A stretch of 64,000 nt of DNA from NCBI GenBank assembly GCA_028284955.1, contig JANQQS010000130.1, positions 1 to 64,000 on the forward strand, in the 5' to 3' direction. Both the position numbers and the translations under genes were made by a program. Below are positions 1 through 64,000 of this stretch, piece after piece; the stretch's first letter is position 1; each line of letters opens with the position of its first letter. The notes beneath the pieces are model-generated. The model was not told the origin of the DNA, did no database searches, and saw only the letters and a list, made by a program, of their open reading frames with translations. The stretch comes from Myxococcota bacterium. GTDB taxonomy: Bacteria > Myxococcota_A > Polyangia > Polyangiales > Houyiibacteriaceae.

Positions 1-15
1 AGCTCATCCAACAGG

Positions 16-61
16 TGTTACCCATGTCACCGGTTCGATCTGTTACCTATGTGCCCGGTTC
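16..61. repeat. Two 21-bp direct repeats, possible insertion-sequence end
   Basis: Positions 16-36 and 41-61 are near copies with a 25-bp period. Each begins TGTTACC, continues with an ATGT core and ends in CCGGTTC, and about 17 of 21 positions agree. Closely spaced terminal repeats starting TGTTACC are a habit of some insertion sequences such as the IS21 family, so this may be the tip of an element lying left of the window. No transposase gene is visible here, so the assignment is an inference. Confidence 0.35.
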
Positions 62-255
62 ATACCCCGCGGGGCCCCCCTCCCAACGCCGGCCGCGTAG
101 CGGCCGGCCCATCGCTACGCAACGGGGCCCCAGCAGTCCACCACTCACGTTGCCAGGTCACGTGCGTCCTGGCGGGGGAGCTTGGGTGAATCGGCGGGGT
201 CGTACCCCGACGAGAGGGTTTGGGTGCCAAACCCTTAGGCAAATTGATCGGGATG
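62..255. other. Gene-free GC-rich segment with three perfect hairpins
   Basis: No credible gene is present. Three perfect stem-loops are visible. The first, at 88-108, has a 9-bp stem and GTA loop. The second, at 195-209, has a 6-bp stem CGGGGT and CGT loop. The third, at 215-235, has a 9-bp stem AGGGTTTGG and GTG loop. The last two lie just past the stop codon of the minus-strand permease gene and could end its transcription, although neither is followed by a clear T run. The first may belong to the mobile-element remnant next to it. Confidence 0.4.
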
Positions 256-1017
256 CTAGATCTGTATCAGCTCCCACAGCAGCTTGGCGCTCGTGCCCAG
301 CGCGACGGTGAGCAATACCGGTCGCACGAACCGAGCGCCTCGACGCACGACGAGATCGGCACCGAAGCGCGCCCCCGCGAGCTGACCGAGGGCCATCGAC
401 GCGGCGACGATCCAAACGACCTTTCCTGCCATGACGAACATTCCGAGCGCCACCAGGTTGCTCGTCGCGTTGAAGATTTTCGTCTGACCGGTGGCTTGTC
501 GCAGATCGCGACCGAGCAATCCGGTGAGCGCGAAGACCCAGAATGTGCCGGTTCCCGGACCAAAAAACCCGTCGTAGAACCCAAGTAAAAACCCGAATAG
601 CGGATAAAAAGACGATCTCGACATTCGCGGAGGGGCAGGCTCAACGCCATACCGCGGTCGAACCAGCAAGAACAGCGCAAAGCCGATGAGTAGCGCAGGG
701 ACCATGGGCTTGAGCACCGCCGCGTCGAGGTAGCTGACTGACCATGCCCCGATCCCCGAACCTGCGATGGCAAACGCGATCCCCAGTCGGCATTCCTGCA
801 AGTCGGCCACGCCCGAGCGAACGTAGTGACGGGCCGCCGTCGTCGTACCAAAAATCGCCTGCGCCTTGTTGGTGCCGAATGCGCTGGCTGGATCCAGACC
901 GAAACCAAGAAGCAGGGGAACCGAGATCAGGCCTCCTCCGCCACCAATGGAGTCCACCGCGCCAGCCAGCAGCCCTCCCACGACAAAACTCGCGAGTTTC
1001 CACAGTTCGACTTCCAT
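256..1017 (-). CDS. TSUP family (TauE/SafE) membrane permease
   Basis: This 253-residue integral membrane protein has the two-repeat layout of the TauE/SafE (TSUP) family. Members move sulfite, sulfoacetate or other small organic anions across the inner membrane. The glycine-rich stretch VDSIGGGGGLIS (residues 21-32) opens the first half, and FGFLLGFYDGFFGPGTG (141-157) opens the second. GQTKIFNATSNLVAL (177-191) is also typical. The length matches the family, and the ATG at 1017 sits directly before the first membrane helix. It is divergent from the DUF924 gene across a 108-bp gap. The substrate cannot be told from sequence. Confidence 0.88.
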   Translation of the reverse strand: MEVELWKLASFVVGGLLAGAVDSIGGGGGLISVPLLLGFGLDPASAFGTNKAQAIFGTTTAARHYVRSGVADLQECRLGIAFAIAGSGIGAWSVSYLDAAVLKPMVPALLIGFALFLLVRPRYGVEPAPPRMSRSSFYPLFGFLLGFYDGFFGPGTGTFWVFALTGLLGRDLRQATGQTKIFNATSNLVALGMFVMAGKVVWIVAASMALGQLAGARFGADLVVRRGARFVRPVLLTVALGTSAKLLWELIQI

Positions 1018-1125
1018 CGCGGCCGAGCTCGTGCGCCTCCTCAGTCAACGCGCGCCATATCGGTGCCGCAGCGACACGCTGCACATGAGGTGTAGTGGAG
1101 CTAAGCTCGGCCGGAAAGGCGAATC

Positions 1126-1737
1126 ATGCAATCGTTCGAAAAGGCTATCAAAGAAATCCTTCATCTCTGGTTCGGAGATATCGGCGACGATGGCGTAGTC
1201 GCGCCCGACGTACGGGCCCGATGGTGGAAAAAAGACCCTGAGTTCGATGCGATGCTCCGAGATCGTTTCGGGGATTATCTTGTCGATGCGCGAAATGGAG
1301 CGCTCGACGAGTGGCTCGCCACGCCGCAGGGTACGCTCGCGCTCGTCGTTCTGCTCGATCAGTTCGGCAGAAACATTCATCGCAACACGCCGGAAATGTA
1401 TTCCGGCGATGGCAAGGCGGCCGCGATCGCGGAGCACGCTATCGACGCCGGCATCGACAGAGCACTCGGACCGATGGAGCGCGTATTTTTGTACATGCCG
1501 TTGATGCATTCGGAAGTGCTCGCGCATCAGGATCGATGCGTGGCGCAATTTCAGCAGCTCAGCGATGGGGCCCCCCCTCCGCTCGTCGAAACGCTGGCCA
1601 GCAACCTCGACTATGCGATCAGGCACCGCGATATCGTCGCGAAGTACGGTCGATTTCCACACCGAAACAACATTCTCGGGCGGACCTCGACCGAAGAGGA
1701 GCGGGAGTTTCTGAGCAAGCCTGGCTCTTCGTTTTGA
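1126..1737 (+). CDS. DUF924 family protein
   Basis: This 203-residue soluble, helical protein matches the DUF924 family, whose biochemical role is not established. Typical blocks are LHLWFGD near the N-terminus, RWWKKDPEFDAMLRDRF (residues 26-42) and LVVLLDQFGRNIHRNTP (about 75-91). Further blocks are VFLYMPLMHSE and a C-terminal YGRFPHRNNILGR motif. The ATG at 1126 follows a GGAAAGG Shine-Dalgarno-like sequence at good spacing. It stands alone between the divergent permease and the LysR gene. The family assignment is firm, but no function can be deduced from context. Confidence 0.88.
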   Translation: MQSFEKAIKEILHLWFGDIGDDGVVAPDVRARWWKKDPEFDAMLRDRFGDYLVDARNGALDEWLATPQGTLALVVLLDQFGRNIHRNTPEMYSGDGKAAAIAEHAIDAGIDRALGPMERVFLYMPLMHSEVLAHQDRCVAQFQQLSDGAPPPLVETLASNLDYAIRHRDIVAKYGRFPHRNNILGRTSTEEEREFLSKPGSSF

Positions 1738-1839
1738 AGGCCCGGTCTTCTTCGCGGATCGAAGGCGCCGCTCGAGTTGATTTGTGATACACCCTCGAAC
1801 TGACGAACCAATCTCTGGGAATCGATCACCGGGACATTG

Positions 1840-2751
1840 ATGGAACGCGCGCGACGTCTTACTCAGCTTTGGAACTGGCTCCCCGCTTTCCGTGCGGTCG
1901 CGGAAACTGAGCACCTGCCGAGGGCCTCAGAGTCGTTGCACGTGAGCCCTTCCGCGCTTTCGCGAACCATTCGGTTGCTCGAATCCGAGGTCGGGCAGCC
2001 ACTCTTCGATCGCGTCGGGCGGAGCCTGGTGCTCAACGCAGCCGGTGAACGTTTTCTCTCCGCGATTCGCGACTCGATGCGCATCGTGCATACCGGTCTG
2101 GAGGAGCTCGAGCGCGCCCAACACGTGGGACCAGCGTTCATTTCCGTTTCAGAGACGTTCGCCCCGGTGTTTGTTTTGCCCGCCCTCGACGCGTTGCGAA
2201 GCCATTTTCCTTTGGTCACGCCCATCCTAAGCACGCTTGCCGGACAAGAAGCCATCTCCGCGCTCAAACGCGGCGTCGTCGACCTTGCGGTGCTCGACGG
2301 AGCCACCGCAGATCCCGCCGTTCACATCGACGCCATCGCCACGCTGAAGCACGACGTTTGCGTTGCCCCAGATCATCCGCTCGTGGGCAGCACACCGGCT
2401 ATCGACGACCTGGCGCTCGAACCCTTTGTCTGTCCCATCGCAGACGAACATGGGATCACCCCCGATCACTGGCCCTCGGACCAGCCGCGACGCGTGGTGA
2501 TGCGCGTGGAACATCGACAAATCGCCATCGATGCCTGCCGGCAAAGCGGGCTGCTGGTGGTGTTGCCTCGCAAGGTTGCTCGCTATCACGGCCTTGTGCC
2601 GCTCGATGTACCCGGAGTCGGCGAATCTACCTTGTCGGTGGCACGACGAACCACGCTTGGCACAGCCGGCCGCGCGGAAATCATTGCTGCCGAAATCCAG
2701 CGCTCGGCAGCGCGGGTAACAGACCGCGAGGAGATTTCAGACCCAAGCTAA
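1840..2751 (+). CDS. LysR-type transcriptional regulator
   Basis: This is a regulator of about 303 residues. The N-terminal winged helix-turn-helix contains LTQLWNWLPAFRAVAE and SESLHVSPSALSRTIRLLE, followed by the usual RVGRSLVLNAAGERFL wing. A periplasmic-binding-like effector domain fills the rest. An ATG at 1840 is preceded in frame by a TTG at 1837, and the ATG is preferred. Its stop codon overlaps that of the convergent amidohydrolase gene by a few bases. LysR proteins often control a neighbour, but the amidohydrolase is convergent rather than divergent, so the target is unknown. Confidence 0.9.
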   Translation: MERARRLTQLWNWLPAFRAVAETEHLPRASESLHVSPSALSRTIRLLESEVGQPLFDRVGRSLVLNAAGERFLSAIRDSMRIVHTGLEELERAQHVGPAFISVSETFAPVFVLPALDALRSHFPLVTPILSTLAGQEAISALKRGVVDLAVLDGATADPAVHIDAIATLKHDVCVAPDHPLVGSTPAIDDLALEPFVCPIADEHGITPDHWPSDQPRRVVMRVEHRQIAIDACRQSGLLVVLPRKVARYHGLVPLDVPGVGESTLSVARRTTLGTAGRAEIIAAEIQRSAARVTDREEISDPS

Positions 2752-4247
2752 CCCGCAAGACGAACCAACCGTTCGCCCGCCTCCTCACGCGCTTCCCGAT
2801 ACTCCGACGAACCAGTAATGCTCTCGCAAAACGCGCCGGCTCTCCCAATCTCCTGACCAGCCACGTACATCGCGTGAATCGCTGCGGTTGCGTTTGCGCG
2901 TACGAAGATCGAACCCGGATCGGTCGCCGGCCAAATGTTGGGATGGTTCGTGTCCCACACGACTACGTTTGCAAGCGCCCCTGGCTCAATCACGCCCGCA
3001 ACGAACGCGGGATGAAGGCGTCCGGGAACGTCGAGCACTTTTGCCAAGAGTGCCTCCGCCGAGAACTGATTCGTTTGCTCGGTGCGCAATCGCCAGGCCG
3101 ACCGCGCCGACTTCACATCAGGCGTCGCAAAAAACTTCTGATACGCGTCCGACCACGGAACTTGAGAGGCTCCGTATCCGTTCAACGTTCGCAGTTCCTT
3201 GAGCAGGTTCATCGAGTCGTTGCTGGCTGCGCAGTCCGTCGCCACAACCCATGGAATCCTGGCTTGCACCCAGCGATGTACCGGCGCGGGAAAGGCAAAT
3301 ACCATTTGCGAGTGAGGACAGCTCACGAGCGTGCTTCGTGCATCGAGCAGTTCGAGATCGCTCTGCGAGCAAAATAGAGCGTGCGCAAACAGCATCGAAG
3401 GCGGACGATCCAGCACATCGAGCGAGCGCAGCCACGTGACCGGAGAAACGCCATATTGCTCCAGCGAGTGCTCGTATTCTTCAATCGACTGACTGAGATG
3501 CATATGCAGCGGCAAATGAAGTCGCTCCGCCACATCGCCGGCCCGGCGGAATAGATCGGCGCTCACCGTATCTGTCGCGTGCGGGCCGACCGCCGAAAAA
3601 ACTCCTTGATTTGCCAAGCTCGAATCTCGAGCAATCGTTTCGGTGGCTTCGAGCTGATCCTCCCACGCCTGCCTCCCCGGCCCGGCTTGGTCCTGGAGAG
3701 TCGGCGCGACCACCCCGCAAAGCCCGACATCACGAAGCGCATCACAAATCGCAAGGCCGGAGTAGTAGTGGTCCCAAACGAGACCGACTCCGCTGAGGAG
3801 ACTTTCGTACGCGCCCATCCGAGCGAACGCTCGGACGTCCGGAGCGGTGATTCTTTCTTCAAAATGGAAAAAAAAGTCTTCCACCAACGAGTGTCTTGCG
3901 TCACCAGGGTCGACGCCTCGAAGCGCGACCAGCGCGAGATGGGTATGGGCGTTGACGAACGCCGGAGTCAGCAATCGCGATCCGAAATCGATCACGTGAC
4001 CGGGCAGCGTCCGAATCAACTCCGAGTACGCAGCGCTGTCAGACCTGCGAGCGTCGTCGGACCCAGGAACGTTGTCGGACCCAGGAACGTTGTCGGACCC
4101 AGGAACGTTGTCGAGCTCATGAACCGCACGAATCGAGGGACCCGCAATCTCGATGGCGGCGGGCCGAACTTGGATAGCGCCCTGCGAGTCGGGCAGCATG
4201 ACTGAACGAGACGCGAGTATCTGGCGCTCCACTGGAGACGCGCTCAA
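2748..4247 (-). CDS. Amidohydrolase superfamily protein (deaminase/chlorohydrolase-like)
   Basis: This metal-dependent hydrolase has about 499 residues and the cytosine deaminase/chlorohydrolase fold. The metal ligands are retained: NAHTHL early in the barrel, HMHLSQS in the middle, FAHALF, and the aspartate in VVATDCAASND. Members deaminate or dechlorinate heterocycles, but the substrate here is unknown. It is the last gene of aroF-lgt-amidohydrolase. A TTG at 4247 overlaps the lgt stop as TTGA and has a GGGGAG seven bases upstream; a GTG at 4232 is the alternative. A six-residue unit, DNVPGS, is repeated three times between the N-terminal strand and the metal site. Confidence 0.82.
   Translation of the reverse strand: MSASPVERQILASRSVMLPDSQGAIQVRPAAIEIAGPSIRAVHELDNVPGSDNVPGSDNVPGSDDARRSDSAAYSELIRTLPGHVIDFGSRLLTPAFVNAHTHLALVALRGVDPGDARHSLVEDFFFHFEERITAPDVRAFARMGAYESLLSGVGLVWDHYYSGLAICDALRDVGLCGVVAPTLQDQAGPGRQAWEDQLEATETIARDSSLANQGVFSAVGPHATDTVSADLFRRAGDVAERLHLPLHMHLSQSIEEYEHSLEQYGVSPVTWLRSLDVLDRPPSMLFAHALFCSQSDLELLDARSTLVSCPHSQMVFAFPAPVHRWVQARIPWVVATDCAASNDSMNLLKELRTLNGYGASQVPWSDAYQKFFATPDVKSARSAWRLRTEQTNQFSAEALLAKVLDVPGRLHPAFVAGVIEPGALANVVVWDTNHPNIWPATDPGSIFVRANATAAIHAMYVAGQEIGRAGAFCESITGSSEYREAREEAGERLVRLAG
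4056..4109. repeat. 18-bp in-frame tandem repeat, three units
   Basis: Three exact copies of an 18-bp unit run at 4056-4073, 4074-4091 and 4092-4109. Read on the minus strand they encode DNVPGS three times in the N-terminal part of the amidohydrolase. The copies are identical at DNA level, which points to recent expansion by slippage or recombination rather than ancient protein structure. Confidence 0.95.
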
Positions 4248-5026
4248 GCGTGGGCTCCCCGCACACCTCCTGCAGCCCGCTGACGCCACAACAGCGCGGC
4301 GCAGACCAGGACAATGGGGAGGCTAAGCCACTGCCCCATCGTCAGCGGCACGGTCGCGTTGAGTACCTGGTACTCCTTGACGTATTCGACCAGAAACCGG
4401 CCGCTAAAGTATAGGAGCAGCAACCAGTAGAGGGCGGCCCCGGGAGGCATCTGCTCCCTTCGTCGATGCATCCACACCGCGACGCCGATCAACAAAAAGC
4501 CCGCAAACGCCTCATAAAGCTGCGACGGATGCCGCGGCTCAGCAAGACCCCGATAGGCGAACACCACACCCCACGGCAAATCGGTCGGTCGACCAAAGAT
4601 CTCCGAGTTGAAAAAATTCCCGATACGCACCCATGGAAAAAGCCATACCGCGGCCACCATCACCGCATCGGCGTAGCGAAGAAACGGCGCGCCGTGTTTG
4701 CGACAAAAGATCCAGAGCGCGACGATGACCCCCACGCCGCCACCGTGACTCGCAAGACCGACCCCGATTTCAATGATGCGTCGGGGGTTGTCGATAAACG
4801 AGCGCGGCTCGTAGAACACCAGATGCAGCAAATGCGCGCCGATGATCATCCCCACGGGAAGCCACAACCCGAGCGCGCTCGCATGTTTCTCGGGCAGGTC
4901 TCGGTCGCGAAAACTGCGCTCCATGCGCGAAATCGCGAGCAACAAGCCAATCACGAAACACAGGCCGTACCAGCGGATTTCAATCGGCCCGAACTTGAAC
5001 AGCGTAGGGTCGAGATCCCAAATCAC
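4244..5026 (-). CDS. lgt: Prolipoprotein diacylglyceryl transferase
   Basis: Lgt transfers diacylglycerol from phosphatidylglycerol to the lipobox cysteine of prelipoproteins, the first step of lipoprotein maturation in the inner membrane. The 260-residue protein has the expected membrane segments. It carries the HGG motif (His94 in ASHGGG), the signature RIGNFFNSEIFG (134-145) and RHPSQLYEA (165-173). Its ATG overlaps the aroF stop as ATGA, and its TGA overlaps the downstream amidohydrolase start, so the three genes are probably translationally coupled. The many predicted lipoproteins in this window would be its substrates. Confidence 0.96.
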   Translation of the reverse strand: MIWDLDPTLFKFGPIEIRWYGLCFVIGLLLAISRMERSFRDRDLPEKHASALGLWLPVGMIIGAHLLHLVFYEPRSFIDNPRRIIEIGVGLASHGGGVGVIVALWIFCRKHGAPFLRYADAVMVAAVWLFPWVRIGNFFNSEIFGRPTDLPWGVVFAYRGLAEPRHPSQLYEAFAGFLLIGVAVWMHRRREQMPPGAALYWLLLLYFSGRFLVEYVKEYQVLNATVPLTMGQWLSLPIVLVCAALLWRQRAAGGVRGAHA

Positions 5027-6387
5027 GATTGGCGCCCGTTCATCGAACGGACGTGTCGTGCAACCAGCATCGCGAGCTCAAGCGCCTGTTCGCAATTCAG
5101 CCGGGGGTCGACCCGGGAGCGATAGGCTTGCCGCAAGCCTTCTTCGTCGAGCCCCCGCGCGCCGCCGAGACACTCGGTCACGTTTTCTCCCGTCAATTCC
5201 AGATGCACGCCGCCGAGACGCGAGCCCATCTGCTGGTGAATCTCAAACGCTTGCTCGAGTTCGCTGAGAATATTGTCAAACCGGCGCGTCTTGATTCCGT
5301 CGGCGGTCGTTTCGGTGTTTCCGTGCATCGGGTCGGCGCAAAAGAGCACGGTCTTGCCCGTCTTGCGCACCGCTTCGATCAGCCCCGGCAACTCCTTCGC
5401 GATGTTCTTCGCGCCCAACCGATGAATGAATACAAAGCGCCCCGGCTCATCGTCCGGATGCAGCACGTCGAGAAGCTCTTTGACCCATTCCGGGCTTGAG
5501 CCAGGCCCCACTTTCACTCCAATGGGATTGCGAACACCCCGAAAGAACTCTACATGGGCGCCGTCGAGGGCCGCGGTGCGCTTGCCGATCCACGGCAGGT
5601 GCGTGGAGAGATTGTACCAGCCGTCCCGCCGCGGAACGGCTCGAGTCTGGGCTTGCTCGTAGGGTAACGAGAGCCCTTCGTGGCTGGTGTAGAAGTCGAC
5701 GCGCCGCAGCTTCGACACGTCATGACCGATCACCGCCTCGGTAAACGAGACCGATTCGCGGATCGAGTCGACGATTTGCTTGTATTCGCTTCCGTTGCGC
5801 GCGTGGTCGGCAAACGACAAATCCCAATACTCGGGGTGGTGCAGGTCAGCGAAACCGCCATCGGCGAGCGCCCTCAGAAAATTGAGAGTGAGCGCCGCGC
5901 GTTCGTAGCCCTTCAAGATGAGCGCCGGGTCCGGGGTTCGCTCCTCGCGGGTAAACCCCGACCGATTGACAAGGTCGCCCCGATAACTGGGCAATGTGAC
6001 GCCTTCGCGGCTCTCGGTGTTTGCGGATCGCGGCTTGGCGTACTGCCCGGCAATGCGCCCCACCCGAACCACGGGCTTGCGGGTTGCATGCACGAGCACG
6101 AGACTCATCTGCAGCAACACTTTGAACTTTCCCGCGATCTCGTTCGGCCCGCACTCGTCAAAGCTTTCCGCGCAATCGCCTCCTTGAAGCAAGAACGCGT
6201 CGCCTCGTGCCGCCGCGGCGAGTCGACTCTTGAGGGCTTCGACCTCCCATGACGTCACGAGCGGAGGCAGGGATGCCATTTCGCGAAGCACGGCTGCGAG
6301 CGCTTCCTGGTCTGGATACACGACATCTTGGGTGGCGATTTTGTCGCGCCAAGATTCCGGGCTCCAGCCCTCGTGGCGATTCGCCAT
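5023..6387 (-). CDS. aroF: Class II 3-deoxy-7-phosphoheptulonate synthase
   Basis: This enzyme joins phosphoenolpyruvate and erythrose 4-phosphate in the first step of the shikimate pathway. It belongs to the class II (plant/Mycobacterium/Helicobacter) type. Hallmarks are LLQGGDCAESFDE, carrying the metal-binding cysteine, VRVGRIAGQYAKPRS, and HLPWIGKRTA. The ATG at 6387 gives a start (MANRHEGWSPESW) that resembles class II enzymes and a normal length of about 454 residues. Reading remains open upstream to an ATG at 6486 and beyond, which would add a Ser/His-rich low-complexity leader. The gene opens the aroF-lgt-amidohydrolase operon. Confidence 0.93.
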   Translation of the reverse strand: MANRHEGWSPESWRDKIATQDVVYPDQEALAAVLREMASLPPLVTSWEVEALKSRLAAAARGDAFLLQGGDCAESFDECGPNEIAGKFKVLLQMSLVLVHATRKPVVRVGRIAGQYAKPRSANTESREGVTLPSYRGDLVNRSGFTREERTPDPALILKGYERAALTLNFLRALADGGFADLHHPEYWDLSFADHARNGSEYKQIVDSIRESVSFTEAVIGHDVSKLRRVDFYTSHEGLSLPYEQAQTRAVPRRDGWYNLSTHLPWIGKRTAALDGAHVEFFRGVRNPIGVKVGPGSSPEWVKELLDVLHPDDEPGRFVFIHRLGAKNIAKELPGLIEAVRKTGKTVLFCADPMHGNTETTADGIKTRRFDNILSELEQAFEIHQQMGSRLGGVHLELTGENVTECLGGARGLDEEGLRQAYRSRVDPRLNCEQALELAMLVARHVRSMNGRQS

Positions 6388-6692
6388 CGCAGAAGGGGTC
6401 GACCCTTCTGACGGCCGGGACGAGGTTGATGGATGGGATGAGGCCGATGAATGGGAAGAAGCGTCAAGCGGTGCCCGGGATTCCATGTTCGGAGGGTACG
6501 CCGCTTTGCCGCGACGGCAAGTCGACAAGGAGCGGCAATCTTGTGAAGATATTGCGGATTTGCGCCATTCGGCCGCTATCTCTGGCTGCTCGGCGCATCT
6601 CTTCGGCTTCCCTGCAAAGCCGGAAGCAACCATGAATGCTACGATAGACGCGAGCGCCCTCGAGCGACCTCAACGTTTCCCACGCGTGAGGC

Positions 6693-8459
6693 ATGACGTC
6701 ACCACCGCATAGGAACAGTGCCGCGGAGCAAGCCCACGCCCCCGAAGATGATGCGGGCCCATCCGCGCACGATGCGCGCACCCCCGCCGGGGATGTTCTG
6801 TCCGCAGCGAGAGAAGCCGCGGCGAGAGACGCTGCAGCGAGAGACGCTGCAGCGAGAGACTACGACGCGCAGGAACACGACGCCGGCGCAACCCAGCAAC
6901 GCTTCATCGGTCGCGTCATCGACGATCGCTATCGGATCGACCAGGCGCTCGCCGAAGGCGGCATGGGCGCAGTGTTCATCGCCGAACATCTCAAGCTGCA
7001 CAAGACCGTCGCGCTCAAAGTGATTCTGCCAGAGTTCGTGGGCAACGACGAGATCGCGGCGCGCTTCGCCCGGGAAGCCATGGCCAGCGCCCAAATCGAT
7101 CACCCGAACGTGGCGAGCGCGCTGGACTACGGGGCGCTCCCCGAGGGCGGCGCCTATTTGGTCATGCAGTGGGTGCAGGGGCGGAGTCTTCAAGAATGGG
7201 TCGACGAGCGCGGGCCGATTCCTTGGCAGATGGCGTGCGATATCGGCAGCCAGGTTGCCGATGCGCTCGCCGCGGCGCACGCCAAAGGCATCGTTCATCG
7301 CGATCTGAAACCGGACAATATTCTCATCGAAGACCGCGACGGCGGCCCCTTGGTGAAGGTACTCGATTTCGGAATCGCTCGGCTCGCCCAAGAGCCGGCC
7401 GCTCCCGCCCGCGCGCCGCGAACTTCGCTTACGCAGGTCGGCACAGTGATGGGGACGATCGGCTACATGGCGCCCGAGCAGGCCATGGGAGAGGCGGTCG
7501 ATCCTCGCGCTGATCTTTACGCGCTCGGCATCATCATGTGGGAGCAGATCGCGGGGCGGCAGCTGTTTACGGGCGAGAGCTTGTCGGCCGTAGTGACCGA
7601 ACAGCTCACGGGGCCGCTTCCCAAACTTCGCGCGGCCACCGGCAACGCGAAAATCCCCGCGCGGCTCGACACGCTGGTGCGCAGTCTGCTTGCCAAATCA
7701 GCCGGGGAACGACCTGAGCACGCGGCAGCGGTACGCGATGAACTGCGCGCCATTCGAGCCACCGCCGACGACCAGACGGGCTCGTCGCCCACCGAGCTGC
7801 TGACCCAGCTGGCCAGCTCGACCTGGACGGGCGCGTTTGCCACCGCGCGCACCGAACTTTCGCATACCCTCACCGCGGCGCGAGAACGCATTTCGCCGGC
7901 CCTCGGCTGGACCTTGGTGTTTTGCGGCGTGCTGACGGTGTCTATTGGACTCGCCATTTCGGCGTGGATGCTGCCAAACGCACCCGTGGTGCTCGAAAAA
8001 GACAACCAGCCCAAGGCTCCGCGCGCGTTGTCGCAGACGTCTCCCGAGCAAGCCGAACCACCGAAGAGCAACCGCCCAACCATTGCCGCGACGCCGAAAG
8101 AGCCCGTCCGGGTAGCCCCCAAACCACCGCTCGACGTGCGCCGCCACACCCGCATGATGCTCACCGCGAGACGAAGCTCCGCGCGAAAAAACGCGGCCCG
8201 TCGGTTGCTCGCCCATCGACCGCGTAGTCAGGTGCCAGCGTACGCGCTCGCGGTCGCTCGGCTCGAGCTCGGGCGGGGGTGCCGCAAGAAACAAAACGCA
8301 ATCGCGGCCATCGCCCGGGCCGGCAACCGGGCCGCCCTCCCTGCGCTGCGGCGCATCGATCGCACGCCGCGCCGGGGCTGCGGTTTGCTCAAGCTCAAAG
8401 ACTGCTACGCATGCCTCCGAGGAGACGTCGCCGAGGCGATCGGCGCGCTCAAAAAATAG
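6693..8459 (+). CDS. Membrane-anchored serine/threonine protein kinase
   Basis: This 588-residue Hanks-type kinase follows a low-complexity Ala/Arg/Asp-rich leader. The glycine loop AEGGMGAVF lies near 87-95, the ATP lysine is Lys109 (VALKV), the catalytic loop is HRDLKPDN (202-209) and DFG is at 225-227. All catalytic residues are present. A single membrane helix at about 402-424 separates the cytoplasmic kinase from a basic C-terminal part with four cysteines, presumably periplasmic. Leader residues 37-56 come from a 15-bp tandem repeat. It is divergent from aroF. The partner proteins are unknown; such kinases are abundant in Myxococcota. Confidence 0.93.
   Translation: MTSPPHRNSAAEQAHAPEDDAGPSAHDARTPAGDVLSAAREAAARDAAARDAAARDYDAQEHDAGATQQRFIGRVIDDRYRIDQALAEGGMGAVFIAEHLKLHKTVALKVILPEFVGNDEIAARFAREAMASAQIDHPNVASALDYGALPEGGAYLVMQWVQGRSLQEWVDERGPIPWQMACDIGSQVADALAAAHAKGIVHRDLKPDNILIEDRDGGPLVKVLDFGIARLAQEPAAPARAPRTSLTQVGTVMGTIGYMAPEQAMGEAVDPRADLYALGIIMWEQIAGRQLFTGESLSAVVTEQLTGPLPKLRAATGNAKIPARLDTLVRSLLAKSAGERPEHAAAVRDELRAIRATADDQTGSSPTELLTQLASSTWTGAFATARTELSHTLTAARERISPALGWTLVFCGVLTVSIGLAISAWMLPNAPVVLEKDNQPKAPRALSQTSPEQAEPPKSNRPTIAATPKEPVRVAPKPPLDVRRHTRMMLTARRSSARKNAARRLLAHRPRSQVPAYALAVARLELGRGCRKKQNAIAAIARAGNRAALPALRRIDRTPRRGCGLLKLKDCYACLRGDVAEAIGALKK
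6801..6860. repeat. 15-bp in-frame tandem repeat, four units
   Basis: Four consecutive 15-bp units occur at 6801, 6816, 6831 and 6846. The last two are identical and the first two are diverged. They encode an alanine/arginine repeat of the AARDA type in the leader of the kinase, ahead of its catalytic domain. Confidence 0.9.
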
Positions 8460-8466
8460 ACTAGCC

Positions 8467-8486
8467 AGGGAAGCGATTCCTTCCCT
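8467..8486 (+). terminator. Hairpin after the kinase gene
   Basis: A perfect 7-bp stem (AGGGAAG paired with CTTCCCT) with a 6-base loop begins seven bases after the kinase stop codon. There is no clear T run after it, so it is a weak terminator candidate. Confidence 0.35.
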
Positions 8487-8607
8487 CGAGGCTCGGAGCA
8501 GAGGACAGTTCACCCCAATTTGGGAGTCACGCCCTGCCGATCACGCAGCGAAATCGGGTCGGCCAACGGGCACATTATTTGCTCGCTACCGGAGCATGGA
8601 GGAAGGC

Positions 8608-9165
8608 ATGTACGGTCGAACGATTGCTCGCGCCGGGATGATCGCAGCCATCGGCGTGGCAGGATGCGCGTCTCAGGTTTCGGAACCTGGCTTGGAAACC
8701 CAAGCCAAACAGAGTCAGCCAGATGGCAACTACACCCTGATAATGACGTGTAAGGGGAAAACACCGGAAAGCCTCCGCAATCACAACTACCAATTTTTCA
8801 CCACTCGAGTCGAACTCGACGAAACGAACAAGAAGATTCGAGCCAAGATGTTCAGCTACATCGACATCATTAACGGAACCGCACTCAACGGGAGAGGCCT
8901 CTACGACGTCACATTCGCCTACGGAAGCAAAGTCACTGAAGGAACGAACTTCATGTTCAACGACCTCGAGTTCGACTCGCAGAAGATTTCGCTAGCAATA
9001 GAAGCCGACAATGCCAGCATCAAAAAGACCGTAGTCCAAATAGATACTTCGACCAAAGTGCGTCCGAATCGCGTCGATATCAACAAATCCAGCGCAAGTC
9101 TCTGGCTGGATGACGCCGTTACTCCCGTTTGGACGCACTCGGGTTGTACCAGACAGAAGAGCTGA
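8608..9165 (+). CDS. Putative lipoprotein of unknown function
   Basis: This is a secreted protein of about 185 residues. The ATG at 8608 follows a strong GGAGGAAGG sequence and gives MYGRTIARAGMIAAIG, a short signal peptide ending in the lipobox VAGC. An in-frame ATG at 8596 lies upstream but carries the ribosome site inside the reading frame. The mature protein is polar and beta-rich with no recognised domain. It has two cysteines, in MTCKG and SGCTR, that could pair. Its codons use more A and T than neighbouring genes, so it may be a later acquisition. I do not recognise the family. Confidence 0.7.
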   Translation: MYGRTIARAGMIAAIGVAGCASQVSEPGLETQAKQSQPDGNYTLIMTCKGKTPESLRNHNYQFFTTRVELDETNKKIRAKMFSYIDIINGTALNGRGLYDVTFAYGSKVTEGTNFMFNDLEFDSQKISLAIEADNASIKKTVVQIDTSTKVRPNRVDINKSSASLWLDDAVTPVWTHSGCTRQKS

Positions 9166-9234
9166 CACGACATCTGGACGCCATACGGAGCACCTCGCAA
9201 ACGGCCCGCGAATGTGCGAGACAGTGCCGTTTGC

Positions 9235-10491
9235 ATGCGATTGCTTGAGCCGTTTCGAAGCCGCCGCGTCGCGGTGATGCTGCCGCTGGGGTTTGCTGCG
9301 GGGCTGCCGAACCCTGTGACGGGGAGCACGCTCGCGGCATGGCTGGCCACCGAAGGGCTCACCCCGGCCGCGATCGGCGCGTTCGCGCTGGTCAGCCTGC
9401 CTTACAATTTCAAGTTTGTCTGGGCCCCGCTGCTCGATCGCTTCGCCGTGCCGTGGCTCGGTCGGCGGCGGGGATGGATGGCGCTGGCCCAGCTCACGCT
9501 GCTTGGGGCGATCGCGGGCATGGGGTGGATCGCGCCATCGACGTCGCTCGGCCTATTGGCCATGGCCGCGCTGGCGGTGGCCTTCTTGTCAGCGACCCAA
9601 GACATCGTCTCCGACGCCTATCGAACCGATCTTCTGCCCGAACAGGAGCGCGCCAGCGGAACCGCGGTGTTTGTCGCCGGCTACCGCGTCGCGCTGCTGG
9701 CGGCAGGAGGCGGCGCGTTGATTCTCTCGGACCGCCTCGCGTGGCGCGAGGTCTACGCGCTTCTCGGCGGGCTCATGGCGCTCGGCGTGGTCGCTACATG
9801 GCTTGCGCCCCGTCCTGAAACCGTCGCCGAGCGCCCAGCCTCGCTCCGAGACGCCACCATCGCGCCGCTGACCGAGTTTTTTCATCGCCGGGGCGCATGG
9901 CTCGCGCTCGCGGTGGTGCTCTTTTACAAAGTGGGCGACGCGGTCGCGAGCCATCTGCTGGTGCCGTTCCTCATCGAGCACGGGTTTTCCAGAACCGAAA
10001 TCGGCTCGGTGGTGAAGTTTCTCGGGCTCGGAGCAACCGTGGTCGGCGCGCTCGCGGGCGGGGTATGGGTGGCGCGGTGGGGCCTCAAACGGTCGCTGCT
10101 GGTGTTCGGCGCGCTTCAGGCGCTCGCCAACGTGTTCTACGCCGCGCTCGCCGTCACCGGAAAAAGCATGCCCCTGCTGGTGGTATCGATCGGGCTCGAC
10201 AACTTGTTCAACGGCCTGGGCACCGCCGCTTTTGTCGCACTTTTGATGTCGCTCTGCGACAAACGCTACACCGCGTTTCAATATGCGCTGCTGTCGAGCG
10301 CCATGTCGGTCACGGGAAAGGCGCTCGCCAGCGGAGGCGGCCTGATCGCGCAAACCGCGGGATGGCCGACGTTTTTCTTGCTCACGGTGGCGCTCGCGGT
10401 TCCCGCGCTGGTGTTGATTCCCCGCCTTCCCCAGCTAGACTCGGCCTCCCCAGGAGAGGCATCCCCCAAGCGGGCATCCCAAAGCGGGTAG
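9235..10491 (+). CDS. AmpG-like MFS permease
   Basis: This 12-helix transporter of about 418 residues is of the AmpG/muropeptide permease group of the major facilitator superfamily. Family features include FAAGLPNPVTGSTLAAWL at the first helix, LVSLPYNFKFVWAPLLDR, and SATQDIVSDAYRTDLL. AmpG proteins import anhydromuropeptides for peptidoglycan recycling, but MFS members of this shape can carry other cargo, so the substrate is inferred. An ATG at 9235 is preferred over a GTG at 9214. No recycling genes are adjacent. Confidence 0.82.
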   Translation: MRLLEPFRSRRVAVMLPLGFAAGLPNPVTGSTLAAWLATEGLTPAAIGAFALVSLPYNFKFVWAPLLDRFAVPWLGRRRGWMALAQLTLLGAIAGMGWIAPSTSLGLLAMAALAVAFLSATQDIVSDAYRTDLLPEQERASGTAVFVAGYRVALLAAGGGALILSDRLAWREVYALLGGLMALGVVATWLAPRPETVAERPASLRDATIAPLTEFFHRRGAWLALAVVLFYKVGDAVASHLLVPFLIEHGFSRTEIGSVVKFLGLGATVVGALAGGVWVARWGLKRSLLVFGALQALANVFYAALAVTGKSMPLLVVSIGLDNLFNGLGTAAFVALLMSLCDKRYTAFQYALLSSAMSVTGKALASGGGLIAQTAGWPTFFLLTVALAVPALVLIPRLPQLDSASPGEASPKRASQSG

Positions 10492-10548
10492 GTTCAACGT
10501 TTCTCTGGGCCGGTCGTTTGATCGAAGGAGTCGTTCGATCGAGGAGAC

Positions 10549-11151
10549 ATGCGCGAACACCTCTTGGTCATCGGGGCCTCCACCGGCGGCCCATCCTGCA
10601 TCACGGACATCGTCCGCCAGTTCCAACCAGGCTTCCCCGGCGCGGTCGCGGCGATGCATATGCACCCAGCATGCGTGACGTCGTTCGCCGAGCAGCTGAA
10701 TCGTTCATGCACGCTCGACGTGCGCGAAGCTCGCGCGGGAGACGTCGTTCGATCGGGAAGGCTATTGATTGCTCCCGGCGGACGCCACGCGATCATCCGG
10801 CGGGTAGACCACCAATACGTCGTCTTGCTCGACGACGGGCCGCCATTTCGTCATCCCCGCCCTTCGATCGACAAGCTCTTTTTGTCGGCTGAGCGCGCGG
10901 CGGGCCGCTCCGCGATCGGCGTGCTGCTTACTGGCATGGGCGACGATGGAGCGCAGGGCATGCTCAAGATTCGCCAAACCGGCGGGCTCACCATCGCGGA
11001 ATCGCAAGAGACATGCACTGTGTTCGGCATGCCCAGGAGCGCCATCGCGCTCGAAGCCGCGACCGACGTCCTGCCGCGCCACCAAATCGCCCTGCGCATA
11101 TCCCGCGCGCTCGCGGTGGAATCAGCTCATTCGATCACCGCGCCATTCTGA
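10549..11151 (+). CDS. Stand-alone CheB-type methylesterase domain
   Basis: This 200-residue protein consists only of a chemotaxis methylesterase (CheB C-terminal) domain. The triad is visible: Ser11 in GASTGG, His37 in AMHMHP, and Asp133 in LLTGMGDDGAQGM. CheB removes methyl esters from chemoreceptor glutamates and may deamidate glutamines. The usual N-terminal receiver domain is missing, and no chemotaxis gene lies in the window, so control by CheA phosphorylation is not expected. A GGAG-containing stretch precedes the ATG. It could serve a distant chemosensory cluster or an unrelated target. Confidence 0.85.
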   Translation: MREHLLVIGASTGGPSCITDIVRQFQPGFPGAVAAMHMHPACVTSFAEQLNRSCTLDVREARAGDVVRSGRLLIAPGGRHAIIRRVDHQYVVLLDDGPPFRHPRPSIDKLFLSAERAAGRSAIGVLLTGMGDDGAQGMLKIRQTGGLTIAESQETCTVFGMPRSAIALEAATDVLPRHQIALRISRALAVESAHSITAPF

Positions 11152-11164
11152 AGCGGACTCGGAG

Positions 11165-11425
11165 TCAGACGCCGACGCCGAACCTGATCCCGACGCCGAA
11201 CCTGGTACTGATCCTGGCGCCGAACCAGAAGCCGACGCCGAACCTGATCCTGACGCCGAACCCGGTGCGGATTCTGACCCGGGTCCCGCACCGGGATCGG
11301 GTGTGGATGCGGGATCAGCATCAGGATCGGATTCAGCGTCGGCCTCGGGTTCAGCCTCGGCCTCGGGTTCAGCGTCAGGATCTGGTTCGGCGTCAGGATC
11401 TGGTTCGGCATCTGGTTCCATCTGG
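11165..11425. repeat. Inverted pair of tandem-repeat arrays
   Basis: This stretch between cheB and the radical SAM gene holds no convincing gene. The left part is built of imperfect GCCGAACC/GATCC/TGAC units and the right part of their reverse complement. For example, 11237-11262 and 11384-11409 match inverted at 25 of 26 positions. The transcript could form one long stem or several alternative stems. Both strands stay open across it and would encode Asp-Ala-Glu-Pro and Gly-Ser-Ala type low complexity. I treat it as non-coding expansion, possibly acting as a terminator for cheB. Confidence 0.85.
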
Positions 11426-11515
11426 TTTCGATTCGGGTTCGGGTACCGCATCAGAATCCGGCTTCTGGTTCTAGAAACGCGTGACACGCGGCCAACAACT
11501 GAACATAATAGCAGT

Positions 11516-12607
11516 ATGCGCCGCGTCAGCAATCCGCCCAATCCTTTTCAACATGCCGAGCTCGAGTGGGACGGCCCCGCGCCGCCGGCTGAGCTCGAGG
11601 TGTACGAAGAGCGGGCTCGCTCGGCCCTCACCAAGAACAAAAGCCCTGATGTGGGATTTGTGTATGGGGTCAACCCGTATCGCGGGTGTTTTCACGCCTG
11701 CGCGTATTGCTACGCCCGCACCACGCATCAGTATCTCGATTTTGGCGCAGGAACCGATTTCGATCGGCGCATCGTCGTCAAAACCAACGCCGCCGCCCAG
11801 CTGGCTCGCGAGCTGAAGAGAAAGAGCTGGCGCGGTGACCTCATCGTGTTCAGCGGCAATACCGATTGCTACCAACCGCTCGAAGCCCACTATCGACTCA
11901 CCCGGGCGTGCCTCGAAGTATGTCGCGACCGCGCCAATCCGGTCGGCATCATCACCAAGAGCAAACTCGTCACGCGCGACATCGACGTGCTCAAGCCACT
12001 TGCCGAGCAAGGGCGCTGCAACGTCACCATCAGTGTACCCTTTGCCGACGCGAACATGGCGCGAGCGATCGAGCCGTTTGTTTGTTCACCAGAGAAACGG
12101 CTCCGAGCGATCGCGCAATTGAGCGAGGCGGGCATCTCCACCACGATATCGCTCGCTCCCATCATTCCTGGACTCAACGATTCGCAGATTCCAGAAATCC
12201 TCGAGCGGGCCAAAGACGCGGGCGCACAGCAAGCGTTTATGACGTTGATTCGATTGCCCGGCGAAGTCGCGCAAGTGTTCGAACAGCGCCTCCGCGCCGC
12301 CTTTCCCGATCGCGCAAACAAGGTCATGAACGCGATTCGAAGCATGCGCCGCGGCTCGATCTATCGAAGCGAGTTTGGCGCGCGCATGCGAGGGGAAGGT
12401 CCACGGTGGAATGCGATCGCCGCGCTCTTTGATACGCACCGGAAACGCGTTGGGTTCCCGCCGCCGCAAAACGGCCCGGTGTTGCCCCAACCGCCAGCAA
12501 GTCAGCCGGCCACAAAGCAGTCGACGACGAATCAGTCGATCCAAGCAAAGCGTCAACTCGAGCTGTTTGACGACATCAGCCGCCAATGCGGCCAGTCCTT
12601 CACCTGA
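11516..12607 (+). CDS. PA0069-family radical SAM protein
   Basis: This radical S-adenosylmethionine protein of 363 residues is related to spore photoproduct lyase-like enzymes and is usually annotated as PA0069 family. The cluster motif is CFHACAYC (Cys58, Cys62, Cys65) within NPYRGCFHACAYCYAR. It is followed by DLIVFSGNTDCYQP and the barrel blocks GIITKSKLVTRD and SLAPIIPGLND. The function of the family is not known. The ATG at 11516 matches the conserved N-terminus; reading is open further upstream only through the repeat array. The C-terminal tail is Gln/Ser/Thr-rich. No substrate can be inferred from its neighbours. Confidence 0.9.
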   Translation: MRRVSNPPNPFQHAELEWDGPAPPAELEVYEERARSALTKNKSPDVGFVYGVNPYRGCFHACAYCYARTTHQYLDFGAGTDFDRRIVVKTNAAAQLARELKRKSWRGDLIVFSGNTDCYQPLEAHYRLTRACLEVCRDRANPVGIITKSKLVTRDIDVLKPLAEQGRCNVTISVPFADANMARAIEPFVCSPEKRLRAIAQLSEAGISTTISLAPIIPGLNDSQIPEILERAKDAGAQQAFMTLIRLPGEVAQVFEQRLRAAFPDRANKVMNAIRSMRRGSIYRSEFGARMRGEGPRWNAIAALFDTHRKRVGFPPPQNGPVLPQPPASQPATKQSTTNQSIQAKRQLELFDDISRQCGQSFT

Positions 12608-12738
12608 CTACACGCAACGACCCGACCTTCCGGCAGCCACCTCTCCCTCCCCGCGACGACCTCGACGCATAGGATCCGGCGCCAGGATCGCGAAGGGGCT
12701 TCTAAGCGTCGACCCGTAGTGGTACACCCCGATATGAC

Positions 12739-15700
12739 ATGCTTTCACTGACCTGCGCGCGGCGGCTCGCCAGATCCGCCGGGCTTCTCGGTTTCGTGTT
12801 CGTCGTCGCGGGCGTATCCCATCAAGCGGCGGCCCAACCAGATGCGGTGCCGGTCGGGCGCGGCCCTCTACCCGCGAGTCAGGTTCCTGATTCGTTGCGA
12901 CCGTGGATTCCTTGGGTGCTCTACGACAGCGACGACTACGGGTGCACATGGGTCGGCGATGAACGCGAATGCGCATGGCCTGGTCACTTGGATCTGGCGC
13001 TGCGCAAAGGCGGCGGAACGTTCCGCTATCAAGTGTATGCCGACCGGCCGACGCTCGCGAAACTGCCCGGCGACGAAACACGTTTTCCGCAAAACGTGCG
13101 CGTCGATGGGGTCGCCACGCCTGTGCGTTCCCTCCCTGCGGACAGCCGACCGGCCGTGTTCCTGAACGCCGGGTCGCACAGAATAGAAGGAACATTCAGG
13201 TGGAACTCCCTCCCCGAACTGCTCGCGGTCCCTAAGCTCGCCGCGCGCGTGACCCTCTCGATTGAAAACCAGCCGGTGGTTCGCGTTCGCCGCAATGACG
13301 AAGGCGCGGTTTGGTTAGAAGGGACAGAACACGCCACCGACGAAGAAGGCCGCCTCGAGCTCGAAGTGTTCCGGCGCATCGACGACGGCGTTCCCCTGAA
13401 AGTCATCACCCAACTCGACATTCGGGCATCCGGACCGGCTCGCGAAGTAAACTTCGGACGGGTCATCTTGCCAGGCACAACGCCCACCGCGCTCGAATCA
13501 GAGCTCGCGGTGCGTATGAGCCCGGCTGGAGACCTCGTCGCGCAGGTCCACGCAGGCACGTACTCGATCCGCGTCATCGCGCTTACCGGGTCGTCGCCAA
13601 AGCGCCTGTCGATGTCCCTCGCGGCCCACCGCAGCGGTTCAAACAGCTCGGGTTCGACCAGCTCGGGTTCAGCCAGCGGCGCCGACGATGATTCCGCGGC
13701 AAACGCACAAACCGACGAAGAGATTTGGCCGAGCGAGGAAATCTGGGCATGGGCCGCCGACGAAAAACTTCGCCAAGTCGAACTCGCGGGGGCGCCCACC
13801 ATCGACCCCGCCCGAACCAATCTCCCCGCCAACTGGCGCTCGTTTCCTGCCTACGTCTTAAAACCGGAACGTGGGCTGGAGCTTACCACCACCCGCAGCG
13901 GGGAACCCCAACCGCCCCCCAACGACCTGTCGCTTCGCCGAGAACTTTGGCTCGACCTCGACGGTTCGGGCTACACGGTGCGCGACCACTTCACCGGAAC
14001 GATGAACCAGCGACATCGGCTGGATCTTACGGCGGGCGAGCTTGGCCATGTCGTCGTAGACGGTCGCGATCAATTGATCACCGAACCAAAGGATCGCGAC
14101 GGGAAGGATCACGCCGGAGTCGAACTGCGCTCGAGCGATGTGCGCCTTCGTGCCGAATGGCGACGCTCCGGTTCGGTGCGCGCCTTGCCCGCGGTGGGAT
14201 GGTCCGAAGACGTGCAGAGCCTTTCGACTTCAGTGCACCTTCCGCCTGGCTGGTCTCTGCTCGCTGCGCCTGGCGCCGACGAAGCTACTGGCACGTGGAT
14301 CGATCAGTGGAACCTCTGGGGCATCTTTTTCGTGCTTATTCTCGCCCTCGCGGCAAGCAAGTTGTGGGGCGTGCAATGGGGCCTCGTGGCGCTGGTGGGG
14401 CTCGCGCTGTGCTACCACGAGCCGGGCGCGCCACGGTTTTCTTGGATCACCATGACGGGTTTGGCAGCCCTCCTCGCCGTGTTGCCGGTCGGCTTGTTGC
14501 GGAACGCGACGCGCTTTCTCTACTGGTTCACGGCCATCGTGCTCTTGCTCCTGGCCGTACCCTTCGCCGCCGGGCAATTGAAGGTCGCTCTCTACCCTCA
14601 TTTGGCCCCCGAACCAGACGCGCTCGACTCGATCGGCGGGCTGACCTTGGCCGCCAGAGAAGCGCCCACTGAAGCAGAAGCCTTTGACGAAGAAGCGCCC
14701 GGTGCTCCCGCGCCTGAAGGCGCGAGCGCTCCGGAACCTGACATCGAAGGCGACGACGCGGTCGAAGAAGAACCGGAAGCGCTCGAGGCCGCTCCTGCAC
14801 AATCGATCGCCCCGGCGCGGCCAAAACGCAAACGGGAAGCCAAGAGCGGCGGCTACGGAATGCGAAATCAAGGCGCGGGCCTGCTCGGGTCACTCGGCCA
14901 GCGCGGAGAGATGGCGCGCAAAGAATGGGCCGACCCCAACGAAGTAGTACAAACCGGACCCGGCGTGCCCGACTGGTCGTGGAGGGCGTGGTCTCTTTCC
15001 TGGACCGGGCCAGTGACCAAGGATCATCAGCTTCGCTTGATGCTCATTTCGCCGCTCGGCAACCGATTCCTAGCCCTTCTTCGCGTCATGTTTTTGGGCG
15101 CGCTTCTTTTCGTATTTCTTCGCCGCGCCCCCTCCGGCCCCGCGACACGCAAGGCCGTCGCGGCGGCGTTGCTGGCTCTGTTGATGAGCGCGCCGAATTC
15201 CGGACTGGCGCAAGACACGCCGTCTGACGAGCGGCTAGAGGAACTGAAAACGCGTCTGACCAAAGCGCCAGATTGCTTGCCGAACTGCGTCCTTGCATCA
15301 TCGATGCGCATCGACATCAAGGCGGGCGGCGCGACCGTCGACGCAACCGTGCACGCGAGCGCCCAAGCCGCCTACCGCATTCCCGGGCCGCTACAAAACT
15401 GGGTCCCCGACGTCACCACGCTCAACGGGAAACCCACGACCGCGATGGCCCTGCGCGATGAAGGCTTTCTCTTTCTGCGCCTGCCCGCCGGTACGCATCA
15501 GGTTCGATTCGAGGGCGTGATTCCCCGACGCGATGTGTTGACGCTCGCGTTTGGCGAACCGCCCCGCGCGCTCTCGGTATCAGCCCCCGGCTGGGAGACC
15601 GAAGGGCTGCGCAGCGACGGCCGAGTATCCCAATCCATTCAGTTTCGCCGCGAAATCACCACCGCCACGGAGCAAGCCGCCCGACGACGGGCGCTCCTGC

Positions 15701-17451
15701 CCTGGCTGCTGGTTCATCGACGATTGGAGGTCGGCGTTCGATGGACGCTCCATTCCACCGTCGAACGGATCACTCCGCCGGGCAGCCCGGTCGTCGCGCG
15801 GATTCCGTTGCTCGCTGGCGAACGCGTCACCGACCCCAACGTGTCCGTGCAACCGAAAGGGGTCGTGGTGTCGCTCGGTCGAGACGACCAATCGATTTCG
15901 TGGACATCCGTGCTCAAACCGCGCGCCAAGCTCAGTTTGACCGCCGCCAAGAACGTACGTCGCTCCGAGCGATGGACACTCGCCTGCGGACCTATTTGGC
16001 GATGTGAGGCGTCCGGCATCGCGCCCGTGCATCATCATCAGCACGGCAACTGGGAGCCTGAGTTTTCGCCGTGGCCAGGAGAAACCATCGAGCTCCAGTT
16101 CAACAAGCCCGAAGCGGCGCCCGGTCAATCCACCACCATCGACCGCGCCACGCTCACCGTAACCCCCGGAGTACGCATGCTCCGCGCGAAGCTCGACGCC
16201 ACCATCCGTACCACGCAGGGCAACGCGCAAACGTTCACGTTGCCGCCCAAAGCCAAGATTCTCGCCCTCAGCGTCGACGGCCAAACCCGCGCCGTGCAGC
16301 AAGAAGGCCAGAAAGTGCGCGTCACGCTGCATCCTGGTTCTCAAGAAATCCGAATGCGCTGGCAGCAACCGAGCGGCCTTCGAGCTTGGTTTGTCACCCC
16401 GAAGGTTCATCTCGGGGGGGATGCCGTCAACGTTCGAGTGAAGATCGAAGTCCCCAAACAACGATGGCTGCTCTGGGCCGATGGCCCGGCATGGGGCGTT
16501 GCGATCCTGTTCTGGCCGTATCTCCTATTGGTCATCGCGCTCGCCTTGGTGCTCGGAAGAACTGTCCGCGCGCCGCTGCGGTCGTGGGAATGGATGTTGC
16601 TCGGCTTGGGGCTTACCCAGGTTCCTGCGCCGGCCGCGCTGGTGGTGGTGGGGTGGTTTGTCGCGATGGACCGACGGCGTCGAAATCCCGATCTGAGTCC
16701 GGGATGGTTCGACCTTCGGCAACTCGCGCTGGGCGGCTTCACCCTGATCACCTTGGGCTGCCTGTACGCAGCGGTGCACACCGGCCTACTCGTCCAACCC
16801 GACATGCAAGTGGTGTCCCCCGAAGGCACCGACCGGGTGCTGAGCTGGTATACCGACCGGACCTCGGGCGGTATTCCGCGACCTCGCCTGCTGAGCCTGC
16901 CCATCGCGGCATGGCGCATGGGCATGCTGCTGTGGGCGCTTTGGCTCGCCTGGCGGCTCATCCATTGGCTGCGCTGGGGTTGGTCGTGCATCGGCGAGGG
17001 AGGCCTCTGGAAGCGATTGGCCAAAACGCGGCCACTTCCTCCGGGAGGAGCACCCGCCGTGGGGCCATCAGTGGGCGACGACGACGACGACTCACCCACC
17101 CGGGTCGAAAAAAAGCGACCCTCCGAACGCCCCCCGAAACCGGGCCCAAAGCCTCCTTCCGAAGCTTCACCCGATCCAGCACCAGCTTCGCGCGCCGACG
17201 CTGACGTACCGATGAACCCTTTTGATCGCACTTCTCGACCGCCGGACCCTGCGCCCAAAGCCGCACCCAAAGCCACGGAGACCGACCAACCACAAACCGA
17301 AGGCGCACCCACAATTCGCACCGGCATCCCCATCACGCGACCGCCGGCTTCCCCGGAGGCCAAAAAAGACGGTAGCGACGAAGACAACAAGGATGGCCAA
17401 AGCGAAGACGGCGAACGCAAGGACGAAAAAGAAGACGGCGATAGCGACTGA
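12739..17451 (+). CDS. Very large envelope protein of unknown function
   Basis: This 1570-residue protein starts with a signal peptide (cleavage probably after QAAAQ). A beta-rich periplasmic region follows, containing LRPWIPWVLY, a CAWPGHLDL block and NAGSHRIEGTFRWNSLPE. Membrane helices cluster at about residues 528-615. A second hydrophobic stretch near 770-825 looks like an internal signal peptide (SAPNSGLAQD). After it comes another beta-rich region with DCLPNC, then helices from about 1250 to 1440. The last 130 residues are charged, proline-rich and probably disordered. From memory, a similar uncharacterised family exists in proteobacteria. The layout suggests two tandem exported halves fused. 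Its role is unknown. Confidence 0.85.
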   Translation: MLSLTCARRLARSAGLLGFVFVVAGVSHQAAAQPDAVPVGRGPLPASQVPDSLRPWIPWVLYDSDDYGCTWVGDERECAWPGHLDLALRKGGGTFRYQVYADRPTLAKLPGDETRFPQNVRVDGVATPVRSLPADSRPAVFLNAGSHRIEGTFRWNSLPELLAVPKLAARVTLSIENQPVVRVRRNDEGAVWLEGTEHATDEEGRLELEVFRRIDDGVPLKVITQLDIRASGPAREVNFGRVILPGTTPTALESELAVRMSPAGDLVAQVHAGTYSIRVIALTGSSPKRLSMSLAAHRSGSNSSGSTSSGSASGADDDSAANAQTDEEIWPSEEIWAWAADEKLRQVELAGAPTIDPARTNLPANWRSFPAYVLKPERGLELTTTRSGEPQPPPNDLSLRRELWLDLDGSGYTVRDHFTGTMNQRHRLDLTAGELGHVVVDGRDQLITEPKDRDGKDHAGVELRSSDVRLRAEWRRSGSVRALPAVGWSEDVQSLSTSVHLPPGWSLLAAPGADEATGTWIDQWNLWGIFFVLILALAASKLWGVQWGLVALVGLALCYHEPGAPRFSWITMTGLAALLAVLPVGLLRNATRFLYWFTAIVLLLLAVPFAAGQLKVALYPHLAPEPDALDSIGGLTLAAREAPTEAEAFDEEAPGAPAPEGASAPEPDIEGDDAVEEEPEALEAAPAQSIAPARPKRKREAKSGGYGMRNQGAGLLGSLGQRGEMARKEWADPNEVVQTGPGVPDWSWRAWSLSWTGPVTKDHQLRLMLISPLGNRFLALLRVMFLGALLFVFLRRAPSGPATRKAVAAALLALLMSAPNSGLAQDTPSDERLEELKTRLTKAPDCLPNCVLASSMRIDIKAGGATVDATVHASAQAAYRIPGPLQNWVPDVTTLNGKPTTAMALRDEGFLFLRLPAGTHQVRFEGVIPRRDVLTLAFGEPPRALSVSAPGWETEGLRSDGRVSQSIQFRREITTATEQAARRRALLPWLLVHRRLEVGVRWTLHSTVERITPPGSPVVARIPLLAGERVTDPNVSVQPKGVVVSLGRDDQSISWTSVLKPRAKLSLTAAKNVRRSERWTLACGPIWRCEASGIAPVHHHQHGNWEPEFSPWPGETIELQFNKPEAAPGQSTTIDRATLTVTPGVRMLRAKLDATIRTTQGNAQTFTLPPKAKILALSVDGQTRAVQQEGQKVRVTLHPGSQEIRMRWQQPSGLRAWFVTPKVHLGGDAVNVRVKIEVPKQRWLLWADGPAWGVAILFWPYLLLVIALALVLGRTVRAPLRSWEWMLLGLGLTQVPAPAALVVVGWFVAMDRRRRNPDLSPGWFDLRQLALGGFTLITLGCLYAAVHTGLLVQPDMQVVSPEGTDRVLSWYTDRTSGGIPRPRLLSLPIAAWRMGMLLWALWLAWRLIHWLRWGWSCIGEGGLWKRLAKTRPLPPGGAPAVGPSVGDDDDDSPTRVEKKRPSERPPKPGPKPPSEASPDPAPASRADADVPMNPFDRTSRPPDPAPKAAPKATETDQPQTEGAPTIRTGIPITRPPASPEAKKDGSDEDNKDGQSEDGERKDEKEDGDSD

Positions 17452-17455
17452 TCGG

Positions 17456-17471
17456 GCAGCGCGAACGCTGC
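17456..17471 (+). terminator. Short hairpin after the large envelope gene
   Basis: A 6-bp stem (GCAGCG with CGCTGC) and a four-base CGAA loop begin five bases after the stop codon. GNRA-like loops are stable, but no T run follows, so terminator activity is uncertain. Confidence 0.3.
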
Positions 17472-17483
17472 GGGTCCAACGAC

Positions 17484-17495
17484 TATGATATCATA
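17484..17495. promoter_or_regulatory. 12-bp perfect palindrome upstream of pilT
   Basis: TATGATATCATA is a perfect palindrome ending five bases before the pilT ATG and is unusually AT-rich here. It contains a TATGAT sequence resembling a -10 box. It may be an operator or promoter part. No Shine-Dalgarno sequence is seen in this short gap. Confidence 0.35.
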
Positions 17496-17500
17496 AGCGC

Positions 17501-18631
17501 ATGCAAGAATCGGCGCCCCAGCGACTCAGCTTGCGTCAGCTCATGCAACTGATGATTCAGCGCGGAGCGAGCGACCTACACATTACGACCGGATCTCCAC
17601 CACAACTGCGCATCGACGGAAGTCTCATGCCGCTGCGCACTCCTCCGCTGGGTCCGGTGGAAACCAAGCACCTCTGTTACGAGGTGATGTCAGAAGAACA
17701 GAAGATCAAGTTCGAGAAGCACAACGAGCTCGATTTCTCATTCGGCGTTCGCGGTCTTTCTCGTTTTCGAGCCAACGTATTCATGCAGCGCGGCGCCGTC
17801 TCGGGCGCATTTCGCGCCATCCCGTTTCAGATTCGCGCGCTCGGAGAGCTCGGTTTACCACCCGTCGTCGGAGACCTGGCGCATCTTCCGCGAGGCCTCG
17901 TGCTCGTCACCGGCCCCACCGGATCAGGAAAATCGACCACCCTCGCGGCGATCATCGACAAAATCAATACCGAACGCCGACAGCACATCATGACGATCGA
18001 AGACCCGATCGAGTACATGCACCCCAACAAGAACTGCATCGTCAACCAGCGTGAACTGGGCGCGGATACCGACAGCTTCAAAGGCGCACTCAAGTATGTG
18101 CTCCGGCAGGATCCCGATGTAGTGCTGGTCGGCGAAATGCGCGACCTTGAAACCATCGAGGCGGCGATGACCATTTCCGAAACGGGCCACCTCGTGTTCG
18201 CCACCCTACACACCAACGGCGCGGTACAGTCGATCAACCGCGTGCTCGATGTATTCCCTCCGCACCAACAGCCACAGATTCGAGCGCAGCTATCGTTCAC
18301 GTTACAGGCTGTAGTGACGCAAATGCTGATCAAACGAAGCGACCGCCCGGGTCGCGCCCTGGCCGCGGAAGTGTTGATCCCCAACTACGCGATTCGTAAT
18401 CTGATTCGTGAGAACAAGGTGCATCAAATCTACGGACTGATGCAGACGGGACAGGGCCAAAGCGGCATGCAGACGATGAACCAAGCGCTGTACGGGCTCT
18501 ACAAACGCGGAGTTCTGAACCTTGAAGAAGCGCTCGGTCGCTCTCCCGAAATGTCCGAACTGCAAAGCATGATCGAGAACCCCAAAACCGAACTCGGCGC
18601 CGCCGGGCGCTCTGTTTCTAAGAGGGGCTGA
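17501..18631 (+). CDS. pilT: Type IV pilus retraction ATPase PilT
   Basis: This 376-residue hexameric ATPase retracts type IV pili and powers twitching motility. It acts at the cytoplasmic base of the pilus machine. The N-terminal PAS-like part contains GASDLHITTGSPPQLRIDG (22-40). The Walker A is GPTGSGKST (138-146), with the Asp box EDPIEYMH and Walker B VGEMRD. The PilT-specific C-terminal helix AIRNLIRENKVHQIYGLMQ is present, which separates it from the extension ATPase PilB. No other pilus genes are adjacent. The gene converges on mlaF with only two bases between the stops. Confidence 0.95.
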   Translation: MQESAPQRLSLRQLMQLMIQRGASDLHITTGSPPQLRIDGSLMPLRTPPLGPVETKHLCYEVMSEEQKIKFEKHNELDFSFGVRGLSRFRANVFMQRGAVSGAFRAIPFQIRALGELGLPPVVGDLAHLPRGLVLVTGPTGSGKSTTLAAIIDKINTERRQHIMTIEDPIEYMHPNKNCIVNQRELGADTDSFKGALKYVLRQDPDVVLVGEMRDLETIEAAMTISETGHLVFATLHTNGAVQSINRVLDVFPPHQQPQIRAQLSFTLQAVVTQMLIKRSDRPGRALAAEVLIPNYAIRNLIRENKVHQIYGLMQTGQGQSGMQTMNQALYGLYKRGVLNLEEALGRSPEMSELQSMIENPKTELGAAGRSVSKRG

Positions 18632-18633
18632 GG

Positions 18634-19413
18634 CTACGCCCGGTTTAGCACTTCCGCGCTCACACCAGAAGCATGGATAAACTCCATGGTGGGTTCATTG
18701 GCCGCCGCCAGCAGTTCCGCCGGGGTGCCGCGGGCGAGGATTTCTCCAAAGTAGAGGAACGCAATCCGATCTGCGATTCGGAATACCGATGCCATGTCGT
18801 GGCTGATCACAAGGCTGGTGACGCCGAACTTGGCTTGAGCCTCGAGAATCAAATCATCGACCGTGCGTACGGTGATCGGGTCGAGCCCAGTGGTTGGCTC
18901 ATCGTAGATCAGCACATCGGTTTCGAGCACCAAGGCGCGGGCCACCGCCACACGTTTCTGCATGCCACCCGATAGAGACGCAGGGAGCTTGTTGTGCGCG
19001 GCTGCGATGCCGAGCGATTCCAACTGGTGCATCACGCGCTCACGAATTTCTCGATTACGCAGCTTGGTATGCTCACGCAGCGGAAACGCCACGTTTTCGA
19101 ACACCGTCATCGAATCAAAGAGCGCCGACATTTGAAACACCATCCCGAACGTCCGCCGCATCGCAGCGAGCTCCAGCCCTTCAAGGGCAGCGAAGTCTCG
19201 CCCGTCGACCCAGATTTCACCTGCGTCGGGCTTCTCCAATCGAATTAGCTGCCGCATGAGCACGGTTTTCCCTGAGCCTGAGGGGCCGATGATCACGTTC
19301 GTTTTCCCGCGATGCACATCGAACGAGACACCGCGAATGACGTGGTGGTCTCCGTAGCGCTTGTGTAGGTTGCGAACTCGAATGTGAATCGGGTCGTCCG
19401 AAGAACCGGTCAT
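18634..19413 (-). CDS. mlaF: MlaF-type ABC transporter ATP-binding protein
   Basis: This ATPase of a phospholipid/lipid ABC importer of the Mla/Mce class has about 259 residues. The Walker A is GPSGSGKT (43-50), the Q-loop lies in FQMSALFDSMTVFENVAFPL, the ABC signature is LSGGMQKRVAVARAL and the Walker B is VLIYDEPTTGLDP. The SALFDSMTV and LSGGMQKR versions are characteristic of MlaF. The ATG at 19413 overlaps the mlaE stop (TGATG), and a TTG lies just upstream. It works with the permease encoded before it to move lipids between the membranes. No MCE-domain MlaD gene is in the window. Confidence 0.92.
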   Translation of the reverse strand: MTGSSDDPIHIRVRNLHKRYGDHHVIRGVSFDVHRGKTNVIIGPSGSGKTVLMRQLIRLEKPDAGEIWVDGRDFAALEGLELAAMRRTFGMVFQMSALFDSMTVFENVAFPLREHTKLRNREIRERVMHQLESLGIAAAHNKLPASLSGGMQKRVAVARALVLETDVLIYDEPTTGLDPITVRTVDDLILEAQAKFGVTSLVISHDMASVFRIADRIAFLYFGEILARGTPAELLAAANEPTMEFIHASGVSAEVLNRA

Positions 19414-20267
19414 CAAAAAAGCCCTTCGCCAAGCACCAGACTCGTGATCACGTAGTCAAGAAGAAGAATCGCAACTGCATTGTGCACCACTGACCGATTG
19501 GTGGCTCGGCCAACTCCTGCTGCACCGCCACTCGCAAAGAATCCCTGGCGGCACGCGATCAACATCACCGTCAGCCCAAACACTGCGGCTTTGATCAATC
19601 CCTGCCGCACATCAGGCCAATCGACGATCCAGCGAAAGCGATCGATAAATATCCCGTGATCAAGCCCGAGCAGCTGAACGCATACGATCCACGCCCCGAC
19701 CATGCCCACGAACGTAAACAGCATGGTTAATACCGGCACCATGACCACGCCCGCGACGAGGCGCGGCACCACCAAATACTGCACGGGGTTGACCGCCATC
19801 GCGGTCAATGCATCGATCTGGCTCGTCACCCGCATCGACCCAAGCTCTGTCGTCATCGCGCTCCCTGCGCGGCTCGACACCATCAGCGCGGCGAAGACGG
19901 GACCGATTTCGCGCGTCATCCCGATGCCCACCACGGCGCCGGTTTGATTTTCGGCGCCAAACTGACGAAACCCATCCACCAACTGCAAGCCCAGCACGGC
20001 CCCAACAAACAAACCCGTCAGACTGACAATAAAAATCGACCCGATGCCCACGAACTCCATCGATTGCACGAAGAGCCGCCCGCGAAACGGTGGGCGCACC
20101 CCCCAAAATATGGCTTCGCCGAGCAAGCTCATCAGCGTGCCTACTTCGGCAAACGGGGCCGCAAGCACGCTTAGCGCTGAAGCGCCCCATCGGCGCAAAG
20201 GAATCAGAGATGCTTTGGCTGGACGTTCGCGATCAGCTGAGTCTGCGTTTTCGGTGGCGTCGGGCAC
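19413..20267 (-). CDS. mlaE: MlaE-type ABC transporter permease
   Basis: This inner-membrane permease of the MlaE (DUF140) family partners with the adjacent MlaF ATPase. Family blocks include LTGLFVGAVLGLQLVDGF, GIGMTREIGPVFAALMVSSRAGSAMTTELG (in part) and ALTAMAVNPVQYLVVPRL. A GTG at 20267, ten bases past the alr stop, gives about 284 residues. The reading frame is open further upstream to 20363 inside alr, so the start is not certain. Gene order alr-mlaE-mlaF with tiny gaps indicates one transcript. The N-terminal 40 residues are charged and not conserved in the family as I know it. Confidence 0.88.
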   Translation of the reverse strand: MPDATENADSADRERPAKASLIPLRRWGASALSVLAAPFAEVGTLMSLLGEAIFWGVRPPFRGRLFVQSMEFVGIGSIFIVSLTGLFVGAVLGLQLVDGFRQFGAENQTGAVVGIGMTREIGPVFAALMVSSRAGSAMTTELGSMRVTSQIDALTAMAVNPVQYLVVPRLVAGVVMVPVLTMLFTFVGMVGAWIVCVQLLGLDHGIFIDRFRWIVDWPDVRQGLIKAAVFGLTVMLIACRQGFFASGGAAGVGRATNRSVVHNAVAILLLDYVITSLVLGEGLF

Positions 20268-20277
20268 TGTTTGTTGA

Positions 20278-21456
20278 TTAGCAGTCGTCGCGCAGTCGCG
20301 GCAATAGCCGACGAGGAACGCGACTTGAGATCGAGGTAAGCACCTCGTAGGGGATGGTTCCACTGGCTTCCGCCAATTCCCAAGCGCTCTGCGATTCGCA
20401 ACCTTGCGACCCGATCAGAATTACTCTGTCGCCCACCGCCGCAGGCACATCGGTCACATCGATGGTCGTCAAATCCATGGAAATCGTCCCTACGATCGGG
20501 CAGCGCTGGCCCTGCACAAGCATGGCTCCGCGGTTTGAAAGCGCACGCGAGAGACCATCTCCATAGCCCACCGGCACCGTGGCGATACGACTGTCGCGCG
20601 TTGCGCAAAACGTACCTTCGTAGCCCACGCGTCCTCCCACTGGAACGCGCCGCACGTGGGCGACTTGGCTCACCCAGCGCAGCGCCGGCCGAAGCGGCGC
20701 AGGGTATGCGCGGTTTGGACCGTATCCATACAGCGCGAGACCGCAACGAACGGCATCAAAACGAGCCGCAGGCCACAAAAAAGTCGCCGCGCTGTTGGCC
20801 GCATGCACGATGGGTGTGTCGAACGCGTGATCGTCCACGCGCGAATACACCGCGCGCCAGGTCCCCAGCGCTTCGGTAAACCGCTGCAGCTGGCCACGCG
20901 TGTAGTCGAGGTCGATCGCGGCCGACGCAAAATGCGTCATGATGCCGCCGATACGAACGTTTGGCTGATCTCGACACGACTCGAACAGACTTGTGAGCTG
21001 CTCGGTGGGCACCCCGAGGCGGCCCATGCCCGTGTCGACGTTGAGATGCAGCTCGATCGCCGCGTCGCCCGCGGCGGCGGCAAACTGAACCACATCCGCG
21101 CAGGCGGACACCACCGGGGTGAGCCGATAGGCCACCACATCCCGATGCGCGGTTCCATAGGCGCCCCCGAGGATCAAAATGGGGGCTTTGATCCCAGCTT
21201 CGCGAAGCCGCACGCCCTCCTCCACCAACGCCACCACAAGCGTAGGCGGATTCCTCATTTCGGTCTGGTCTACCAAATGCCGCGCGACATCCACGGCGCC
21301 GTGCCCGTAGGCGTCGGCTTTGATCACCGGCATCACCCTCGCGGGAGCGGCCGTTTCGCGAAGGGCTGAAAAGTTTTCAGCGATCGCCGATTGGTCCACT
21401 TCGATCCAAGTCGGCCGCAGCGGATTGGAGGCGAAAGAAGAAGTCATCTGCGGCAT
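20278..21456 (-). CDS. alr: Alanine racemase
   Basis: This PLP enzyme converts L- and D-alanine for peptidoglycan synthesis. The 392-residue form begins near RPTWIEVDQSAI, and the PLP lysine lies in VMPVIKADAYGHG (Lys46). The second-subunit tyrosine lies in RVGYEGTF, and other blocks are VPVGYGDGLSR and GTISMDLTTIDVTD. Two ATGs at 21456 and 21447 are equally plausible; none has a convincing ribosome site. It is the first gene of the alr-mlaE-mlaF operon, and the regulatory region lies between it and the sigma factor gene. Confidence 0.95.
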   Translation of the reverse strand: MPQMTSSFASNPLRPTWIEVDQSAIAENFSALRETAAPARVMPVIKADAYGHGAVDVARHLVDQTEMRNPPTLVVALVEEGVRLREAGIKAPILILGGAYGTAHRDVVAYRLTPVVSACADVVQFAAAAGDAAIELHLNVDTGMGRLGVPTEQLTSLFESCRDQPNVRIGGIMTHFASAAIDLDYTRGQLQRFTEALGTWRAVYSRVDDHAFDTPIVHAANSAATFLWPAARFDAVRCGLALYGYGPNRAYPAPLRPALRWVSQVAHVRRVPVGGRVGYEGTFCATRDSRIATVPVGYGDGLSRALSNRGAMLVQGQRCPIVGTISMDLTTIDVTDVPAAVGDRVILIGSQGCESQSAWELAEASGTIPYEVLTSISSRVPRRLLPRLRDDC

Positions 21457-21633
21457 GTCAGAAATCGCGTCTCCCCCCCGTACTCCATCCATATTGGAGT
21501 GCATGGTCCAACTACGCACTCCGGTCGAGCTCCCATGTGCGAAACCGCATCCATGCTAGAATCCTGTCGCCTGCGCTATACGCATCGCCTGCTTGCGCCG
21601 CGCCCTTCCCGCTCCAAACCTCTACCCAGGTTT

Positions 21634-22266
21634 ATGACTCAACTCGCCCCGGACACTCTCGCGCAAGCCCTCGATGGGGACCCCTCCGCGGTGCGCGCTT
21701 TGGTTCGACATTTCACGCCAGTCATCCAGTGTCGGGTAGCCCGAACGCTCTTTCGGCGAGCTCCTTCGGGCCGTTCAGGCTCGGTACGGCAAGAAGTTGA
21801 GGACCTCACCCAAGAGGTATTCGCCTCGCTCTTCGCCAAAAACGGCCACGTGCTTCGCTGCTGGGACCCCGAACGCGGCCTAAGCTTGCTGAACTTCGTA
21901 GGTCTCGTGGCTGAGCGAGAAGTGACCTCTATCTTGCGCAGCGGCCGGCGCAATCCGTGGACCGAAGACCCCATGGACGCGCCCAAGCTGCAAACCAAGA
22001 CCGTCACCCAAAGCCCTGAGCGCGCGGTGGAATCTCGCGAAATGTTCAAAATCATGCTCGACAAGCTCCGTACCGAGCTCAGCCCGCTTGGCTTCCGCAT
22101 TTTCGAGTTGCTGTGGTGCGAAGAGAAATCGACCGATGCCGTCTGCGAGGAACTCAATATGTCGCCCGACGCGGTATACGCTTGGCGAAGCCGAATCCGC
22201 AAACTCGCCAAAAAACTTGCCCAGGAGATGTCCGCCTCTCCTCCAGCTCGAGCGAGCGCATCATGA
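21634..22266 (+). CDS. ECF-type RNA polymerase sigma factor
   Basis: This sigma-70 family factor of about 210 residues lacks regions 1 and 3. The region 2 block is VEDLTQEVFASLFAKNG with a following WDPERGLSLLNFVG. The region 4 helix-turn-helix is STDAVCEELNMSPDAVYAWRSRIRKL in part. Reading is open further upstream to about 21391, but the ATG at 21634 gives a normal N-terminus. Its stop overlaps the next start as ATGA, and the next gene encodes a membrane protein, a classic sigma/anti-sigma pair. The promoters it controls are unknown. Confidence 0.85.
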   Translation: MTQLAPDTLAQALDGDPSAVRALVRHFTPVIQCRVARTLFRRAPSGRSGSVRQEVEDLTQEVFASLFAKNGHVLRCWDPERGLSLLNFVGLVAEREVTSILRSGRRNPWTEDPMDAPKLQTKTVTQSPERAVESREMFKIMLDKLRTELSPLGFRIFELLWCEEKSTDAVCEELNMSPDAVYAWRSRIRKLAKKLAQEMSASPPARASAS

Positions 22267-23093
22267 ACGAAGACGAACTGCTCAAGGGACTCGGTGCCAT
22301 CATGAACGAAGAGCAACAACACGCCCCCGATGCGCGCTGGGACAAACTTGCGCGTGGCGAACTCTCCATCGAGGAAGCACAAGAACTCCGCGAAAGCGCT
22401 CCCAACACCGACGAAGAACGCTGGGTTGCAGCGTTTTCGCCGTTTGACGACGCAGCCCAAGACCGCTTCGCAGAACGCGCCCTCAATGCACTTGGCGCGC
22501 GCGACAGTATCGACAAACAAACAACAGACGAACGTGACGCGACCGAAGGCGCACCGGTCATCTCCATCGCTCGAGCCCGGAAACGACGCCGCGCGTGGAC
22601 CGCTGCGGGAGCGATGGTGGCCGTCGCGGCCGCCACCGTGCTGTTTTTTCAACCGGTCTTGTTCCAGGCCGCGCCCCAGGTGTCACTTCCTGATTACGAG
22701 ATGAGCATCAACCGAGGCGCACAGACGTTCCGCTCTGGCGACCCTACGAAAAACCCTTCTCTCCGAAACGGGAACGTGGCCCAATTTCGCGCAGACGATC
22801 GCATCGAGATCGTAGCCCGGCCTGAAGCTACGGCGCGCTCCATGCACGCCGCTCTATTTCGTATTCCTCAACAGGGTGCCAAACGATGGGTCCCGGTGCC
22901 TGTCCGCGCGGAAGTCTCGAGCGCTGGTTCGGTTCGGTTTATGGCGCGCGCCGGTGACGTTCTTCCCCGACCTGGAGCGTGGACTCTTATCGTGGTGGTG
23001 GGTCCGCACCCGATCAAAGAAACGCCCGCCGCAGATACGCAGGAACATATTGTCTTGCGCGCGGCGGTAGAACTGGTCTCCTCCGAACGCTAG
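22263..23093 (+). CDS. Putative membrane anti-sigma factor
   Basis: This 276-residue protein is translationally coupled to the sigma factor (ATGA overlap). The acidic, helical N-terminal 110 residues (MNEDELLKGLGAIMNEE and later WDKLARGELSIEEAQEL) resemble anti-sigma sensor domains. A basic stretch RARKRRR precedes one membrane helix (AAGAMVAVAAATVLFFQPVLF), so about 140 residues are outside the cytoplasm. No zinc-binding HxxxCxxC motif is present, so it would be a non-ZAS anti-sigma factor. The function is inferred from context and topology rather than from strong family similarity. Confidence 0.65.
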   Translation: MNEDELLKGLGAIMNEEQQHAPDARWDKLARGELSIEEAQELRESAPNTDEERWVAAFSPFDDAAQDRFAERALNALGARDSIDKQTTDERDATEGAPVISIARARKRRRAWTAAGAMVAVAAATVLFFQPVLFQAAPQVSLPDYEMSINRGAQTFRSGDPTKNPSLRNGNVAQFRADDRIEIVARPEATARSMHAALFRIPQQGAKRWVPVPVRAEVSSAGSVRFMARAGDVLPRPGAWTLIVVVGPHPIKETPAADTQEHIVLRAAVELVSSER

Positions 23094-23100
23094 CGCTACC

Positions 23101-24000
23101 GTGGGGCCAGTGAGCTCTTCCGGGTCGGCGTTCCTCATCATCGGCGCAAGCGTCGCCGCGGCAGCTGGCTACGTGGCACTCAACCGATTGCCGAACGAAG
23201 ACGGCAATGCCCGCTCCGCCGAACGCGGCACCGCAGCGGACAACACCGCGCCGGAGCAGAGCTCAAACGAACGAACCGGACCACCAGCGCGAAGGCGCAA
23301 GCGGGAAGTCGAACGACTCCGTGTTCGGGTGATTCGCCGCTACCCCCACGCCACCGATGCATTCACACAAGGGCTTCTTTTCGAGCAGGGAAAGCTCCTT
23401 GAGAGCACGGGTCTGCGAGCCCAGTCCACGCTGCGTGAAGTAGAGCTCGCTTCCGGCAACGTGCTCCGGCGTACCGCCGTGCCCGACAATCTGTTTGCCG
23501 AAGGCCTGGCGCAGGTTGGCGGCGATTTGATCCAGCTCACGTGGCAAGACGAGCAAGCCCTCGTCTACGACCGCGCCACGTTTCAGCTCAAGAAGCGTCA
23601 TCGATACGAAGGAGAAGGCTGGGGCTTGTGTTACGACGGAAAAGACTTGGTCATGAGCGATGGAACCGACCAGCTGACCTTCCGCGACCCGGATTCGTTC
23701 GCCGTTCGCCGCCGCGTCTCGGTCACTCTCGAAGGCCAGCCTGCGCGCGACCTCAACGAACTCGAATGCGTACGCGGCCGGGTCTACGCCAATATCTGGC
23801 AGCGAGAAGACATCGTCGCCATCGATCCCCAGACGGGCATCGTCCGCGCCGTGATCGATGCACGAGGTTTACTCAAACCCGAACAGCGCCACCACACCGA
23901 CGTGCTCAACGGCATTGCGTACGACCCAAAAACCAAACATTTCTTCCTCACTGGGAAACTCTGGCCCACGCTCTTCGAGGTTGAATTCGTTCCCGAATAG
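23101..24000 (+). CDS. Glutaminyl-peptide cyclotransferase (beta-propeller type)
   Basis: This enzyme of the plant/bacterial glutamine cyclotransferase family forms N-terminal pyroglutamate. It is predicted to be exported or membrane-tethered by the N-terminal hydrophobic stretch SAFLIIGASVAAAAGYVAL. The 299-residue protein shows YPHATDAFTQGLLFE, ESTGLRAQSTLREVEL, LTWQDEQALVYD, EGWGLCYDGKDLVMSDGT, LNELECVRGRVYANIW and LNGIAYDPKTKHFFLTGK, all family blocks. GTG starts at 23101 and 23110 are possible. It lies seven bases after the anti-sigma gene and may be cotranscribed with it. It converges on the CreD-like gene. Confidence 0.9.
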   Translation: MGPVSSSGSAFLIIGASVAAAAGYVALNRLPNEDGNARSAERGTAADNTAPEQSSNERTGPPARRRKREVERLRVRVIRRYPHATDAFTQGLLFEQGKLLESTGLRAQSTLREVELASGNVLRRTAVPDNLFAEGLAQVGGDLIQLTWQDEQALVYDRATFQLKKRHRYEGEGWGLCYDGKDLVMSDGTDQLTFRDPDSFAVRRRVSVTLEGQPARDLNELECVRGRVYANIWQREDIVAIDPQTGIVRAVIDARGLLKPEQRHHTDVLNGIAYDPKTKHFFLTGKLWPTLFEVEFVPE

Positions 24001-24009
24001 TGCGCGGGA

Positions 24010-25497
24010 TCAACTATCGCAAGAATCGGTCGACGACGCAGACCCGAGATGGAGCGCCGACGAGGATACGGGCTCTGTCGGAACAGTGGGCTGAGACGCA
24101 GCATACGGCGTAGTGCGGTAGGGGCCTGGCCCGCGCGGCGGCTTCTTACGAAAGACTTCGTCCCAGTCGACGCGCGCCGTGAGCTGCATCAACACGAACA
24201 GCGTGAGCACCGCGCCAACGGTCACCGACAACGCAGACTTGCCTTCGAAGAAGAACGAGTAGCTAAACAGCACGAGGTAGAGCGCCTGCGCAAGACCAGC
24301 GCGCAGCACCGCAAAACTCATTCCTGCGACGACCCGCAAATAGCTCACTACCAAGAACGAACTGGTGAGCGAAGCCACAACAAACGCTGCGTGAATGTTG
24401 ATATGATCGACCAAATACGCGAGCAGCAAATGGAACGCGAAAAACGCCGCCGCCAGAAAGAAATAGTGCATGGGATGCAAACTGGTTCCGCGAACTACGC
24501 CGACGATGACCATCACGGTGAAGAAAAAGAGAAGCGATACGGGCGCAAAAAATACAATCCGCGAAACCACCGGGCCTGGATTGAGCCGGCTCGGCAGCGT
24601 GAGGCCGATGCTCTTGCCCGTGATGAGTCGATCAAATTTCCAGCGCAGCGTTTGTCCCGCTTGCGAGGTGCGCGCCGTTTTCGACGTCGGAGACATCGAA
24701 CCGTTCGTGAAATCGTAGCCATCGGTGTCGGTATGCACCCTCATGTCGAGGTTGCGAATCAACGACACCCCGGCAGTGGGCCGGTAGGTCCACTCGCTCA
24801 AGCCGCGAGAGCGGTATTCGACGGCCACTCGGATCGGTCGGCGTGCTTCGTCACGAGGAATCTTGACGAGTAGTTCATTGTCATCCCCGGGCACCGCACT
24901 CGTGACCTTGCCGTTGACCGAAAACGCAAAGTGGTCGTAAATCGCGTCGCGAGAAGGAAACGTAAACCGAGCGAAGAGTTCTGCCGGCGGCGGGGACACA
25001 ACCGCATCGGCCGCCAAGGGGCCTGGGGATTCAGACTGCTTGCGGCCATCCGCAGTAGACCGGGCGGCTACGAGGGAGGCTGCCTTGGGTTGAATCGCCG
25101 CAGATTGAACCACTACGGGGTCGAACACGTAGTCTGCGCGAACCCGAACCTTGTACGTCGCAAACCACATCAAACCTTTCTTGCGGTGGTCGGAAGAAAG
25201 CCAAACGTCTACGTTGGCCCGCGAAGCCGAAACGGGTTCGCGGTTCACCACCGTCTCCATGGAGGACACCCGTCGCCCATCGTCCCCCACCGACTGTCGC
25301 TCGCGCTGGGTTTCCGTTTCCCGATAGACTTCGGGAGCATGTTGCACATGCACGCCACCCCATAGCGCCGCCACTTCTTGATTCAGGGTGACGTCGGCCT
25401 CGCCCGTCCGATTGACCACCGTGGCGCCGAGCACGGCCCAGCCAATCGAAGAACAAATGAAAATCAGCCCAACCGCGAAAAGTCGAAGTACCGTCAT
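24010..25497 (-). CDS. CreD-like inner membrane protein
   Basis: This 495-residue protein has an N-terminal signal anchor, a large periplasmic beta-rich domain (to about residue 300) and six or so C-terminal helices. The helix region (LHPMHYFFLAAAFFAFHLL, LVDHINIHAAFVVASL) and the early motif ATVVNRTGEADVTL..WGG match the general plan of CreD inner membrane proteins. CreD in enterobacteria is a CreBC-regulated envelope protein tied to colicin and beta-lactam responses. Similarity is moderate, so this is a divergent member. The ATG at 25497 is preferred over a TTG six codons upstream. A disordered Pro/Ser tail ends the protein. Confidence 0.68.
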   Translation of the reverse strand: MTVLRLFAVGLIFICSSIGWAVLGATVVNRTGEADVTLNQEVAALWGGVHVQHAPEVYRETETQRERQSVGDDGRRVSSMETVVNREPVSASRANVDVWLSSDHRKKGLMWFATYKVRVRADYVFDPVVVQSAAIQPKAASLVAARSTADGRKQSESPGPLAADAVVSPPPAELFARFTFPSRDAIYDHFAFSVNGKVTSAVPGDDNELLVKIPRDEARRPIRVAVEYRSRGLSEWTYRPTAGVSLIRNLDMRVHTDTDGYDFTNGSMSPTSKTARTSQAGQTLRWKFDRLITGKSIGLTLPSRLNPGPVVSRIVFFAPVSLLFFFTVMVIVGVVRGTSLHPMHYFFLAAAFFAFHLLLAYLVDHINIHAAFVVASLTSSFLVVSYLRVVAGMSFAVLRAGLAQALYLVLFSYSFFFEGKSALSVTVGAVLTLFVLMQLTARVDWDEVFRKKPPRGPGPYRTTPYAASQPTVPTEPVSSSALHLGSASSTDSCDS

Positions 25498-25986
25498 GCG
25501 GAGCCCGCAGTGCAACGCCAGTGCCGCAGCAAATCGACAATGATTTCAACGGCGTGAAGAAACCGGCGGCTAAGCTGAAACGCAGCCTTGTGTCAGAAAA
25601 GCCGCACCGGTCGGGCGAACTCGGGTGCGTAGCGAGGTGTGGTGTCGCATCGACACTGCGCCCCGTGGACACGAGGCCCTAGGGTCATCATTCCCCAGCT
25701 CGCGCAGAACTTTCTCCGCTGCGCGGCTCCTGCGATCAAGCCCCGTGACTGAGCCAGACCCCAGATCCTCGCCATGCGCGTTGAAATTGCTTCGTTTTTC
25801 TTTGATTTCGCAGCCAGTCCTACGTCTGAACGCTCTCCGGCCAAACCCTGAGCCGACCAAGAAAGCATGGATCGATACTTGCTTCTCGTAAGCGGTATGA
25901 CTTGTGGGCTGATTCAGGAAGGGAAGTCGTACACCCCGAGCTCGACATGCACCCCGAGCTCGACATACACACAGAGCTCGGCGGGC
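25498..25986. other. Divergent intergenic region with an 18-bp repeat at its end
   Basis: The gap separates the CreD-like gene from the DUF2252-like gene. I see no RNA gene and no clear promoter boxes. Reading frames crossing it on the minus strand have no recognisable content. At 25933-25986 three 18-bp units (two nearly identical, one diverged) end exactly at the preferred downstream ATG. If translation instead starts at the ATG at 25867, they encode a Pro-Ser-Ser-Thr repeat. Confidence 0.5.
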
Positions 25987-27708
25987 ATGTCGAGCCCCCA
26001 GGGTCGAGGACGCGCGGTTGCGGTTCTCGGTGCTTTCGCGGCCGTCGGCGCGTTCGCGGGGCTTGGTGGATGTGCCGCAGTGGGCGAGGTAGGGCCGGGA
26101 AGCGCAAACAAGGCGAACCAGGCAGCCGGCGCGCTGAGCATTGAGAGCTGTGCGGGCGACGAGCGCTGCAAGTGGGTGATCGGGCAAATCAACGCCTACG
26201 ACGTCCACCTCGACCCAGAGGTTCGCAAGACAAAGTACGACAGCATCGTGAGCGCAGCGAAAGTGAACCCGAGCCATGGGGCGCGCGAGGTGTTCGGCCA
26301 TACGCCGTATCTCTTCGGTCAAGACTGCGGAGATAGCGCCACCAGCACGACAGCCGCCACCGATTCGCAGGCCACAGATTCGCAGTCGACGAGCGACACC
26401 TCCGCGCAGAGCGGGACATCCCAGCCGAAGGCGTCCTCCTCGCCCGGAACGTCACAAGCCTGCCGGAGCCAAATCGCCGAACTCTACAAACCGCTCAGCG
26501 GCGTGCTTCCGTCCGAATCCACCATCATCCACGGCAACGCCACCGACGAGAGCTTTTGCGGTTCGCACACTGCAGGAGCGGTGATTAAGGAAACGAGCGG
26601 CAGAATGACGATGTGCAACTTTCGCGAAGCGCGAAACGGACGGGCATCGTTCGATTTGCTGCATCTGGCGGTTAGCCTGAAGCTGGCCGGCGCCGACCAA
26701 ACCACACTCCAAGCATTTGTGAACGGCTATGTAACCCGGCTGAACAACGCGGGACAGACGACGACATCCGACGCTCCGTTACCCACTCGGTTTGACCAAT
26801 ATCTCGGCACCCACGACCACGATCCGACCAGGGAAGGTCGAGGCATCGTGCAGGCGCGAACCAAGATGCTCACCAACCTGGGAACCGCCAGTAGCTTCAA
26901 ACAAGACCTTCCGGGCGGCGCGGCAGAAAATATTCCGGTAACGCCCGACGCCGACCAACGCAACGCCTCTCCAGACCGCGGCGCCTTCGATCAGCTGGTG
27001 AGCGCCCTCAACTCATTGGCGACGAAGTCCTCCCGGCAAGGGCTCCCTGATCTCTTCTTTGACCTCCAGGCTGCCGCCAAGCAAACGACGACTGCGGGAA
27101 CGGTATGGCTCGCCCGCATCCGGGGTCCATCCGCAGACGCCAACGACGACATCATCCTTCGCTTTCAGGAAGCTCTGCCCGCTTCCGGACCGGACTACGC
27201 GAGCGCCCCCGCGCCGACCTCCTCGGCCCAACGAGCCCAAGATATGGCAAACGCAACGGAGTCCATGGCGCTGGGTCACGCCCCCTTTGTCAGCGCGGTT
27301 GAATTCGGCCAAGCGCACTACGTAGGTCGAGAGCTCTCCCCCTTCGGCCCGGAGCCTTTTCGATGGGACGCACCGCCCAACGTGGGCGACGCAACCGCGA
27401 TGGGAGCCGAGCTCGCGAGGGCGCACCGCGGCACGAACTCCGCGCCTGGCACTTCAATCACGCAGGAAGCTCAGAATCTACTCGCAGGCGCCGTCGCAAG
27501 CGCAGCCGAAGCGTACGCGAAACAAGTCGAAGCAGACGCGATGTACGTTCGTCGCGCCCACGGCGACGAAACAGCCCCCGTGCCCGAACAAGTAGCCGCC
27601 TCCGACACCACCCCGACCACCGGCGAAAGCGTGCCTACGCAACCGGCAGCGGGAGCCCCCTCTGCTTCTGGACAGTCCACGTTCCGCGCATCGAATCCCA
27701 TCAACTAG
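25987..27708 (+). CDS. Lipoprotein with a divergent DUF2252-like domain
   Basis: The ATG at 25987 gives a 29-residue lipoprotein signal ending in the lipobox GLGGC; an ATG at 25867 would add 40 repeat-rich residues. The order of blocks follows DUF2252, a kinase-like family of unknown role. They are REVFGHTPYLFGQD, HGNATDESFCG near residue 181, FDLLHLAVSLKLAG near 217, WLARIRGP with a following ILRFQEA, and a final HYVGRELSPF. The usual acidic signatures (GDxHxxNFG and DFDE) are replaced by GNATDESFCG and NFREA, so activity is doubtful. A Ser/Thr/Gln-rich insert lies in the first third. The assignment is from pattern memory. Confidence 0.55.
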   Translation: MSSPQGRGRAVAVLGAFAAVGAFAGLGGCAAVGEVGPGSANKANQAAGALSIESCAGDERCKWVIGQINAYDVHLDPEVRKTKYDSIVSAAKVNPSHGAREVFGHTPYLFGQDCGDSATSTTAATDSQATDSQSTSDTSAQSGTSQPKASSSPGTSQACRSQIAELYKPLSGVLPSESTIIHGNATDESFCGSHTAGAVIKETSGRMTMCNFREARNGRASFDLLHLAVSLKLAGADQTTLQAFVNGYVTRLNNAGQTTTSDAPLPTRFDQYLGTHDHDPTREGRGIVQARTKMLTNLGTASSFKQDLPGGAAENIPVTPDADQRNASPDRGAFDQLVSALNSLATKSSRQGLPDLFFDLQAAAKQTTTAGTVWLARIRGPSADANDDIILRFQEALPASGPDYASAPAPTSSAQRAQDMANATESMALGHAPFVSAVEFGQAHYVGRELSPFGPEPFRWDAPPNVGDATAMGAELARAHRGTNSAPGTSITQEAQNLLAGAVASAAEAYAKQVEADAMYVRRAHGDETAPVPEQVAASDTTPTTGESVPTQPAAGAPSASGQSTFRASNPIN

Positions 27709-27844
27709 GTGGTTTGGAAAATACGACTGCACGCGAGCGTCGCACGGTCGGGATTGCGCGTAAGGCACGGTGTCCGTATGCTCCGCCTAGCCTGGAGCAG
27801 AGCGAGCCTTCGGGGCAGAAGCTTTCGAGAAGACGGTATTCAAC

Positions 27845-28579
27845 GTGCGCATCGCGGTCATCCAGTTTCCTGGTTCCAACGCCGATTGGGACGCGCTGCA
27901 TGCCGCGCGCGTGGTGGGCGCGGATGCGTGGTACGTGTTTCACAAATCCACCCGCCTCTCCCCGAATGCCGGCCCAGCGTCGGGCGACGACCCGGATGCG
28001 GTCATCATTCCGGGCGGGTTTTCGTATGGCGACTATCTGCGCGCAGGCGCAATCGCCGGCTTTAGCCCTATCGTACCTGCAATACGCGAGTTTGCCGCGC
28101 GAGGCGGCCCCGTACTCGGCATCTGCAACGGGTTTCAGGTACTCACTGAGCTTGGCCTGCTCCCTGGCGCACTCACGCGAAACACGCACCTCCGTTTCGA
28201 ATGCCGCGATGTACACATTCGGGTCGAACACTCGGGCGCGTTCACGCGCGATGTTGGACGCTGCCTTCGCGTTCCGATCGCGCATGCTGAGGGGCGTTAT
28301 CAGTGCGACCCGAACACGCTGCGATCGCTGCAGGAACACGGGCAAATCGCGTTCCGCTATGTATCGGAAGACGGTGTATCAGAAGACGACCCCAACCCAA
28401 ACGGATCCGTCGACGACATCGCCGGCGTGTACAACGAGCAAAAAAACGTGCTGGGCATGATGCCGCATCCAGAACGCGCGAGCGAAACGATTCTCGGCGG
28501 CGACGATGGCCGAGAAATCTTTGAGGCGCTGCGCGATCATCTGCAGCGGTCCCAGACGCAAAGTCGGGCTGCGTCATGA
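27845..28579 (+). CDS. purQ: Phosphoribosylformylglycinamidine synthase subunit PurQ
   Basis: This is the glutaminase subunit of FGAM synthase in purine biosynthesis; it supplies ammonia to PurL. The 244-residue class I amidotransferase starts [16 protein letters not shown]. It has the oxyanion block [18 protein letters not shown], the nucleophile cysteine in GICNGFQVL, and the catalytic His/Glu in [13 protein letters not shown] at 27845 is the only start consistent with the conserved N-terminus. Its stop overlaps the purL start as ATGA, so the subunits are coupled. A purS gene is not seen just upstream and must lie elsewhere. Confidence 0.96.
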
Positions 28580-30963
28580 GCGAACCGACGTTTGAAGTTC
28601 AGTCCGCGAACCTCGAGACTGCGCGCTCGTTCGGCCTCAGCGACGACGAATGGGAACGCGCCATCGATCGCCTGGGCCGAGTGCCCAGCTACACCGAGCT
28701 CGGCGTGATCAGCGTCATGTGGTCCGAGCATTGTTCCTACAAATCTTCCCGAGTTCATCTCCGCAAACTTCCCACCACGGGCCCTCAAGTGGTGCAGGGC
28801 CCGGGCGAGAATGCTGGCGCGGTGGATATTGGCGACGGGTTTTGCGCGGTATTCAAGATGGAATCGCACAACCATCCTTCGTTCATCGAGCCGTACCAGG
28901 GCGCGGCAACCGGCGTGGGAGGCATCCTCCGCGATGTATTCACCATGGGCGCGAGGCCCATCGCATCGCTGAACTCGCTCCGTTTCGGCCGCCCCGACCA
29001 TCCGAAAACCGCCTCGCTTTTGCGTGGGGTAGTGGCAGGAATCGGCGGCTACGGAAACTGCATCGGCGTGCCCACGGTCGGAGGCGAAGTCCAGTTTGAT
29101 GCGTCGTACGACGGAAATATTTTGGTCAACGCGTTCACCGTCGGTATCGCACAAACCGACCGGCTCTTTTTCGGCAAGGCCACCGGGATTGGCAACCCCG
29201 TCATCTACGTCGGGGCGCGCACGGGGCGCGACGGCATTCACGGCGCCACCATGGCGAGCGCCGAGTTTGATTCGGAATCGGAAAAGAAACTTCCCACGGT
29301 TCAGGTCGGCGACCCGTTCATGGAGAAACTACTGCTGGAATGCTGCCTCGAAATCTTTGCCCGCGACTGCTTGGAGGGCGTGCAGGATATGGGCGCCGCA
29401 GGGCTCACTTCGTCATCGGTCGAAATGGCGGCCCGAGGGGGCACCGGTTTGGAACTCGATCTCGATGCGATTCCTCGTCGCACCCAGCGACTTTCGCCGT
29501 ACGAAATGCTGCTTAGCGAATCCCAAGAGCGCATGCTCATGGTCGCCAAAAAAGGGCGCGAGCACGAAGTTTTCGAGATTTGCGAGAAATGGGATGTGCA
29601 GGCCGCCATCGTGGGCACGGTGACCGGCACGGGGCGATTCGTCTGTCGCGCAACCCCGGGATACGATCCGTTCCAGCCCGATCCCGGACCGGCCGATCCG
29701 ATTCAAGTCGTTGATTTGCCTGTCGACCTACTCACCGACGCCGCCCCGAAATACGATCGCCCGCAGTGTCCGGTCCCCGTACGTCCCGAAACGATATCGA
29801 TCGCAACCACCGCCGCACATGCAATGCCGAACAGCGGCGAGGGCCTCGCGGACGAGCTCATCCGCCTCGTCGGCAGCCCCAACATTGGCAGCCGCAGCTG
29901 GATTTGGCGTCAATACGACCACGTGGTGCGCAACGGAACCGTGGTGCGCCCCGGGGAAGGAGACGCTGCGGTCGTGCGCGCGTTCTGCGCAGCCGATCCC
30001 GAACGCGCCCCGCACACCCATTCTGCCGCGAGCCGCGTGTCCGAAAAATACCTGGCGATCGCGGTCGATTGCAACGGGCGCCACGTACAGCTCGACCCCC
30101 GACACGGCGCCGCGATGGCGGTAGCAGAGTGCGCCCGCAATGTGGTGTGCGTGGGAGCGAAACCCCTAGGGCTCACCGATTGCCTCAACTTTGCCAGCCC
30201 CGAGCAGCCAGAAACGATGTGGCGCTTCGCCCAGGCCATCGAAGGCTTGTCCGATGCATGCGAAGCGCTCGGCGTCCCGGTGGTATCGGGAAACGTCAGC
30301 CTCTACAACGAAACCGAAGGCGCACCCATCTTGCCCACGCCCACCGTGGCGGTCGTGGGGCAGCTGGAAAACGCTGACGACCGACTCGGTCTAGCGTTTC
30401 AGAACGAAGGCGACGTGATTTTGCACCTCGGCGCGCCGAGTGAAGGCAACCTCGCTGGCTCCGAATGGCTCACTGGCCAGGCCAACCAAGCGTGCGGCAG
30501 GCCGCTGCAGATCGATCTTGCGGCGGAACGCAGACTGCAAAACGCGATGCTCGAACTCGCGCGAGCTCGGCTCCTGAATAGTGCGCACGACGTAAGTGAC
30601 GGCGGAGTCGGCGTGTGTCTCGCGGAAAGCTGCATCGCGCGCGGTCTCGGCGCCCGCGTGACTCTCCCTCCCTCACCCCGCGACGCCGACACAACCGCGG
30701 GCCATCGATTGTTCGCCGAAGAGCCCTCGCGCATCGTCGTAAGCAGCGCCCCGGAACATGAAGCCGCGATTCGAGCGTGCTGCGCCAAACACAGAGTTCC
30801 GATCATCAAGCTGGGCGCGGTGGAAGGCGCAGCGTTGATTTGTGACCTCGCACACAGCGGTCCCGAACGCAGCGAGCCTAGGAACCCGCAACGGCTTGCT
30901 GTTTCGGTCGAGCAACTCAAGGTCGCGCACGAACGCGCGTTGGACACCATCGTACGAGAGTAG
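28576..30963 (+). CDS. purL: Phosphoribosylformylglycinamidine synthase subunit PurL
   Basis: This synthetase subunit (795 residues, the small form that works with PurQ and PurS) converts FGAR to FGAM. Conserved blocks are [84 protein letters not shown] and ISDGG-like [15 protein letters not shown]. The internally duplicated AIRS-type fold is complete. It is coupled to purQ by an ATGA overlap. The gene ends 252 bases before the exporter gene, a gap where I see no feature. Confidence 0.97.
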
Positions 30964-31215
30964 GCTTGGCTCGCGAATCCTTGACGCGGCCACCCGGATT
31001 GCAGAAACCAGGAGCGCGAAAACGGTGTAACGCCCCGGTCGCCAAGCCGACGAACAGTCAGCGGAGGAAGAAGTGGCGCCTTGCATTCACACCGCGAGTG
31101 GCAACAATGTCACACCTTTCTCCCTTGGTTCCGCAGATAACAAAAATTATCCAATGATTCCGAGTCACACAGGCTATCGCCCTCGGGTACATTTTGTGCA
31201 TGGGAACGCCTCGCC

Positions 31216-33828
31216 ATGAACCCTCGGAGCGAATCGCGTCAAACGCCGAGCAGAGCCAGAAGTTTCTTCGCTCGCCTCACGGCCCTGCAGACGCGCGCTC
31301 CCGGTCGATTCGCTGGCGTCGCGTTGGCCCTCGGGGCGCTCAGCATTCCGTTGATTTTGCAGCTTGGACTCGACAGCCGCTGGACCGCGCTGCTGCCCAG
31401 CGACAAACCAAGCATTCGCGACCTCGAGCAAATCAAAGATCGAGTGGGCGGGCTGTCCACGCTCATCGTCGCGGTTGAGTCTCCCTCGAAGGATGTCGCC
31501 GCGCTCAAGCGGTTCGGAAAAGACCTCGCGCAACGGGTCGAGCAGCTTCCCGATCGGTACGTACGCACCGTCGATTGGAACGTTCGCGACTACAAAGACT
31601 TTCTGTGGACGCATCGCCACCTCTACGCGCCCACCGACGAGCTCGAGGAAATCAGAGACGCGATCGAAGAACGCGCCGACTACGAGCGACTGAAAGCCAA
31701 CCCTTTTTTCATCGACCTAGAAAACGAAGAGCCGGCCGACCCCAAAGAACTCATCGCGGACATGGAGTCTTGGGCAGACGCCGGGGAAAAGAAGTTTGAG
31801 CGTTACCCCGGCGGGTTCTACCTCCATCCCGACCGGAATCTGCTCGCGATCTTTGTGCGCTCTGACTTGAGCGGAGGCGAGGCGGTCGGAGGACGAGAGC
31901 TCGTCGCCAAAGTGCAAAGCATTGCCGACGAGCTCGACCCATCTTCGTATGGCCGAGACCTGCGTGTGCAGTTCGGGGGAGACGTGGTGGTCGGCGGCGA
32001 AGAACACAAAGCCATCGCCAAAGAACTCACCATTGCCACGAGCCTTACGCTCGCCCTCGTTCTGCTCGCGATTTATCTCTTTTTCGGTCGCGTGCGAGCC
32101 ATTGTGTTGCTCGGCGCGGCCGTCACTGTCCCCGTGCTGGTCACCTTCGCGGTCAGCGAATTGTTGGTCGACTATTTGAACACGTCCACCGCGTTCCTAG
32201 GAAGCATTGTGCTCGGAAACGGCGTGAACCCCAACATCATCTGGCTCGCGCGATACTTCGAGGAACGACGCAAGGGGCATGGCGCACGCCGCGCGATTCT
32301 GGAAACCCACTGCAGCACATGGATCGCGACGTTGACGGCCAGCACCGCAGCCGGCCTCGCATACGCTTCGCTCATCCTCACCGACTTCCGAGGATTTAGA
32401 GATTTCGGCATCATCGGTGGAATCGGGATGGCGCTGTGTTGGCTCGGCGCGCTCCTTCTCCTCCCGGCTCTCGCTGCACTGATGGAGCGTTTCGCGCCCA
32501 TGCGATGGTCGACCAAGACGACATCCGGCGATACGAAACGCTTTCGTTGGTCGCCGGCCGCGTTCTTCGGTCAGATCGCTTCTCGTGCCCCGCGCACCAC
32601 CGTGCTCGTATCGGGCACGATCGGATTACTGAGCCTCGCGGCAGTCGGCTATGCCGTCGCGCACGATCCGCTCGAATACGACTTTCGCAATCTGAAATCC
32701 GTGCGCGATGATCGAAGCCCAGGCCAGGAGGTGAACTCCAAGGTCAACGCGATCGTAGGAAGCGTCGCGCGAGGAAACGGCATCGTGGTGTTCGTGCCCA
32801 ACGCGGACGAAGCGGAATCGATCGAACGACAGCTCGAAGCCCGATCCGGGGCGCTTTGGAAAACGGTGCACAGCGTGCACGATTTGCTACCCGCAGAGCA
32901 GACTCGAAAGATCGAACTGCTCGATGAAATTCGAGATCTGCTGACCGATTTAAGACCGCGCGTAGACGTCGAGCTCCAAGCCAAAATCGATACGCACATA
33001 CCTCCCCAGCGCATGACCCCGCTCACCGCGGAGGATTTGCCGGCTCAGGTCGCACGCACGTTCTCCGAACGCGACGGCACACGAGGACGCATCTTGCTGG
33101 TTGAAGAAAGCGAAGACTTTTCGATTTGGGACGGCGCGTATCTCGTGCGATGGTCGCGCGCGCTGCGAGAATCTGAGCTCACCTCGGGAAGCCCTCCTCC
33201 GCTCGCCGGCCGTGGCCCAGTGTTCGCGGACATGCTGGAAGCCGTGTGGACTGACGGCCCGCGCGCCATTTTGGCTTCTTTCCTGGCCACCCTATTTCTC
33301 TGCATCGTCGCGTTTCGTTCCCTTCGAGAACGACTGCTCACCGTCGGCGCGCTCCTGCTCGGCATCGCGTGGATGGGCGCGACGATGGCGCTCATGGGCC
33401 TAAGGCTCAACTTCCTCAACTTTGTCGCGTTTCCCATCACCTTCGGAAACGGCGTGGACTACAGCGTCAACGTGATGAAGCGCTACAGCATCGAACGCGC
33501 CCGAACACCGCTCGACGCCGCGCGAATCGCGGTCACAGGAACCGGCGGAGCCGTCGTGCTTTGCTCCCTCACCACAATCATTGGCTATACATCGCTCTAC
33601 GCCAGCGCAAACCTAGCGATTCGTTCGTTTGGCACCGCGATGGCGATCAGCGAGGTCACTTGTCTCATCGCCGCGGTCGTGACCATGCCCGCCATGCTGC
33701 TATGGCTCGACCGACGCGGAGCCCCGGAGGTTCCTGCCGCGGTAGCTCCGCCCCCAAACGTGCCGAGCCGACCAGCCACCGACCCGCCTTCGGGGGCTTC
33801 TCCTGTACACCCCAAGTCCGCCGCCTAA
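31216..33828 (+). CDS. MMPL/RND-family exporter
   Basis: This 870-residue inner-membrane transporter has the RND plan of two halves, each with one helix, a large periplasmic loop and a block of helices. The first block includes LALVLLAIYLFFGRVRAIVLL and VLGNGVNPNIIWLARYFEERR. The second includes ILASFLATLFLCIVAFRSL and FPITFGNGVDYSVNVMKRYS. MMPL proteins export lipids, hopanoids or other hydrophobic molecules and use proton motive force. The periplasmic loops lack obvious known domains. No periplasmic adaptor or outer-membrane channel is adjacent, so cargo is unknown; HpnN-type hopanoid transport is one option. Confidence 0.88.
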   Translation: MNPRSESRQTPSRARSFFARLTALQTRAPGRFAGVALALGALSIPLILQLGLDSRWTALLPSDKPSIRDLEQIKDRVGGLSTLIVAVESPSKDVAALKRFGKDLAQRVEQLPDRYVRTVDWNVRDYKDFLWTHRHLYAPTDELEEIRDAIEERADYERLKANPFFIDLENEEPADPKELIADMESWADAGEKKFERYPGGFYLHPDRNLLAIFVRSDLSGGEAVGGRELVAKVQSIADELDPSSYGRDLRVQFGGDVVVGGEEHKAIAKELTIATSLTLALVLLAIYLFFGRVRAIVLLGAAVTVPVLVTFAVSELLVDYLNTSTAFLGSIVLGNGVNPNIIWLARYFEERRKGHGARRAILETHCSTWIATLTASTAAGLAYASLILTDFRGFRDFGIIGGIGMALCWLGALLLLPALAALMERFAPMRWSTKTTSGDTKRFRWSPAAFFGQIASRAPRTTVLVSGTIGLLSLAAVGYAVAHDPLEYDFRNLKSVRDDRSPGQEVNSKVNAIVGSVARGNGIVVFVPNADEAESIERQLEARSGALWKTVHSVHDLLPAEQTRKIELLDEIRDLLTDLRPRVDVELQAKIDTHIPPQRMTPLTAEDLPAQVARTFSERDGTRGRILLVEESEDFSIWDGAYLVRWSRALRESELTSGSPPPLAGRGPVFADMLEAVWTDGPRAILASFLATLFLCIVAFRSLRERLLTVGALLLGIAWMGATMALMGLRLNFLNFVAFPITFGNGVDYSVNVMKRYSIERARTPLDAARIAVTGTGGAVVLCSLTTIIGYTSLYASANLAIRSFGTAMAISEVTCLIAAVVTMPAMLLWLDRRGAPEVPAAVAPPPNVPSRPATDPPSGASPVHPKSAA

Positions 33829-33830
33829 CG

Positions 33831-34067
33831 CTGTAGAGCAGCGGCCTTTTGGTCTGAGCCCGGCTGCCCCTGCCTATCTACACTGGGGGTCCTTCGGACC
33901 CGTACTGCGTCTAGACCTGTGCAGCTCCACGGACTACGTCCGCTCCGCCTTGCACAGCTCCAGCCGCAACAACCTCCTCGCTCCCTCCCTGCGAAAGGCT
34001 CGAAGCCTTCCTCAGTCGCTCGCTGTGGGGGCGCTCGCGCTCAGACCAAAATTCCACTGCTCTCCAC
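33831..34067. repeat. Structured element bounded by a 29-bp imperfect inverted repeat
   Basis: This gene-free 394-bp gap holds an element of about 237 bp. Its ends (33831-33859 and 34039-34067) are inverted repeats matching at 24 of 29 positions, including a perfect 13-bp core TTTTGGTCTGAGC. Small perfect hairpins lie inside: GGGTCC/GGACCC at 33887-33901, GGAC/GTCC near 33931-33941, and AAGGCT/AGCCTT at 33995-34009. A third copy of the arm sequence sits at 36127-36151. The remaining part of the gap (34068-34222) shows nothing else. It may be a MITE-like or palindromic repeat unit. Confidence 0.7.
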
Positions 34068-34222
34068 CGCTCTATGGGATGCGACGTGCGCTCCAATCAA
34101 CCATTTGATCACTGCTCACTGCTCTAGATCCATAGATAGGCAGAGGCTCGGCAATGGCGCTGCGGCTTCAAGTCGAATTTGGGCTGCTCGCAGTTCGATG
34201 ATATCCTGATGAGTTCGAGGTA

Positions 34223-34612
34223 ATGCCTAGAACATTGTATGATCGAGTACCGGTGCGGGATGGGCTTGCGGGGGAACGCACGGTGCTCTCCGCCGAGCGC
34301 ACGTTTTTGGCCTACGTGCGAACCTCGTTTGCGATGTTCATTGCCGGGCTCACCGGGGCCCATCTGCTCCAATCGACACTGATCCGGGTGAGCGCGTACG
34401 CCATCACGGTCATGAGCGTGGTGGTGTTCGCGGTGGGCATCTGGCGTTTCAAAAAGAGCCGTGAGGAAACGCTTTGCCTCCTCTCGCGGCTCGACAACTC
34501 TGCCCCCGACAACTCTGCCCCCGACAACTCAACCAAACCCGATTCAGAACTCGTAGCTCGCCGCGAATTTGTACGCCGGGGCCGACGGCACGTTGGCGCC
34601 TCGGAACGCTGA
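34223..34612 (+). CDS. DUF202 family small membrane protein
   Basis: This 129-residue protein carries the DUF202 signature LAGERTVLSAERTFLAYVRT (residues 15-34). Two membrane helices follow, SFAMFIAGLTGAHLL and ISAYA-like VSAYAITVMSVVVFAVGIW. The function of the family is not known in detail; related domains occur in vacuolar polyphosphate VTC complexes. After the second helix comes a Cys-containing basic stretch and a DNSAP repeat of 15-bp units. The reading frame then runs 69 bases into the convergent beta-barrel gene on the other strand, so the C-terminal tail is unlikely to be conserved. Confidence 0.82.
   Translation: MPRTLYDRVPVRDGLAGERTVLSAERTFLAYVRTSFAMFIAGLTGAHLLQSTLIRVSAYAITVMSVVVFAVGIWRFKKSREETLCLLSRLDNSAPDNSAPDNSTKPDSELVARREFVRRGRRHVGASER
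34493..34537. repeat. 15-bp in-frame tandem repeat, three units
   Basis: Units begin at 34493, 34508 and 34523. The first two are identical (GACAACTCTGCCCCC) and the third is partial. They encode DNSAP-type repeats at the end of the DUF202 protein. Confidence 0.9.
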
Positions 34613-35398
34613 TTCTACTCCCGCGGAAAGATGGAACGTGCTCCACACGCGGGCCGCGAGCTCGACTCCGTACGACGTGAAACTGACCCCGTCGCCGAGG
34701 CCGGCAAAACCTGAAATGGCCGCGCCAGTATCCAAAGACTCGGTTCCCACCAAGCGGAGAATCAGTAGAAAACGATCGATGACTGGTTTGGTGATCCGGG
34801 TTCCAAACTCCGCGCCATAAACAATCTGATCGGTAAACCCTTTGGTGCGCAGCGCGTACCCTAGGTTTCCTTGAACATAGAAGCCGAACAGCGACCCAGC
34901 CGTGAATGAATGGCCGATCGCGCTCCGAAACGTCACATCGTATTCGCCATCGCCGGTGGGCAAGGATGCCGCAATCAGGTTCGCCGCGGGGTCATCCACC
35001 GAAGGCGAATCGTCGCCCGTCGGCAACCCCAGCTGCACGCCAAGCGCCAACCGAAACGGCGCCGTCAATACCCCCGTCCATGCGCCCACGCGAAGATCGC
35101 CAAGCCCTTGGGTAGCCCCCATATCTTCGAGGACGTTGCGTCGATAGAGCTCCCCATCAAACGTCAGCGTAAGGTATCGGTCGATCACGCCGACCTCTCC
35201 GTAGATACCAATGGCGTGTTGTTTGTAGTCCGGGATGCTGCGTTCGTTGCCGTCCGGGTCGTAGATTTCGTCGGCCGCAATGAGACGGTAGTTGAGGTTG
35301 ACGTAGCCGCTTCCTTGGTCGCGCGTCCAGGCTTGAGCGGAAGCGGACGAGGCAAGCAGCAGGATAGAAAGAAAAGACCAAGCCCACACGTACTTCAT
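34544..35398 (-). CDS. Putative outer-membrane beta-barrel protein
   Basis: This 284-residue protein has a clear signal peptide (MKYVWAWSFLSILLLASSASAQA). Alternating hydrophobic/polar strands run to a C-terminal phenylalanine (ASYEF), the hallmark of outer-membrane barrels. Blocks such as GLGDLRVGAWTGVL, LALGVQLGLPTGDDS and FGFYVQGNLGYAL resemble transporter-type or phenol-degradation-type barrel families, but no specific family is certain. The ATG at 35398 overlaps the stop of the DM13 lipoprotein gene as ATGA, so the two are translated together. Its 3' end overlaps the convergent DUF202 gene. Confidence 0.78.
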   Translation of the reverse strand: MKYVWAWSFLSILLLASSASAQAWTRDQGSGYVNLNYRLIAADEIYDPDGNERSIPDYKQHAIGIYGEVGVIDRYLTLTFDGELYRRNVLEDMGATQGLGDLRVGAWTGVLTAPFRLALGVQLGLPTGDDSPSVDDPAANLIAASLPTGDGEYDVTFRSAIGHSFTAGSLFGFYVQGNLGYALRTKGFTDQIVYGAEFGTRITKPVIDRFLLILRLVGTESLDTGAAISGFAGLGDGVSFTSYGVELAARVWSTFHLSAGVESAFRGANVPSAPAYKFAASYEF

Positions 35399-35985
35399 GG
35401 GCCGTTCCCCGCTGCGCTCGCGGCCGGGGTGAGCTCCGCGCGAGCCACTTCGACCTGGAAAGGATTGCAATACACCCAGGCAAAGCCTGCACCTTCCGCT
35501 TCATCGCCCACGACATATGCGACTGGCCCTCTGATCGGTGTTTCGAAGATACCTGCCAGCACGTCTCCTTCACCGGGCGTTATCCCGTCCTCGAGTACGT
35601 CGCGAGTCGAAAGCGCTGCCACCGGGCCCGGCACGTTGCTGGACATAAACGCATCGTCAAACTGAAGCTCGAGCGTTCCTCCTTCGGTCCGAACCAGTGA
35701 AGCGGTTCCGGAAGCGGTGTAGGACCCTACGCCAACCACCTGTCCGCTGCTGACCACGGTGCCGGGACTCAACGTTCGAGACCCCGTTTGAGTCGTCGGG
35801 TCCGGTACCGAAGACCCAGAGTCGTCGTCGGTGGTTTCCATGGGAACCCCCGAGTCGTCCACCATCGGTGAGTTCGTGCTCCCTCCGGCTCGGACGTTCT
35901 CAGGGCGCAAATCAACAAAGTCTGCGTCGCACCCGACCGTCACGGCCGTGAACGCGAATAGGATAAAAGGTAAAGTCTGCCTCAT
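35395..35985 (-). CDS. DM13-domain lipoprotein
   Basis: This 196-residue lipoprotein has the signal MRQTLPFILFAFTAVTVGC with lipobox TVGC. A Asp/Ser/Thr-rich linker (about 30-70) leads to a DM13-like domain. Its blocks are YTASGTASLVRTEGGTLELQ, a FDDAFMSSNVPGPVAAL stretch and the final VYCNPFQVEVARAEL with the single conserved cysteine. DM13 domains have been proposed to act in redox or electron transfer at cell surfaces, and that role is not proven. Coupling to the downstream beta-barrel suggests a shared outer-membrane job, perhaps a lipoprotein-barrel complex. Confidence 0.72.
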   Translation of the reverse strand: MRQTLPFILFAFTAVTVGCDADFVDLRPENVRAGGSTNSPMVDDSGVPMETTDDDSGSSVPDPTTQTGSRTLSPGTVVSSGQVVGVGSYTASGTASLVRTEGGTLELQFDDAFMSSNVPGPVAALSTRDVLEDGITPGEGDVLAGIFETPIRGPVAYVVGDEAEGAGFAWVYCNPFQVEVARAELTPAASAAGNGP

Positions 35986-36126
35986 GCGGATCTCCGTCGG
36001 CGATGTGTTGCTGCGCCGCTTCTATGCCTTAGCCCGATGAGCGCCGTCTGGTTACAAAAAAGAATCGCAAGCAAGCGCGCACAGTCCATGCGAGAAATGC
36101 CATCATTTCATGTCAAAAACCACAAC

Positions 36127-36151
36127 AGAGCAATGGCCTTTTGGTCGGAGC
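36127..36151. repeat. Third copy of the dispersed 25-bp repeat arm
   Basis: This copy agrees at 22 of 25 positions with 33835-33859, including the uninterrupted 12-mer GGCCTTTTGGTC. It lies alone in the gap between two lipoprotein genes, without a visible inverted partner. The presence of the same sequence 2.3 kb apart defines a dispersed repeat family. Confidence 0.7.
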
Positions 36152-36174
36152 GCAGGAACTCGGCACTCATTGGC

Positions 36175-36837
36175 TCATTGGCTCAAGTCGGTCGCGGCGA
36201 AACCACAGATACGCTGCTGCAGCGCTAGGAACCCATTCTCGATCGCAACGGTTCCGTTGGGCATGGTGCCCTTCGATTCGCTCGCGGTGCAACTTCGAAA
36301 CGCTGGCACCACCGAAGGAGCTTCAGCACCGGCAAATGTGATTTCTGGCACATCGGTCTGAGACGAAAAGCGAAGGCTGTATTGGGAGCCGTTGTCCCCC
36401 GCCGTTCCGGTCCAGGCGAGGGTTAGCTTGTCTTTGCCAACGCACGATGGCTCGCCAGCGACATCGCTCGCGACCAATGGATAACCGTCGCAGGTATCGG
36501 TGCCTGCCTTATCGCAAGTTGCCTCGAGCGACACTAGAATATCGGACGAGTTCGAACCTTCCGGGTTCGAAACCGCGATCACACTCAAACCGAAGGCATA
36601 GCTCGTCGAAGGGTCCCCGAGCTTCAAGTCGGCGTCGCAACTCAGCTCCAACACACGCTCCGGGACCCGCACGGATTCTATCGCCGCTTTGTCTTCGACC
36701 TCGGTGTCTATCGGGCGCTCAAAACTCGCCGCGCAGCCTCCGAACAATGCGCCGCCGATCGAGACAAGAAAAACCTTCCGCGCTGCAGACGTCCACCCCA
36801 CGAAGCAGGGATTAAGCAACTTTTGTTCCCGTCGCAT
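36175..36837 (-). CDS. Putative lipoprotein of unknown function
   Basis: This is a protein of about 220 residues. Starting at the ATG at 36837 there is a somewhat long n-region and then a hydrophobic stretch KVFLVSIGGALFGGC, whose cysteine fits a lipobox (LFGGC). Six further cysteines in the mature part (for example LELSCDADL, EATCDKAGTDTCDG, EPSCVGKD, FRSCTAS, QRICGF) suggest disulphides and export. No domain is recognised. Reading is open upstream to 36906, but those residues do not look like a signal. It is divergent from the LytTR regulator, which may control it. Confidence 0.65.
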   Translation of the reverse strand: MRREQKLLNPCFVGWTSAARKVFLVSIGGALFGGCAASFERPIDTEVEDKAAIESVRVPERVLELSCDADLKLGDPSTSYAFGLSVIAVSNPEGSNSSDILVSLEATCDKAGTDTCDGYPLVASDVAGEPSCVGKDKLTLAWTGTAGDNGSQYSLRFSSQTDVPEITFAGAEAPSVVPAFRSCTASESKGTMPNGTVAIENGFLALQQRICGFAATDLSQ

Positions 36838-37012
36838 AGTGCAATCTGTCTCACCAATATCCGGTCGTTCACTGCGATTCTCGCGTGGTGCGCACTTCGG
36901 ATGCAAAATACCCGTTGCACATCTGAAATCGGACTCGCGAAAATCGGGACCGGATCGCGGAGTCCTTCGAAAGTCGACAGCAACGCACGTTCATGCGATA
37001 AAAGCGGCTGTC

Positions 37013-37384
37013 ATGTCGGAAATGCATTCTTCAGCGACGTATCCTCCACGCATCTTGCTGCATCTTGGCCCTGGCAAGCGACGCCCGGTTCCACCGGAAG
37101 ACATCGCGTTTGTGGAAGCAGCGGGCGGCGACAGCCGTGTGCGCCTGAAAAAGGGCCGCCCGGTCGTTGATGTGCGTCCGCTCGGCAAAATCATGAAGTT
37201 TCTCGAACCACACGGTTTTCTGCGCGTCCATCGGAATCACGCCGTCAACCTGGCTTTCGTAAGTGAAATTCGTCGCAAGAAGAAAGGTCGCGGCTGGGAG
37301 CTTCGCTTGGAACCGGCCTTCAAAGAACCCCTCACGGTCAGCGACCAAACGCTCGCTGCGCTTTGGGCCGCGTTCGGCGAGTAG
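37013..37384 (+). CDS. Stand-alone LytTR DNA-binding protein
   Basis: This 123-residue protein consists essentially of a LytTR domain, the beta-rich DNA-binding module of AgrA/AlgR-type response regulators. Blocks are VPPEDIAFVEAAGGDSRVRLK, KIMKFLEPHGFLRVHRNHAVNLAFV (in part) and IRRKKKGRGWELRL. The receiver domain usually found in front is missing, so it may be governed by expression level, a ligand or a partner. It sits directly before a hybrid histidine kinase and is divergent from a lipoprotein gene. ATGs at 37013 and 37022 are both possible starts. Confidence 0.85.
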   Translation: MSEMHSSATYPPRILLHLGPGKRRPVPPEDIAFVEAAGGDSRVRLKKGRPVVDVRPLGKIMKFLEPHGFLRVHRNHAVNLAFVSEIRRKKKGRGWELRLEPAFKEPLTVSDQTLAALWAAFGE

Positions 37385-37397
37385 TACCTCAGAAGAT

Positions 37398-37411
37398 CAC
37401 CCTATAGGGTG
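37398..37411. promoter_or_regulatory. 14-bp perfect palindrome after the LytTR gene
   Basis: CACCCTATAGGGTG is a perfect palindrome 14 bases after the LytTR stop and about 140 bases before the sensor kinase start. It is a candidate operator or, less likely, a short terminator stem; no T run follows. It does not resemble the direct-repeat sites known for LytTR proteins. Confidence 0.35.
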
Positions 37412-37551
37412 CATAGCTCGACGAACCACATTCTCAATCCGTGCAGGAAGGCACCCTACGTAGACTCACGTCCTACATTGATAGGTATGCCGCAACGATG
37501 CGATACTGAAGGTCCGGGGGGGTACATAGGTGCCGGCCCGGCCGCTCGACC

Positions 37552-39513
37552 GTGCCAGTCGCTCGAAACTCCACACGTCCCTTTGCTGCGGTCGCCCGTG
37601 CCCTTCGCGTGCTCTTGGTGGAGGACAATCCGAGCGACGCAGACTTGGTTCGCGCACTGCTGACCCGCATTCGAACTCCTCGCTTTAAGCTGGACCACGT
37701 ACAGGGCTTGGACCACGCCCTTTCGGCGCTGGAAACAGAACACGTGGACGTTGTATTGCTCGACCTCGAGCTTCCTGATTCAAGCGGCATGGCGAGCATT
37801 CGGCGCATTCTCGCCACGCACCCGCAGACGCCCATCGTCGTACTCACCGGGGTCGACGACGACCGAGTGGGCATGCGCGCGGTTCAAGAAGGCGCGCAGG
37901 ATTTTCTGGTGAAGGGTTCATTCGACGGCAGTGCCGCGGCGCGAAGCCTTTTTTACGCCATAGAAAGAGCGCGCCTACAGAATCAAATGCGAAGGATCGT
38001 CACACGCAACGTCGATGCCATGGTCGTGGTGGGACCGGATGGGACAGTCCGGTTCGCCAATCAAGCCGCGGAGCTCTTGTTTGCGCGCAACGCAGAAGAC
38101 CTTGTCGGGTCATCCTTCGAGCACCCACTGGAAAACAAGAGCAGCACCGAAATCGAAATCTCCCATCAACGTGAAGGCGAACCGAAACTCGCCCAGATGC
38201 GCGTGGCCGAGGTCGAATGGGATGGACAACCGGCTTTTTTGGCCTCGATTCGAGACATTACTGATTTGCGACGCACCCAAGAGCTCGAACGACGTCTGAT
38301 GCACGCGAATCGGCTCACCGCAATCGGCCAACTTGCCGCAGGCGTCGCGCACGAGATCAACAACCCCGCCGCCTTTGTCCAGGTGAACATCGGCGTTCTG
38401 GGAAATGAAGTGCGAGAAATGCGGACCGCGCTCCGATCCGCAGCCCACCAACTCGAGGCCGAAATCGGGCCGCATGCCGCAGCGCTGCTGAGCTCGGTGC
38501 TGAACGAACACGACATGCCCGCAAAGCTCGCGACGATGGAAGAAGTGTTCGACGAATGCCTTGTCGGCGTCAAACGGATCGCGACCACAGTCAAGGACCT
38601 TGGTTGTTTTTCGCGCATCGAAGAAGACGACGTCGACGTAGTAGACCTCAACGACGTTGTGAACGTAGCGTGCAGCATGACGTTCAACGAAGTACGCCAC
38701 CACGCCGAGCTCATCAAAGAGCTGGGCGACATTCCCGTGATCGCGGCAGACCGAGCGAAGGTGACTCAGGTATTGATCAATCTGATCATCAATGCGACGC
38801 ACGCGATCGAGCAAGGTGATTCAACGCACAACAGCATCCGCGTGTCTACCCAGCGACGAAACGGCGCGGTTATTGTGGCGGTCGAAGACACCGGATGCGG
38901 CATTCCGGAGCGCGATCTTGAACGCATTTTCGAACCGTTCTTCACCACGAAATCCCGAGAGCGGGGAACCGGCCTCGGTCTTTCGATTTCCGCGGAAACG
39001 ATTCGAAAACACGGCGGGGATATGCGCGTCGAAAGCACGGTGGGACGGGGCAGTCGCTTCGAGGTCGAGTTTCCCGAACGTACCGGGCTTCGTACAAACA
39101 AAAGCGCTTCCCGCATCCCCAGCTTGACCTCGATGCCCCCGCGTCGTGCGCGCGTGTTGGTCATCGACGACGAGCGCATGCTGCGCAAGGCGGTGCGCAG
39201 GGTTCTCGAGCCTACACACGAAGTCGTGGAGGCCCAAGACGGTGCAGAGGGTCTAGAAATTCTCGCTCACGGCCCAGCTTTCGATGTCGTGATCTGTGAT
39301 CTTATGATGCCAGGAGTTGACGGCGTTGGGGTTCATGAATCGCTTTCCCGTTCCGACCCCAAGCTCCTCGAACGGTTCGTATTTGTGACCGGCGGCGCAT
39401 TCACCACTCGAGCGCGTTCGTTTATCTCAAACGCACAGCCTACCGTGCTCGAAAAACCCGTCTCCACAGACCTCATCCGCGGCATCGTCCGCCGGCTTTC
39501 GCGCGCTCAGTAG
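37552..39513 (+). CDS. Hybrid sensor histidine kinase (REC-PAS-HisKA-HATPase-REC)
   Basis: This 653-residue cytoplasmic protein has no membrane segment. An N-terminal receiver (VLLVEDNPSDA, Asp71, Lys121 in LVKG) leads to a PAS domain (about 148-240) and the HisKA helix with His267 in LAAGVAHEINNPAAF. The ATPase core has the N box LIINATHAIE, G1 VEDTGCGIPE, F box FEPFFTTK and G2 RGTGLGLSIS. A second receiver has its Asp near residue 580 (VVICDLMMPG) and Lys in LEKPVS. All phosphorylation residues are intact. The start is a GTG at 37552. It lies next to the LytTR gene, and a phosphorelay partner is not visible. Confidence 0.93.
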   Translation: MPVARNSTRPFAAVARALRVLLVEDNPSDADLVRALLTRIRTPRFKLDHVQGLDHALSALETEHVDVVLLDLELPDSSGMASIRRILATHPQTPIVVLTGVDDDRVGMRAVQEGAQDFLVKGSFDGSAAARSLFYAIERARLQNQMRRIVTRNVDAMVVVGPDGTVRFANQAAELLFARNAEDLVGSSFEHPLENKSSTEIEISHQREGEPKLAQMRVAEVEWDGQPAFLASIRDITDLRRTQELERRLMHANRLTAIGQLAAGVAHEINNPAAFVQVNIGVLGNEVREMRTALRSAAHQLEAEIGPHAAALLSSVLNEHDMPAKLATMEEVFDECLVGVKRIATTVKDLGCFSRIEEDDVDVVDLNDVVNVACSMTFNEVRHHAELIKELGDIPVIAADRAKVTQVLINLIINATHAIEQGDSTHNSIRVSTQRRNGAVIVAVEDTGCGIPERDLERIFEPFFTTKSRERGTGLGLSISAETIRKHGGDMRVESTVGRGSRFEVEFPERTGLRTNKSASRIPSLTSMPPRRARVLVIDDERMLRKAVRRVLEPTHEVVEAQDGAEGLEILAHGPAFDVVICDLMMPGVDGVGVHESLSRSDPKLLERFVFVTGGAFTTRARSFISNAQPTVLEKPVSTDLIRGIVRRLSRAQ

Positions 39514-40097
39514 GGGTCTCCCGGTTCCTGCCATTCAAACAACAGCAGCGTGCGCAGACTATTCGGTTCCCAGCCGCGCTCGACGAACGATGTGGTCACT
39601 TGCTTCGCGCCCGACAGCTCAAGCACCCGTTCGAAAAAACCCATCGTTTGATAAGCGGCTGCCTTTTCTGCTTTGGCGCCCATCCGGTAGTGAACAGCGA
39701 TACGCGCCAAGTTGGGAATGAGCGTGTCGATTTCCAGCGCTTCAAAATCGAAGAATGTTCGGCGAAGCACTCGAAAACGCATGAGCGATTCCATCGGATC
39801 GTCCGCCGCAACGAGATCCGGATGGAGCTCCCGCTGCGCTTCCGCGGAGATCGTCCCCCACATCCGCGCGAGCATCACGTTGCCATCGGCGAGCTCGGCG
39901 AGAATCGCGTTGCCGAGCCGCTCAAACGTATCCATCGGGTACCACCCGCGAGGGTTCACGCGCGACATGACCATCGCCATATCGCGGGACGAAACGCGCT
40001 TCTCCCACGCGATATCCTTGCGGCGCCGAATCATGCGCACGTACTCTCCGAATAGCGAACCCTTTACATGTCGCGTCAAATCGCCCCCAGGCCCCAT
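39507..40097 (-). CDS. Protein of unknown function, possibly TIGR02265/DUF2378-like
   Basis: This is a helical soluble protein of about 196 residues. Visible blocks are HVKGSLFGEYVRMIRRRKD, a WYPMDTFERLGNAILAEL segment and FVERGWEPNSLRTLLLFEW at the end. The HVKGSLF opening and the YP-containing helix recall a Myxococcus paralogous domain (TIGR02265/DUF2378), but I cannot confirm this. An ATG at 40097 is preferred, and a TTG at 40115 is an alternative. The stop overlaps the convergent kinase gene by seven bases. It is divergent from the aldolase/dehydrogenase gene. Confidence 0.6.
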   Translation of the reverse strand: MGPGGDLTRHVKGSLFGEYVRMIRRRKDIAWEKRVSSRDMAMVMSRVNPRGWYPMDTFERLGNAILAELADGNVMLARMWGTISAEAQRELHPDLVAADDPMESLMRFRVLRRTFFDFEALEIDTLIPNLARIAVHYRMGAKAEKAAAYQTMGFFERVLELSGAKQVTTSFVERGWEPNSLRTLLLFEWQEPGDPY

Positions 40098-40198
40098 TCC
40101 GTCGTTTGCTCGCAAGCCAACTTATCGGGAACATCGGGTCACGCAACCCGGATTGTGCCGCGGTTGACACATCCACGCGCAGCTGCCAACCCTTCGGC

Positions 40199-42244
40199 AT
40201 GCAAAGTCAGTGGTCAGACGTTGCCGCGGAAGAATATGTCGCGCGCTACGGGAGCGCCCGAGGAAGCAATCGCGACGTGGCGCTGCGCGTGTATACCTCT
40301 CGACTGATTGGTCAAACGCCGAGTTTGGTATTGCACGGAGGCGGGAATACCTCGGTCAAAACGCAGCTTCCGGACGACCTCGGTGAACCCGTCGATGTCC
40401 TTTGCGTCAAGGGCAGCGGGTGGGATCTTGCCGCGATCGAACCAGCGGGGCTTCCCGCGGTTAGGCTCGATTCTCTGCGTGGATTGCGTCGTCTACCCGA
40501 GTTGAGCGATGAGGATATGGTCAACGCCCAGCGCATCCGGCTGTTGAATGCATCCTCACCCAATCCTTCGGTGGAGACGCTTCTCCACGCATTCTTGCCT
40601 CATAAGTTCATCGATCATTCCCATGCCGACGCGATTCTCGCGCTGGTCGACCAACCCGACGCGCCATCGATCTGCACAGAGCTCTACGGCTCGCGCCTCG
40701 CGGTGGTTCCTTATGTGATGCCGGGCTTTCAGCTGGCCAAACTGGCCGCGGAGATGCACGAAGCCAATCCTGACGCGCACGGCCTGCTCCTGCTGCAGCA
40801 CGGTCTGTTTACGTTTGGGTCGACGGCGAGAGAATCCTACGAGCGGCACGTCGCCGCCGTCGATGCCGCAGAACGCTTGATCGCCTCGCGTCGAACGCCG
40901 AAAAAAACTTTTCATGACACGAAAAGCGTCATGTATGCCAAAATTGCGCCCCTCATACGCGGCGCTCTCACGGAAGACGAATCGCACACGTGGGGACCTT
41001 GGGTGCTCGAGCTTCGCCAAAGCGAGTCTTTGCGCGCGTTTCTTGGCCGATCCGATTTGTCCGATGTTGCCCAGCGCGGCGTAGTCACTCCGGATCACGT
41101 CATTCGTACGAAAAACCTTCCCCTTTTGCTCGATCCGGAGCCTCTGCGAGCGGACCAGAGCGTCGCCGCGGCACATATTGCCGAACGTTTGCGTGCCTAC
41201 CGGGAGACCTATCGAGCGTACGTGGCGCGACAGATCGAAAGCAAGGGTGTGTCCCGCACTCCGCTCGATCCCAATCCACGGGTCGTGCTCATTCCCGGAC
41301 TGGGGGTGGTGACGGCGGGACGCAATCGCAAGGCGGCGCGCATCGCGGCCGATCTCTATGAGCATACCGTCCACGTGATCGAATGCGCGGAAACCGTTGG
41401 CCGATATCAAGCGCTTCCCGAAGGGGATATTTTCGACATGGAGTATTGGTCTCTGGAACAGGCCAAACTCGGCAAGCAAACGCCGAAGCCATTCGCGGGA
41501 CGGGTTGTATACGTCACGGGAGCAGCACACGGAATCGGAGCCGCGACGGCGCGTGCGTTTGCAACAGAAGGCGCTCATCTGCACCTCGTGGATCGCGACG
41601 CCGAAGCAGTGGAGCGCTTGGCGAATGAGCTCGACGCAACGTTCGACGCCGTCGATATCACCGCAGAAGACGCGGTCCGGCGCTCGGTGACCCATGCCGT
41701 GCACGCGTATGGCGGCCTCGACGGCGTCGTCTCGAACGCAGGCGCCGCACCGCAAGCGTCCATGCACGCATGCTCGGCGGACCTTTTAAGGCGGAGCTTC
41801 GAACTCAATTTTTTTGCCCACCAGTGGGTCTCGCAAGCCGCGGTGGAAGTATTTCGAGCTCAGCAGCAAGGCGGCTTCTTGCTCTACAATGCATCCAAAT
41901 CGGCGTTTAATCCGGGGCCGGGGTTTGGGCCTTACGCGCTTCCCAAAGCGGGCGTCATCGCGCTTATGAAGCAATATGCGGTGGAAGGCGGAGAACACGG
42001 GATCCGCGCCGGAGCGGTGAACGCCGACCGCGTGCGCACCGGGCTGTTGTCGAAGGACGACGTAGCGCGTCGGGCCGCGGCGAGAGGGCTCGGAACCGAC
42101 GAATATTTCCAGTCCAATTTGCTACGGCAGGAAGTTACCGTGGACCACGTGGCTCGTGCATTCGTCGCGCTCGCGCAAGCCGAACGAACCACCGGATGCG
42201 TGCTCTCCGTGGACGGCGGGAACATCGCTGCAAGCCCCCGCTAA
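40199..42244 (+). CDS. Bifunctional class II aldolase / short-chain dehydrogenase
   Basis: This 681-residue fusion has an N-terminal class II aldolase/adducin domain: LVLHGGGNTSVK, LCVKGSGWDLA, KFIDHSHADAILAL with the zinc histidines, and LLLQHGLFTFG. The C-terminal short-chain dehydrogenase contains VTGAAHGIGAATARAF, VVSNAGAAP, YNASKSAFNPG and YALPKAG. Such fusions are annotated as rhamnulose-1-phosphate aldolase/lactaldehyde dehydrogenase (RhaD/RhaE-like) and split a deoxysugar phosphate and oxidise the aldehyde. The substrate here is inferred only. The ATG at 40199 fits the family; a longer frame opens at 40106. No rhamnose-catabolic neighbours are seen. Confidence 0.88.
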   Translation: MQSQWSDVAAEEYVARYGSARGSNRDVALRVYTSRLIGQTPSLVLHGGGNTSVKTQLPDDLGEPVDVLCVKGSGWDLAAIEPAGLPAVRLDSLRGLRRLPELSDEDMVNAQRIRLLNASSPNPSVETLLHAFLPHKFIDHSHADAILALVDQPDAPSICTELYGSRLAVVPYVMPGFQLAKLAAEMHEANPDAHGLLLLQHGLFTFGSTARESYERHVAAVDAAERLIASRRTPKKTFHDTKSVMYAKIAPLIRGALTEDESHTWGPWVLELRQSESLRAFLGRSDLSDVAQRGVVTPDHVIRTKNLPLLLDPEPLRADQSVAAAHIAERLRAYRETYRAYVARQIESKGVSRTPLDPNPRVVLIPGLGVVTAGRNRKAARIAADLYEHTVHVIECAETVGRYQALPEGDIFDMEYWSLEQAKLGKQTPKPFAGRVVYVTGAAHGIGAATARAFATEGAHLHLVDRDAEAVERLANELDATFDAVDITAEDAVRRSVTHAVHAYGGLDGVVSNAGAAPQASMHACSADLLRRSFELNFFAHQWVSQAAVEVFRAQQQGGFLLYNASKSAFNPGPGFGPYALPKAGVIALMKQYAVEGGEHGIRAGAVNADRVRTGLLSKDDVARRAAARGLGTDEYFQSNLLRQEVTVDHVARAFVALAQAERTTGCVLSVDGGNIAASPR

Positions 42245-42415
42245 AACAGAGAGCGGCAACAGCGTTTCCGCTGAATTTGCAAGATGGTGCTCGCAGCATA
42301 CCTCGCATCCTGAGCAAGTAAGTTGTCTCTCCTTGGGCCATATTCTGCTAGGGTGCGCCGGGCCGTCGGCCGGCGGTCTGGCTTGACGGGCCGCCAGCGG
42401 CAAGGAAGGGCGAAC

Positions 42416-43345
42416 GTGGAACTTCGAAATCCTGCGGATTACCGCACCGTCTTGTGGACTCTTCTCGCCGCAGCCATCGTAGGCGTCCAATACGTTCAGC
42501 CAGCGTGGGTTCCCTACTTTTCCTGGCTGAGTTGTTATTTCGCGCTCGCGTGCGGCGTGATCGCGCACAACCACAACCACTGCCCCACGTTCAAGGGCAA
42601 GCGCGCCAACGCGGTCTTCTCTAATTGGATCTCGATCTTCTACGGATATCCGACCTTCGCGTGGATACCGACCCACAATCTGAATCACCACAAGCACGTC
42701 AATACCGACCAAGACGCAACCAAAACCTGGCGATACACCAATCGCCACAACGTGTTCGTAGCCGCCACGTATTTTTTCGTGTCCTCGTATTGGCAAAGCT
42801 TTGAGATTCGCGCCTACATCGAGCGCGCCAAAGAGACCAATCGGGCGCTCTATCGGCGCATCGTTCTTCAGTACGTCGTCTGGGCCGGCGCACACCTCGG
42901 GATGTTGGCGCTGGGCATCGCCGTTCACGGCGTAGGAACAGGAATCTACGTGTGGGTGTTCGCGCTCGGCGTGCCAGCATTCTTCTCGCTGTGGACGATT
43001 ATGCTGTTCAACTATGATCAGCACGCGCATACCGATGCTTTTTCGAAGTACAATCATTCTCGTTCGTTCACGAGCCCACTGCTGAACTTTCTGTTGTTCA
43101 ACAACGGGTATCACTACGTGCATCACGAGCATCCCGGAACGCACTGGAGCAAGCTCGCAGAGCTCAACGCGCAAGTCGCGGATAAGATTCTGCCCGAACT
43201 CCAACAACGGAGCCTGTGGTGGTACTGGTTCAAACAATACGCGCTTGCGCCCTTTGTGCCGAGCCTCGGCACGAAGCAGATTGGACGAGGGCCCATGAAT
43301 CCTCCGCCGGCGCACGAAGCCTCGCTGCAGTCAGCGCAGGCCTGA
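42416..43345 (+). CDS. Membrane fatty acid desaturase
   Basis: This di-iron membrane desaturase/hydroxylase has about 309 residues. The three histidine boxes are clear: HNHNH in GVIAHNHNHCPTF, HNLNHHKH, and HYVHHEH. Four or more hydrophobic segments surround them. It introduces a double bond or hydroxyl into acyl chains or a related lipid. A GTG at 42416 with GGAAGGG upstream is the preferred start, since the residues before it are basic and unlike the family. The last 130 bases are also read in another frame by the LpxR-like gene, so the two are tightly packed. Confidence 0.9.
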   Translation: MELRNPADYRTVLWTLLAAAIVGVQYVQPAWVPYFSWLSCYFALACGVIAHNHNHCPTFKGKRANAVFSNWISIFYGYPTFAWIPTHNLNHHKHVNTDQDATKTWRYTNRHNVFVAATYFFVSSYWQSFEIRAYIERAKETNRALYRRIVLQYVVWAGAHLGMLALGIAVHGVGTGIYVWVFALGVPAFFSLWTIMLFNYDQHAHTDAFSKYNHSRSFTSPLLNFLLFNNGYHYVHHEHPGTHWSKLAELNAQVADKILPELQQRSLWWYWFKQYALAPFVPSLGTKQIGRGPMNPPPAHEASLQSAQA

Positions 43346-44277
43346 TCGCCGCGGTCTGGGTCGCCACCGCACCCGCCGCCGGCCAGCACATCGACCCCCA
43401 TGCTGAGCCGGCTCAAGGCGGCGTCACCGCGCGCTTCGAAAACGATGTGTTTGGGGCGACGGATCGCCTCTACTCGAATGGGCTCCAGCTCGCGTGGACG
43501 GGGCGACCGGGAAGGCTCGGTCAGCGGGGAACATACGCATTCGGCGAGCGATGGGTCGACGTTCGTGTCGTCCACGAAATCTATACCCCGCGGGGTTTGC
43601 GAAGCGAGCAGCCGCCTCCTGGCCAGCGTCCGTATGCCGCGACTCTGCGCGCGGATGTTGCGTGGCTCGCCTTCGGGTCAGACCGGCTTGCATCCGCCGC
43701 GCTTCAGCTCGGCGTGCTGGGTCCTGCCGCGGGCGGCGAGCCAGTGCAGGATATCGTTCATCGCATCATCGGAGATCGACGACCGCTCGGGTGGGATAGT
43801 CAGCTGTCGGCTCGGCTCATCGCGGGCGTGGATATCGATTATGCCGCGCTCTCCGCGCATTCATTTCGAAGGCATGGCACTTTCGTATTCGCGGGCTACG
43901 CCGCAGGCCAGCTTACATCGATTCGTCGCGAGTTCATCGCTGGAGGCGCGCTCGAAATCGGCTTTCGGACAGACCGAGCGGATATCGGCGGTGTGTTGTC
44001 GCCACGCCTGGGCGCGCCTTGTTCCCCGCGAGAAGCCCGGTTTGGCTTCGGGCTCTATGCGGCCACCGTCGCGCGCCTTGTCGCGCACGACCACCTGATC
44101 GAAGGCGCGAACTTTAGCCCTCGCGCGGAACCGCTGATCGCAGAAGCCCGCGTCGGAGTCATCTTTCGTTTCCGGCGCGCCCGCCTTCGATTCATTGACG
44201 TTTTTCAGACCAAGTCGTTTGAGGGCCAGAGCCGCCCCCATATCTATGGCGCAGTCGATTTGGCCGTCCCGTATTAG
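43216..44277 (+). CDS. LpxR-like outer-membrane lipid A deacylase family protein (DUF2219)
   Basis: LpxR removes the 3'-acyloxyacyl group of lipid A in the outer membrane. Shared features are FENDVFGATDRLYSNGLQLAW after the signal peptide, PGQRPYAATL, and GPAAGGEPVQDIVHRIIGD followed by PLGWDSQL. The end AVDLAVPY suits a barrel. The segment RSLAAVSAGLIAAVWVATAP looks like the signal core, but the only usual start codons before it are GTGs at 43216 and 43219, deep inside the desaturase gene. The start is therefore uncertain and the true N-terminus may be nearer 43300. A missing start or sequence error is possible. Confidence 0.75.
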   Translation: MVVLVQTIRACALCAEPRHEADWTRAHESSAGARSLAAVSAGLIAAVWVATAPAAGQHIDPHAEPAQGGVTARFENDVFGATDRLYSNGLQLAWTGRPGRLGQRGTYAFGERWVDVRVVHEIYTPRGLRSEQPPPGQRPYAATLRADVAWLAFGSDRLASAALQLGVLGPAAGGEPVQDIVHRIIGDRRPLGWDSQLSARLIAGVDIDYAALSAHSFRRHGTFVFAGYAAGQLTSIRREFIAGGALEIGFRTDRADIGGVLSPRLGAPCSPREARFGFGLYAATVARLVAHDHLIEGANFSPRAEPLIAEARVGVIFRFRRARLRFIDVFQTKSFEGQSRPHIYGAVDLAVPY

Positions 44278-44322
44278 TCTGGCGAGATTCACGAAGTCGG
44301 CGAATGAAATCGAAAGTGTGCT

Positions 44323-45381
44323 ATGCCCCGCGCAGCGCGGGATGGGAATCCGCCGCAGGAGGTTCGAGCGTTGGCGAGAGCGGCGAAATTGTCGGCTTGG
44401 ACGGCCGGTTGCGTCTTCTTGGCGGGTACATTCGTTCCGCATGAACTCAGCGCCCAACAACCCTCGAAGCAACAATCGGTCGCAAAAGACAACGACACCT
44501 CAACCCCTGGCCAATCAGGCGCTGGCCAGTCAGGCGCTGGTCGGTCGAGCGCTCGTCCCTCAGATGCGGGCTCACGGCGATCGGTGCTGCGATTCGCCCC
44601 TCTGACGCGTCGGTCACTCGTCACCCACCGCTACGGAAGCGGGCGCGCTGTAGACTCTGATTTTCGCGTTATCCACCATCATCTGGGTGCGTCGATCGGC
44701 GCGCCGATCGTTCGCGGCCGAACGATCGTTGCCGCCACGGGAACGTACGCCTGGGACCGCTTGCGGGGAGGCACCGACCAATCCGCAGTCCAGAGCCTTG
44801 ATTTGCATCGGTTCAGCTTGGGCTTCCCAATCATCACTCAGGTATCCGAAACGTGGACGCTAAGTTTCGGCGCCCGGATGATCTACGCGAGCGATTTGGA
44901 GCAAAGCGATCGAGCCGCCTGGCGTCCGCTCATGCGCGCGGGTGCCACTTGGCAGTTTCGCGAAAACTCCGCGTTTATGTTTGGCCTCGTGCTGGCTCGG
45001 CTCAACGTGGGCTACGTGCCTCTCCCAACGCTTGGCTTCTTCTATCGACCGGAAGGTCGACGAGTACAGTTCGACATGCTGCTCCCGCGCATCACCGAAG
45101 TTCGCGTCGTTCTCAGCCCGCGCTGGGAACTATTCAGCGGAATCCGGTTTCAAATTCTCAACTGGCGCGTCCAAGAGCAGGCGTTCTTTCAGTTTGCCGA
45201 AGTACGCGCGGAAACGGGCGCACGCGCGGCGCTCTTTGGCCCTGTCGAACTCGAACTCGCAGCAGGATCGACCGTATGGCGCCGATTTACACTCACTCCC
45301 GACGGAGAGGAAATGGAACAAAACATCCTCGGCAAACCCGGAATAGCCATCACCGCCCGGCTCAATCTAAGAACAAATTGA
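44323..45381 (+). CDS. Putative outer-membrane protein of unknown family
   Basis: This 352-residue protein has a signal-like N-terminus (LSAWTAGCVFLAGTFVPHELSAQQ). A low-complexity Gln/Ser/Gly linker contains a 15-bp repeat. The long beta-rich region includes HHHLGASIGAPIV, FSLGFPIITQVSETWTLSFGARMIY and PLPTLGFFYRPEGRRVQFDMLLP. The pattern of alternating strands suggests an outer-membrane barrel; it resembles DUF6268-type proteins from memory, without certainty. Basic residues before the signal core suggest that the true start may be a TTG a few codons downstream. It follows the LpxR-like gene by 45 bases and may be cotranscribed. Confidence 0.7.
   Translation: MPRAARDGNPPQEVRALARAAKLSAWTAGCVFLAGTFVPHELSAQQPSKQQSVAKDNDTSTPGQSGAGQSGAGRSSARPSDAGSRRSVLRFAPLTRRSLVTHRYGSGRAVDSDFRVIHHHLGASIGAPIVRGRTIVAATGTYAWDRLRGGTDQSAVQSLDLHRFSLGFPIITQVSETWTLSFGARMIYASDLEQSDRAAWRPLMRAGATWQFRENSAFMFGLVLARLNVGYVPLPTLGFFYRPEGRRVQFDMLLPRITEVRVVLSPRWELFSGIRFQILNWRVQEQAFFQFAEVRAETGARAALFGPVELELAAGSTVWRRFTLTPDGEEMEQNILGKPGIAITARLNLRTN
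44509..44553. repeat. 15-bp in-frame tandem repeat, three units
   Basis: Units start at 44509, 44524 and 44539. The first two differ at one base and the third is more diverged. They encode GQSGA-type repeats in the linker after the signal peptide of the outer-membrane protein. Confidence 0.88.
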
Positions 45382-45388
45382 TAACAAC

Positions 45389-46495
45389 TCAAAGCAGCCA
45401 CTGCAGCGTGCGGAGCAAAGGCTCTGCGGCGCCCCAGAGCAGCTGGTCACCGACCGTGAACAAACCCAAGTACTCGGGTCCCATCCGCAGTTTGTGGATT
45501 CGCCCGACGGGAATGTCGAGCGTTCCGCTGACCGCGGCGGGGGTTAGTTTTTCGAGCGTAGCTTCTCGCGTATTGGGCACGATGCGGGTCCAGGGGGTGG
45601 ATTCGTGGAGCACGTGTTCGATTTCATCGAGAGGGACGTCTTGCCGGAGTTTGATGGTGACGGCTTGGGCATGACAGCGCATGCTGCCGACCCGCACGCA
45701 GATGCCGTCCACGGGAATCTCGGGATCGTTCCCCAAGATTTTGTTGCACTCCACGTGCCCTTTCCATTCTTCTCGGGTCGCCCCGTGTTCGACGCCGCGA
45801 TCGATCCAGGGGAGCAAGCTTGCCGCGAGCGGATGACCTAGTGCCTCGGTGGGCATCGCTTCGCCTCGAAGCGCGGCCGAAAGCGTTCGTTCGAGATCGA
45901 GAGCGCTAGCCCCCGGGTCTTTCAGCGTTGCGCGACACGCCGCAGAAAGGTGGTCCATCTGGGCAATCAGCTCGCGCATTTGGCGCGCTCCCGCGCCGGA
46001 CGCCGCTTGGTAGGTCATGGTGCTGACCCACTCGACCCATTGCTGTCGAAACAAACCGCCGATCGCCATAAGCAGCAGGCTGACGGTGCAGTTTCCGCCA
46101 ATGTAATCCACGACTCCCGCCGCGCGCGCGCGATCCATTACGGGCTGGTTGACGGGGTCGAGCACAATCACCGAGTCGTTTCGCATGCGGAGTGCGCTTG
46201 CGGCGTCGATCCACGCGCCGCGATAGCCGGCCTTGCGCACCTCTTCATGCATTCTGGTGGAATAGTCTCCCCCCTGGCAGCTCACCACGATGTCGGTGTC
46301 GCAGAGGGTCGACACGTCGTACGCATCGGCGAGCGGGGGAAGATCGATGCCTAGGTCCGGGGCCGGTGCGCCAGCTTGAGACGTAGAACAAAACACCGGA
46401 TCGATATGCGAGAAAAGTTGTTCTTCGCGCATGCGGTCCACGAGCACGGAACCAACCATCCCGCGCCACCCCACAATCGCTACTCGTTTGTTCAT
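45389..46495 (-). CDS. asd: Aspartate-semialdehyde dehydrogenase, enterobacterial type
   Basis: This enzyme reduces aspartyl phosphate to aspartate semialdehyde, the branch point to lysine, diaminopimelate, threonine and methionine. The 368-residue protein aligns along its length with the E. coli-type enzyme. It has VGWRGMVGSVLVDRM at the NADP site, the nucleophile cysteine in GGNCTVSLLLMAIGGLF, TYQAASGAGARQMREL, EEWKGHVECNKIL, PVDGICVRVGSMRCHAQA and VGDQLLWGAAEPL. This subtype is typical of Gammaproteobacteria, so transfer is possible. It lies 32 bases after the NRPS stop on the same strand, which suggests one transcript. Confidence 0.94.
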   Translation of the reverse strand: MNKRVAIVGWRGMVGSVLVDRMREEQLFSHIDPVFCSTSQAGAPAPDLGIDLPPLADAYDVSTLCDTDIVVSCQGGDYSTRMHEEVRKAGYRGAWIDAASALRMRNDSVIVLDPVNQPVMDRARAAGVVDYIGGNCTVSLLLMAIGGLFRQQWVEWVSTMTYQAASGAGARQMRELIAQMDHLSAACRATLKDPGASALDLERTLSAALRGEAMPTEALGHPLAASLLPWIDRGVEHGATREEWKGHVECNKILGNDPEIPVDGICVRVGSMRCHAQAVTIKLRQDVPLDEIEHVLHESTPWTRIVPNTREATLEKLTPAAVSGTLDIPVGRIHKLRMGPEYLGLFTVGDQLLWGAAEPLLRTLQWLL

Positions 46496-46527
46496 CGCGT
46501 CTCTTAGATTTAGTCTAGCTCAGGGAC

Positions 46528-49500
46528 CTACCTAGCTCGAGCGCGCCGTCGACCCAAGGCGGCGCGCCGAGCCGCCGCGCGATCGAGGCTCTGCTCGAGC
46601 CCGGCGCCGCTCCCGCCGTCTCCGAGAAACTCGACCAGCGCTGCGATGGTGGGGAATCGATACAGGTCGGTGATGCTGAGGTTCGCAGAGAGCGCTTTGC
46701 GGAGCTCGCGATGCGCCTGCACAGCGAGCAGCGAGTGCCCTCCGAGCTCGAAAAAATTGTCCTTCGTGCTGACGTTCGACACACCAAGTACGTTTCGCCA
46801 CACTTCGGCGATGACTTTCTCGGTTTCGTTCTCGGGGGCGACGTATTCGGCGCGAGATTTCTTCTGCACTTGGTCCGGTCGCGGCAGCGCTTTGCGGTCT
46901 ACCTTGGCGTTGGGCGTCAGCGGAAACTGCTCGAGCACCAACACGTGCGAGGGGACCATGTAGTCCGGGAGCCCTTCCGCGAGCCGATCGCGAAGCGCTT
47001 GCTCTTCCACCGTCTCCCCTTCTGCGTCAGGATGCAGGGTGACATACGCCACGAGGCGCTTGTCTCCCGGGCTGTCTTCGCGCGCAAGGACCACGGCCTC
47101 TCGAACTTCCGCGCAGGCAGTAAGTCGCGATTCGATTTCTCCGAGCTCGATGCGATACCCGCGCAGTTTGACTTGATGGTCGATGCGGCCGAGGAAATCG
47201 AGTTCGCCATTGGCTCGAAAGCGCACCAAATCGCCCGTGCGATAGAGCCGATGATCGCCTTCGCGAAACGGATCGGGCACAAACCGCTCTGCGGTGAGTT
47301 CCGGTCGGTCCAAATAGCCGCGCGTTACTCCATCTCCGCCGATATAGAGCTCTCCTGGAACGCCCACGGGAACCGGCTGCCGAGCGCTATCGAGCACGTA
47401 GAGCTGCGTATTGGCGATGGGGCGGCCGAGGCCTACGACGCCTTCAGACGATGTCGCCGGAGTCTCGCCAGAGGATGAAGGGCTGGGTGACGCCTGCGCA
47501 GTGGACGACCAAATGGTCGTCTCCGTGGGGCCATACATGTTGAGCACCCGCGCTTTGGTGACCTGCTCCAGTTCCGACACGAGCGAAGTGGGGAGCGCTT
47601 CTCCTCCGAGCATCATCGTCTGCACATGACTCAGAGACGCGCGCGCTTCATGGTTCATGAGCAACATGCGCGCCATGCTCGGAGTGCATTGCAGATGCGT
47701 CACTTGATGGCGCTCGATTTGAGCCGGAAACGATTGCGACTCTTCTGCGCCGGCCGCGGGCTGAACGACTTTTGGTCGGCTCGTGCGCTGAACGACCTGG
47801 GCAACGTAGGTCAAGCTCTTCATCACTTCGGCAACCGGGGCCCCGTAGTCGACCAAGCAAGCGACCTCGTCTACTCCGATCGCTTTGAGTTGGTTGACTC
47901 GCGCGACGGCATCTTCCGGCGTGCCAAAGAGCCCGCTGTCATTGAAGTAGCGCTCAAACGCAAACTCCAAGATGGCATCCATCTCGGATTGATCGAGCGT
48001 CTGAAGGTCGACCTGCATCGGATTGGTGACGCCTTCGGGACGCTTGAAGGCCGGAAACGCCCACGCGTACTGCTTGATCAACGCGGCCGCGCTTTTCAGG
48101 TACGAAATCATGGGTTGCTTGGCGATCGCCCGAACCTCTTCGCGGTCTTCTCCGAGCAACGTATGGAGCATGAGCGTGACTTTGTATTGCGAAGGGTCGC
48201 GGCCGTGTTCGACGAGCGCTGCTCGATAGATTTTGATCTTTTCGGCGACCTCGTCGATCGACTGGCCGAGCAAATGCGTCAGCACGTGAAGTCCGAGTCG
48301 ACCGGCGTCCTTGTAGGTCTGCGGGTTGCCGGCCGTGGTTAGCCACATCGGGAGCTCGCTCTGCATCGGCCGGGGCTGAGTCACCACCGCATGACGGGCG
48401 CCTTCGTTGCGTTCAAACTCAACCGCCTCTCCGCGCCAAAGCTTTCGAATCACTTCAATGTCGCGGATCATTGCGGTCTTGTTGTTCGGCGGAGCATTCT
48501 CGGGACGCAACACAAAGTCATCCGGTTGCCATCCCGACGCGCATGCGAGCCCTACGCGGCCGCCGCTGAGGTTGTCGACGACGGCCCATTCTTCGGCAAT
48601 GCGGATCGGCGAATGGAGCGGCACGACGCAGCTTCCTGCGCGGACCTGCACGTTCTTCGTGATCGCCGCCACCGCCGCTCCCGTCACTGCGGGATTAGGA
48701 AAGGGGCCGCCAAACGCGTGAAAGTGGCGCTCCGGCGTCCACACCGCCGCGAACCCGTGTTCGTCGGCGTATCTCGCGCCATCCAAGAGCAGCTGGTACT
48801 TGCCGCCTCCCTGGTCGTCATCGTTGCCCCAATAAAAGAGACTAAAATCCATGGAGCGCTGAAGCACTTCCGCAGGCACGTCAGACGAAGCGGCGGCTTG
48901 GGTACGGTCGCGATACACCACGACGCGAAAACCACGCGCGAGGGTGTAGAACAGCTCGAGCACGGAGATATCAAAGCTCAAGCTCGTTACCGCAAGCCAT
49001 GTCCCGGGGCTCGTCTCCGAGGCGGGCGGCACACGCTCATCCATCCCTGCAAAAAAGTTGGCTACATTGCGGTGCTCGACCATGACCCCTTTGGGGCGGC
49101 CGGTGGAGCCGGAAGTGTAGATGACGTACGCGAGGTGCTCGGGAGTCACGCCGACGTTCGGGTTCTCCCGAGAAGCAGTCTCTCGATCAGAAATAGCTTC
49201 TTCGTCCAGAACGAGCACCTTGCGCCCCGATGCGAGCGTGCCCAGCCCGTCCTTCGCTTCATCGTGGGTCACGATGACCGGGGCGCGGCTGTCTTCGATC
49301 ATCAGCTGAATACGCTCTGCAGGATACTCGGGGTCGAGCGGAACGTATGCGCCGCCCGCTTTTTGAATCGCGAGCGCCCCGACCACGAGCTCCAAACTTC
49401 GATAGACGTAGAGGCCGACCCGAGCGTCTGGGGTCACGCCCAGTTTGATGAGTCGGTGTGCCACATGGTTGGCTTTTTCGTTGAGCTGAGCGTAAGTCAG

Positions 49501-51222
49501 CGCGTCGCCTTCAAAGACCAACGCGACCGCGTCCGGGGTTTTCGCGACCTGCTTCTCGAAAAGCTGGTGGACGCACGCGGACTCAAAGCTCGCTTCGGTG
49601 CGGTTCCATTCCACGACCATGCGCTCGCGTTCTTCTGCGCTGAGCACCGACAGCGACGACACCGCCGCCGCGCCACCCGCGGCGAGCGCCTCTTTCATCT
49701 GCGCGAGCACGACCTGCAGGCGCTCGGAGGCCGCCGAGATCACGGACGCGGGAAGTCGGCGTTCGTCAAGATAGAGCGCTTCGTCGGTGATGGTGACGAG
49801 GCTGCCGGGTACCGCGTGAGTGCGACCGGGGGCGAACGCGACCCGAAACGAAGCATGAGACGCGTCTGGATGACGGGCAACGACATCGCGGGCGTAGGAA
49901 ACCCGCCGCCGAACACGCTCCAGCTCGCCTTCGGCATCCGAAACCAAATCGGCGACGGTCCCTACCGCGCGAACTCGGAACGGAACCACGTCGGCGAAGA
50001 AAGGCTCGTCGCCGCCAATCGCCTGTGCGAGCGCGTCATCTGCAAAACCAACATGAAACTCGGTCTGGCCGCTCACTCGAGACAGCCACGCGCCAATGCC
50101 CGCGAAGAGCTCGTGGTCGCTTAGGCTGCTCCGTTCAAACTCTGCGCGGGCGTACGACGCTTCATGGGCGTAGGACTCCGTGCGGGTGTCGTCTTTGGCA
50201 TCGAAGGGCCATTCGAGCGCCGTGATTCGGGAAAGCCGACGCGCCCAGAACCCATCGTGCTTGCACAGGTCTGCGTTTCGTTCAGACAGTTTCGAGCGAG
50301 CCGAAGCATCAAGGCTTGCGAACGCATCTCCGACTTGGAAACGCCCCAAGTCCACGTCGTCGCCATTCTGGTCGGCGAGCTTCGAGACAACCACCGCCGC
50401 AGAACCGGTCGCCACCACCACGCCGTGGTCGTGCTTGGCGAGGATCGCACCGGGCGCGCCAGAACCCTGCGGGCTGTCCTCCGCCAACGAAACCTGGGAT
50501 ACGAGATAGACGCTTCCTTTGCACAGCGTCTTGGCGATGTGCAGCGGGTTTGGATAAGAACCAAAATCGAGCGCGCGTACCAATGCGACAATCGATTCCG
50601 CATCCTGCGACCAGTCGATCGTCGCGAGAGCATCTGGACGATCGTGTTTGCCGAAATAGGTTCGCTGGGTGAGGTCTTGCTTGGTTCGTTCAAGCGCGTC
50701 GTTTCCCAGCTGGTCGCAAAGCTCTCCGAACGACTCAATGGCTGCTTGGTAACACTGAGTATTGATTTCAAGCGCGGTGGATAGCGGCGCGACGTCAAAC
50801 TCGCGCTGCACCAAAATATCTCCTTCGTCTACCCCGCCTTCAATCAGATGCCAGGTCACCCCGTGCGAGGATTCCCGGTGAATCAATGCCCAGTTGGGTG
50901 CGTTCAGGCCCGCGTAGCGAGGCAATAGGCCGTCGTGAAAGTTGATCGCGCCTCGCTTCGCTTTCTTCAGCACCTCGCCCGGAATGACCGATAGATTGGC
51001 AATACTGAGCAGCCAATCAAAACCGTCCGGCAAGCGAGCCGCGAGGTCACGCCCAGGAGCGACAATCTCGATGGACCGTTTTTGCGCCCAGCTTTTGATC
51101 GCAGCGTTTTGCGAGACCACTTGGAGCACCGAGTGCCCCCGCTCCAGCAGCACTTCGGCACACTGAATGAGCAGTGACTCGTCTCCAATGAGCACCGATG
51201 AATATGGATTGTGCGTTGTCAT
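46528..51222 (-). CDS. NRPS: formyltransferase - partial condensation - adenylation with embedded monooxygenase - carrier
   Basis: This 1564-residue enzyme has four parts. Residues 1-300 are a formyltransferase with Asn94, His96 and Asp132 of the Met-tRNA formyltransferase catalytic set (INFHDGLLPRYAG). Residues about 310-545 resemble only the C-terminal half of a condensation domain, with no HHxxxDG motif. The adenylation domain runs from about 548 to 1450 (YTSGSTGRPKG, FDIS at 750, NMYGPTETT, YRTGDL, NAKVDRKAL). It is split between cores A4 and A5 by a luciferase-like FMN monooxygenase (about 790-1145). The carrier serine is Ser1497 in LGGHSLLA. It has no thioesterase, so it probably starts a chain. 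An AAGGTG site precedes the ATG. Confidence 0.93.
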   Translation of the reverse strand: MTTHNPYSSVLIGDESLLIQCAEVLLERGHSVLQVVSQNAAIKSWAQKRSIEIVAPGRDLAARLPDGFDWLLSIANLSVIPGEVLKKAKRGAINFHDGLLPRYAGLNAPNWALIHRESSHGVTWHLIEGGVDEGDILVQREFDVAPLSTALEINTQCYQAAIESFGELCDQLGNDALERTKQDLTQRTYFGKHDRPDALATIDWSQDAESIVALVRALDFGSYPNPLHIAKTLCKGSVYLVSQVSLAEDSPQGSGAPGAILAKHDHGVVVATGSAAVVVSKLADQNGDDVDLGRFQVGDAFASLDASARSKLSERNADLCKHDGFWARRLSRITALEWPFDAKDDTRTESYAHEASYARAEFERSSLSDHELFAGIGAWLSRVSGQTEFHVGFADDALAQAIGGDEPFFADVVPFRVRAVGTVADLVSDAEGELERVRRRVSYARDVVARHPDASHASFRVAFAPGRTHAVPGSLVTITDEALYLDERRLPASVISAASERLQVVLAQMKEALAAGGAAAVSSLSVLSAEERERMVVEWNRTEASFESACVHQLFEKQVAKTPDAVALVFEGDALTYAQLNEKANHVAHRLIKLGVTPDARVGLYVYRSLELVVGALAIQKAGGAYVPLDPEYPAERIQLMIEDSRAPVIVTHDEAKDGLGTLASGRKVLVLDEEAISDRETASRENPNVGVTPEHLAYVIYTSGSTGRPKGVMVEHRNVANFFAGMDERVPPASETSPGTWLAVTSLSFDISVLELFYTLARGFRVVVYRDRTQAAASSDVPAEVLQRSMDFSLFYWGNDDDQGGGKYQLLLDGARYADEHGFAAVWTPERHFHAFGGPFPNPAVTGAAVAAITKNVQVRAGSCVVPLHSPIRIAEEWAVVDNLSGGRVGLACASGWQPDDFVLRPENAPPNNKTAMIRDIEVIRKLWRGEAVEFERNEGARHAVVTQPRPMQSELPMWLTTAGNPQTYKDAGRLGLHVLTHLLGQSIDEVAEKIKIYRAALVEHGRDPSQYKVTLMLHTLLGEDREEVRAIAKQPMISYLKSAAALIKQYAWAFPAFKRPEGVTNPMQVDLQTLDQSEMDAILEFAFERYFNDSGLFGTPEDAVARVNQLKAIGVDEVACLVDYGAPVAEVMKSLTYVAQVVQRTSRPKVVQPAAGAEESQSFPAQIERHQVTHLQCTPSMARMLLMNHEARASLSHVQTMMLGGEALPTSLVSELEQVTKARVLNMYGPTETTIWSSTAQASPSPSSSGETPATSSEGVVGLGRPIANTQLYVLDSARQPVPVGVPGELYIGGDGVTRGYLDRPELTAERFVPDPFREGDHRLYRTGDLVRFRANGELDFLGRIDHQVKLRGYRIELGEIESRLTACAEVREAVVLAREDSPGDKRLVAYVTLHPDAEGETVEEQALRDRLAEGLPDYMVPSHVLVLEQFPLTPNAKVDRKALPRPDQVQKKSRAEYVAPENETEKVIAEVWRNVLGVSNVSTKDNFFELGGHSLLAVQAHRELRKALSANLSITDLYRFPTIAALVEFLGDGGSGAGLEQSLDRAAARRAALGRRRARAR

Positions 51223-51252
51223 GCGAGTAGCACCTTTGCTTGATGAATTTCC

Positions 51253-52251
51253 TTACTGCGTAGCAAGGACAGCACCGGTCACTGCTCCGGTCGCCATGAT
51301 GGAAAGAAGCGGCGAGAGGCGCTCGATAACTTCACCCGCGCTTCCCGTCCATTCCTCGGTCACGTAGACAATATCGCCCGCGGCAAGCTCTACCCCCGAG
51401 CTTTTCCCATCCACCAATGCACGCAAGCTCGTACGGTACACTTGCGGCGCTTTGAGCGGCCCACGAACAATATGGATATCCGAGCGATCTCCGTTTTCCG
51501 CCAAGCCGCCCGCCAGAGCGAGCGCTTCCGACAATCGGATGCCGGGGCGGTAGGGCAGAGTGCGCGCGGAATCTACCGCACCAAGCACGATGACTCGCTG
51601 ACCGACACGCGCAGGCACATACAAATGGTCTCCCGCACGAACACGCACGTTGTGTCGAGGATGACCGCGCAAAGCGAGTCGTATGCTCACCGGAACGGCC
51701 GAACCTTTACGAATGAGCCGCGCCGCATCGAGATCCGCGATGTGTTCGAGGCCGGCTTCGCTTGACTCCACCAGCGGCCCTCCCGCCATCGCCACCAGGT
51801 CTGCTACGCGGGTGCCCGGAGCCACTCGAATGCGGCTTGGGGTCCGCACCGCGCCCACGACCGTCGCTTGATGTCCCGCCGACTCGCTGATCGTCAAGCT
51901 CACGGTGAGGACCCGGTGAAATCGACTGAGCGCCTCCTCGACGCGACGCTCCGCCTCGGACAGCTTCAAGCCCCCGACCTGAACATCGCCAGCCAGCGGA
52001 ATGTGCATGAACCCGCGTTCGTCCACGACGATACCGGTCTGGTCGTCCGTCTCGCGCGACATCATGTGCAGCGTAACCACGTCGCCGGGAAGCAGACGCA
52101 AAGGCTCGGGAGAGTCCTTGGCGAGCCCCGCCGGAACCGTATTCTGCGGAGCTGAAAACGACTCGTCTTGCGACGGAATCGTGGGCGCGCGGGGCAGTCG
52201 GGGCGCACACGCGGCCGAACACACAACCAGCAAGGCCAAAAAAGTTTTCAC
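51253..52251 (-). CDS. Wza-like polysaccharide export lipoprotein
   Basis: This outer-membrane or periplasmic export protein of about 332 residues belongs to the polysaccharide export family. The signal VKTFLALLVVCSAAC ends in a lipobox. The export domain (LRLLPGDVVTLHMMSRE, GFMHIPLAGDVQVGGLKLSEAERRVEEAL in part) and two SLBB-like beta-grasp repeats (ATVVGAVRTPSRIRVAPG and VIVLGAVDSARTLPYRPG) are present. A hydrophobic C-terminal stretch, SPLLSIMATGAVTGAVLA, could span the outer membrane. A GTG at 52251 and a TTG at 52260 are both possible. The NRPS starts 30 bases downstream on the same strand. Confidence 0.88.
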   Translation of the reverse strand: MKTFLALLVVCSAACAPRLPRAPTIPSQDESFSAPQNTVPAGLAKDSPEPLRLLPGDVVTLHMMSRETDDQTGIVVDERGFMHIPLAGDVQVGGLKLSEAERRVEEALSRFHRVLTVSLTISESAGHQATVVGAVRTPSRIRVAPGTRVADLVAMAGGPLVESSEAGLEHIADLDAARLIRKGSAVPVSIRLALRGHPRHNVRVRAGDHLYVPARVGQRVIVLGAVDSARTLPYRPGIRLSEALALAGGLAENGDRSDIHIVRGPLKAPQVYRTSLRALVDGKSSGVELAAGDIVYVTEEWTGSAGEVIERLSPLLSIMATGAVTGAVLATQ

Positions 52252-52556
52252 GCGATGCAACTAGCGCGGAGCCCGGAGCGCTGCAACACGCTGATTGCCC
52301 TATTTGATCTTTCCGACATTTTCGTAATTGCCGTCACCCATTCGTACCTTGCACGACACGTAGGTGCTGTTAGATTGTTTGACCATCTGGTCCCACACGG
52401 AGCAGAAAGTTTTACCGAGAACGGATTTCGCTTCTACCAAAAAAACGCAGCGGGATCGAGAAATCTGGTCAGATTCGGAACCGTCTCGGAGAACACCCAC
52501 ACCTCGGCAATGTGATTAGGAAAGCGCCCCCGCTTTTTGGCGGTGAGGAGGACATT
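52252..52556. promoter_or_regulatory. Divergent promoter region between export lipoprotein and priming transferase genes
   Basis: This 300-base gap separates two oppositely transcribed operons and is clearly richer in A and T than the flanks. It should hold promoters for both. A TTGACC at 52379-52384 resembles a -35 box for the plus strand, but I find no good -10 at the right distance. Short minus-strand frames inside (for example 52300-52500) have no recognisable content. Confidence 0.45.
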
Positions 52557-53966
52557 ATGCCCGGTTCAGATGGATTTTTTCAGCCTCGAGTTTCTGCATG
52601 GAGCGTGCTCGTTCGGCTTGGTGACTCAGCGCTCATCGTCATCGCCCACTTCCTCGCGATTTACGCGTACGGCGAAGAATGGCGCGCCATTCACTCGACA
52701 TCGTCGGCCATCGCAGTGCTGGTGTTTCAATTCGCCGGCGGAACGCTGGGCCTCTACCCGAGTATGTTTGGCCAGCCGCTGCGCCGGGAATTGACGGGCG
52801 TCTGGGCCGCATGGTTCGCACTCATGCCGATGCTGTTGCTGCTCGCATTTATTTCCAAGACATCCGCCGACTTCTCTCGTGTGATCACGCTCGGATGGTT
52901 CGTTGCGGCGCCGGTGAGCATCGCGCTGTGGCGCATGTCGCTGCGCTACGGCGGACACAAGCTACGCGAGCGAGGGCGCAATATTCGCGCCACGGCCATC
53001 GTGGGTATGACGCCGCTCGGAGAACGGGTGGCGCAGGTGATGCGGCAGAGCCCGTGGCTCGGATTGAAGATGCACGGCTTCTACGACGACCGAAACGTCA
53101 ATCGTTGCTGCTCGATTCCTGAGGACCTCGGTCAACTGAAGGGCGGCCTCGATGAACTTGTGACCGCCGCACGAAACGGCGAGCTCGATTTGATCTACAT
53201 TGCGCTTCCGCTCCGAGCGGAGCCGCGGGTTCAGGAGCTTTTGCGCAAGCTTGCGGACACGACCGCGTCGGTCTACGTGGCGGCTGATTTCTACACCCAC
53301 TACCTGCTCCATCGGCGCTGGGGCGTGGTCGGTGATGTGCCCGTGGTCAGCGTGCACGAAACCCCGTTCTACGGGGTGGACGGCTGGTTGAAGCGCGCCG
53401 AAGACATCGTGCTCGGATGTGCCATCATGGTGCTCATTACGATTCCGATGATGGTCATCGCGGTCGCCGTCAAGTTGAGCTCCAAGGGCCCCGTTTTCTT
53501 CCGCCAGCGCCGCTACGGTCTGAACGGGGAGGTCATCGATATCTTGAAGTTCCGGTCGATGACGGTCACCGAAGACGGCGACGACTTGAAGCAAGCGGTA
53601 CGCGACGACCCTCGGGTCACCAAAGTCGGCGCGTTTATTCGGTCCACCTCGCTCGATGAGCTTCCGCAGTTCATTCACGTGATTACGGGCAAGATGAGCA
53701 TTGTGGGTCCCCGACCGCACGCCGTGAAACACAACGAAGTGTATCGCACCAAGATTCCCGGCTACATGCTCCGTCATAAGGTGAAACCCGGAATCACCGG
53801 ATGGGCGCAAGTGAACGGTTGGCGCGGAGAGACCGACACGCTTGAGAAAATGGAAAAGCGTGTCGAGCACGATCTTCACTACATTCGCAACTGGGATCTA
53901 CTTTGGGACCTCAAGATTATCTTCATGACCGTGTTTGGATCAGCCGCACGGCGAAACGCTTACTAA
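52557..53966 (+). CDS. WcaJ-type undecaprenyl-phosphate sugar phosphotransferase
   Basis: This priming transferase moves a sugar phosphate from a UDP-sugar to undecaprenyl phosphate and starts exopolysaccharide repeat units at the inner membrane. The 469-residue protein has four N-terminal helices, a CoA-binding-like middle domain (ATAIVGMTPLGERVAQ) and the C-terminal bacterial sugar transferase domain. That domain contains KGPVFFRQRRYGLNGE, DILKFRSM, STSLDELPQFIHVITGKMSI, VGPRPHAV and HKVKPGITGWAQVNGWRGET in order. The ATG at 52557 follows a strong GAGGAGG site. It pairs functionally with the divergent Wza-like gene. Confidence 0.94.
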   Translation: MPGSDGFFQPRVSAWSVLVRLGDSALIVIAHFLAIYAYGEEWRAIHSTSSAIAVLVFQFAGGTLGLYPSMFGQPLRRELTGVWAAWFALMPMLLLLAFISKTSADFSRVITLGWFVAAPVSIALWRMSLRYGGHKLRERGRNIRATAIVGMTPLGERVAQVMRQSPWLGLKMHGFYDDRNVNRCCSIPEDLGQLKGGLDELVTAARNGELDLIYIALPLRAEPRVQELLRKLADTTASVYVAADFYTHYLLHRRWGVVGDVPVVSVHETPFYGVDGWLKRAEDIVLGCAIMVLITIPMMVIAVAVKLSSKGPVFFRQRRYGLNGEVIDILKFRSMTVTEDGDDLKQAVRDDPRVTKVGAFIRSTSLDELPQFIHVITGKMSIVGPRPHAVKHNEVYRTKIPGYMLRHKVKPGITGWAQVNGWRGETDTLEKMEKRVEHDLHYIRNWDLLWDLKIIFMTVFGSAARRNAY

Positions 53967-53986
53967 ACGGCCGCCTCCGAGGCATC

Positions 53987-54895
53987 GTGGCCCGCGGCGC
54001 GGCACTCGCTTCGCTGGCATGCTCGGGAGGACACTGCGCGCCAAGCCGTGTTGAACGACTGTCTCCGGAAGAAGCGTCCGGCGAAGCGCTGCCCGCGGTG
54101 GATCACGCTCGAGTGTTCTTTGTCGGACACAGCCTGATCAACTTCACGATTCCCAGCATGATCGGAAGCATCGCGGAAAGCTTGGGTGTCGCGTACGAAC
54201 ATGACGAGCAAATCATGGACGGTGGCGCGCTAAAAATGAACTGGGAAGAGCACGGGCGTGCCAAGGGCAGCAATGCCCAAAAGAAGATTCCTGGAGGCGG
54301 GTTCGACGTGTTGGTGATGACCGAAGCGGTCGATCTCGATGACATGATCCGCTGGATGGAACCGGCGAAGTACGGCGGCAAGTTCTATTCGCTCGCGGTC
54401 AACGCAAACCCCAAAGTTCGGCCGCTCTTCTATGAGACTTGGCACGAACGCGATTTGGTGCGCAAGCGATTCGGTTTGAACACGGGAGGCAACTGGCGTT
54501 CGTATATCGACGACGACCTCGGCAAATGGGAAACCATTGTCCGAGATATCAACGCTGCAGAAAAAGGACCCCGCCTGCATATGATTCCCGGGGGTCAGGC
54601 CCTCGCGACACTGGTGGATGAAATCCGGGCGGGGCGAGTAGATGGGCTAAAACGCGAAACGGACTTGTTCTCGGACAACGTTCACTTGAGCCCACTCGGC
54701 AACTACTTTCTCGCGCTGGTCCAGTTCGCCACGATCTATCGGCGAAACCCTGCCGGAGCGACCCATCAGCCTGAGGACGAAAAGGGAACGCGCATCGAGG
54801 TCGCGCCCGAAACCGCCAAGACGATGCAGCGAATCGCGTGGGACGTGGTGCGCGGCTATTCGTGGTCGGGGGTCACGACGACCGCTCGACGATAA
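53987..54895 (+). CDS. SGNH/GDSL-like hydrolase, probable lipoprotein
   Basis: This protein of about 302 residues starts at a GTG (53987), 20 bases after the sugar transferase stop. The N-terminus VARGAALASLACSGG looks like a very short lipoprotein signal with cysteine after SLA; a longer frame upstream would overlap the transferase gene. Block I is VFFVGHSLINF (Ser49), and the catalytic Asp-His pair is in FSDNVHLSPLGNYF near residue 228. These features suggest an esterase or acetyl-transfer role on polysaccharide. Substrate and family are not certain. Position after the priming transferase supports a role in exopolysaccharide modification. Confidence 0.68.
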   Translation: MARGAALASLACSGGHCAPSRVERLSPEEASGEALPAVDHARVFFVGHSLINFTIPSMIGSIAESLGVAYEHDEQIMDGGALKMNWEEHGRAKGSNAQKKIPGGGFDVLVMTEAVDLDDMIRWMEPAKYGGKFYSLAVNANPKVRPLFYETWHERDLVRKRFGLNTGGNWRSYIDDDLGKWETIVRDINAAEKGPRLHMIPGGQALATLVDEIRAGRVDGLKRETDLFSDNVHLSPLGNYFLALVQFATIYRRNPAGATHQPEDEKGTRIEVAPETAKTMQRIAWDVVRGYSWSGVTTTARR

Positions 54896-54962
54896 GTTGC
54901 AGCGACCCAGCCATCGTGATTCGCGGTCGCCGATCGAAGCGGATTGCGAAAGGAAGCCGCCG

Positions 54963-55838
54963 CTACGTGAGCGACGTAAGTGCTTCCTGAAGCGACTCGG
55001 TCCAGTGGCGAACCCGAACATCCGGCGCCTGTTCGCGGAGCCAAGCCCACGCCTTCGATTTGTCGAGCACGCTGAAATGCGGGCGATTCGTGGTGCCGGA
55101 GTATTCGGCGGTGGAGATCGGCAACACCCGCGCGGCGGACGAGTCGAGCAAGCCGGCACGCACGGCTTCGCCACGGATCGCGACCGCAAAATCATACCAG
55201 CTGGCTACGCCGGCGTCGGTCCAATGAAAGATGCCAGTCGGCGCAGACGATCGCGCCATCGCCCAGAGAAACTCGGCGAGCGGTTTCGCCCATGTCGGGG
55301 TGCCCACTTGGTCATCAATGACGGTAAGTTTGTCTCGCTCGCCCATGAGTCGAAGCATCGTGCGCATGAAGTTCGTGCCGAACTTCGAGTACAGCCAAGC
55401 CGTGCGCACGACCGTGACCCGATCATGAGCGCCAAACACGGCTTGTTCGCCCTCAAGCTTGGAGCGGCCGTATGCTTGAATGGGCCCGGTGGGGTCGTCG
55501 ATCTGGTAGGGCAAACAGCCTCGGCCATTGAAGACATAGTCCGTCGACAAGTGAATCAGATGGACATTGAAGTCGCGGCATGCCTCCGCCAGATTACGCG
55601 GACCGACTACGTTGATTTGGCGGGCGACGTCTGGGTTCGATTCGCAGGCTTCCACAGGCATCACGGCAGCATTGATCAATACGTCCGGGCGAGCTTCGCC
55701 AACTACCTCTCGAACGTTCGTCGCGTCCGTAATGTCGAGCTGATCACGACCGCGAAACTCGCCTTGCACACCATGGGGATGAACTTCTTGCAGCTGGCGG
55801 CCAAGCTGGCCCTGTCCTCCGGCAACCAATACCTTCAT
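54963..55838 (-). CDS. rfbD: dTDP-4-dehydrorhamnose reductase
   Basis: This enzyme makes dTDP-L-rhamnose by NAD(P)H reduction of dTDP-4-keto-rhamnose, the last step of the pathway. The 291-residue protein starts MKVLVAGGQGQLGRQL. It has DITDATNVREVVGEARPDVLINAA (in part), HLSTDYVFNGRG, the catalytic YGRSK, VVRTAWLYS, and GIFHWTDAG. The ATG at 55838 with a GGAG six bases upstream is the clear start although the frame is open far upstream. The other rhamnose genes (rfbA, B, C) are not in the window. It follows the glycosyltransferase by 64 bases. Confidence 0.94.
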   Translation of the reverse strand: MKVLVAGGQGQLGRQLQEVHPHGVQGEFRGRDQLDITDATNVREVVGEARPDVLINAAVMPVEACESNPDVARQINVVGPRNLAEACRDFNVHLIHLSTDYVFNGRGCLPYQIDDPTGPIQAYGRSKLEGEQAVFGAHDRVTVVRTAWLYSKFGTNFMRTMLRLMGERDKLTVIDDQVGTPTWAKPLAEFLWAMARSSAPTGIFHWTDAGVASWYDFAVAIRGEAVRAGLLDSSAARVLPISTAEYSGTTNRPHFSVLDKSKAWAWLREQAPDVRVRHWTESLQEALTSLT

Positions 55839-55902
55839 GCTCGTCTCCTTGAGACTTGGGCCTTGCTCGGTCTCATGCACCCAGGTTTCATGCCCCCCCG
55901 GT

Positions 55903-56856
55903 TCATGCATTGAGCCCGACACTATGTCGAAAGAAGTCTCGAAGATAGTGCGGCGGATCGTCCGCGTTTGACTTTCTTTGAATTCGGCGACGCACTTCCC
56001 AAAACGCGCTTCCCGCGAGCCGAGCCGCATTCGCGGCATGCAGGTACATTCGGCCGTGGCTTTTTCTGAGATAGTAGCTGCGGGAATCAAACCAGTACGT
56101 CGGCACGGGGCGGCTCATGTCTTTGGTTTGGGTGGTCGCGCCACCAATGTGGGTCACCGAACTCTGGGGAACATAGACCGTCGGCCATCCGCGGAGCAGC
56201 GCTCGGCGACATAGATCGGTTTCCTCGAAGTAGAGAAAGAACGTCTCGTCGAACAAGCCGACATCCTGCAGCACTGACCTACGAATCATCATGCTGGCCC
56301 CAGCGAGCCAATCCACTCGCTCCGGCGACTGCGGAATAGGAAAATGAATCATGCGACGCTGGAGCAACTTTGTCACGATGCCGAGGCGAACGGAGTCTTC
56401 AAATTCGCTCGCGATACTGGGAAAGCGAAACGCGGTGCGATGAGGCTCGCCGTCGGGACCGTGAATGTAGCTTCCTGCGATGCCTACCGCGGGATGGGCT
56501 TCGAGATAGTCGACGAGCGTAGCGATCGCACCAGCGTCCGGAAACGCATCCGAGTTGAGCAAGTAGACGAAATCTGGCGGCGTCGCGCCGTCTAGAGCGC
56601 CGCGCACTGCGACATTGTTTCCGTAGCCAAAGCCGCCGTTCTTCGGAGACGCCAACACGGTAACCACATCGGACAGGTGTTCTTCGCGCACGCGAGTCTG
56701 CAGTTGCTCGAGTGAACCGTCTTGGGAATCGTTATCGACCACCACGACATGAAACCCTGCCTCGCGGAAAGGTTCGAGCTCGCGGAGCGCGGCTTGCACG
56801 GCCTGAAACGTCATGTCTGCCGTCTTGTAGTTGACGATGCTGACGAGAATTTTCAT
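55903..56856 (-). CDS. Family 2 glycosyltransferase, rhamnosyltransferase-like
   Basis: This 317-residue inverting GT-A transferase is close to the WbbL-like rhamnosyltransferase group. It has IVNYKTADMTFQAVQAAL at the start, VVVVDNDSQDGS, SPKNGGFGYGNNVAVRGA, a LLNSDAFPDAGAI metal-site motif, and WLAGASMMIRRSVLQDVGLFDETFFLYFEETDLCRR (in part). The ATG at 56856 lies seven bases past the PKS stop, so it is very likely cotranscribed with the PKS. It sits upstream of rfbD, suggesting transfer of rhamnose, either to polysaccharide or to the polyketide product. The acceptor cannot be told from sequence. Confidence 0.9.
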   Translation of the reverse strand: MKILVSIVNYKTADMTFQAVQAALRELEPFREAGFHVVVVDNDSQDGSLEQLQTRVREEHLSDVVTVLASPKNGGFGYGNNVAVRGALDGATPPDFVYLLNSDAFPDAGAIATLVDYLEAHPAVGIAGSYIHGPDGEPHRTAFRFPSIASEFEDSVRLGIVTKLLQRRMIHFPIPQSPERVDWLAGASMMIRRSVLQDVGLFDETFFLYFEETDLCRRALLRGWPTVYVPQSSVTHIGGATTQTKDMSRPVPTYWFDSRSYYLRKSHGRMYLHAANAARLAGSAFWEVRRRIQRKSNADDPPHYLRDFFRHSVGLNA

Positions 56857-56863
56857 GGCCGCT

Positions 56864-59800
56864 CTACTCGGCTGCCGCGGGGGAAGCGTGGGCGGCGGCT
56901 TGCGAGGGTTCTCCCGTTCGAGAGGAAGGCGCCGACGCATGGGACAGACCGCGAGACCCAAAATCAGTGGGCGAACCATTCGTTCCGGACGACGCAGCAA
57001 GCTCGGTCGCGCGCTGCGCGCGTTCGGCATCTTCGATGTGCTTTCGAAGAAGCGCCGCCATGGTGCGCACGTTCGGCTCGAGCACCATGCTGTCGTGGTC
57101 GCCAGGAACTTCGTGCACATCGACCTGCTTCACGAGCGAAGACCAGCCGTTGTCTTCGTATACGTACTCGCGCTCCGAGTTGAGCATGCGCCCACCTCCT
57201 ACGCGAAACACGTCGTCCAGCTTCGGCCGGTAGAGAATCACCGATCCGTCGTAGGGACGAATCTGGTAGCGCCCGAGCGCGGCTCGAAACGCTGCCTCGA
57301 TAGCGTCGTTGTGGAACTCGCTGGCTTCTTGTTCGACCGGCTCGGAGAAACGTTTGGCCAGCTGCTCGAGTTCCCATTCCAGCTTGCCCCGCGCCCAGTC
57401 CGATACGTACGAAGAGCCTTGGCTTTTCAGCGATTGAAGGTGAATCGCAACGCGGTCGCGAAATACTGCGCGGTTGGCTTCGGGCAGTGGCGTATCGAGA
57501 AGCAGAAGCATCGATACGTCTTCTCCGTCGGCGATAAGCTGCTGCGCCATCTCGTAGGCGGTAATTCCGCCCCCCGAAAACCCACCCAGCATATACGGCC
57601 CGTGGGGCTGCACGGTGCGGAGCTCGGCAATATAGTCCCGTGCCATGTCTTCGAAGGTTTGATGCGGCTCCTGGTCGCCATACAACCCCCGAGCTTGGAG
57701 CCCGTAAAACGGACGGTCGGTGCCGACTAGGTGAGCGAGATGGCGCAGGTTGAGCACGTTTCCGAACATTCCGGCCACGAGAAAGAACGGGTTCTGCGCT
57801 CCGCCATCGCCAGTATGCATCGCCACCAGATGCGTGTAGCGGGTCCGATGGGTGGGCGCGCTTGATTCGTCGGTATCGCTTTCGCCGATCGTCTCGCGGA
57901 TGAGATGCGCGCACGCTTCAATCGTCGGCGCCTCGAAGAGCACAGAAATCGGGAACTCAGCCTGGTACGCACGCTTGATTTTGGAGAACAGGCGCACCGC
58001 GATGAGTGAGTGCCCGCCCAAATCAAAAAAGCTATCCTGCACGCCAACCTGTTCCACGCCGAGCAGCTCTTCCCACAAGCCCACCAGCGTGCGCTCGATT
58101 TCGTCTCGCGGGGCCACATACTCGCTATCGAGCTCGGGCCGGGCGAACTTGGCCGACGAACCCTCCTCCGCCGCGAGCGTATGTTCGGCCTGACGAATCA
58201 ACCCGGGCAAATCGAGCGAACTGATCAGAATCTCTGGCTCGGGTTGACGCAGCACCCGCGCGAACGCCTCCACCCCTTCGGCCGGGCGAATGCCCTGTTC
58301 CATATTGGCGAGGAGTTGCTCTTCGGCAGGTGAAAGCGCTTGCTCGCTGCCCGCATCGCTATCGAACGCGACTTCTGAGGCGGTAGGCTGAGCGGCGAGC
58401 GCAAAGTCGACGCGGCCGCCCGCCATCCGGCGGATCACGAAGTCATCGACTTCGATAAGCACGTTTCCAAGTTCGTCGGCGATGACGATGTCGAAGGAAG
58501 CAAAGTCTGCATCCTCTGCGCCAGAGGTCGACGATCGGCCGCCACGAACCCAGCTGCGAATTTTGCTTTTCAGCGGCGCATGCACTCGAACCCGGCGATA
58601 GGACACGGGCACCCACAGGTTCTCGCCTTCGTAGCCTTCGATAAGGTTCATCGCATAGCCGGTCGCGAGGTCCATCAATCCCGGATGGATTCGATATCCT
58701 TCGTCGAAATCGCCCGCGTACTCGGGCGGCAACTCGAGGTCGGCGAGCGCTTCGCCGTTGCCGTAGCGGGCGCGACGCAATACGCGCCACCGACCACCAA
58801 AACGCAAATGCGCTTCCTGAGGAGAACGCAGACTCGAAGATTCGGCGACGTCGTCAATCTTGGTGCAGCGCGCAGCGATCTGCTCCAGGTCGATGGGTGG
58901 TGTTTCGCGCAAGTCCACAAGCGACACACCGCCCTGCGCGTGGAGCTGCCAACCCGCTCGGCCTTCGAACTCCACGGCGCTGCGCAACTCAAAGAGATAG
59001 CCTTCGTCGCTCCGGCGGAGCTTCGCGCGAACTTCGCGGGCCGGCTCTTCATCCGAGATGGTCAACGGGCGCAGAAAAAACATATCCTGCAACTCAAAGC
59101 CGCCACGCTCTCCGTGTGCGAGCAGAGCCTGGGCCGCCATCTCGAGATAGCCGGTTCCGGGAATCAGGGCGTGCCCGTCGCGCGTTCGGTGTTCGTCGAG
59201 AATCCAGTCGGTGCGGGGCGAGTAGCGGCGGCTGAGCGTGCTCCTGCCCTGAGGGTCGCGCAATCGTCTGTCAAAGAAAGGAAGCGACAGCGCCTCCTCG
59301 GAAGGTCCGCTCGAGCTCTTGTCCGCCATGGCTTCGGCAGCCATCCCTACTTCGTTCCAAATGCCCCAGTTCAGCGCGACGGTATGCGTTTGTGTTCCGC
59401 TGCGACTTTGCGCAAACGCGTTGAGAAAGGCGTTGGCGGCGACGTAGTCCACCTGGCCGACCGGAGCGATAGCCGAGCTCGTAGACGAAAAGAGCACGCA
59501 GAAATCGAGTTCGCCATCTTCGAACAGTGCATCAAGCACCAGCGTACCGTGCACCTTGGGGGTAAAGACTTGCTCGGCTTCCGCAACATCCTTGAGCGGA
59601 ATGAGGTTATCGCGAATCAGGCCTGCAGCATGCAACACGCCGTGTATCGCGCCGAACTCCTCGTGTGCCCGATCGCGCACGCGGCTCATCTCTTCGAGAT
59701 CGGTCACGTCGGCGGCCGCGACCATCACTCGCGCCCCCGCCGCTTCGAGCTCGCGTACGGAAAGGATCCGTCGGCTCGTGACATCTCGATCGCCATGCGT

Positions 59801-62800
59801 TCGAAGCCATTCATCCCACTCGCTGCGGGCAGGAAGGGGGGTCCGCCCGACAAGCACCAATCGGGCTTGGCAGGTCTTGGCCAAGTAGTCCGCGAAAACC
59901 AAACCCAGCCCCCCCAGACCACCTGTGATCAAGTACACGCCGCCATCGCGAAGCGGGGTTTCGCGGCTCTGTGACCTGCGGGTCGGCATCGAATCAGGGC
60001 TGATCGGTGCTGCATCGGCCGCGGAAGGAAGCACTCGCGGCGCATAGGTCTGCTCCCAACGAACCCCCGACCGATAGGCGACCACACTGTTCGTGGGTAC
60101 CGAGTGGAGATCTTCGAGCAGCTGGTCGGTCAACTGTTCAAGTCGCTCATCGCGCGATTTCAACCCAGTCACCGACCGCAGGAGGTCGACCGCTCCTGCG
60201 GCGACTTCACCGCCGAACCCCGAGGGCTTGGCCGCGCGCGGTTCCTGCATACCCAGCGACGAACTGCCCAGCGACGAATTACCCAGCGATGAATTACCCA
60301 GCGAAGAGTTACCCAGCGAAGAGCTGTCGAATACAGGAAGCCGAGACGATGGCGGAAGCTCGAGATCAATGCTCGTGCACGTGATGCCCGGAAACTCTCT
60401 GGGAATGACTTTGCACGGGCCCAGCGCGGTCGCTTTTTCGGGATAGGTAAGCGATTCCTCAGCGACCCGCTGCATGCCGCTCGACACCACGGAAAGATGA
60501 AGCGGCCGAGGCACGCTCTCGTCGCCGATCGCCTGCGCCAAAAAGAGCAAGCTATAAAACCCGCGCTCTAGATTGCGATGGAAGAAGTTCGACCCGGGAC
60601 GGAAAGTCTCTGTCCCTGTCACCAGCCAGAGGTGCACCACGTGGCTCGGCACTTTGCCGATCGCCACCAAGTCGCGCACTAGGGCTTTATATCCTTCTGC
60701 GCCTCGCTCGGGGGAAAGTACATATTCGGTGTCGCTACGCTGCGCATACGCGTCTCCGGGCACGACCGTCACCACCGTGTCTCCCGCGGCGCGCAGGCGC
60801 GCTTTCACGCGTAGACCAATCCCCACGTCATCCATAAAGACGAGCCACGTTCGCTTCGCTTGCGCGGCATCATCGGACGACCCGTCCTCAGAGACCACAG
60901 GCTCGTTTGCGAGCACGGTTTCGAGCTCGGCAAACCGCTTCTTCCAAACGGGCACGTACCCCCACCGTTCGATTCTCTCTTCTTTGGTCAGTGAAGTCTG
61001 CGGCGCGATTTCTAGAACGCCCGGCTCGATAAAGTACGGTTTGTGCTGAAACGCGTAGGTGGGAAGCGATATTCGGTGTCTGGTTTCACCCGCCCAAAGC
61101 AAACCCCAATCGAAACGACCGCCGCACGCCCAAAGGCGCCCCAGCGTCTGAAGATGATACACGTCATCGCCGATCGATTCTTCCGGATGTCGCAGTACGC
61201 TGAACACGTTCTGCGTGGTCACCTGGGAATGCTGCTTGGCAAGCGAGCTCATCGCCTTGCCCGGACCGACCTCGAGAAAGATGCGTCCCGGCTGCTCACA
61301 CAGCGTCACGATTCCGTCGGAGAAATGTACCGTGCGCCGCAAGTGCTCGACCCAGTACGCTGGGTCAGTGGCCTGCTCCGCGGTCAACCATGTACCGGTT
61401 CGGTTGGAGATGGTCGGAATCTCCGGCGCGCGAAGTTCGATGCTTCGCAAGAACGCTTCGAAATCCGGCAGAATGCCGTCCAGCATGCGCGAGTGCGCGG
61501 CAATATCGATCGCGATGCGCTGAGGCTCGATGCCCTGTTCCCGCAAGGCTCGGTCGAGCGCCTCAAGCGCCTCGTCGGGGCCGGACGCAACGCTGAGTTC
61601 AGGGGAGTTCACGCAGGCGAGGTCGAGGGCTTCGTGAACCTTGAGATAAGGTCGAAGCTCGTCCGCGCCCAGCGGGACGCTCAACATGCCGCCGGCCGGA
61701 ACCGTATCGAAAAGTTTGCCGCGCAGATACACAAGCTCGATCGCGTTCTCGAAGGAGAGCACTCCGGCCAAGCAGGCCGCCGTGTTCTCTCCCATGCTGT
61801 GGCCAATGAGCGCCGCGGGCTTCACCCCGTAGCTCATCCACAGCTTCGCGAGCGCGACCTCCATAATCAGAATCGCGGGGAGCTGAACCGATGGTCGACG
61901 AAACGCTTCGTCCGCGTTGCGCACTTCGTCGGGCTGCGTAGCAAACATCAGCTTTTTGATGTCGTAATCGAGCTTCGGCTGGAGCACGGCCAAACCCTGG
62001 TCGACCACTTCACGAAATACCGGCTCGGTATCGTAGAGCTCCCGCCCCATGCCCGCGTACTGCGCGCCGCCTCCCGGAAACATAAAGATCACTTCCGGAG
62101 CTTCGACGCTTGCGGTGTGGGTGAACACCCGCCGGGAATCCTTTTCTTCGAGCAATCGAGCGGCTTCTTCATGGGTGGTCGCTGCGACAACCCGGCGTAC
62201 GTCAAAGTCGCGTCGCCCGTGATGCAGCGAGAAGGCTACATCCGCGAGCGGCTGCTCCGGATGCGCGCGGAGGTGCGCCGCCAGACGTTCCGAGGCGTCG
62301 TTCACCGCGCCTCGTGAGCGCCCCGAAACGACGAGCACTTGAGCGTTGCGCTTCGCTTTGGAAACCGCCTGTCGAGAGGGGGCTTGTTCGATCACCGCGT
62401 GGGCATTGGTGCCGCCGACGCCGAGCGAATTGATCGATGCTCTCCGCGGCCCTTGTTCGCTCGACCACGACGTAAGCGCGTCGTTGACGACAAACGGACT
62501 GTCCTCAAAATCGATGGTGGGATTCGGCTTCTCAAATCCCAAGCTCGGGGGCATTTCGCCCTGCGATACGGCCATCGTCGCCTTGATTAAGCTCGCCACG
62601 CCGGCCGCGGTATCGAGATGGCCAATGTTGGTTTTTACCGAGCCGATGCGGCAAAAACCTTTTTTGTCGGTGCTTTGGCGAAAAGCCTGGGTCAGCGCCG
62701 CAACTTCGATGGGGTCGCCCAAGTAGGTGCCCGTGCCGTGGCACTCGACGTAGCCGATGGTGTCCGCGCTAATATCCGCCAACTCGATCGCCTCGGCGAC

Positions 62801-63685
62801 CGCCGCCGCTTGCCCGTCCACGCTCGGCGCGAGATATCCCGCCTTGCGTGCGCCGTCGTTGTTGACCGCGGTGGCTTTGATCACCGCGTGAATCCGGTCG
62901 CCATCGTTGATCGCGTCCTCGAGGCGACGCAGCACCACCACGCCCGCGCCGCTTCCGAATACGGTGCCTTGAGCGCGGTGATCAAACGCGTGGCAGTGCC
63001 CATCCGGAGAAAGGATCTCGCCGTCCTGAAAGATATAGCCCCGCCGATGCGGAAGCTCGATGGTCACGCCGCCCGCGAGCGCCATATCGCATTCGTGACT
63101 CAGCAAACTCTGCGTGGCGTAGTGCACCGCGACCAGCGACGTGGAACACGCGGTCTGCACGTTCACGCTCGGGCCGGTGAGGTTGAGCGCATAGGAAAGG
63201 CGCGTCGCGAGAAAGTCTTTGTCGTTGCCGGTGTGGCGCAGCAGGAACATTCCCACCGAATCCACTAGGTCGCGATTGCTGCAAACGTTGAAGTAGAAGT
63301 AACTTCCCATCCCGCATCCCGCGAACACGCCAACGGGGCCTTCAAAGCGTTCAGGCGTACGGCCGGCGTCTTCGAACGCTTCCCACGCGACCTCCAAAAA
63401 ATGCCGATGCTGCGGGTCCATGATGGCGGATTCCTTCGGGCTAAATCCGAAAAACTCGCCATCGAACATTTCCATCCGGTCGAGAATCGCCGCCGACTTC
63501 ACATAGTTCTTGTGGTGCAGTCGGTCTTTGGATTCGCCTGCCGCGAGAAGCTCCTCTTCGGTCAGGGGAGTAATCGACTCCACTCCATCCCGTAGGTTTC
63601 GCCAGTATTCATCGAGCGTGTTGGCTCCGGGAACGCGCAGTGCCATGCCAACAATAGCGATGTCATTGGAATTTGATTCAGACAC
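56864..63685 (-). CDS. Type I polyketide synthase KS-AT-KR-DH-carrier-TE
   Basis: This synthase has about 2273 residues; positions count from a TTG at 63697, but the GTG at 63685 with GAGG upstream is the likely start. KS: Cys184 (QTACSTSL), His320 and His360. AT: GHSMGE with Ser634 and an unusual AAHS (733-736) where HAFH or YASH is common. KR: structural half at about 905-1130, TGGLGGLG at 1258 and Tyr1418. DH: His1503, Pro1513 and Asp1676. Carrier: Ser1897 in DLGGHSL. TE: Ser2041 in GGFSGGG, Asp2068, His2201. DH follows KR. A repeat of SSLGN lies at 1126-1150. One extension and release by TE are predicted. Confidence 0.93.
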   Translation of the reverse strand: MSESNSNDIAIVGMALRVPGANTLDEYWRNLRDGVESITPLTEEELLAAGESKDRLHHKNYVKSAAILDRMEMFDGEFFGFSPKESAIMDPQHRHFLEVAWEAFEDAGRTPERFEGPVGVFAGCGMGSYFYFNVCSNRDLVDSVGMFLLRHTGNDKDFLATRLSYALNLTGPSVNVQTACSTSLVAVHYATQSLLSHECDMALAGGVTIELPHRRGYIFQDGEILSPDGHCHAFDHRAQGTVFGSGAGVVVLRRLEDAINDGDRIHAVIKATAVNNDGARKAGYLAPSVDGQAAAVAEAIELADISADTIGYVECHGTGTYLGDPIEVAALTQAFRQSTDKKGFCRIGSVKTNIGHLDTAAGVASLIKATMAVSQGEMPPSLGFEKPNPTIDFEDSPFVVNDALTSWSSEQGPRRASINSLGVGGTNAHAVIEQAPSRQAVSKAKRNAQVLVVSGRSRGAVNDASERLAAHLRAHPEQPLADVAFSLHHGRRDFDVRRVVAATTHEEAARLLEEKDSRRVFTHTASVEAPEVIFMFPGGGAQYAGMGRELYDTEPVFREVVDQGLAVLQPKLDYDIKKLMFATQPDEVRNADEAFRRPSVQLPAILIMEVALAKLWMSYGVKPAALIGHSMGENTAACLAGVLSFENAIELVYLRGKLFDTVPAGGMLSVPLGADELRPYLKVHEALDLACVNSPELSVASGPDEALEALDRALREQGIEPQRIAIDIAAHSRMLDGILPDFEAFLRSIELRAPEIPTISNRTGTWLTAEQATDPAYWVEHLRRTVHFSDGIVTLCEQPGRIFLEVGPGKAMSSLAKQHSQVTTQNVFSVLRHPEESIGDDVYHLQTLGRLWACGGRFDWGLLWAGETRHRISLPTYAFQHKPYFIEPGVLEIAPQTSLTKEERIERWGYVPVWKKRFAELETVLANEPVVSEDGSSDDAAQAKRTWLVFMDDVGIGLRVKARLRAAGDTVVTVVPGDAYAQRSDTEYVLSPERGAEGYKALVRDLVAIGKVPSHVVHLWLVTGTETFRPGSNFFHRNLERGFYSLLFLAQAIGDESVPRPLHLSVVSSGMQRVAEESLTYPEKATALGPCKVIPREFPGITCTSIDLELPPSSRLPVFDSSSLGNSSLGNSSLGNSSLGSSSLGMQEPRAAKPSGFGGEVAAGAVDLLRSVTGLKSRDERLEQLTDQLLEDLHSVPTNSVVAYRSGVRWEQTYAPRVLPSAADAAPISPDSMPTRRSQSRETPLRDGGVYLITGGLGGLGLVFADYLAKTCQARLVLVGRTPLPARSEWDEWLRTHGDRDVTSRRILSVRELEAAGARVMVAAADVTDLEEMSRVRDRAHEEFGAIHGVLHAAGLIRDNLIPLKDVAEAEQVFTPKVHGTLVLDALFEDGELDFCVLFSSTSSAIAPVGQVDYVAANAFLNAFAQSRSGTQTHTVALNWGIWNEVGMAAEAMADKSSSGPSEEALSLPFFDRRLRDPQGRSTLSRRYSPRTDWILDEHRTRDGHALIPGTGYLEMAAQALLAHGERGGFELQDMFFLRPLTISDEEPAREVRAKLRRSDEGYLFELRSAVEFEGRAGWQLHAQGGVSLVDLRETPPIDLEQIAARCTKIDDVAESSSLRSPQEAHLRFGGRWRVLRRARYGNGEALADLELPPEYAGDFDEGYRIHPGLMDLATGYAMNLIEGYEGENLWVPVSYRRVRVHAPLKSKIRSWVRGGRSSTSGAEDADFASFDIVIADELGNVLIEVDDFVIRRMAGGRVDFALAAQPTASEVAFDSDAGSEQALSPAEEQLLANMEQGIRPAEGVEAFARVLRQPEPEILISSLDLPGLIRQAEHTLAAEEGSSAKFARPELDSEYVAPRDEIERTLVGLWEELLGVEQVGVQDSFFDLGGHSLIAVRLFSKIKRAYQAEFPISVLFEAPTIEACAHLIRETIGESDTDESSAPTHRTRYTHLVAMHTGDGGAQNPFFLVAGMFGNVLNLRHLAHLVGTDRPFYGLQARGLYGDQEPHQTFEDMARDYIAELRTVQPHGPYMLGGFSGGGITAYEMAQQLIADGEDVSMLLLLDTPLPEANRAVFRDRVAIHLQSLKSQGSSYVSDWARGKLEWELEQLAKRFSEPVEQEASEFHNDAIEAAFRAALGRYQIRPYDGSVILYRPKLDDVFRVGGGRMLNSEREYVYEDNGWSSLVKQVDVHEVPGDHDSMVLEPNVRTMAALLRKHIEDAERAQRATELAASSGTNGSPTDFGSRGLSHASAPSSRTGEPSQAAAHASPAAAE
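60251..60325. repeat. 15-bp in-frame tandem repeat, five units
   Basis: Five units begin at 60251, 60266, 60281, 60296 and 60311, each differing at one to three bases from the next. On the minus strand they encode SSLGN/SSLGS five times, placed between the structural and catalytic halves of the ketoreductase in the PKS. Confidence 0.95.
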
Positions 63686-63745
63686 AAAGGACCTCAACAG
63701 GTTTATTGCACCGAACTTTACACAGATAGCGTCATTCGCAAGCGC

Positions 63746-64000
63746 TCATCCTCGGCGACGATTCCACAAATAAAGGGCACCCCACCAGGCTGTCACCATC
63801 AAAAAGACCAGCACCCCGCGCACGAACACATGCACGTCGAAACTCTGGGCCAGCATGGCGACCCCAAGCCCGCACCCTGATGCCGCCACCACCATGCAAC
63901 TTAGCCCGAGATCTTGCCGGCGCATGCGGATGCTCTCTCGCTCCACCGCCACCATCGACACGAAGTATTTGAAGAAATCTGCACACGCGAATCCGAGAAC
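63746..64000 (-). CDS. C-terminal part of a small membrane protein (5' end beyond window)
   Basis: The frame is open to the right edge, so the gene is partial. The visible end reads FFKYFVSMVAVERESIRMRR and then two hydrophobic segments (CMVVAASGCGLGVAMLA and VFVRGVLVFLMVTAWWGAL) before a basic WNRRRG tail. An internal GTG at 63961 or ATG at 63955 could start a 69-71-residue two-helix protein on its own. It precedes the PKS on the same strand, with 60 bases between its stop and the PKS GTG. No family is recognised. Confidence 0.5.
   Translation of the reverse strand, partial: VLGFACADFFKYFVSMVAVERESIRMRRQDLGLSCMVVAASGCGLGVAMLAQSFDVHVFVRGVLVFLMVTAWWGALYLWNRRRG

Follow-up and report, generated by a model that had tools for sequence, protein, structure and literature searches.

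A paired repeat in the window, by which we mean the whole 64,000-nucleotide stretch of Myxococcota DNA analysed here, belongs to a family of non-coding hairpins that is probably mobile, non-autonomous and similar in its working to an oversized REP or MITE. The family makes a sharp case for REP-like spread together with crowding at gene ends, combining a measurable fold, filled and empty orthologous sites, placement at TAG stop codons and a consistent orientation. The copy in the window belongs to the long type; including its terminal TA dinucleotides it extends from 33834 to about 34126, and it measures 227 bp from outer arm end to outer arm end. Its parts and neighbours are as follows.

31216..33828, + strand: upstream gene, MMPL-family transporter (ORF, Pfam MMPL)
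33834..33836, + strand: TAG head, TA plus the first base of the CC arm (sequence; 45 of 49 paired elements have (C/G/T)TA before the CC arm)
33836..33859, + strand: CC arm GAGCAGCGGCCTTTTGGTCTGAGC (arm-pattern search)
33860..33971, + strand: inner module found in long-type copies only, with hairpin GGGTCCTTCGGACCC at 33887-33901 (alignment with short copies)
33972..34038, + strand: inner module common to short copies and the sister genus, with hairpin AAGGCTCGAAGCCTT at 33995-34009 (alignment, hairpin)
34039..34062, - strand: inverted AA arm GAGCAGTGGAATTTTGGTCTGAGC (arm-pattern search)
34063..34074, + strand: extra degenerate copy of the right foot (TCCACCGCTC) plus right TA, only in the window copy (sequence)
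34075..34127, + strand: tail TGGGATGCGACGTG...CACTGCTCTAG (similar tail after most listed AA arms)
34223..34612, + strand: next gene, DUF202 (ORF, Pfam DUF202)
36128..36151, + strand: lone CC arm GAGCAATGGCCTTTTGGTCGGAGC (arm-pattern search)

The MMPL gene ends in TAA at 33826-33828, 10 nt before the CC arm, and is among the four TAA cases in the set of 65 stops described below. No sense ORF of at least 90 codons ends beside the lone CC arm at 36128..36151, and Rfam covariance models had no match in 33700-34300 at E-values up to 1. The DUF202 gene carries in its 3′ part two perfect tandem copies of CGACAACTCTGCCCC (34492-34521).

An earlier note on this DNA had pointed to two inverted arms and a third copy, and both likenesses hold: 33831-33859 and the reverse complement of 34039-34067 are identical at 24 of 29 positions, and 36127-36151 matches 33835-33859 in direct orientation at 22 of 25. 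The small perfect hairpins reported between the arms are indeed there, two of 6 bp each (33887-33901 and 33995-34009). The title of that note had the inverted pair occurring twice; the window contains one inverted pair and one lone arm. The element is moreover longer than described there: its arms are of two kinds (CC and AA), TA(G) bounds it, its left end lies at gene stops and a tail of ~50 nt follows the right arm. The proposal of a dispersed family is borne out by 135 arm sites genome-wide at up to three mismatches, against 0 for the reversed control, and its assignment to REP/BIME- or MITE-type elements is supported by this copy number together with homologues in a sister genus. The outcome that would have counted against it, no further copies and no conservation in relatives, is thus contradicted by the 135 sites and the structural homologues.

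The arm sites are spread over a 6.07-Mb draft genome in 223 contigs (73 forward and 62 reverse with at most three mismatches; the pattern read backwards gave 0). The AA-arm variant alone accounts for 49 + 44 sites, again with 0 in the control. Searching with a 317-bp query, for which 40 of 194 first-look candidates were scored, placed the family at 66 or more positions in this genome, some of them being one arm matching the other. A complete element consists of a CC arm, exchangeable hairpin modules and an inverted AA arm. Among the fetched loci we found 49 paired elements; a further 33 CC and 27 AA arms were loose, many of them lying close to the end of a contig. To count as paired, a CC arm had to have an inverted AA arm within the next 400 nt, which fixes the CC/AA make-up of this set in advance; where arms were listed without such selection, close opposite arms were also one CC and one AA, and one locus (L120) held an AA/AA pair. 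The length between outer arm ends is 122 or 123 bp in 37 of the 49 and 187-279 bp in the others. One of the four elements lacking (C/G/T)TA at the left has no upstream base at all; the base before the TAG head is C in 30, G in 13 and T in 2 of the 49, and the right flank starts with TA in 46. Most listed copies continue after the right arm with a tail of ~45-50 nt (TATGGGATGC...), others with a different hairpin-rich module. Several contigs begin or end inside the element, which indicates that the assembly was broken at some copies; the draft assembly probably breaks inside the element itself. In contigs C6, C49, C50, C102 and C197 the CC arm lies ~72-97 bases from the first base.

Each element folds as one long imperfect hairpin with the foot TAG...CTA and an exchangeable top. 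Elements of this genome and of the sister genus (g2) give the same dot-bracket structure, in which a foot of 11 bp is followed by a 2x2 internal loop and an upper stem led by TTTT/AAAA; the 2x2 mismatch is constant 11 bp above the foot and the TTTT/AAAA block beside it is invariant. Covariation was assessed in an alignment (A2) of 42 elements, comprising 34 of the 37 short own elements (all except L039, L118 and L122) and eight sister-genus elements out of the 21 that have a right end. Both sides had changed in 23 of 50 pairs. Cells changed on both sides numbered 184, as against 58.5 (sd 5.1) in shuffles, a test inflated by related sequences, and at most 46 with slid partners, a control that also leans towards the structure because the latter was taken from one sequence. 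The number of further pair types (38) was not above that in shuffles (39.1). In all three elements folded both ways the antisense strand folded better (−90.7 vs −78.9 and −72.4 vs −63.0 kcal/mol); for the window copy the values are −130.5 antisense and −109.8 sense. In the outer arms of own elements, read on the sense strand, 44 A-C cells stand against three G-U cells, though 22 of the 44 come from one column; counted by columns the ratio is 11 to 3 (p 0.06). In the outer arms of the sister genus the cells number 12 to 9. These counts give no more than a hint that the relevant folded form is the bottom strand.

The left end of the element coincides with stop codons to an unusual degree. We considered ORFs of at least 90 codons in sense direction and searched for their stops up to 150 nt upstream. 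The own genome has 74 distinct left ends, of which 65 follow a stop within 16 nt and nine lack such an ORF; in 36 the stop is the TAG of the element itself, and 29 are not exact. The element is thus oriented in sense with the gene whose stop adjoins it. The 65 stops are TAG in 59 cases, TAA in four and TGA in two. An exact case is necessarily TAG, its G coming from the element; the non-exact ones are a fair test of the preference, and 23 of these 29 have TAG, compared with 12 of 32 window genes (p 5e-6). TAG is a common stop in these genomes, being found in 12 of 32 window genes (13 of 32 with other gene calls) and in 98 of 298 genes in a sample of the related genome G001.

In the sister genus, 23 of 27 elements lie exactly on a stop. 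Of the other four, two start 4 nt after a TAG, one overlaps a TGA and one lacks an ORF of this kind. The search pattern began with TAG and allowed three mismatches, which may slightly favour exact cases; one of 28 rows, the element of L071 read backwards, was dropped, and since L069/L154 and L079/L086 are orthologous the count corresponds to 25 independent loci. By the same criterion, CTAG sites in general are exact in 16 of 75 cases in the window (22 of 75 within 16 nt of a stop) and in 169 of 757 in 400 kb of G001, control sites some of which are coding, so that an insertion there would be purged. With crude gene calls for the same 400 kb, CTAG falls at stops 41 times, in intergenic DNA 111 times and in coding DNA 227 times. 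The 23:4 split of the g2 elements into those exactly at stops and the others differs from the 41:111 of CTAG (stop to intergenic) with a Fisher p of 1e-8, but the true contrast is weaker than this value because crude gene calls miss genes. The upstream ORFs are real genes: 25 of 30 sampled match Pfam, one of them below the curated cut-off, several have Pfam domains complete to near the C-terminus, and they include DnaK, EF-G, GyrB, 2-oxoacid dehydrogenase E2 and type III pantothenate kinase. On the far side, four of 21 g2 right ends lie exactly on a convergent TAG stop, all four being exact on the left too. In the own genome 38 of 41 elements have a convergent ORF end within 400 nt, a count to which we give no weight, since in GC-rich DNA ORFs of 90 codons often arise by chance.

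The family extends to relatives. Among 57 genomes searched, the own included, 23 had matches, which outside the own genome covered parts of the query only. The sister genus has the common inner module in an element whose outer stem differs, TAGTGTGCGGATCTTTTCG...CGAAAATCTCTCGCACACTA, and internally deleted copies of ~30 bp are also found there. In G001 there are 10 left-arm sites. Of the 21 g2 elements with a recognisable right end, 13 have C before the TAG; TA is present at the right end in 17 and absent in four, and the next base is G in only nine of the 17. TAG at both ends is therefore clean in about half of the g2 elements, the rest being perhaps due to a short tail or to decay. The sister-genus element had no match in plasmid records. 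Related hairpins occur in other settings as well. At what is by eye apparently one locus in two genomes (L072 in G023, L073 in G026) such a hairpin has a quite different outer stem including a TGA stop, and L077 (G030) and L084 (G031) hold hairpins that, again by eye, seem to lie between tRNA genes and have other outer stems and no TAG head.

To compare orthologous sites, two loci, gyrB and a second one, were sought in 20 related genomes. gyrB was found in 19, with the stop TAG in 18 and TGA in one. Two of the 19 carry a full element, five have deleted forms or remnants and 12 have none that is recognisable, counting as empty one ambiguous case (G024). The remnants in G026 and G022 consist of a reversed piece whose start coincides exactly with the TAG of the convergent neighbour, whose frames are open for 491 and 485 codons, respectively. 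The second locus was found in 15 genomes: four full elements, three internally deleted, one remnant and seven sites without an element, whose stops are TAG in five and TAA in two. In G022 the scanned frame stops early at this locus and the element was read by eye. The element as a whole is thus either there or missing at a TAG stop that exists without it. The empty site of G017 reads TAG-TGCAGGGGTCAATCGG and the filled site of G030 reads TAG-(TGTGCG...CGCACACTAG)-TGCGGGGGTCAGTCGG, indicating an insert at a pre-existing TAG that leaves TAG on both sides. Examined as a possible target-site duplication, the filled G030 has TAG at both ends where the empty G017 has one TAG; judged from sequence, a duplicated TA and an end owned by the element would look the same. 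We infer the insertion event from these two loci, as the difference between filled and empty orthologues rather than as an event observed itself.

Taken as a mobile hairpin, the element would insert at (C>G,T)TAG, moved by a nuclease of the HUH/Y1 kind acting on a folded single strand, as for REP, or by a TA-duplicating transposase. Copies on stop codons would survive because the insert leaves the TAG, and hence the protein, intact. From sequence targeting combined with loss of copies in coding regions, such a scarcity of intergenic copies would not obviously follow. The enzyme may see the context of a stop codon, copies elsewhere may have been purged, or those at stops may be kept for a role at the mRNA end. 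That the insertion machinery itself, and not later selection, recognises sense-direction TAG stops at gene ends is rather doubtful; it might do so, for example, via single-stranded DNA exposed where translation ends and transcription continues. If true, this would be a hairpin dedicated to a genome-wide safe harbour that leaves host proteins intact, in other words a natural insertion rule set by an enzyme; were the placement set by selection instead, a function at the ends of mRNAs would be suggested. In both cases the repeat shapes the 3′ ends of genes and causes breaks in the draft assemblies of these genomes.

The search for a mobilising enzyme brought up no clear partner. Y1_Tnp was not found in G001, G011 and G024, and it does not track the elements, since G001 is among the carriers. 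The own Y1 gene, the single match above the Pfam cut-off, was rejected as a partner, having no arm in its locus and a match of 14 nt only; 35 loci from the Y1 search, many of them below the cut-off, likewise had no element match beyond 14 nt. A second Y1 family, present in 11 of 12 genomes, does not discriminate; its 20 loci yielded one 30-nt element match at 83%. A RAYT-type gene between two inverted element copies was not found at the Y1 loci examined. Genes of the second family have flanking repeats of their own, detected with a repeat finder in own contig C159 and by eye and flank comparison in the sister genus; these do not match the element arms, and a short GGATCTTTT-like likeness between them and the sister-genus arm was taken as chance. 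Contig C159 contains two Y1/HUH transposase units (L316:1347-2815 and L316:4946-6286) with inverted repeats of 21-29 nt (CAATCGAACCCGGGGCATTTT), the gene in one copy being shortened to 120 codons.

Two other explanations deserve weight. It is possible, if less probable than REP-like spread, that the family is an ordinary MITE which depends on an IS630- or IS5-like DDE insertion sequence with TA duplication at CTAG, its autonomous copy having been lost and its place and orientation being due to selection after random insertion. IS630 prefers CTAG; most copies have TA at both ends and C is the commonest base before TAG (30 of 49 own and 13 of 21 sister-genus elements). However, no autonomous copy or related transposase was detected in the own draft assembly with the DDE_3 and DDE_Tnp_1 profiles: DDE_3 (IS630-type) was found in one of seven genomes and DDE_Tnp_1 (IS4/IS5-type) in five of 11, the own draft genome being without either and G001 without the latter. 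Furthermore, CTAG is palindromic, and a palindromic target alone would lead to random orientation and does not explain the one-sided one, yet none of the 21 g2 elements is exact on a stop by its right end only.

Alternatively, though this seems unlikely, the element could be a structured 3′-UTR element (a terminator, mRNA stabiliser or insulator) kept by selection, with mobility secondary or past. The covarying fold, the sense orientation and position at gene ends, the ORFs that often end on its far side in the sister genus and a terminator scan with two hits against 0.3 expected would all fit. On the other hand, no T-run follows the large hairpin and both terminator hits are small and lie at the left end of the element; in the three elements compared it is the antisense strand that gives the better fold; presence is patchy and internal deletions between orthologues are common; and a spacing of 20-50 nt would be tolerated by such an element, yet none of the 65 left ends lies beyond 16 nt from its stop. 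An assembly artefact or chance similarity, suggested by the contigs that begin or end inside the element, has a negligible probability, being refuted by the absence of control matches, the variety of flanking genes and the recurrence of the pattern in other genomes.

The preferred reading, a mobile hairpin with REP-like biology, is based on the TAG head, the conserved stem mismatch and the placement at gene ends. We do not claim strict membership of REPs or MITEs because no transposase or autonomous copy was found; the element is longer and more precisely placed than known repeats of both kinds. With GTAG REPs, REPINs and BIMEs it shares, as far as the cited parts of these papers describe them, a high copy number, a TAG head and a hairpin with a conserved mismatch (E. 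coli REP, PMC8266576), inverted pairs that fold as one hairpin (PMC3116915), and a location at gene 3′ ends with a TAG stop supplied by the repeat end (PMC3733652). The mismatch left unpaired in the stem, as in bulged GTAG REPs, is at the same place in own and g2 folds, and the REPIN-like inverted repeats form one hairpin with compensatory changes. In the part of PMC8266576 on which we draw, E. coli TnpA-REP requires GTAG and the unpaired state of the stem bulge, and the mechanisms of REP dissemination are called poorly understood. The mobile unit is given as inverted REP pairs in the relevant section of PMC3116915, and flanking REPs as a constant feature of RAYT genes in that of PMC2817692. 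According to the pertinent pages of PMC3733652, flanking ORFs often take their TAG stop from the end of a GTAG REP, so that the coincidence with stop codons is already in print for these repeats, and REPs between convergent genes mostly lie at most 20 bp from both 3′ ends in the two species shown.

There are also differences. The element spans 122-279 bp between outer arm ends whereas REP units have 20-40 bp, and this short palindrome is absent, the shortest complete class being 122-123 bp. CTAG is more frequent in it than the GTAG of GTAG REPs, its TAG is paired in the foot, and the AA arm is not a palindrome alone and has no stem of its own. Unlike in RAYT/TnpA-REP systems, no Y1 gene was found beside it. 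Resemblance to MITEs such as Correia, RUP and ERIC, as portrayed in sections of PMC3733652, lies in inverted ends, TA at both ends, a non-coding and hairpin-forming sequence and adjacency to genes; of MITE features the element has terminal inverted repeats, no coding capacity and a length within 50-600 bp. It differs from these MITEs in its stop-codon placement, its sense orientation and the fact that no related insertion sequence was found in the own genome. Correia and RUP elements duplicate TA. As with the TIRtrons and TIR repeats of Y1 genes outlined in the same source, repeat families and TIR-bearing Y1 genes occur in one genome (contig C159), but the repeats around these Y1 genes are unlike the arms of the element. 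Integron attC sites were considered and provisionally dropped on their consensus only. Among the titles and abstract openings of the papers searched, we recognised no description of the family.

A further hairpin-rich repeat (GGGTTTGGCACCCAAACCCTCTCGTCGGGGTACGACCCCG...) lies in the window at 167-234 on the minus strand, behind the TAG of gene 256-1017. It has 16 distinct similar copies in the fetched own-genome loci, some of them directly after the right arm of the element.

Follow-up and report, generated by a model that had tools for sequence, protein, structure and literature searches.

We find that the window, the whole 64,000-nucleotide stretch of DNA analysed here, encodes an NRPS and a PKS that, by comparison of genomes, share one pathway, and that the two genes lie in a Wzx/Wzy-type exopolysaccharide locus. 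From the domain content, which is directly observed, we infer glycine as the substrate, its α-hydroxylation, a single extension, and hence a product and its destination; that the pair is a dedicated two-enzyme assembly line serving the exopolysaccharide locus is a reading we hold with about even confidence. A preliminary description of this DNA had proposed a minimal two-protein line, and that core idea stands, backed by the domain content, the lack of other modules, strict co-occurrence of the genes and relatives in which the NRPS runs in tandem into the PKS. It recognized both genes but overlooked the exopolysaccharide genes between them and the setting as a whole.

Table 1. Positions in the window of the two assembly-line genes, their domains and neighbouring genes
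Feature	Position	Strand	Remark
Aspartate-semialdehyde dehydrogenase (asd)	45389..46495	-	32 bp downstream of NRPS
NRPS: FT, C-lobe remnant, A (LLM inserted), PCP	46528..51222	-	1564 aa
Basic C-terminal tail of NRPS	46531..46617	-	character kept family-wide
PCP of NRPS	46624..46815	-	PP-binding
Adenylation, C-terminal part	46885..47775	-	residues 1150-1446; A5 and remaining pocket; domain search, alignment
FMN luciferase-like monooxygenase (LLM)	47794..48846	-	residues 793-1143; TIGR04020
Adenylation, N-terminal part	48883..49575	-	residues 550-780, up to/past A4; AMP-binding 555-776
Condensation, C-terminal lobe	49579..50325	-	residues 300-548; AF2, Foldseek
Formyltransferase (FT) domain	50338..51222	-	residues 1-295; Formyl_trans_N and _C
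Polysaccharide export protein (Wza-like)	51253..52260	-	Poly_export, SLBB; 30 bp upstream of NRPS
WcaJ, undecaprenyl-phosphate glucose phosphotransferase	52512..53966	+	TIGR03023 above cut-off
SGNH/DUF4886-like probable secreted esterase or acyltransferase	53996..54895	+	GHSL...DxxH; AF2 pLDDT 87
RmlD-like dTDP-4-dehydrorhamnose reductase	54963..55910	-	start approximate
GT2 glycosyltransferase	55903..56856	-	begins 8 bases past PKS stop
PKS: KS-AT-KR-DH-ACP-TE	56864..63697	-	~2275 aa; start TTG 63697 or GTG 63685
Thioesterase (TE)	57092..57745	-	conserved Ser, Asp, His
Carrier (ACP) of PKS	57899..58090	-	PP-binding; conserved Ser
Dehydratase (DH)	58421..59281	-	PKS_DH_N and PS-DH; His and Asp invariant
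Ketoreductase (KR)	59351..59941	-	domain search; conserved Ser-Tyr-Asn
Acyltransferase (AT)	61247..62089	-	GHSMGE, IAAHS
Ketosynthase (KS)	62384..63667	-	C/H/H invariant in 68 relatives
Wzx-type flippase, 3' end	63746..64000	-	Polysacc_synt_3; runs on to contig position 65281

A scan of GTDB genomes yields 80 full-length relatives of the NRPS, and the PKS is in the same locus in all 65 loci with enough flank; it is still visible in 10 of the 15 loci with short flanks. The converse question, whether a PKS occurs without the NRPS, was examined among the 57 nearer relatives, which belong to the same family or order: the NRPS is carried by 14 of these and the PKS by the same 14, while one further genome, G039, gives no more than a 47% match to KS-AT, which we regard as a different PKS. 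More distant NRPS carriers have a PKS match at threshold in 17 of 17 cases, that in G204 being only a 45% KS-AT match, and the main groups of the NRPS protein tree agree with those of the PKS protein tree. The pair is found in Rhodobacterales, Rhizobiales, Hydrogenophaga and Myxococcota, with Ruegeria, Salipiger, Hydrogenophaga and Aminobacter among its cultured carriers, and the KS-AT region of the PKS in the window is up to 65% identical to that of an alphaproteobacterium; this recurrence and identity point to strong selection and to transfer of the pair as a unit.

Gene order strongly supports action of the NRPS before the PKS. The commonest arrangement is PKS-GT2-NRPS on one strand (52/75), and in Rhizobiales the two genes tend to be divergent; in several genomes of the window's phylum the NRPS immediately precedes the PKS in the same orientation, and in genome G131 the NRPS (2617-7287), a TE-less PKS (7284-12764) and a C-A-PCP NRPS (from 12767) follow in tandem, separated by just a few bases. 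NRPS to PKS is also the only plausible covalent order because a C domain is missing from the starter NRPS, and the tandem genes support this order for the predicted hand-over of a formylated amino acid to a downstream module. The preliminary description had looked to docking sequences to support the order; we find no matching elements between the NRPS C-terminus and the PKS N-terminus, the former being a basic tail (K+R 31% on average in the last 25 residues, vs 13% in other ORFs) and the latter offering only about 10 residues ahead of the KS.

Two candidate variants of this arrangement were rejected. Open frames of 3678 aa (G125) and 3244 aa (G142) that resemble NRPS-PKS gene fusions are stretches that lack stop codons by chance, the NRPS being read in a different frame, and longer match spans in many relatives do not denote a larger NRPS, as its ORFs measure about 1550 aa; these spans probably include the adjoining PKS carrier. 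The extended line of G131 also has an alpha/beta hydrolase (L147:2617-12764 and L149:68-3313), and Hydrogenophaga loci (L012:18272-24199; L016, L017) carry, by the same cluster, an extra NRPS of about 2000 aa with AMP-binding, PP-binding, Condensation and TE domains.

Domain search confirms that the window contains no second C or KS domain. Modules past its right edge, raised earlier as a possible objection to a two-protein line, do not appear: the contig ends at position 72465, and a domain search of these last 8.5 kb reveals no further NRPS or PKS module. Across the genome (a draft, 96.6% complete) there is no Condensation match, the NRPS and the PKS account for both of the carrier domains present in long open frames, and a single PPTase-family gene is located elsewhere (C190); among the relatives, a PPTase gene is near the NRPS in 59 of 80 loci.

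Both genes have intact reading frames in the window. The NRPS gives Pfam matches to formyltransferase, split AMP-binding, AMP-binding_C and PP-binding, and none to Condensation or TE, in agreement with the FT, single A domain, single carrier, incomplete C domain and missing TE listed in the preliminary description; the listed domains are right, but a 350-aa LLM inside the A domain had been overlooked, which matches TIGR04020 at 487.6 bits vs a cut-off of 244.45. Among 81 proteins of the family, no variation is seen in the FT motifs HDG...P and D or in the A4 motif (FDISVLELF, residues 750-758), and little or none in the A-domain pocket and at the PCP Ser. Residues 300-548 are modelled with confidence (AF2 pLDDT 93.3), and their best Foldseek matches (E 2e-9, TMq 0.6-0.69) are C-A proteins, of which they match the C-terminal lobe and linker. 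Since the fold corresponds to a C-terminal lobe and the HHxxxDG condensation motif was sought in the NRPS and not found, the incomplete C domain is a half domain minus its catalytic motif, and perhaps serves as a spacer between FT and A. The protein thus begins with an FT that retains its catalytic residues and has no functional condensation domain ahead of A, as in FT-A-PCP initiation modules of the LgrA/CongA/PtxE type.

The LLM splits the A domain between A4 and A5 (the latter at residues 1228-1240) and is the most conserved region of the NRPS, with 40% of positions invariant in the 81 proteins, vs 13% in the FT and 4% in the C remnant. Its closest solved structure, PuwE (6ket, 370 bits), belongs to another pathway, that of puwainaphycin, and is not part of a glycine A domain. 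The pocket code of the NRPS reads D-I-L-Q-M-G-M-I-W-K, and the aligned pocket of DhbF A1 (5u89), a domain that activates glycine, reads Q, L, G, L, I, W, identical except for L to M. Glycine is therefore a good prediction from the pocket residues, and not proof, because the second A domain of LgrA, which also takes glycine, has pocket residues that differ from this code.

These features suggest the following sequence of reactions. The NRPS would load glycine onto its PCP, the FT would formylate the amine, in place of an upstream chain delivered by a condensation domain, and the inserted FMN monooxygenase would hydroxylate the glycyl α-carbon to give N-formyl-α-hydroxyglycyl-S-PCP. Transfer to the PKS ketosynthase, one extension (with malonyl as the presumed extender), reduction and dehydration would then yield 4-formamido-4-hydroxybut-2-enoyl-ACP, from which the TE would release or transfer the C4 acyl unit. 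The FMO domains of MtaG and MelG, which lie between a4 and a5, hydroxylate the α-carbon of glycine, and in myxothiazol and melithiazol the hydroxylated glycine collapses into an amide and a glyoxyl thioester (PMC10204066). Because of this cleavage the PKS step may start from another unit: N-formyl-α-hydroxyglycine would fall apart into formamide and glyoxylyl-S-PCP, and the two-carbon aldehyde would prime the PKS, leading to a 4-oxocrotonyl-type unit. We consider such a collapse rather unlikely; the LLM sits in a predicted glycine-type A domain just where MtaG and MelG have theirs, but the hydroxyglycine of solanimycin B persists (PMC10204066), and the formyl group would serve only as a leaving group.

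In the window, the export protein, WcaJ, SGNH enzyme, RmlD and glycosyltransferase genes separate the NRPS from the PKS, and the further 8.5 kb of contig adds the flippase together with a chain-length-like protein and a probable polymerase, as well as another SGNH protein and an unannotated protein with the look of a glycoside hydrolase. The joint presence of WcaJ, Poly_export, Polysacc_synt_3 and a chain-length-like protein identifies a Wzx/Wzy-type exopolysaccharide locus, a setting that recurs in Rhodobacterales, Rhizobiales, Hydrogenophaga and Myxococcota and also surrounds the annotated plasmid copies in Ruegeria and Aminobacter. The Wzy candidate has a homologue (L040:2952-4442) that matches Wzy_C below cut-off, the copy in the present locus being without a Pfam match. 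The SGNH protein has DUF4886 and GDSL/CE3 esterases as its best Foldseek matches, and a probable secreted enzyme of this kind is present at 36 of 80 loci. In the related loci that were grouped, the NRPS has no asd neighbour, so asd is possibly unrelated to the pathway. A protein with an EYSNEVWN-type motif (C39:68868-70634, equal to L009:8868-10634, minus strand; also L040:18347-20848, there fused to an SGNH-like domain) looks glycoside hydrolase-like by eye but matches no Pfam or NCBIfam family above cut-off. Four adjoining genes that include an RmlD homologue, presumably a dTDP-rhamnose operon, lie near this cluster in several Rhodobacterales (L046, L047, L064, L065).

As a final step in the proposed scheme, the acyl unit, free or sugar-bound, would be used to build or modify the polymer made by the surrounding genes. 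A position next to exopolysaccharide genes is in itself no proof that the product becomes part of the polymer; the line could instead make a free signal, metal chelator or antibiotic, and simply lie alongside these genes or be co-regulated with them. The terminal TE, of the kind that serves free acids or lactones, and the distance of 20-55 kb between PKS and NRPS in some Myxococcota are compatible with such a product, but the same exopolysaccharide surroundings are found in distant phyla, with 65 of 80 related loci having one or more of the export or assembly families tested for, and a GT2 homologue sits between PKS and NRPS in most relatives, so that we judge a free product unlikely. We suggest, tentatively, that the widely shared NRPS-PKS line is integral to one kind of exopolysaccharide machinery, in which thiotemplate chemistry would directly modify the matrix polysaccharide, the GT and SGNH enzymes attaching a reactive hydroxy-formamido (or 4-oxo) crotonyl unit to the polymer or removing it. 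If the acyl unit does go onto the polymer, assembly-line chemistry would shape the biofilm matrix; the prediction itself is small, involving two proteins and one extension step.

For the PKS, Pfam agrees with the single KS, AT, KR, DH, carrier and TE described earlier, and the catalytic residues of the KS, AT (Ser and IAAHS), KR, DH, ACP and TE are conserved in 68 relatives. An iterative PKS, which would elongate the starter into a longer polyene acyl chain, for example as part of a lipid or pigment, appears improbable. The layout, a single KS with KR and DH but no ER, is one able to iterate, and the domain order KS-AT-KR-DH-ACP is unusual; the nearest solved KS-AT relatives are nonetheless modular and hybrid enzymes, and in G131 the chain goes on to a C-A-PCP NRPS, an arrangement still compatible with iteration.

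The product put forward in the preliminary description, an N-formyl 4-amino-2-enoic acid-like compound, is probably wrong in detail: because the embedded monooxygenase predicts an α-hydroxylated glycine, a 4-formamido-4-hydroxycrotonyl (or glyoxylyl-derived) unit is expected. For N-formyl-4-aminocrotonate or its oligomer to be made, the LLM would have to be inactive or irrelevant; the FT, A, PCP, KS, AT, KR, DH and TE that such a route uses are all present, but the unmatched conservation of the LLM within the NRPS makes this very improbable, and multimerisation by the TE to an oligomer or ester finds no support.

Each part of the line is already known separately. LgrA, the linear gramicidin synthase, is the closest solved whole-protein relative of the NRPS and shares its FT-A-PCP start, but it lacks a monooxygenase, makes a peptide and loads valine first. 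The starters of conglobatin (CongA), phthoxazolin (PtxE), oxazolomycin and rhizopodin feed formylated glycine to a PKS, as proposed here and as documented for conglobatin and phthoxazolin (PMC4504003, PMC5764310); for these starters, however, no inserted monooxygenase is described, the PKSs fed are long and modular, and a CongE/OzmP cyclodehydratase, absent here, takes part. An oxazole starter of the kind known from the conglobatin, oxazolomycin and phthoxazolin lines, in which F-A(Gly)-PCP comes first and supplies a PKS (PMC4504003, PMC5764310), is scarcely credible, since the SGG(K/R)DS motif of CongE/OzmP/PtxD occurs in 0 of 152 sequences and the CongE/OzmP ATP-pyrophosphatase (SGGKDS) is absent from the window and all related loci searched.

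MtaG and MelG have the same a4/a5 insertion as the NRPS, in a glycine A domain where that of the NRPS is predicted to take glycine, but they are chain-terminal, with an upstream C domain and a TE for removal of the glyoxyl unit; the NRPS has an FT in place of the upstream chain and only a lobe of C. With no C match and no TE, it is not a terminal module releasing an amide, and is thus partly MtaG/MelG-like yet not of that type. SolF of the solanimycin pathway combines a glycine module with a flavin monooxygenase domain and gives an α-hydroxyglycine product, as predicted here, but its insertion is between a8 and a9 and it is a mid-chain module of a long assembly line. SolG, the best NCBIfam match, is a C-A-P protein matched far below cut-off and was set aside. 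In Phaeobacter, PKS and NRPS genes (Inhi_1972/1974, Daep_00048/00050) are separated by one gene, as here, and possibly belong to this family; the genome papers give them no product or exopolysaccharide link. A literature search covering mostly non-subscription papers returned none that joins this NRPS/PKS architecture to exopolysaccharide, no described product of the pair, and no description of an LLM-interrupted formylglycine starter combined with a one-module, TE-bearing PKS in an exopolysaccharide locus.

Elsewhere in the window, a 1570-aa open frame of coding-like composition (12739-17451, plus strand) matches nothing in Pfam at E values of up to 1. A hybrid histidine kinase (37552-39513, plus strand) has the myxobacterial EspC and EspA as its best NCBIfam matches, below cut-off, and an LpxR-family outer membrane protein (43216-44277, plus strand) adjoins a fatty acid desaturase gene.
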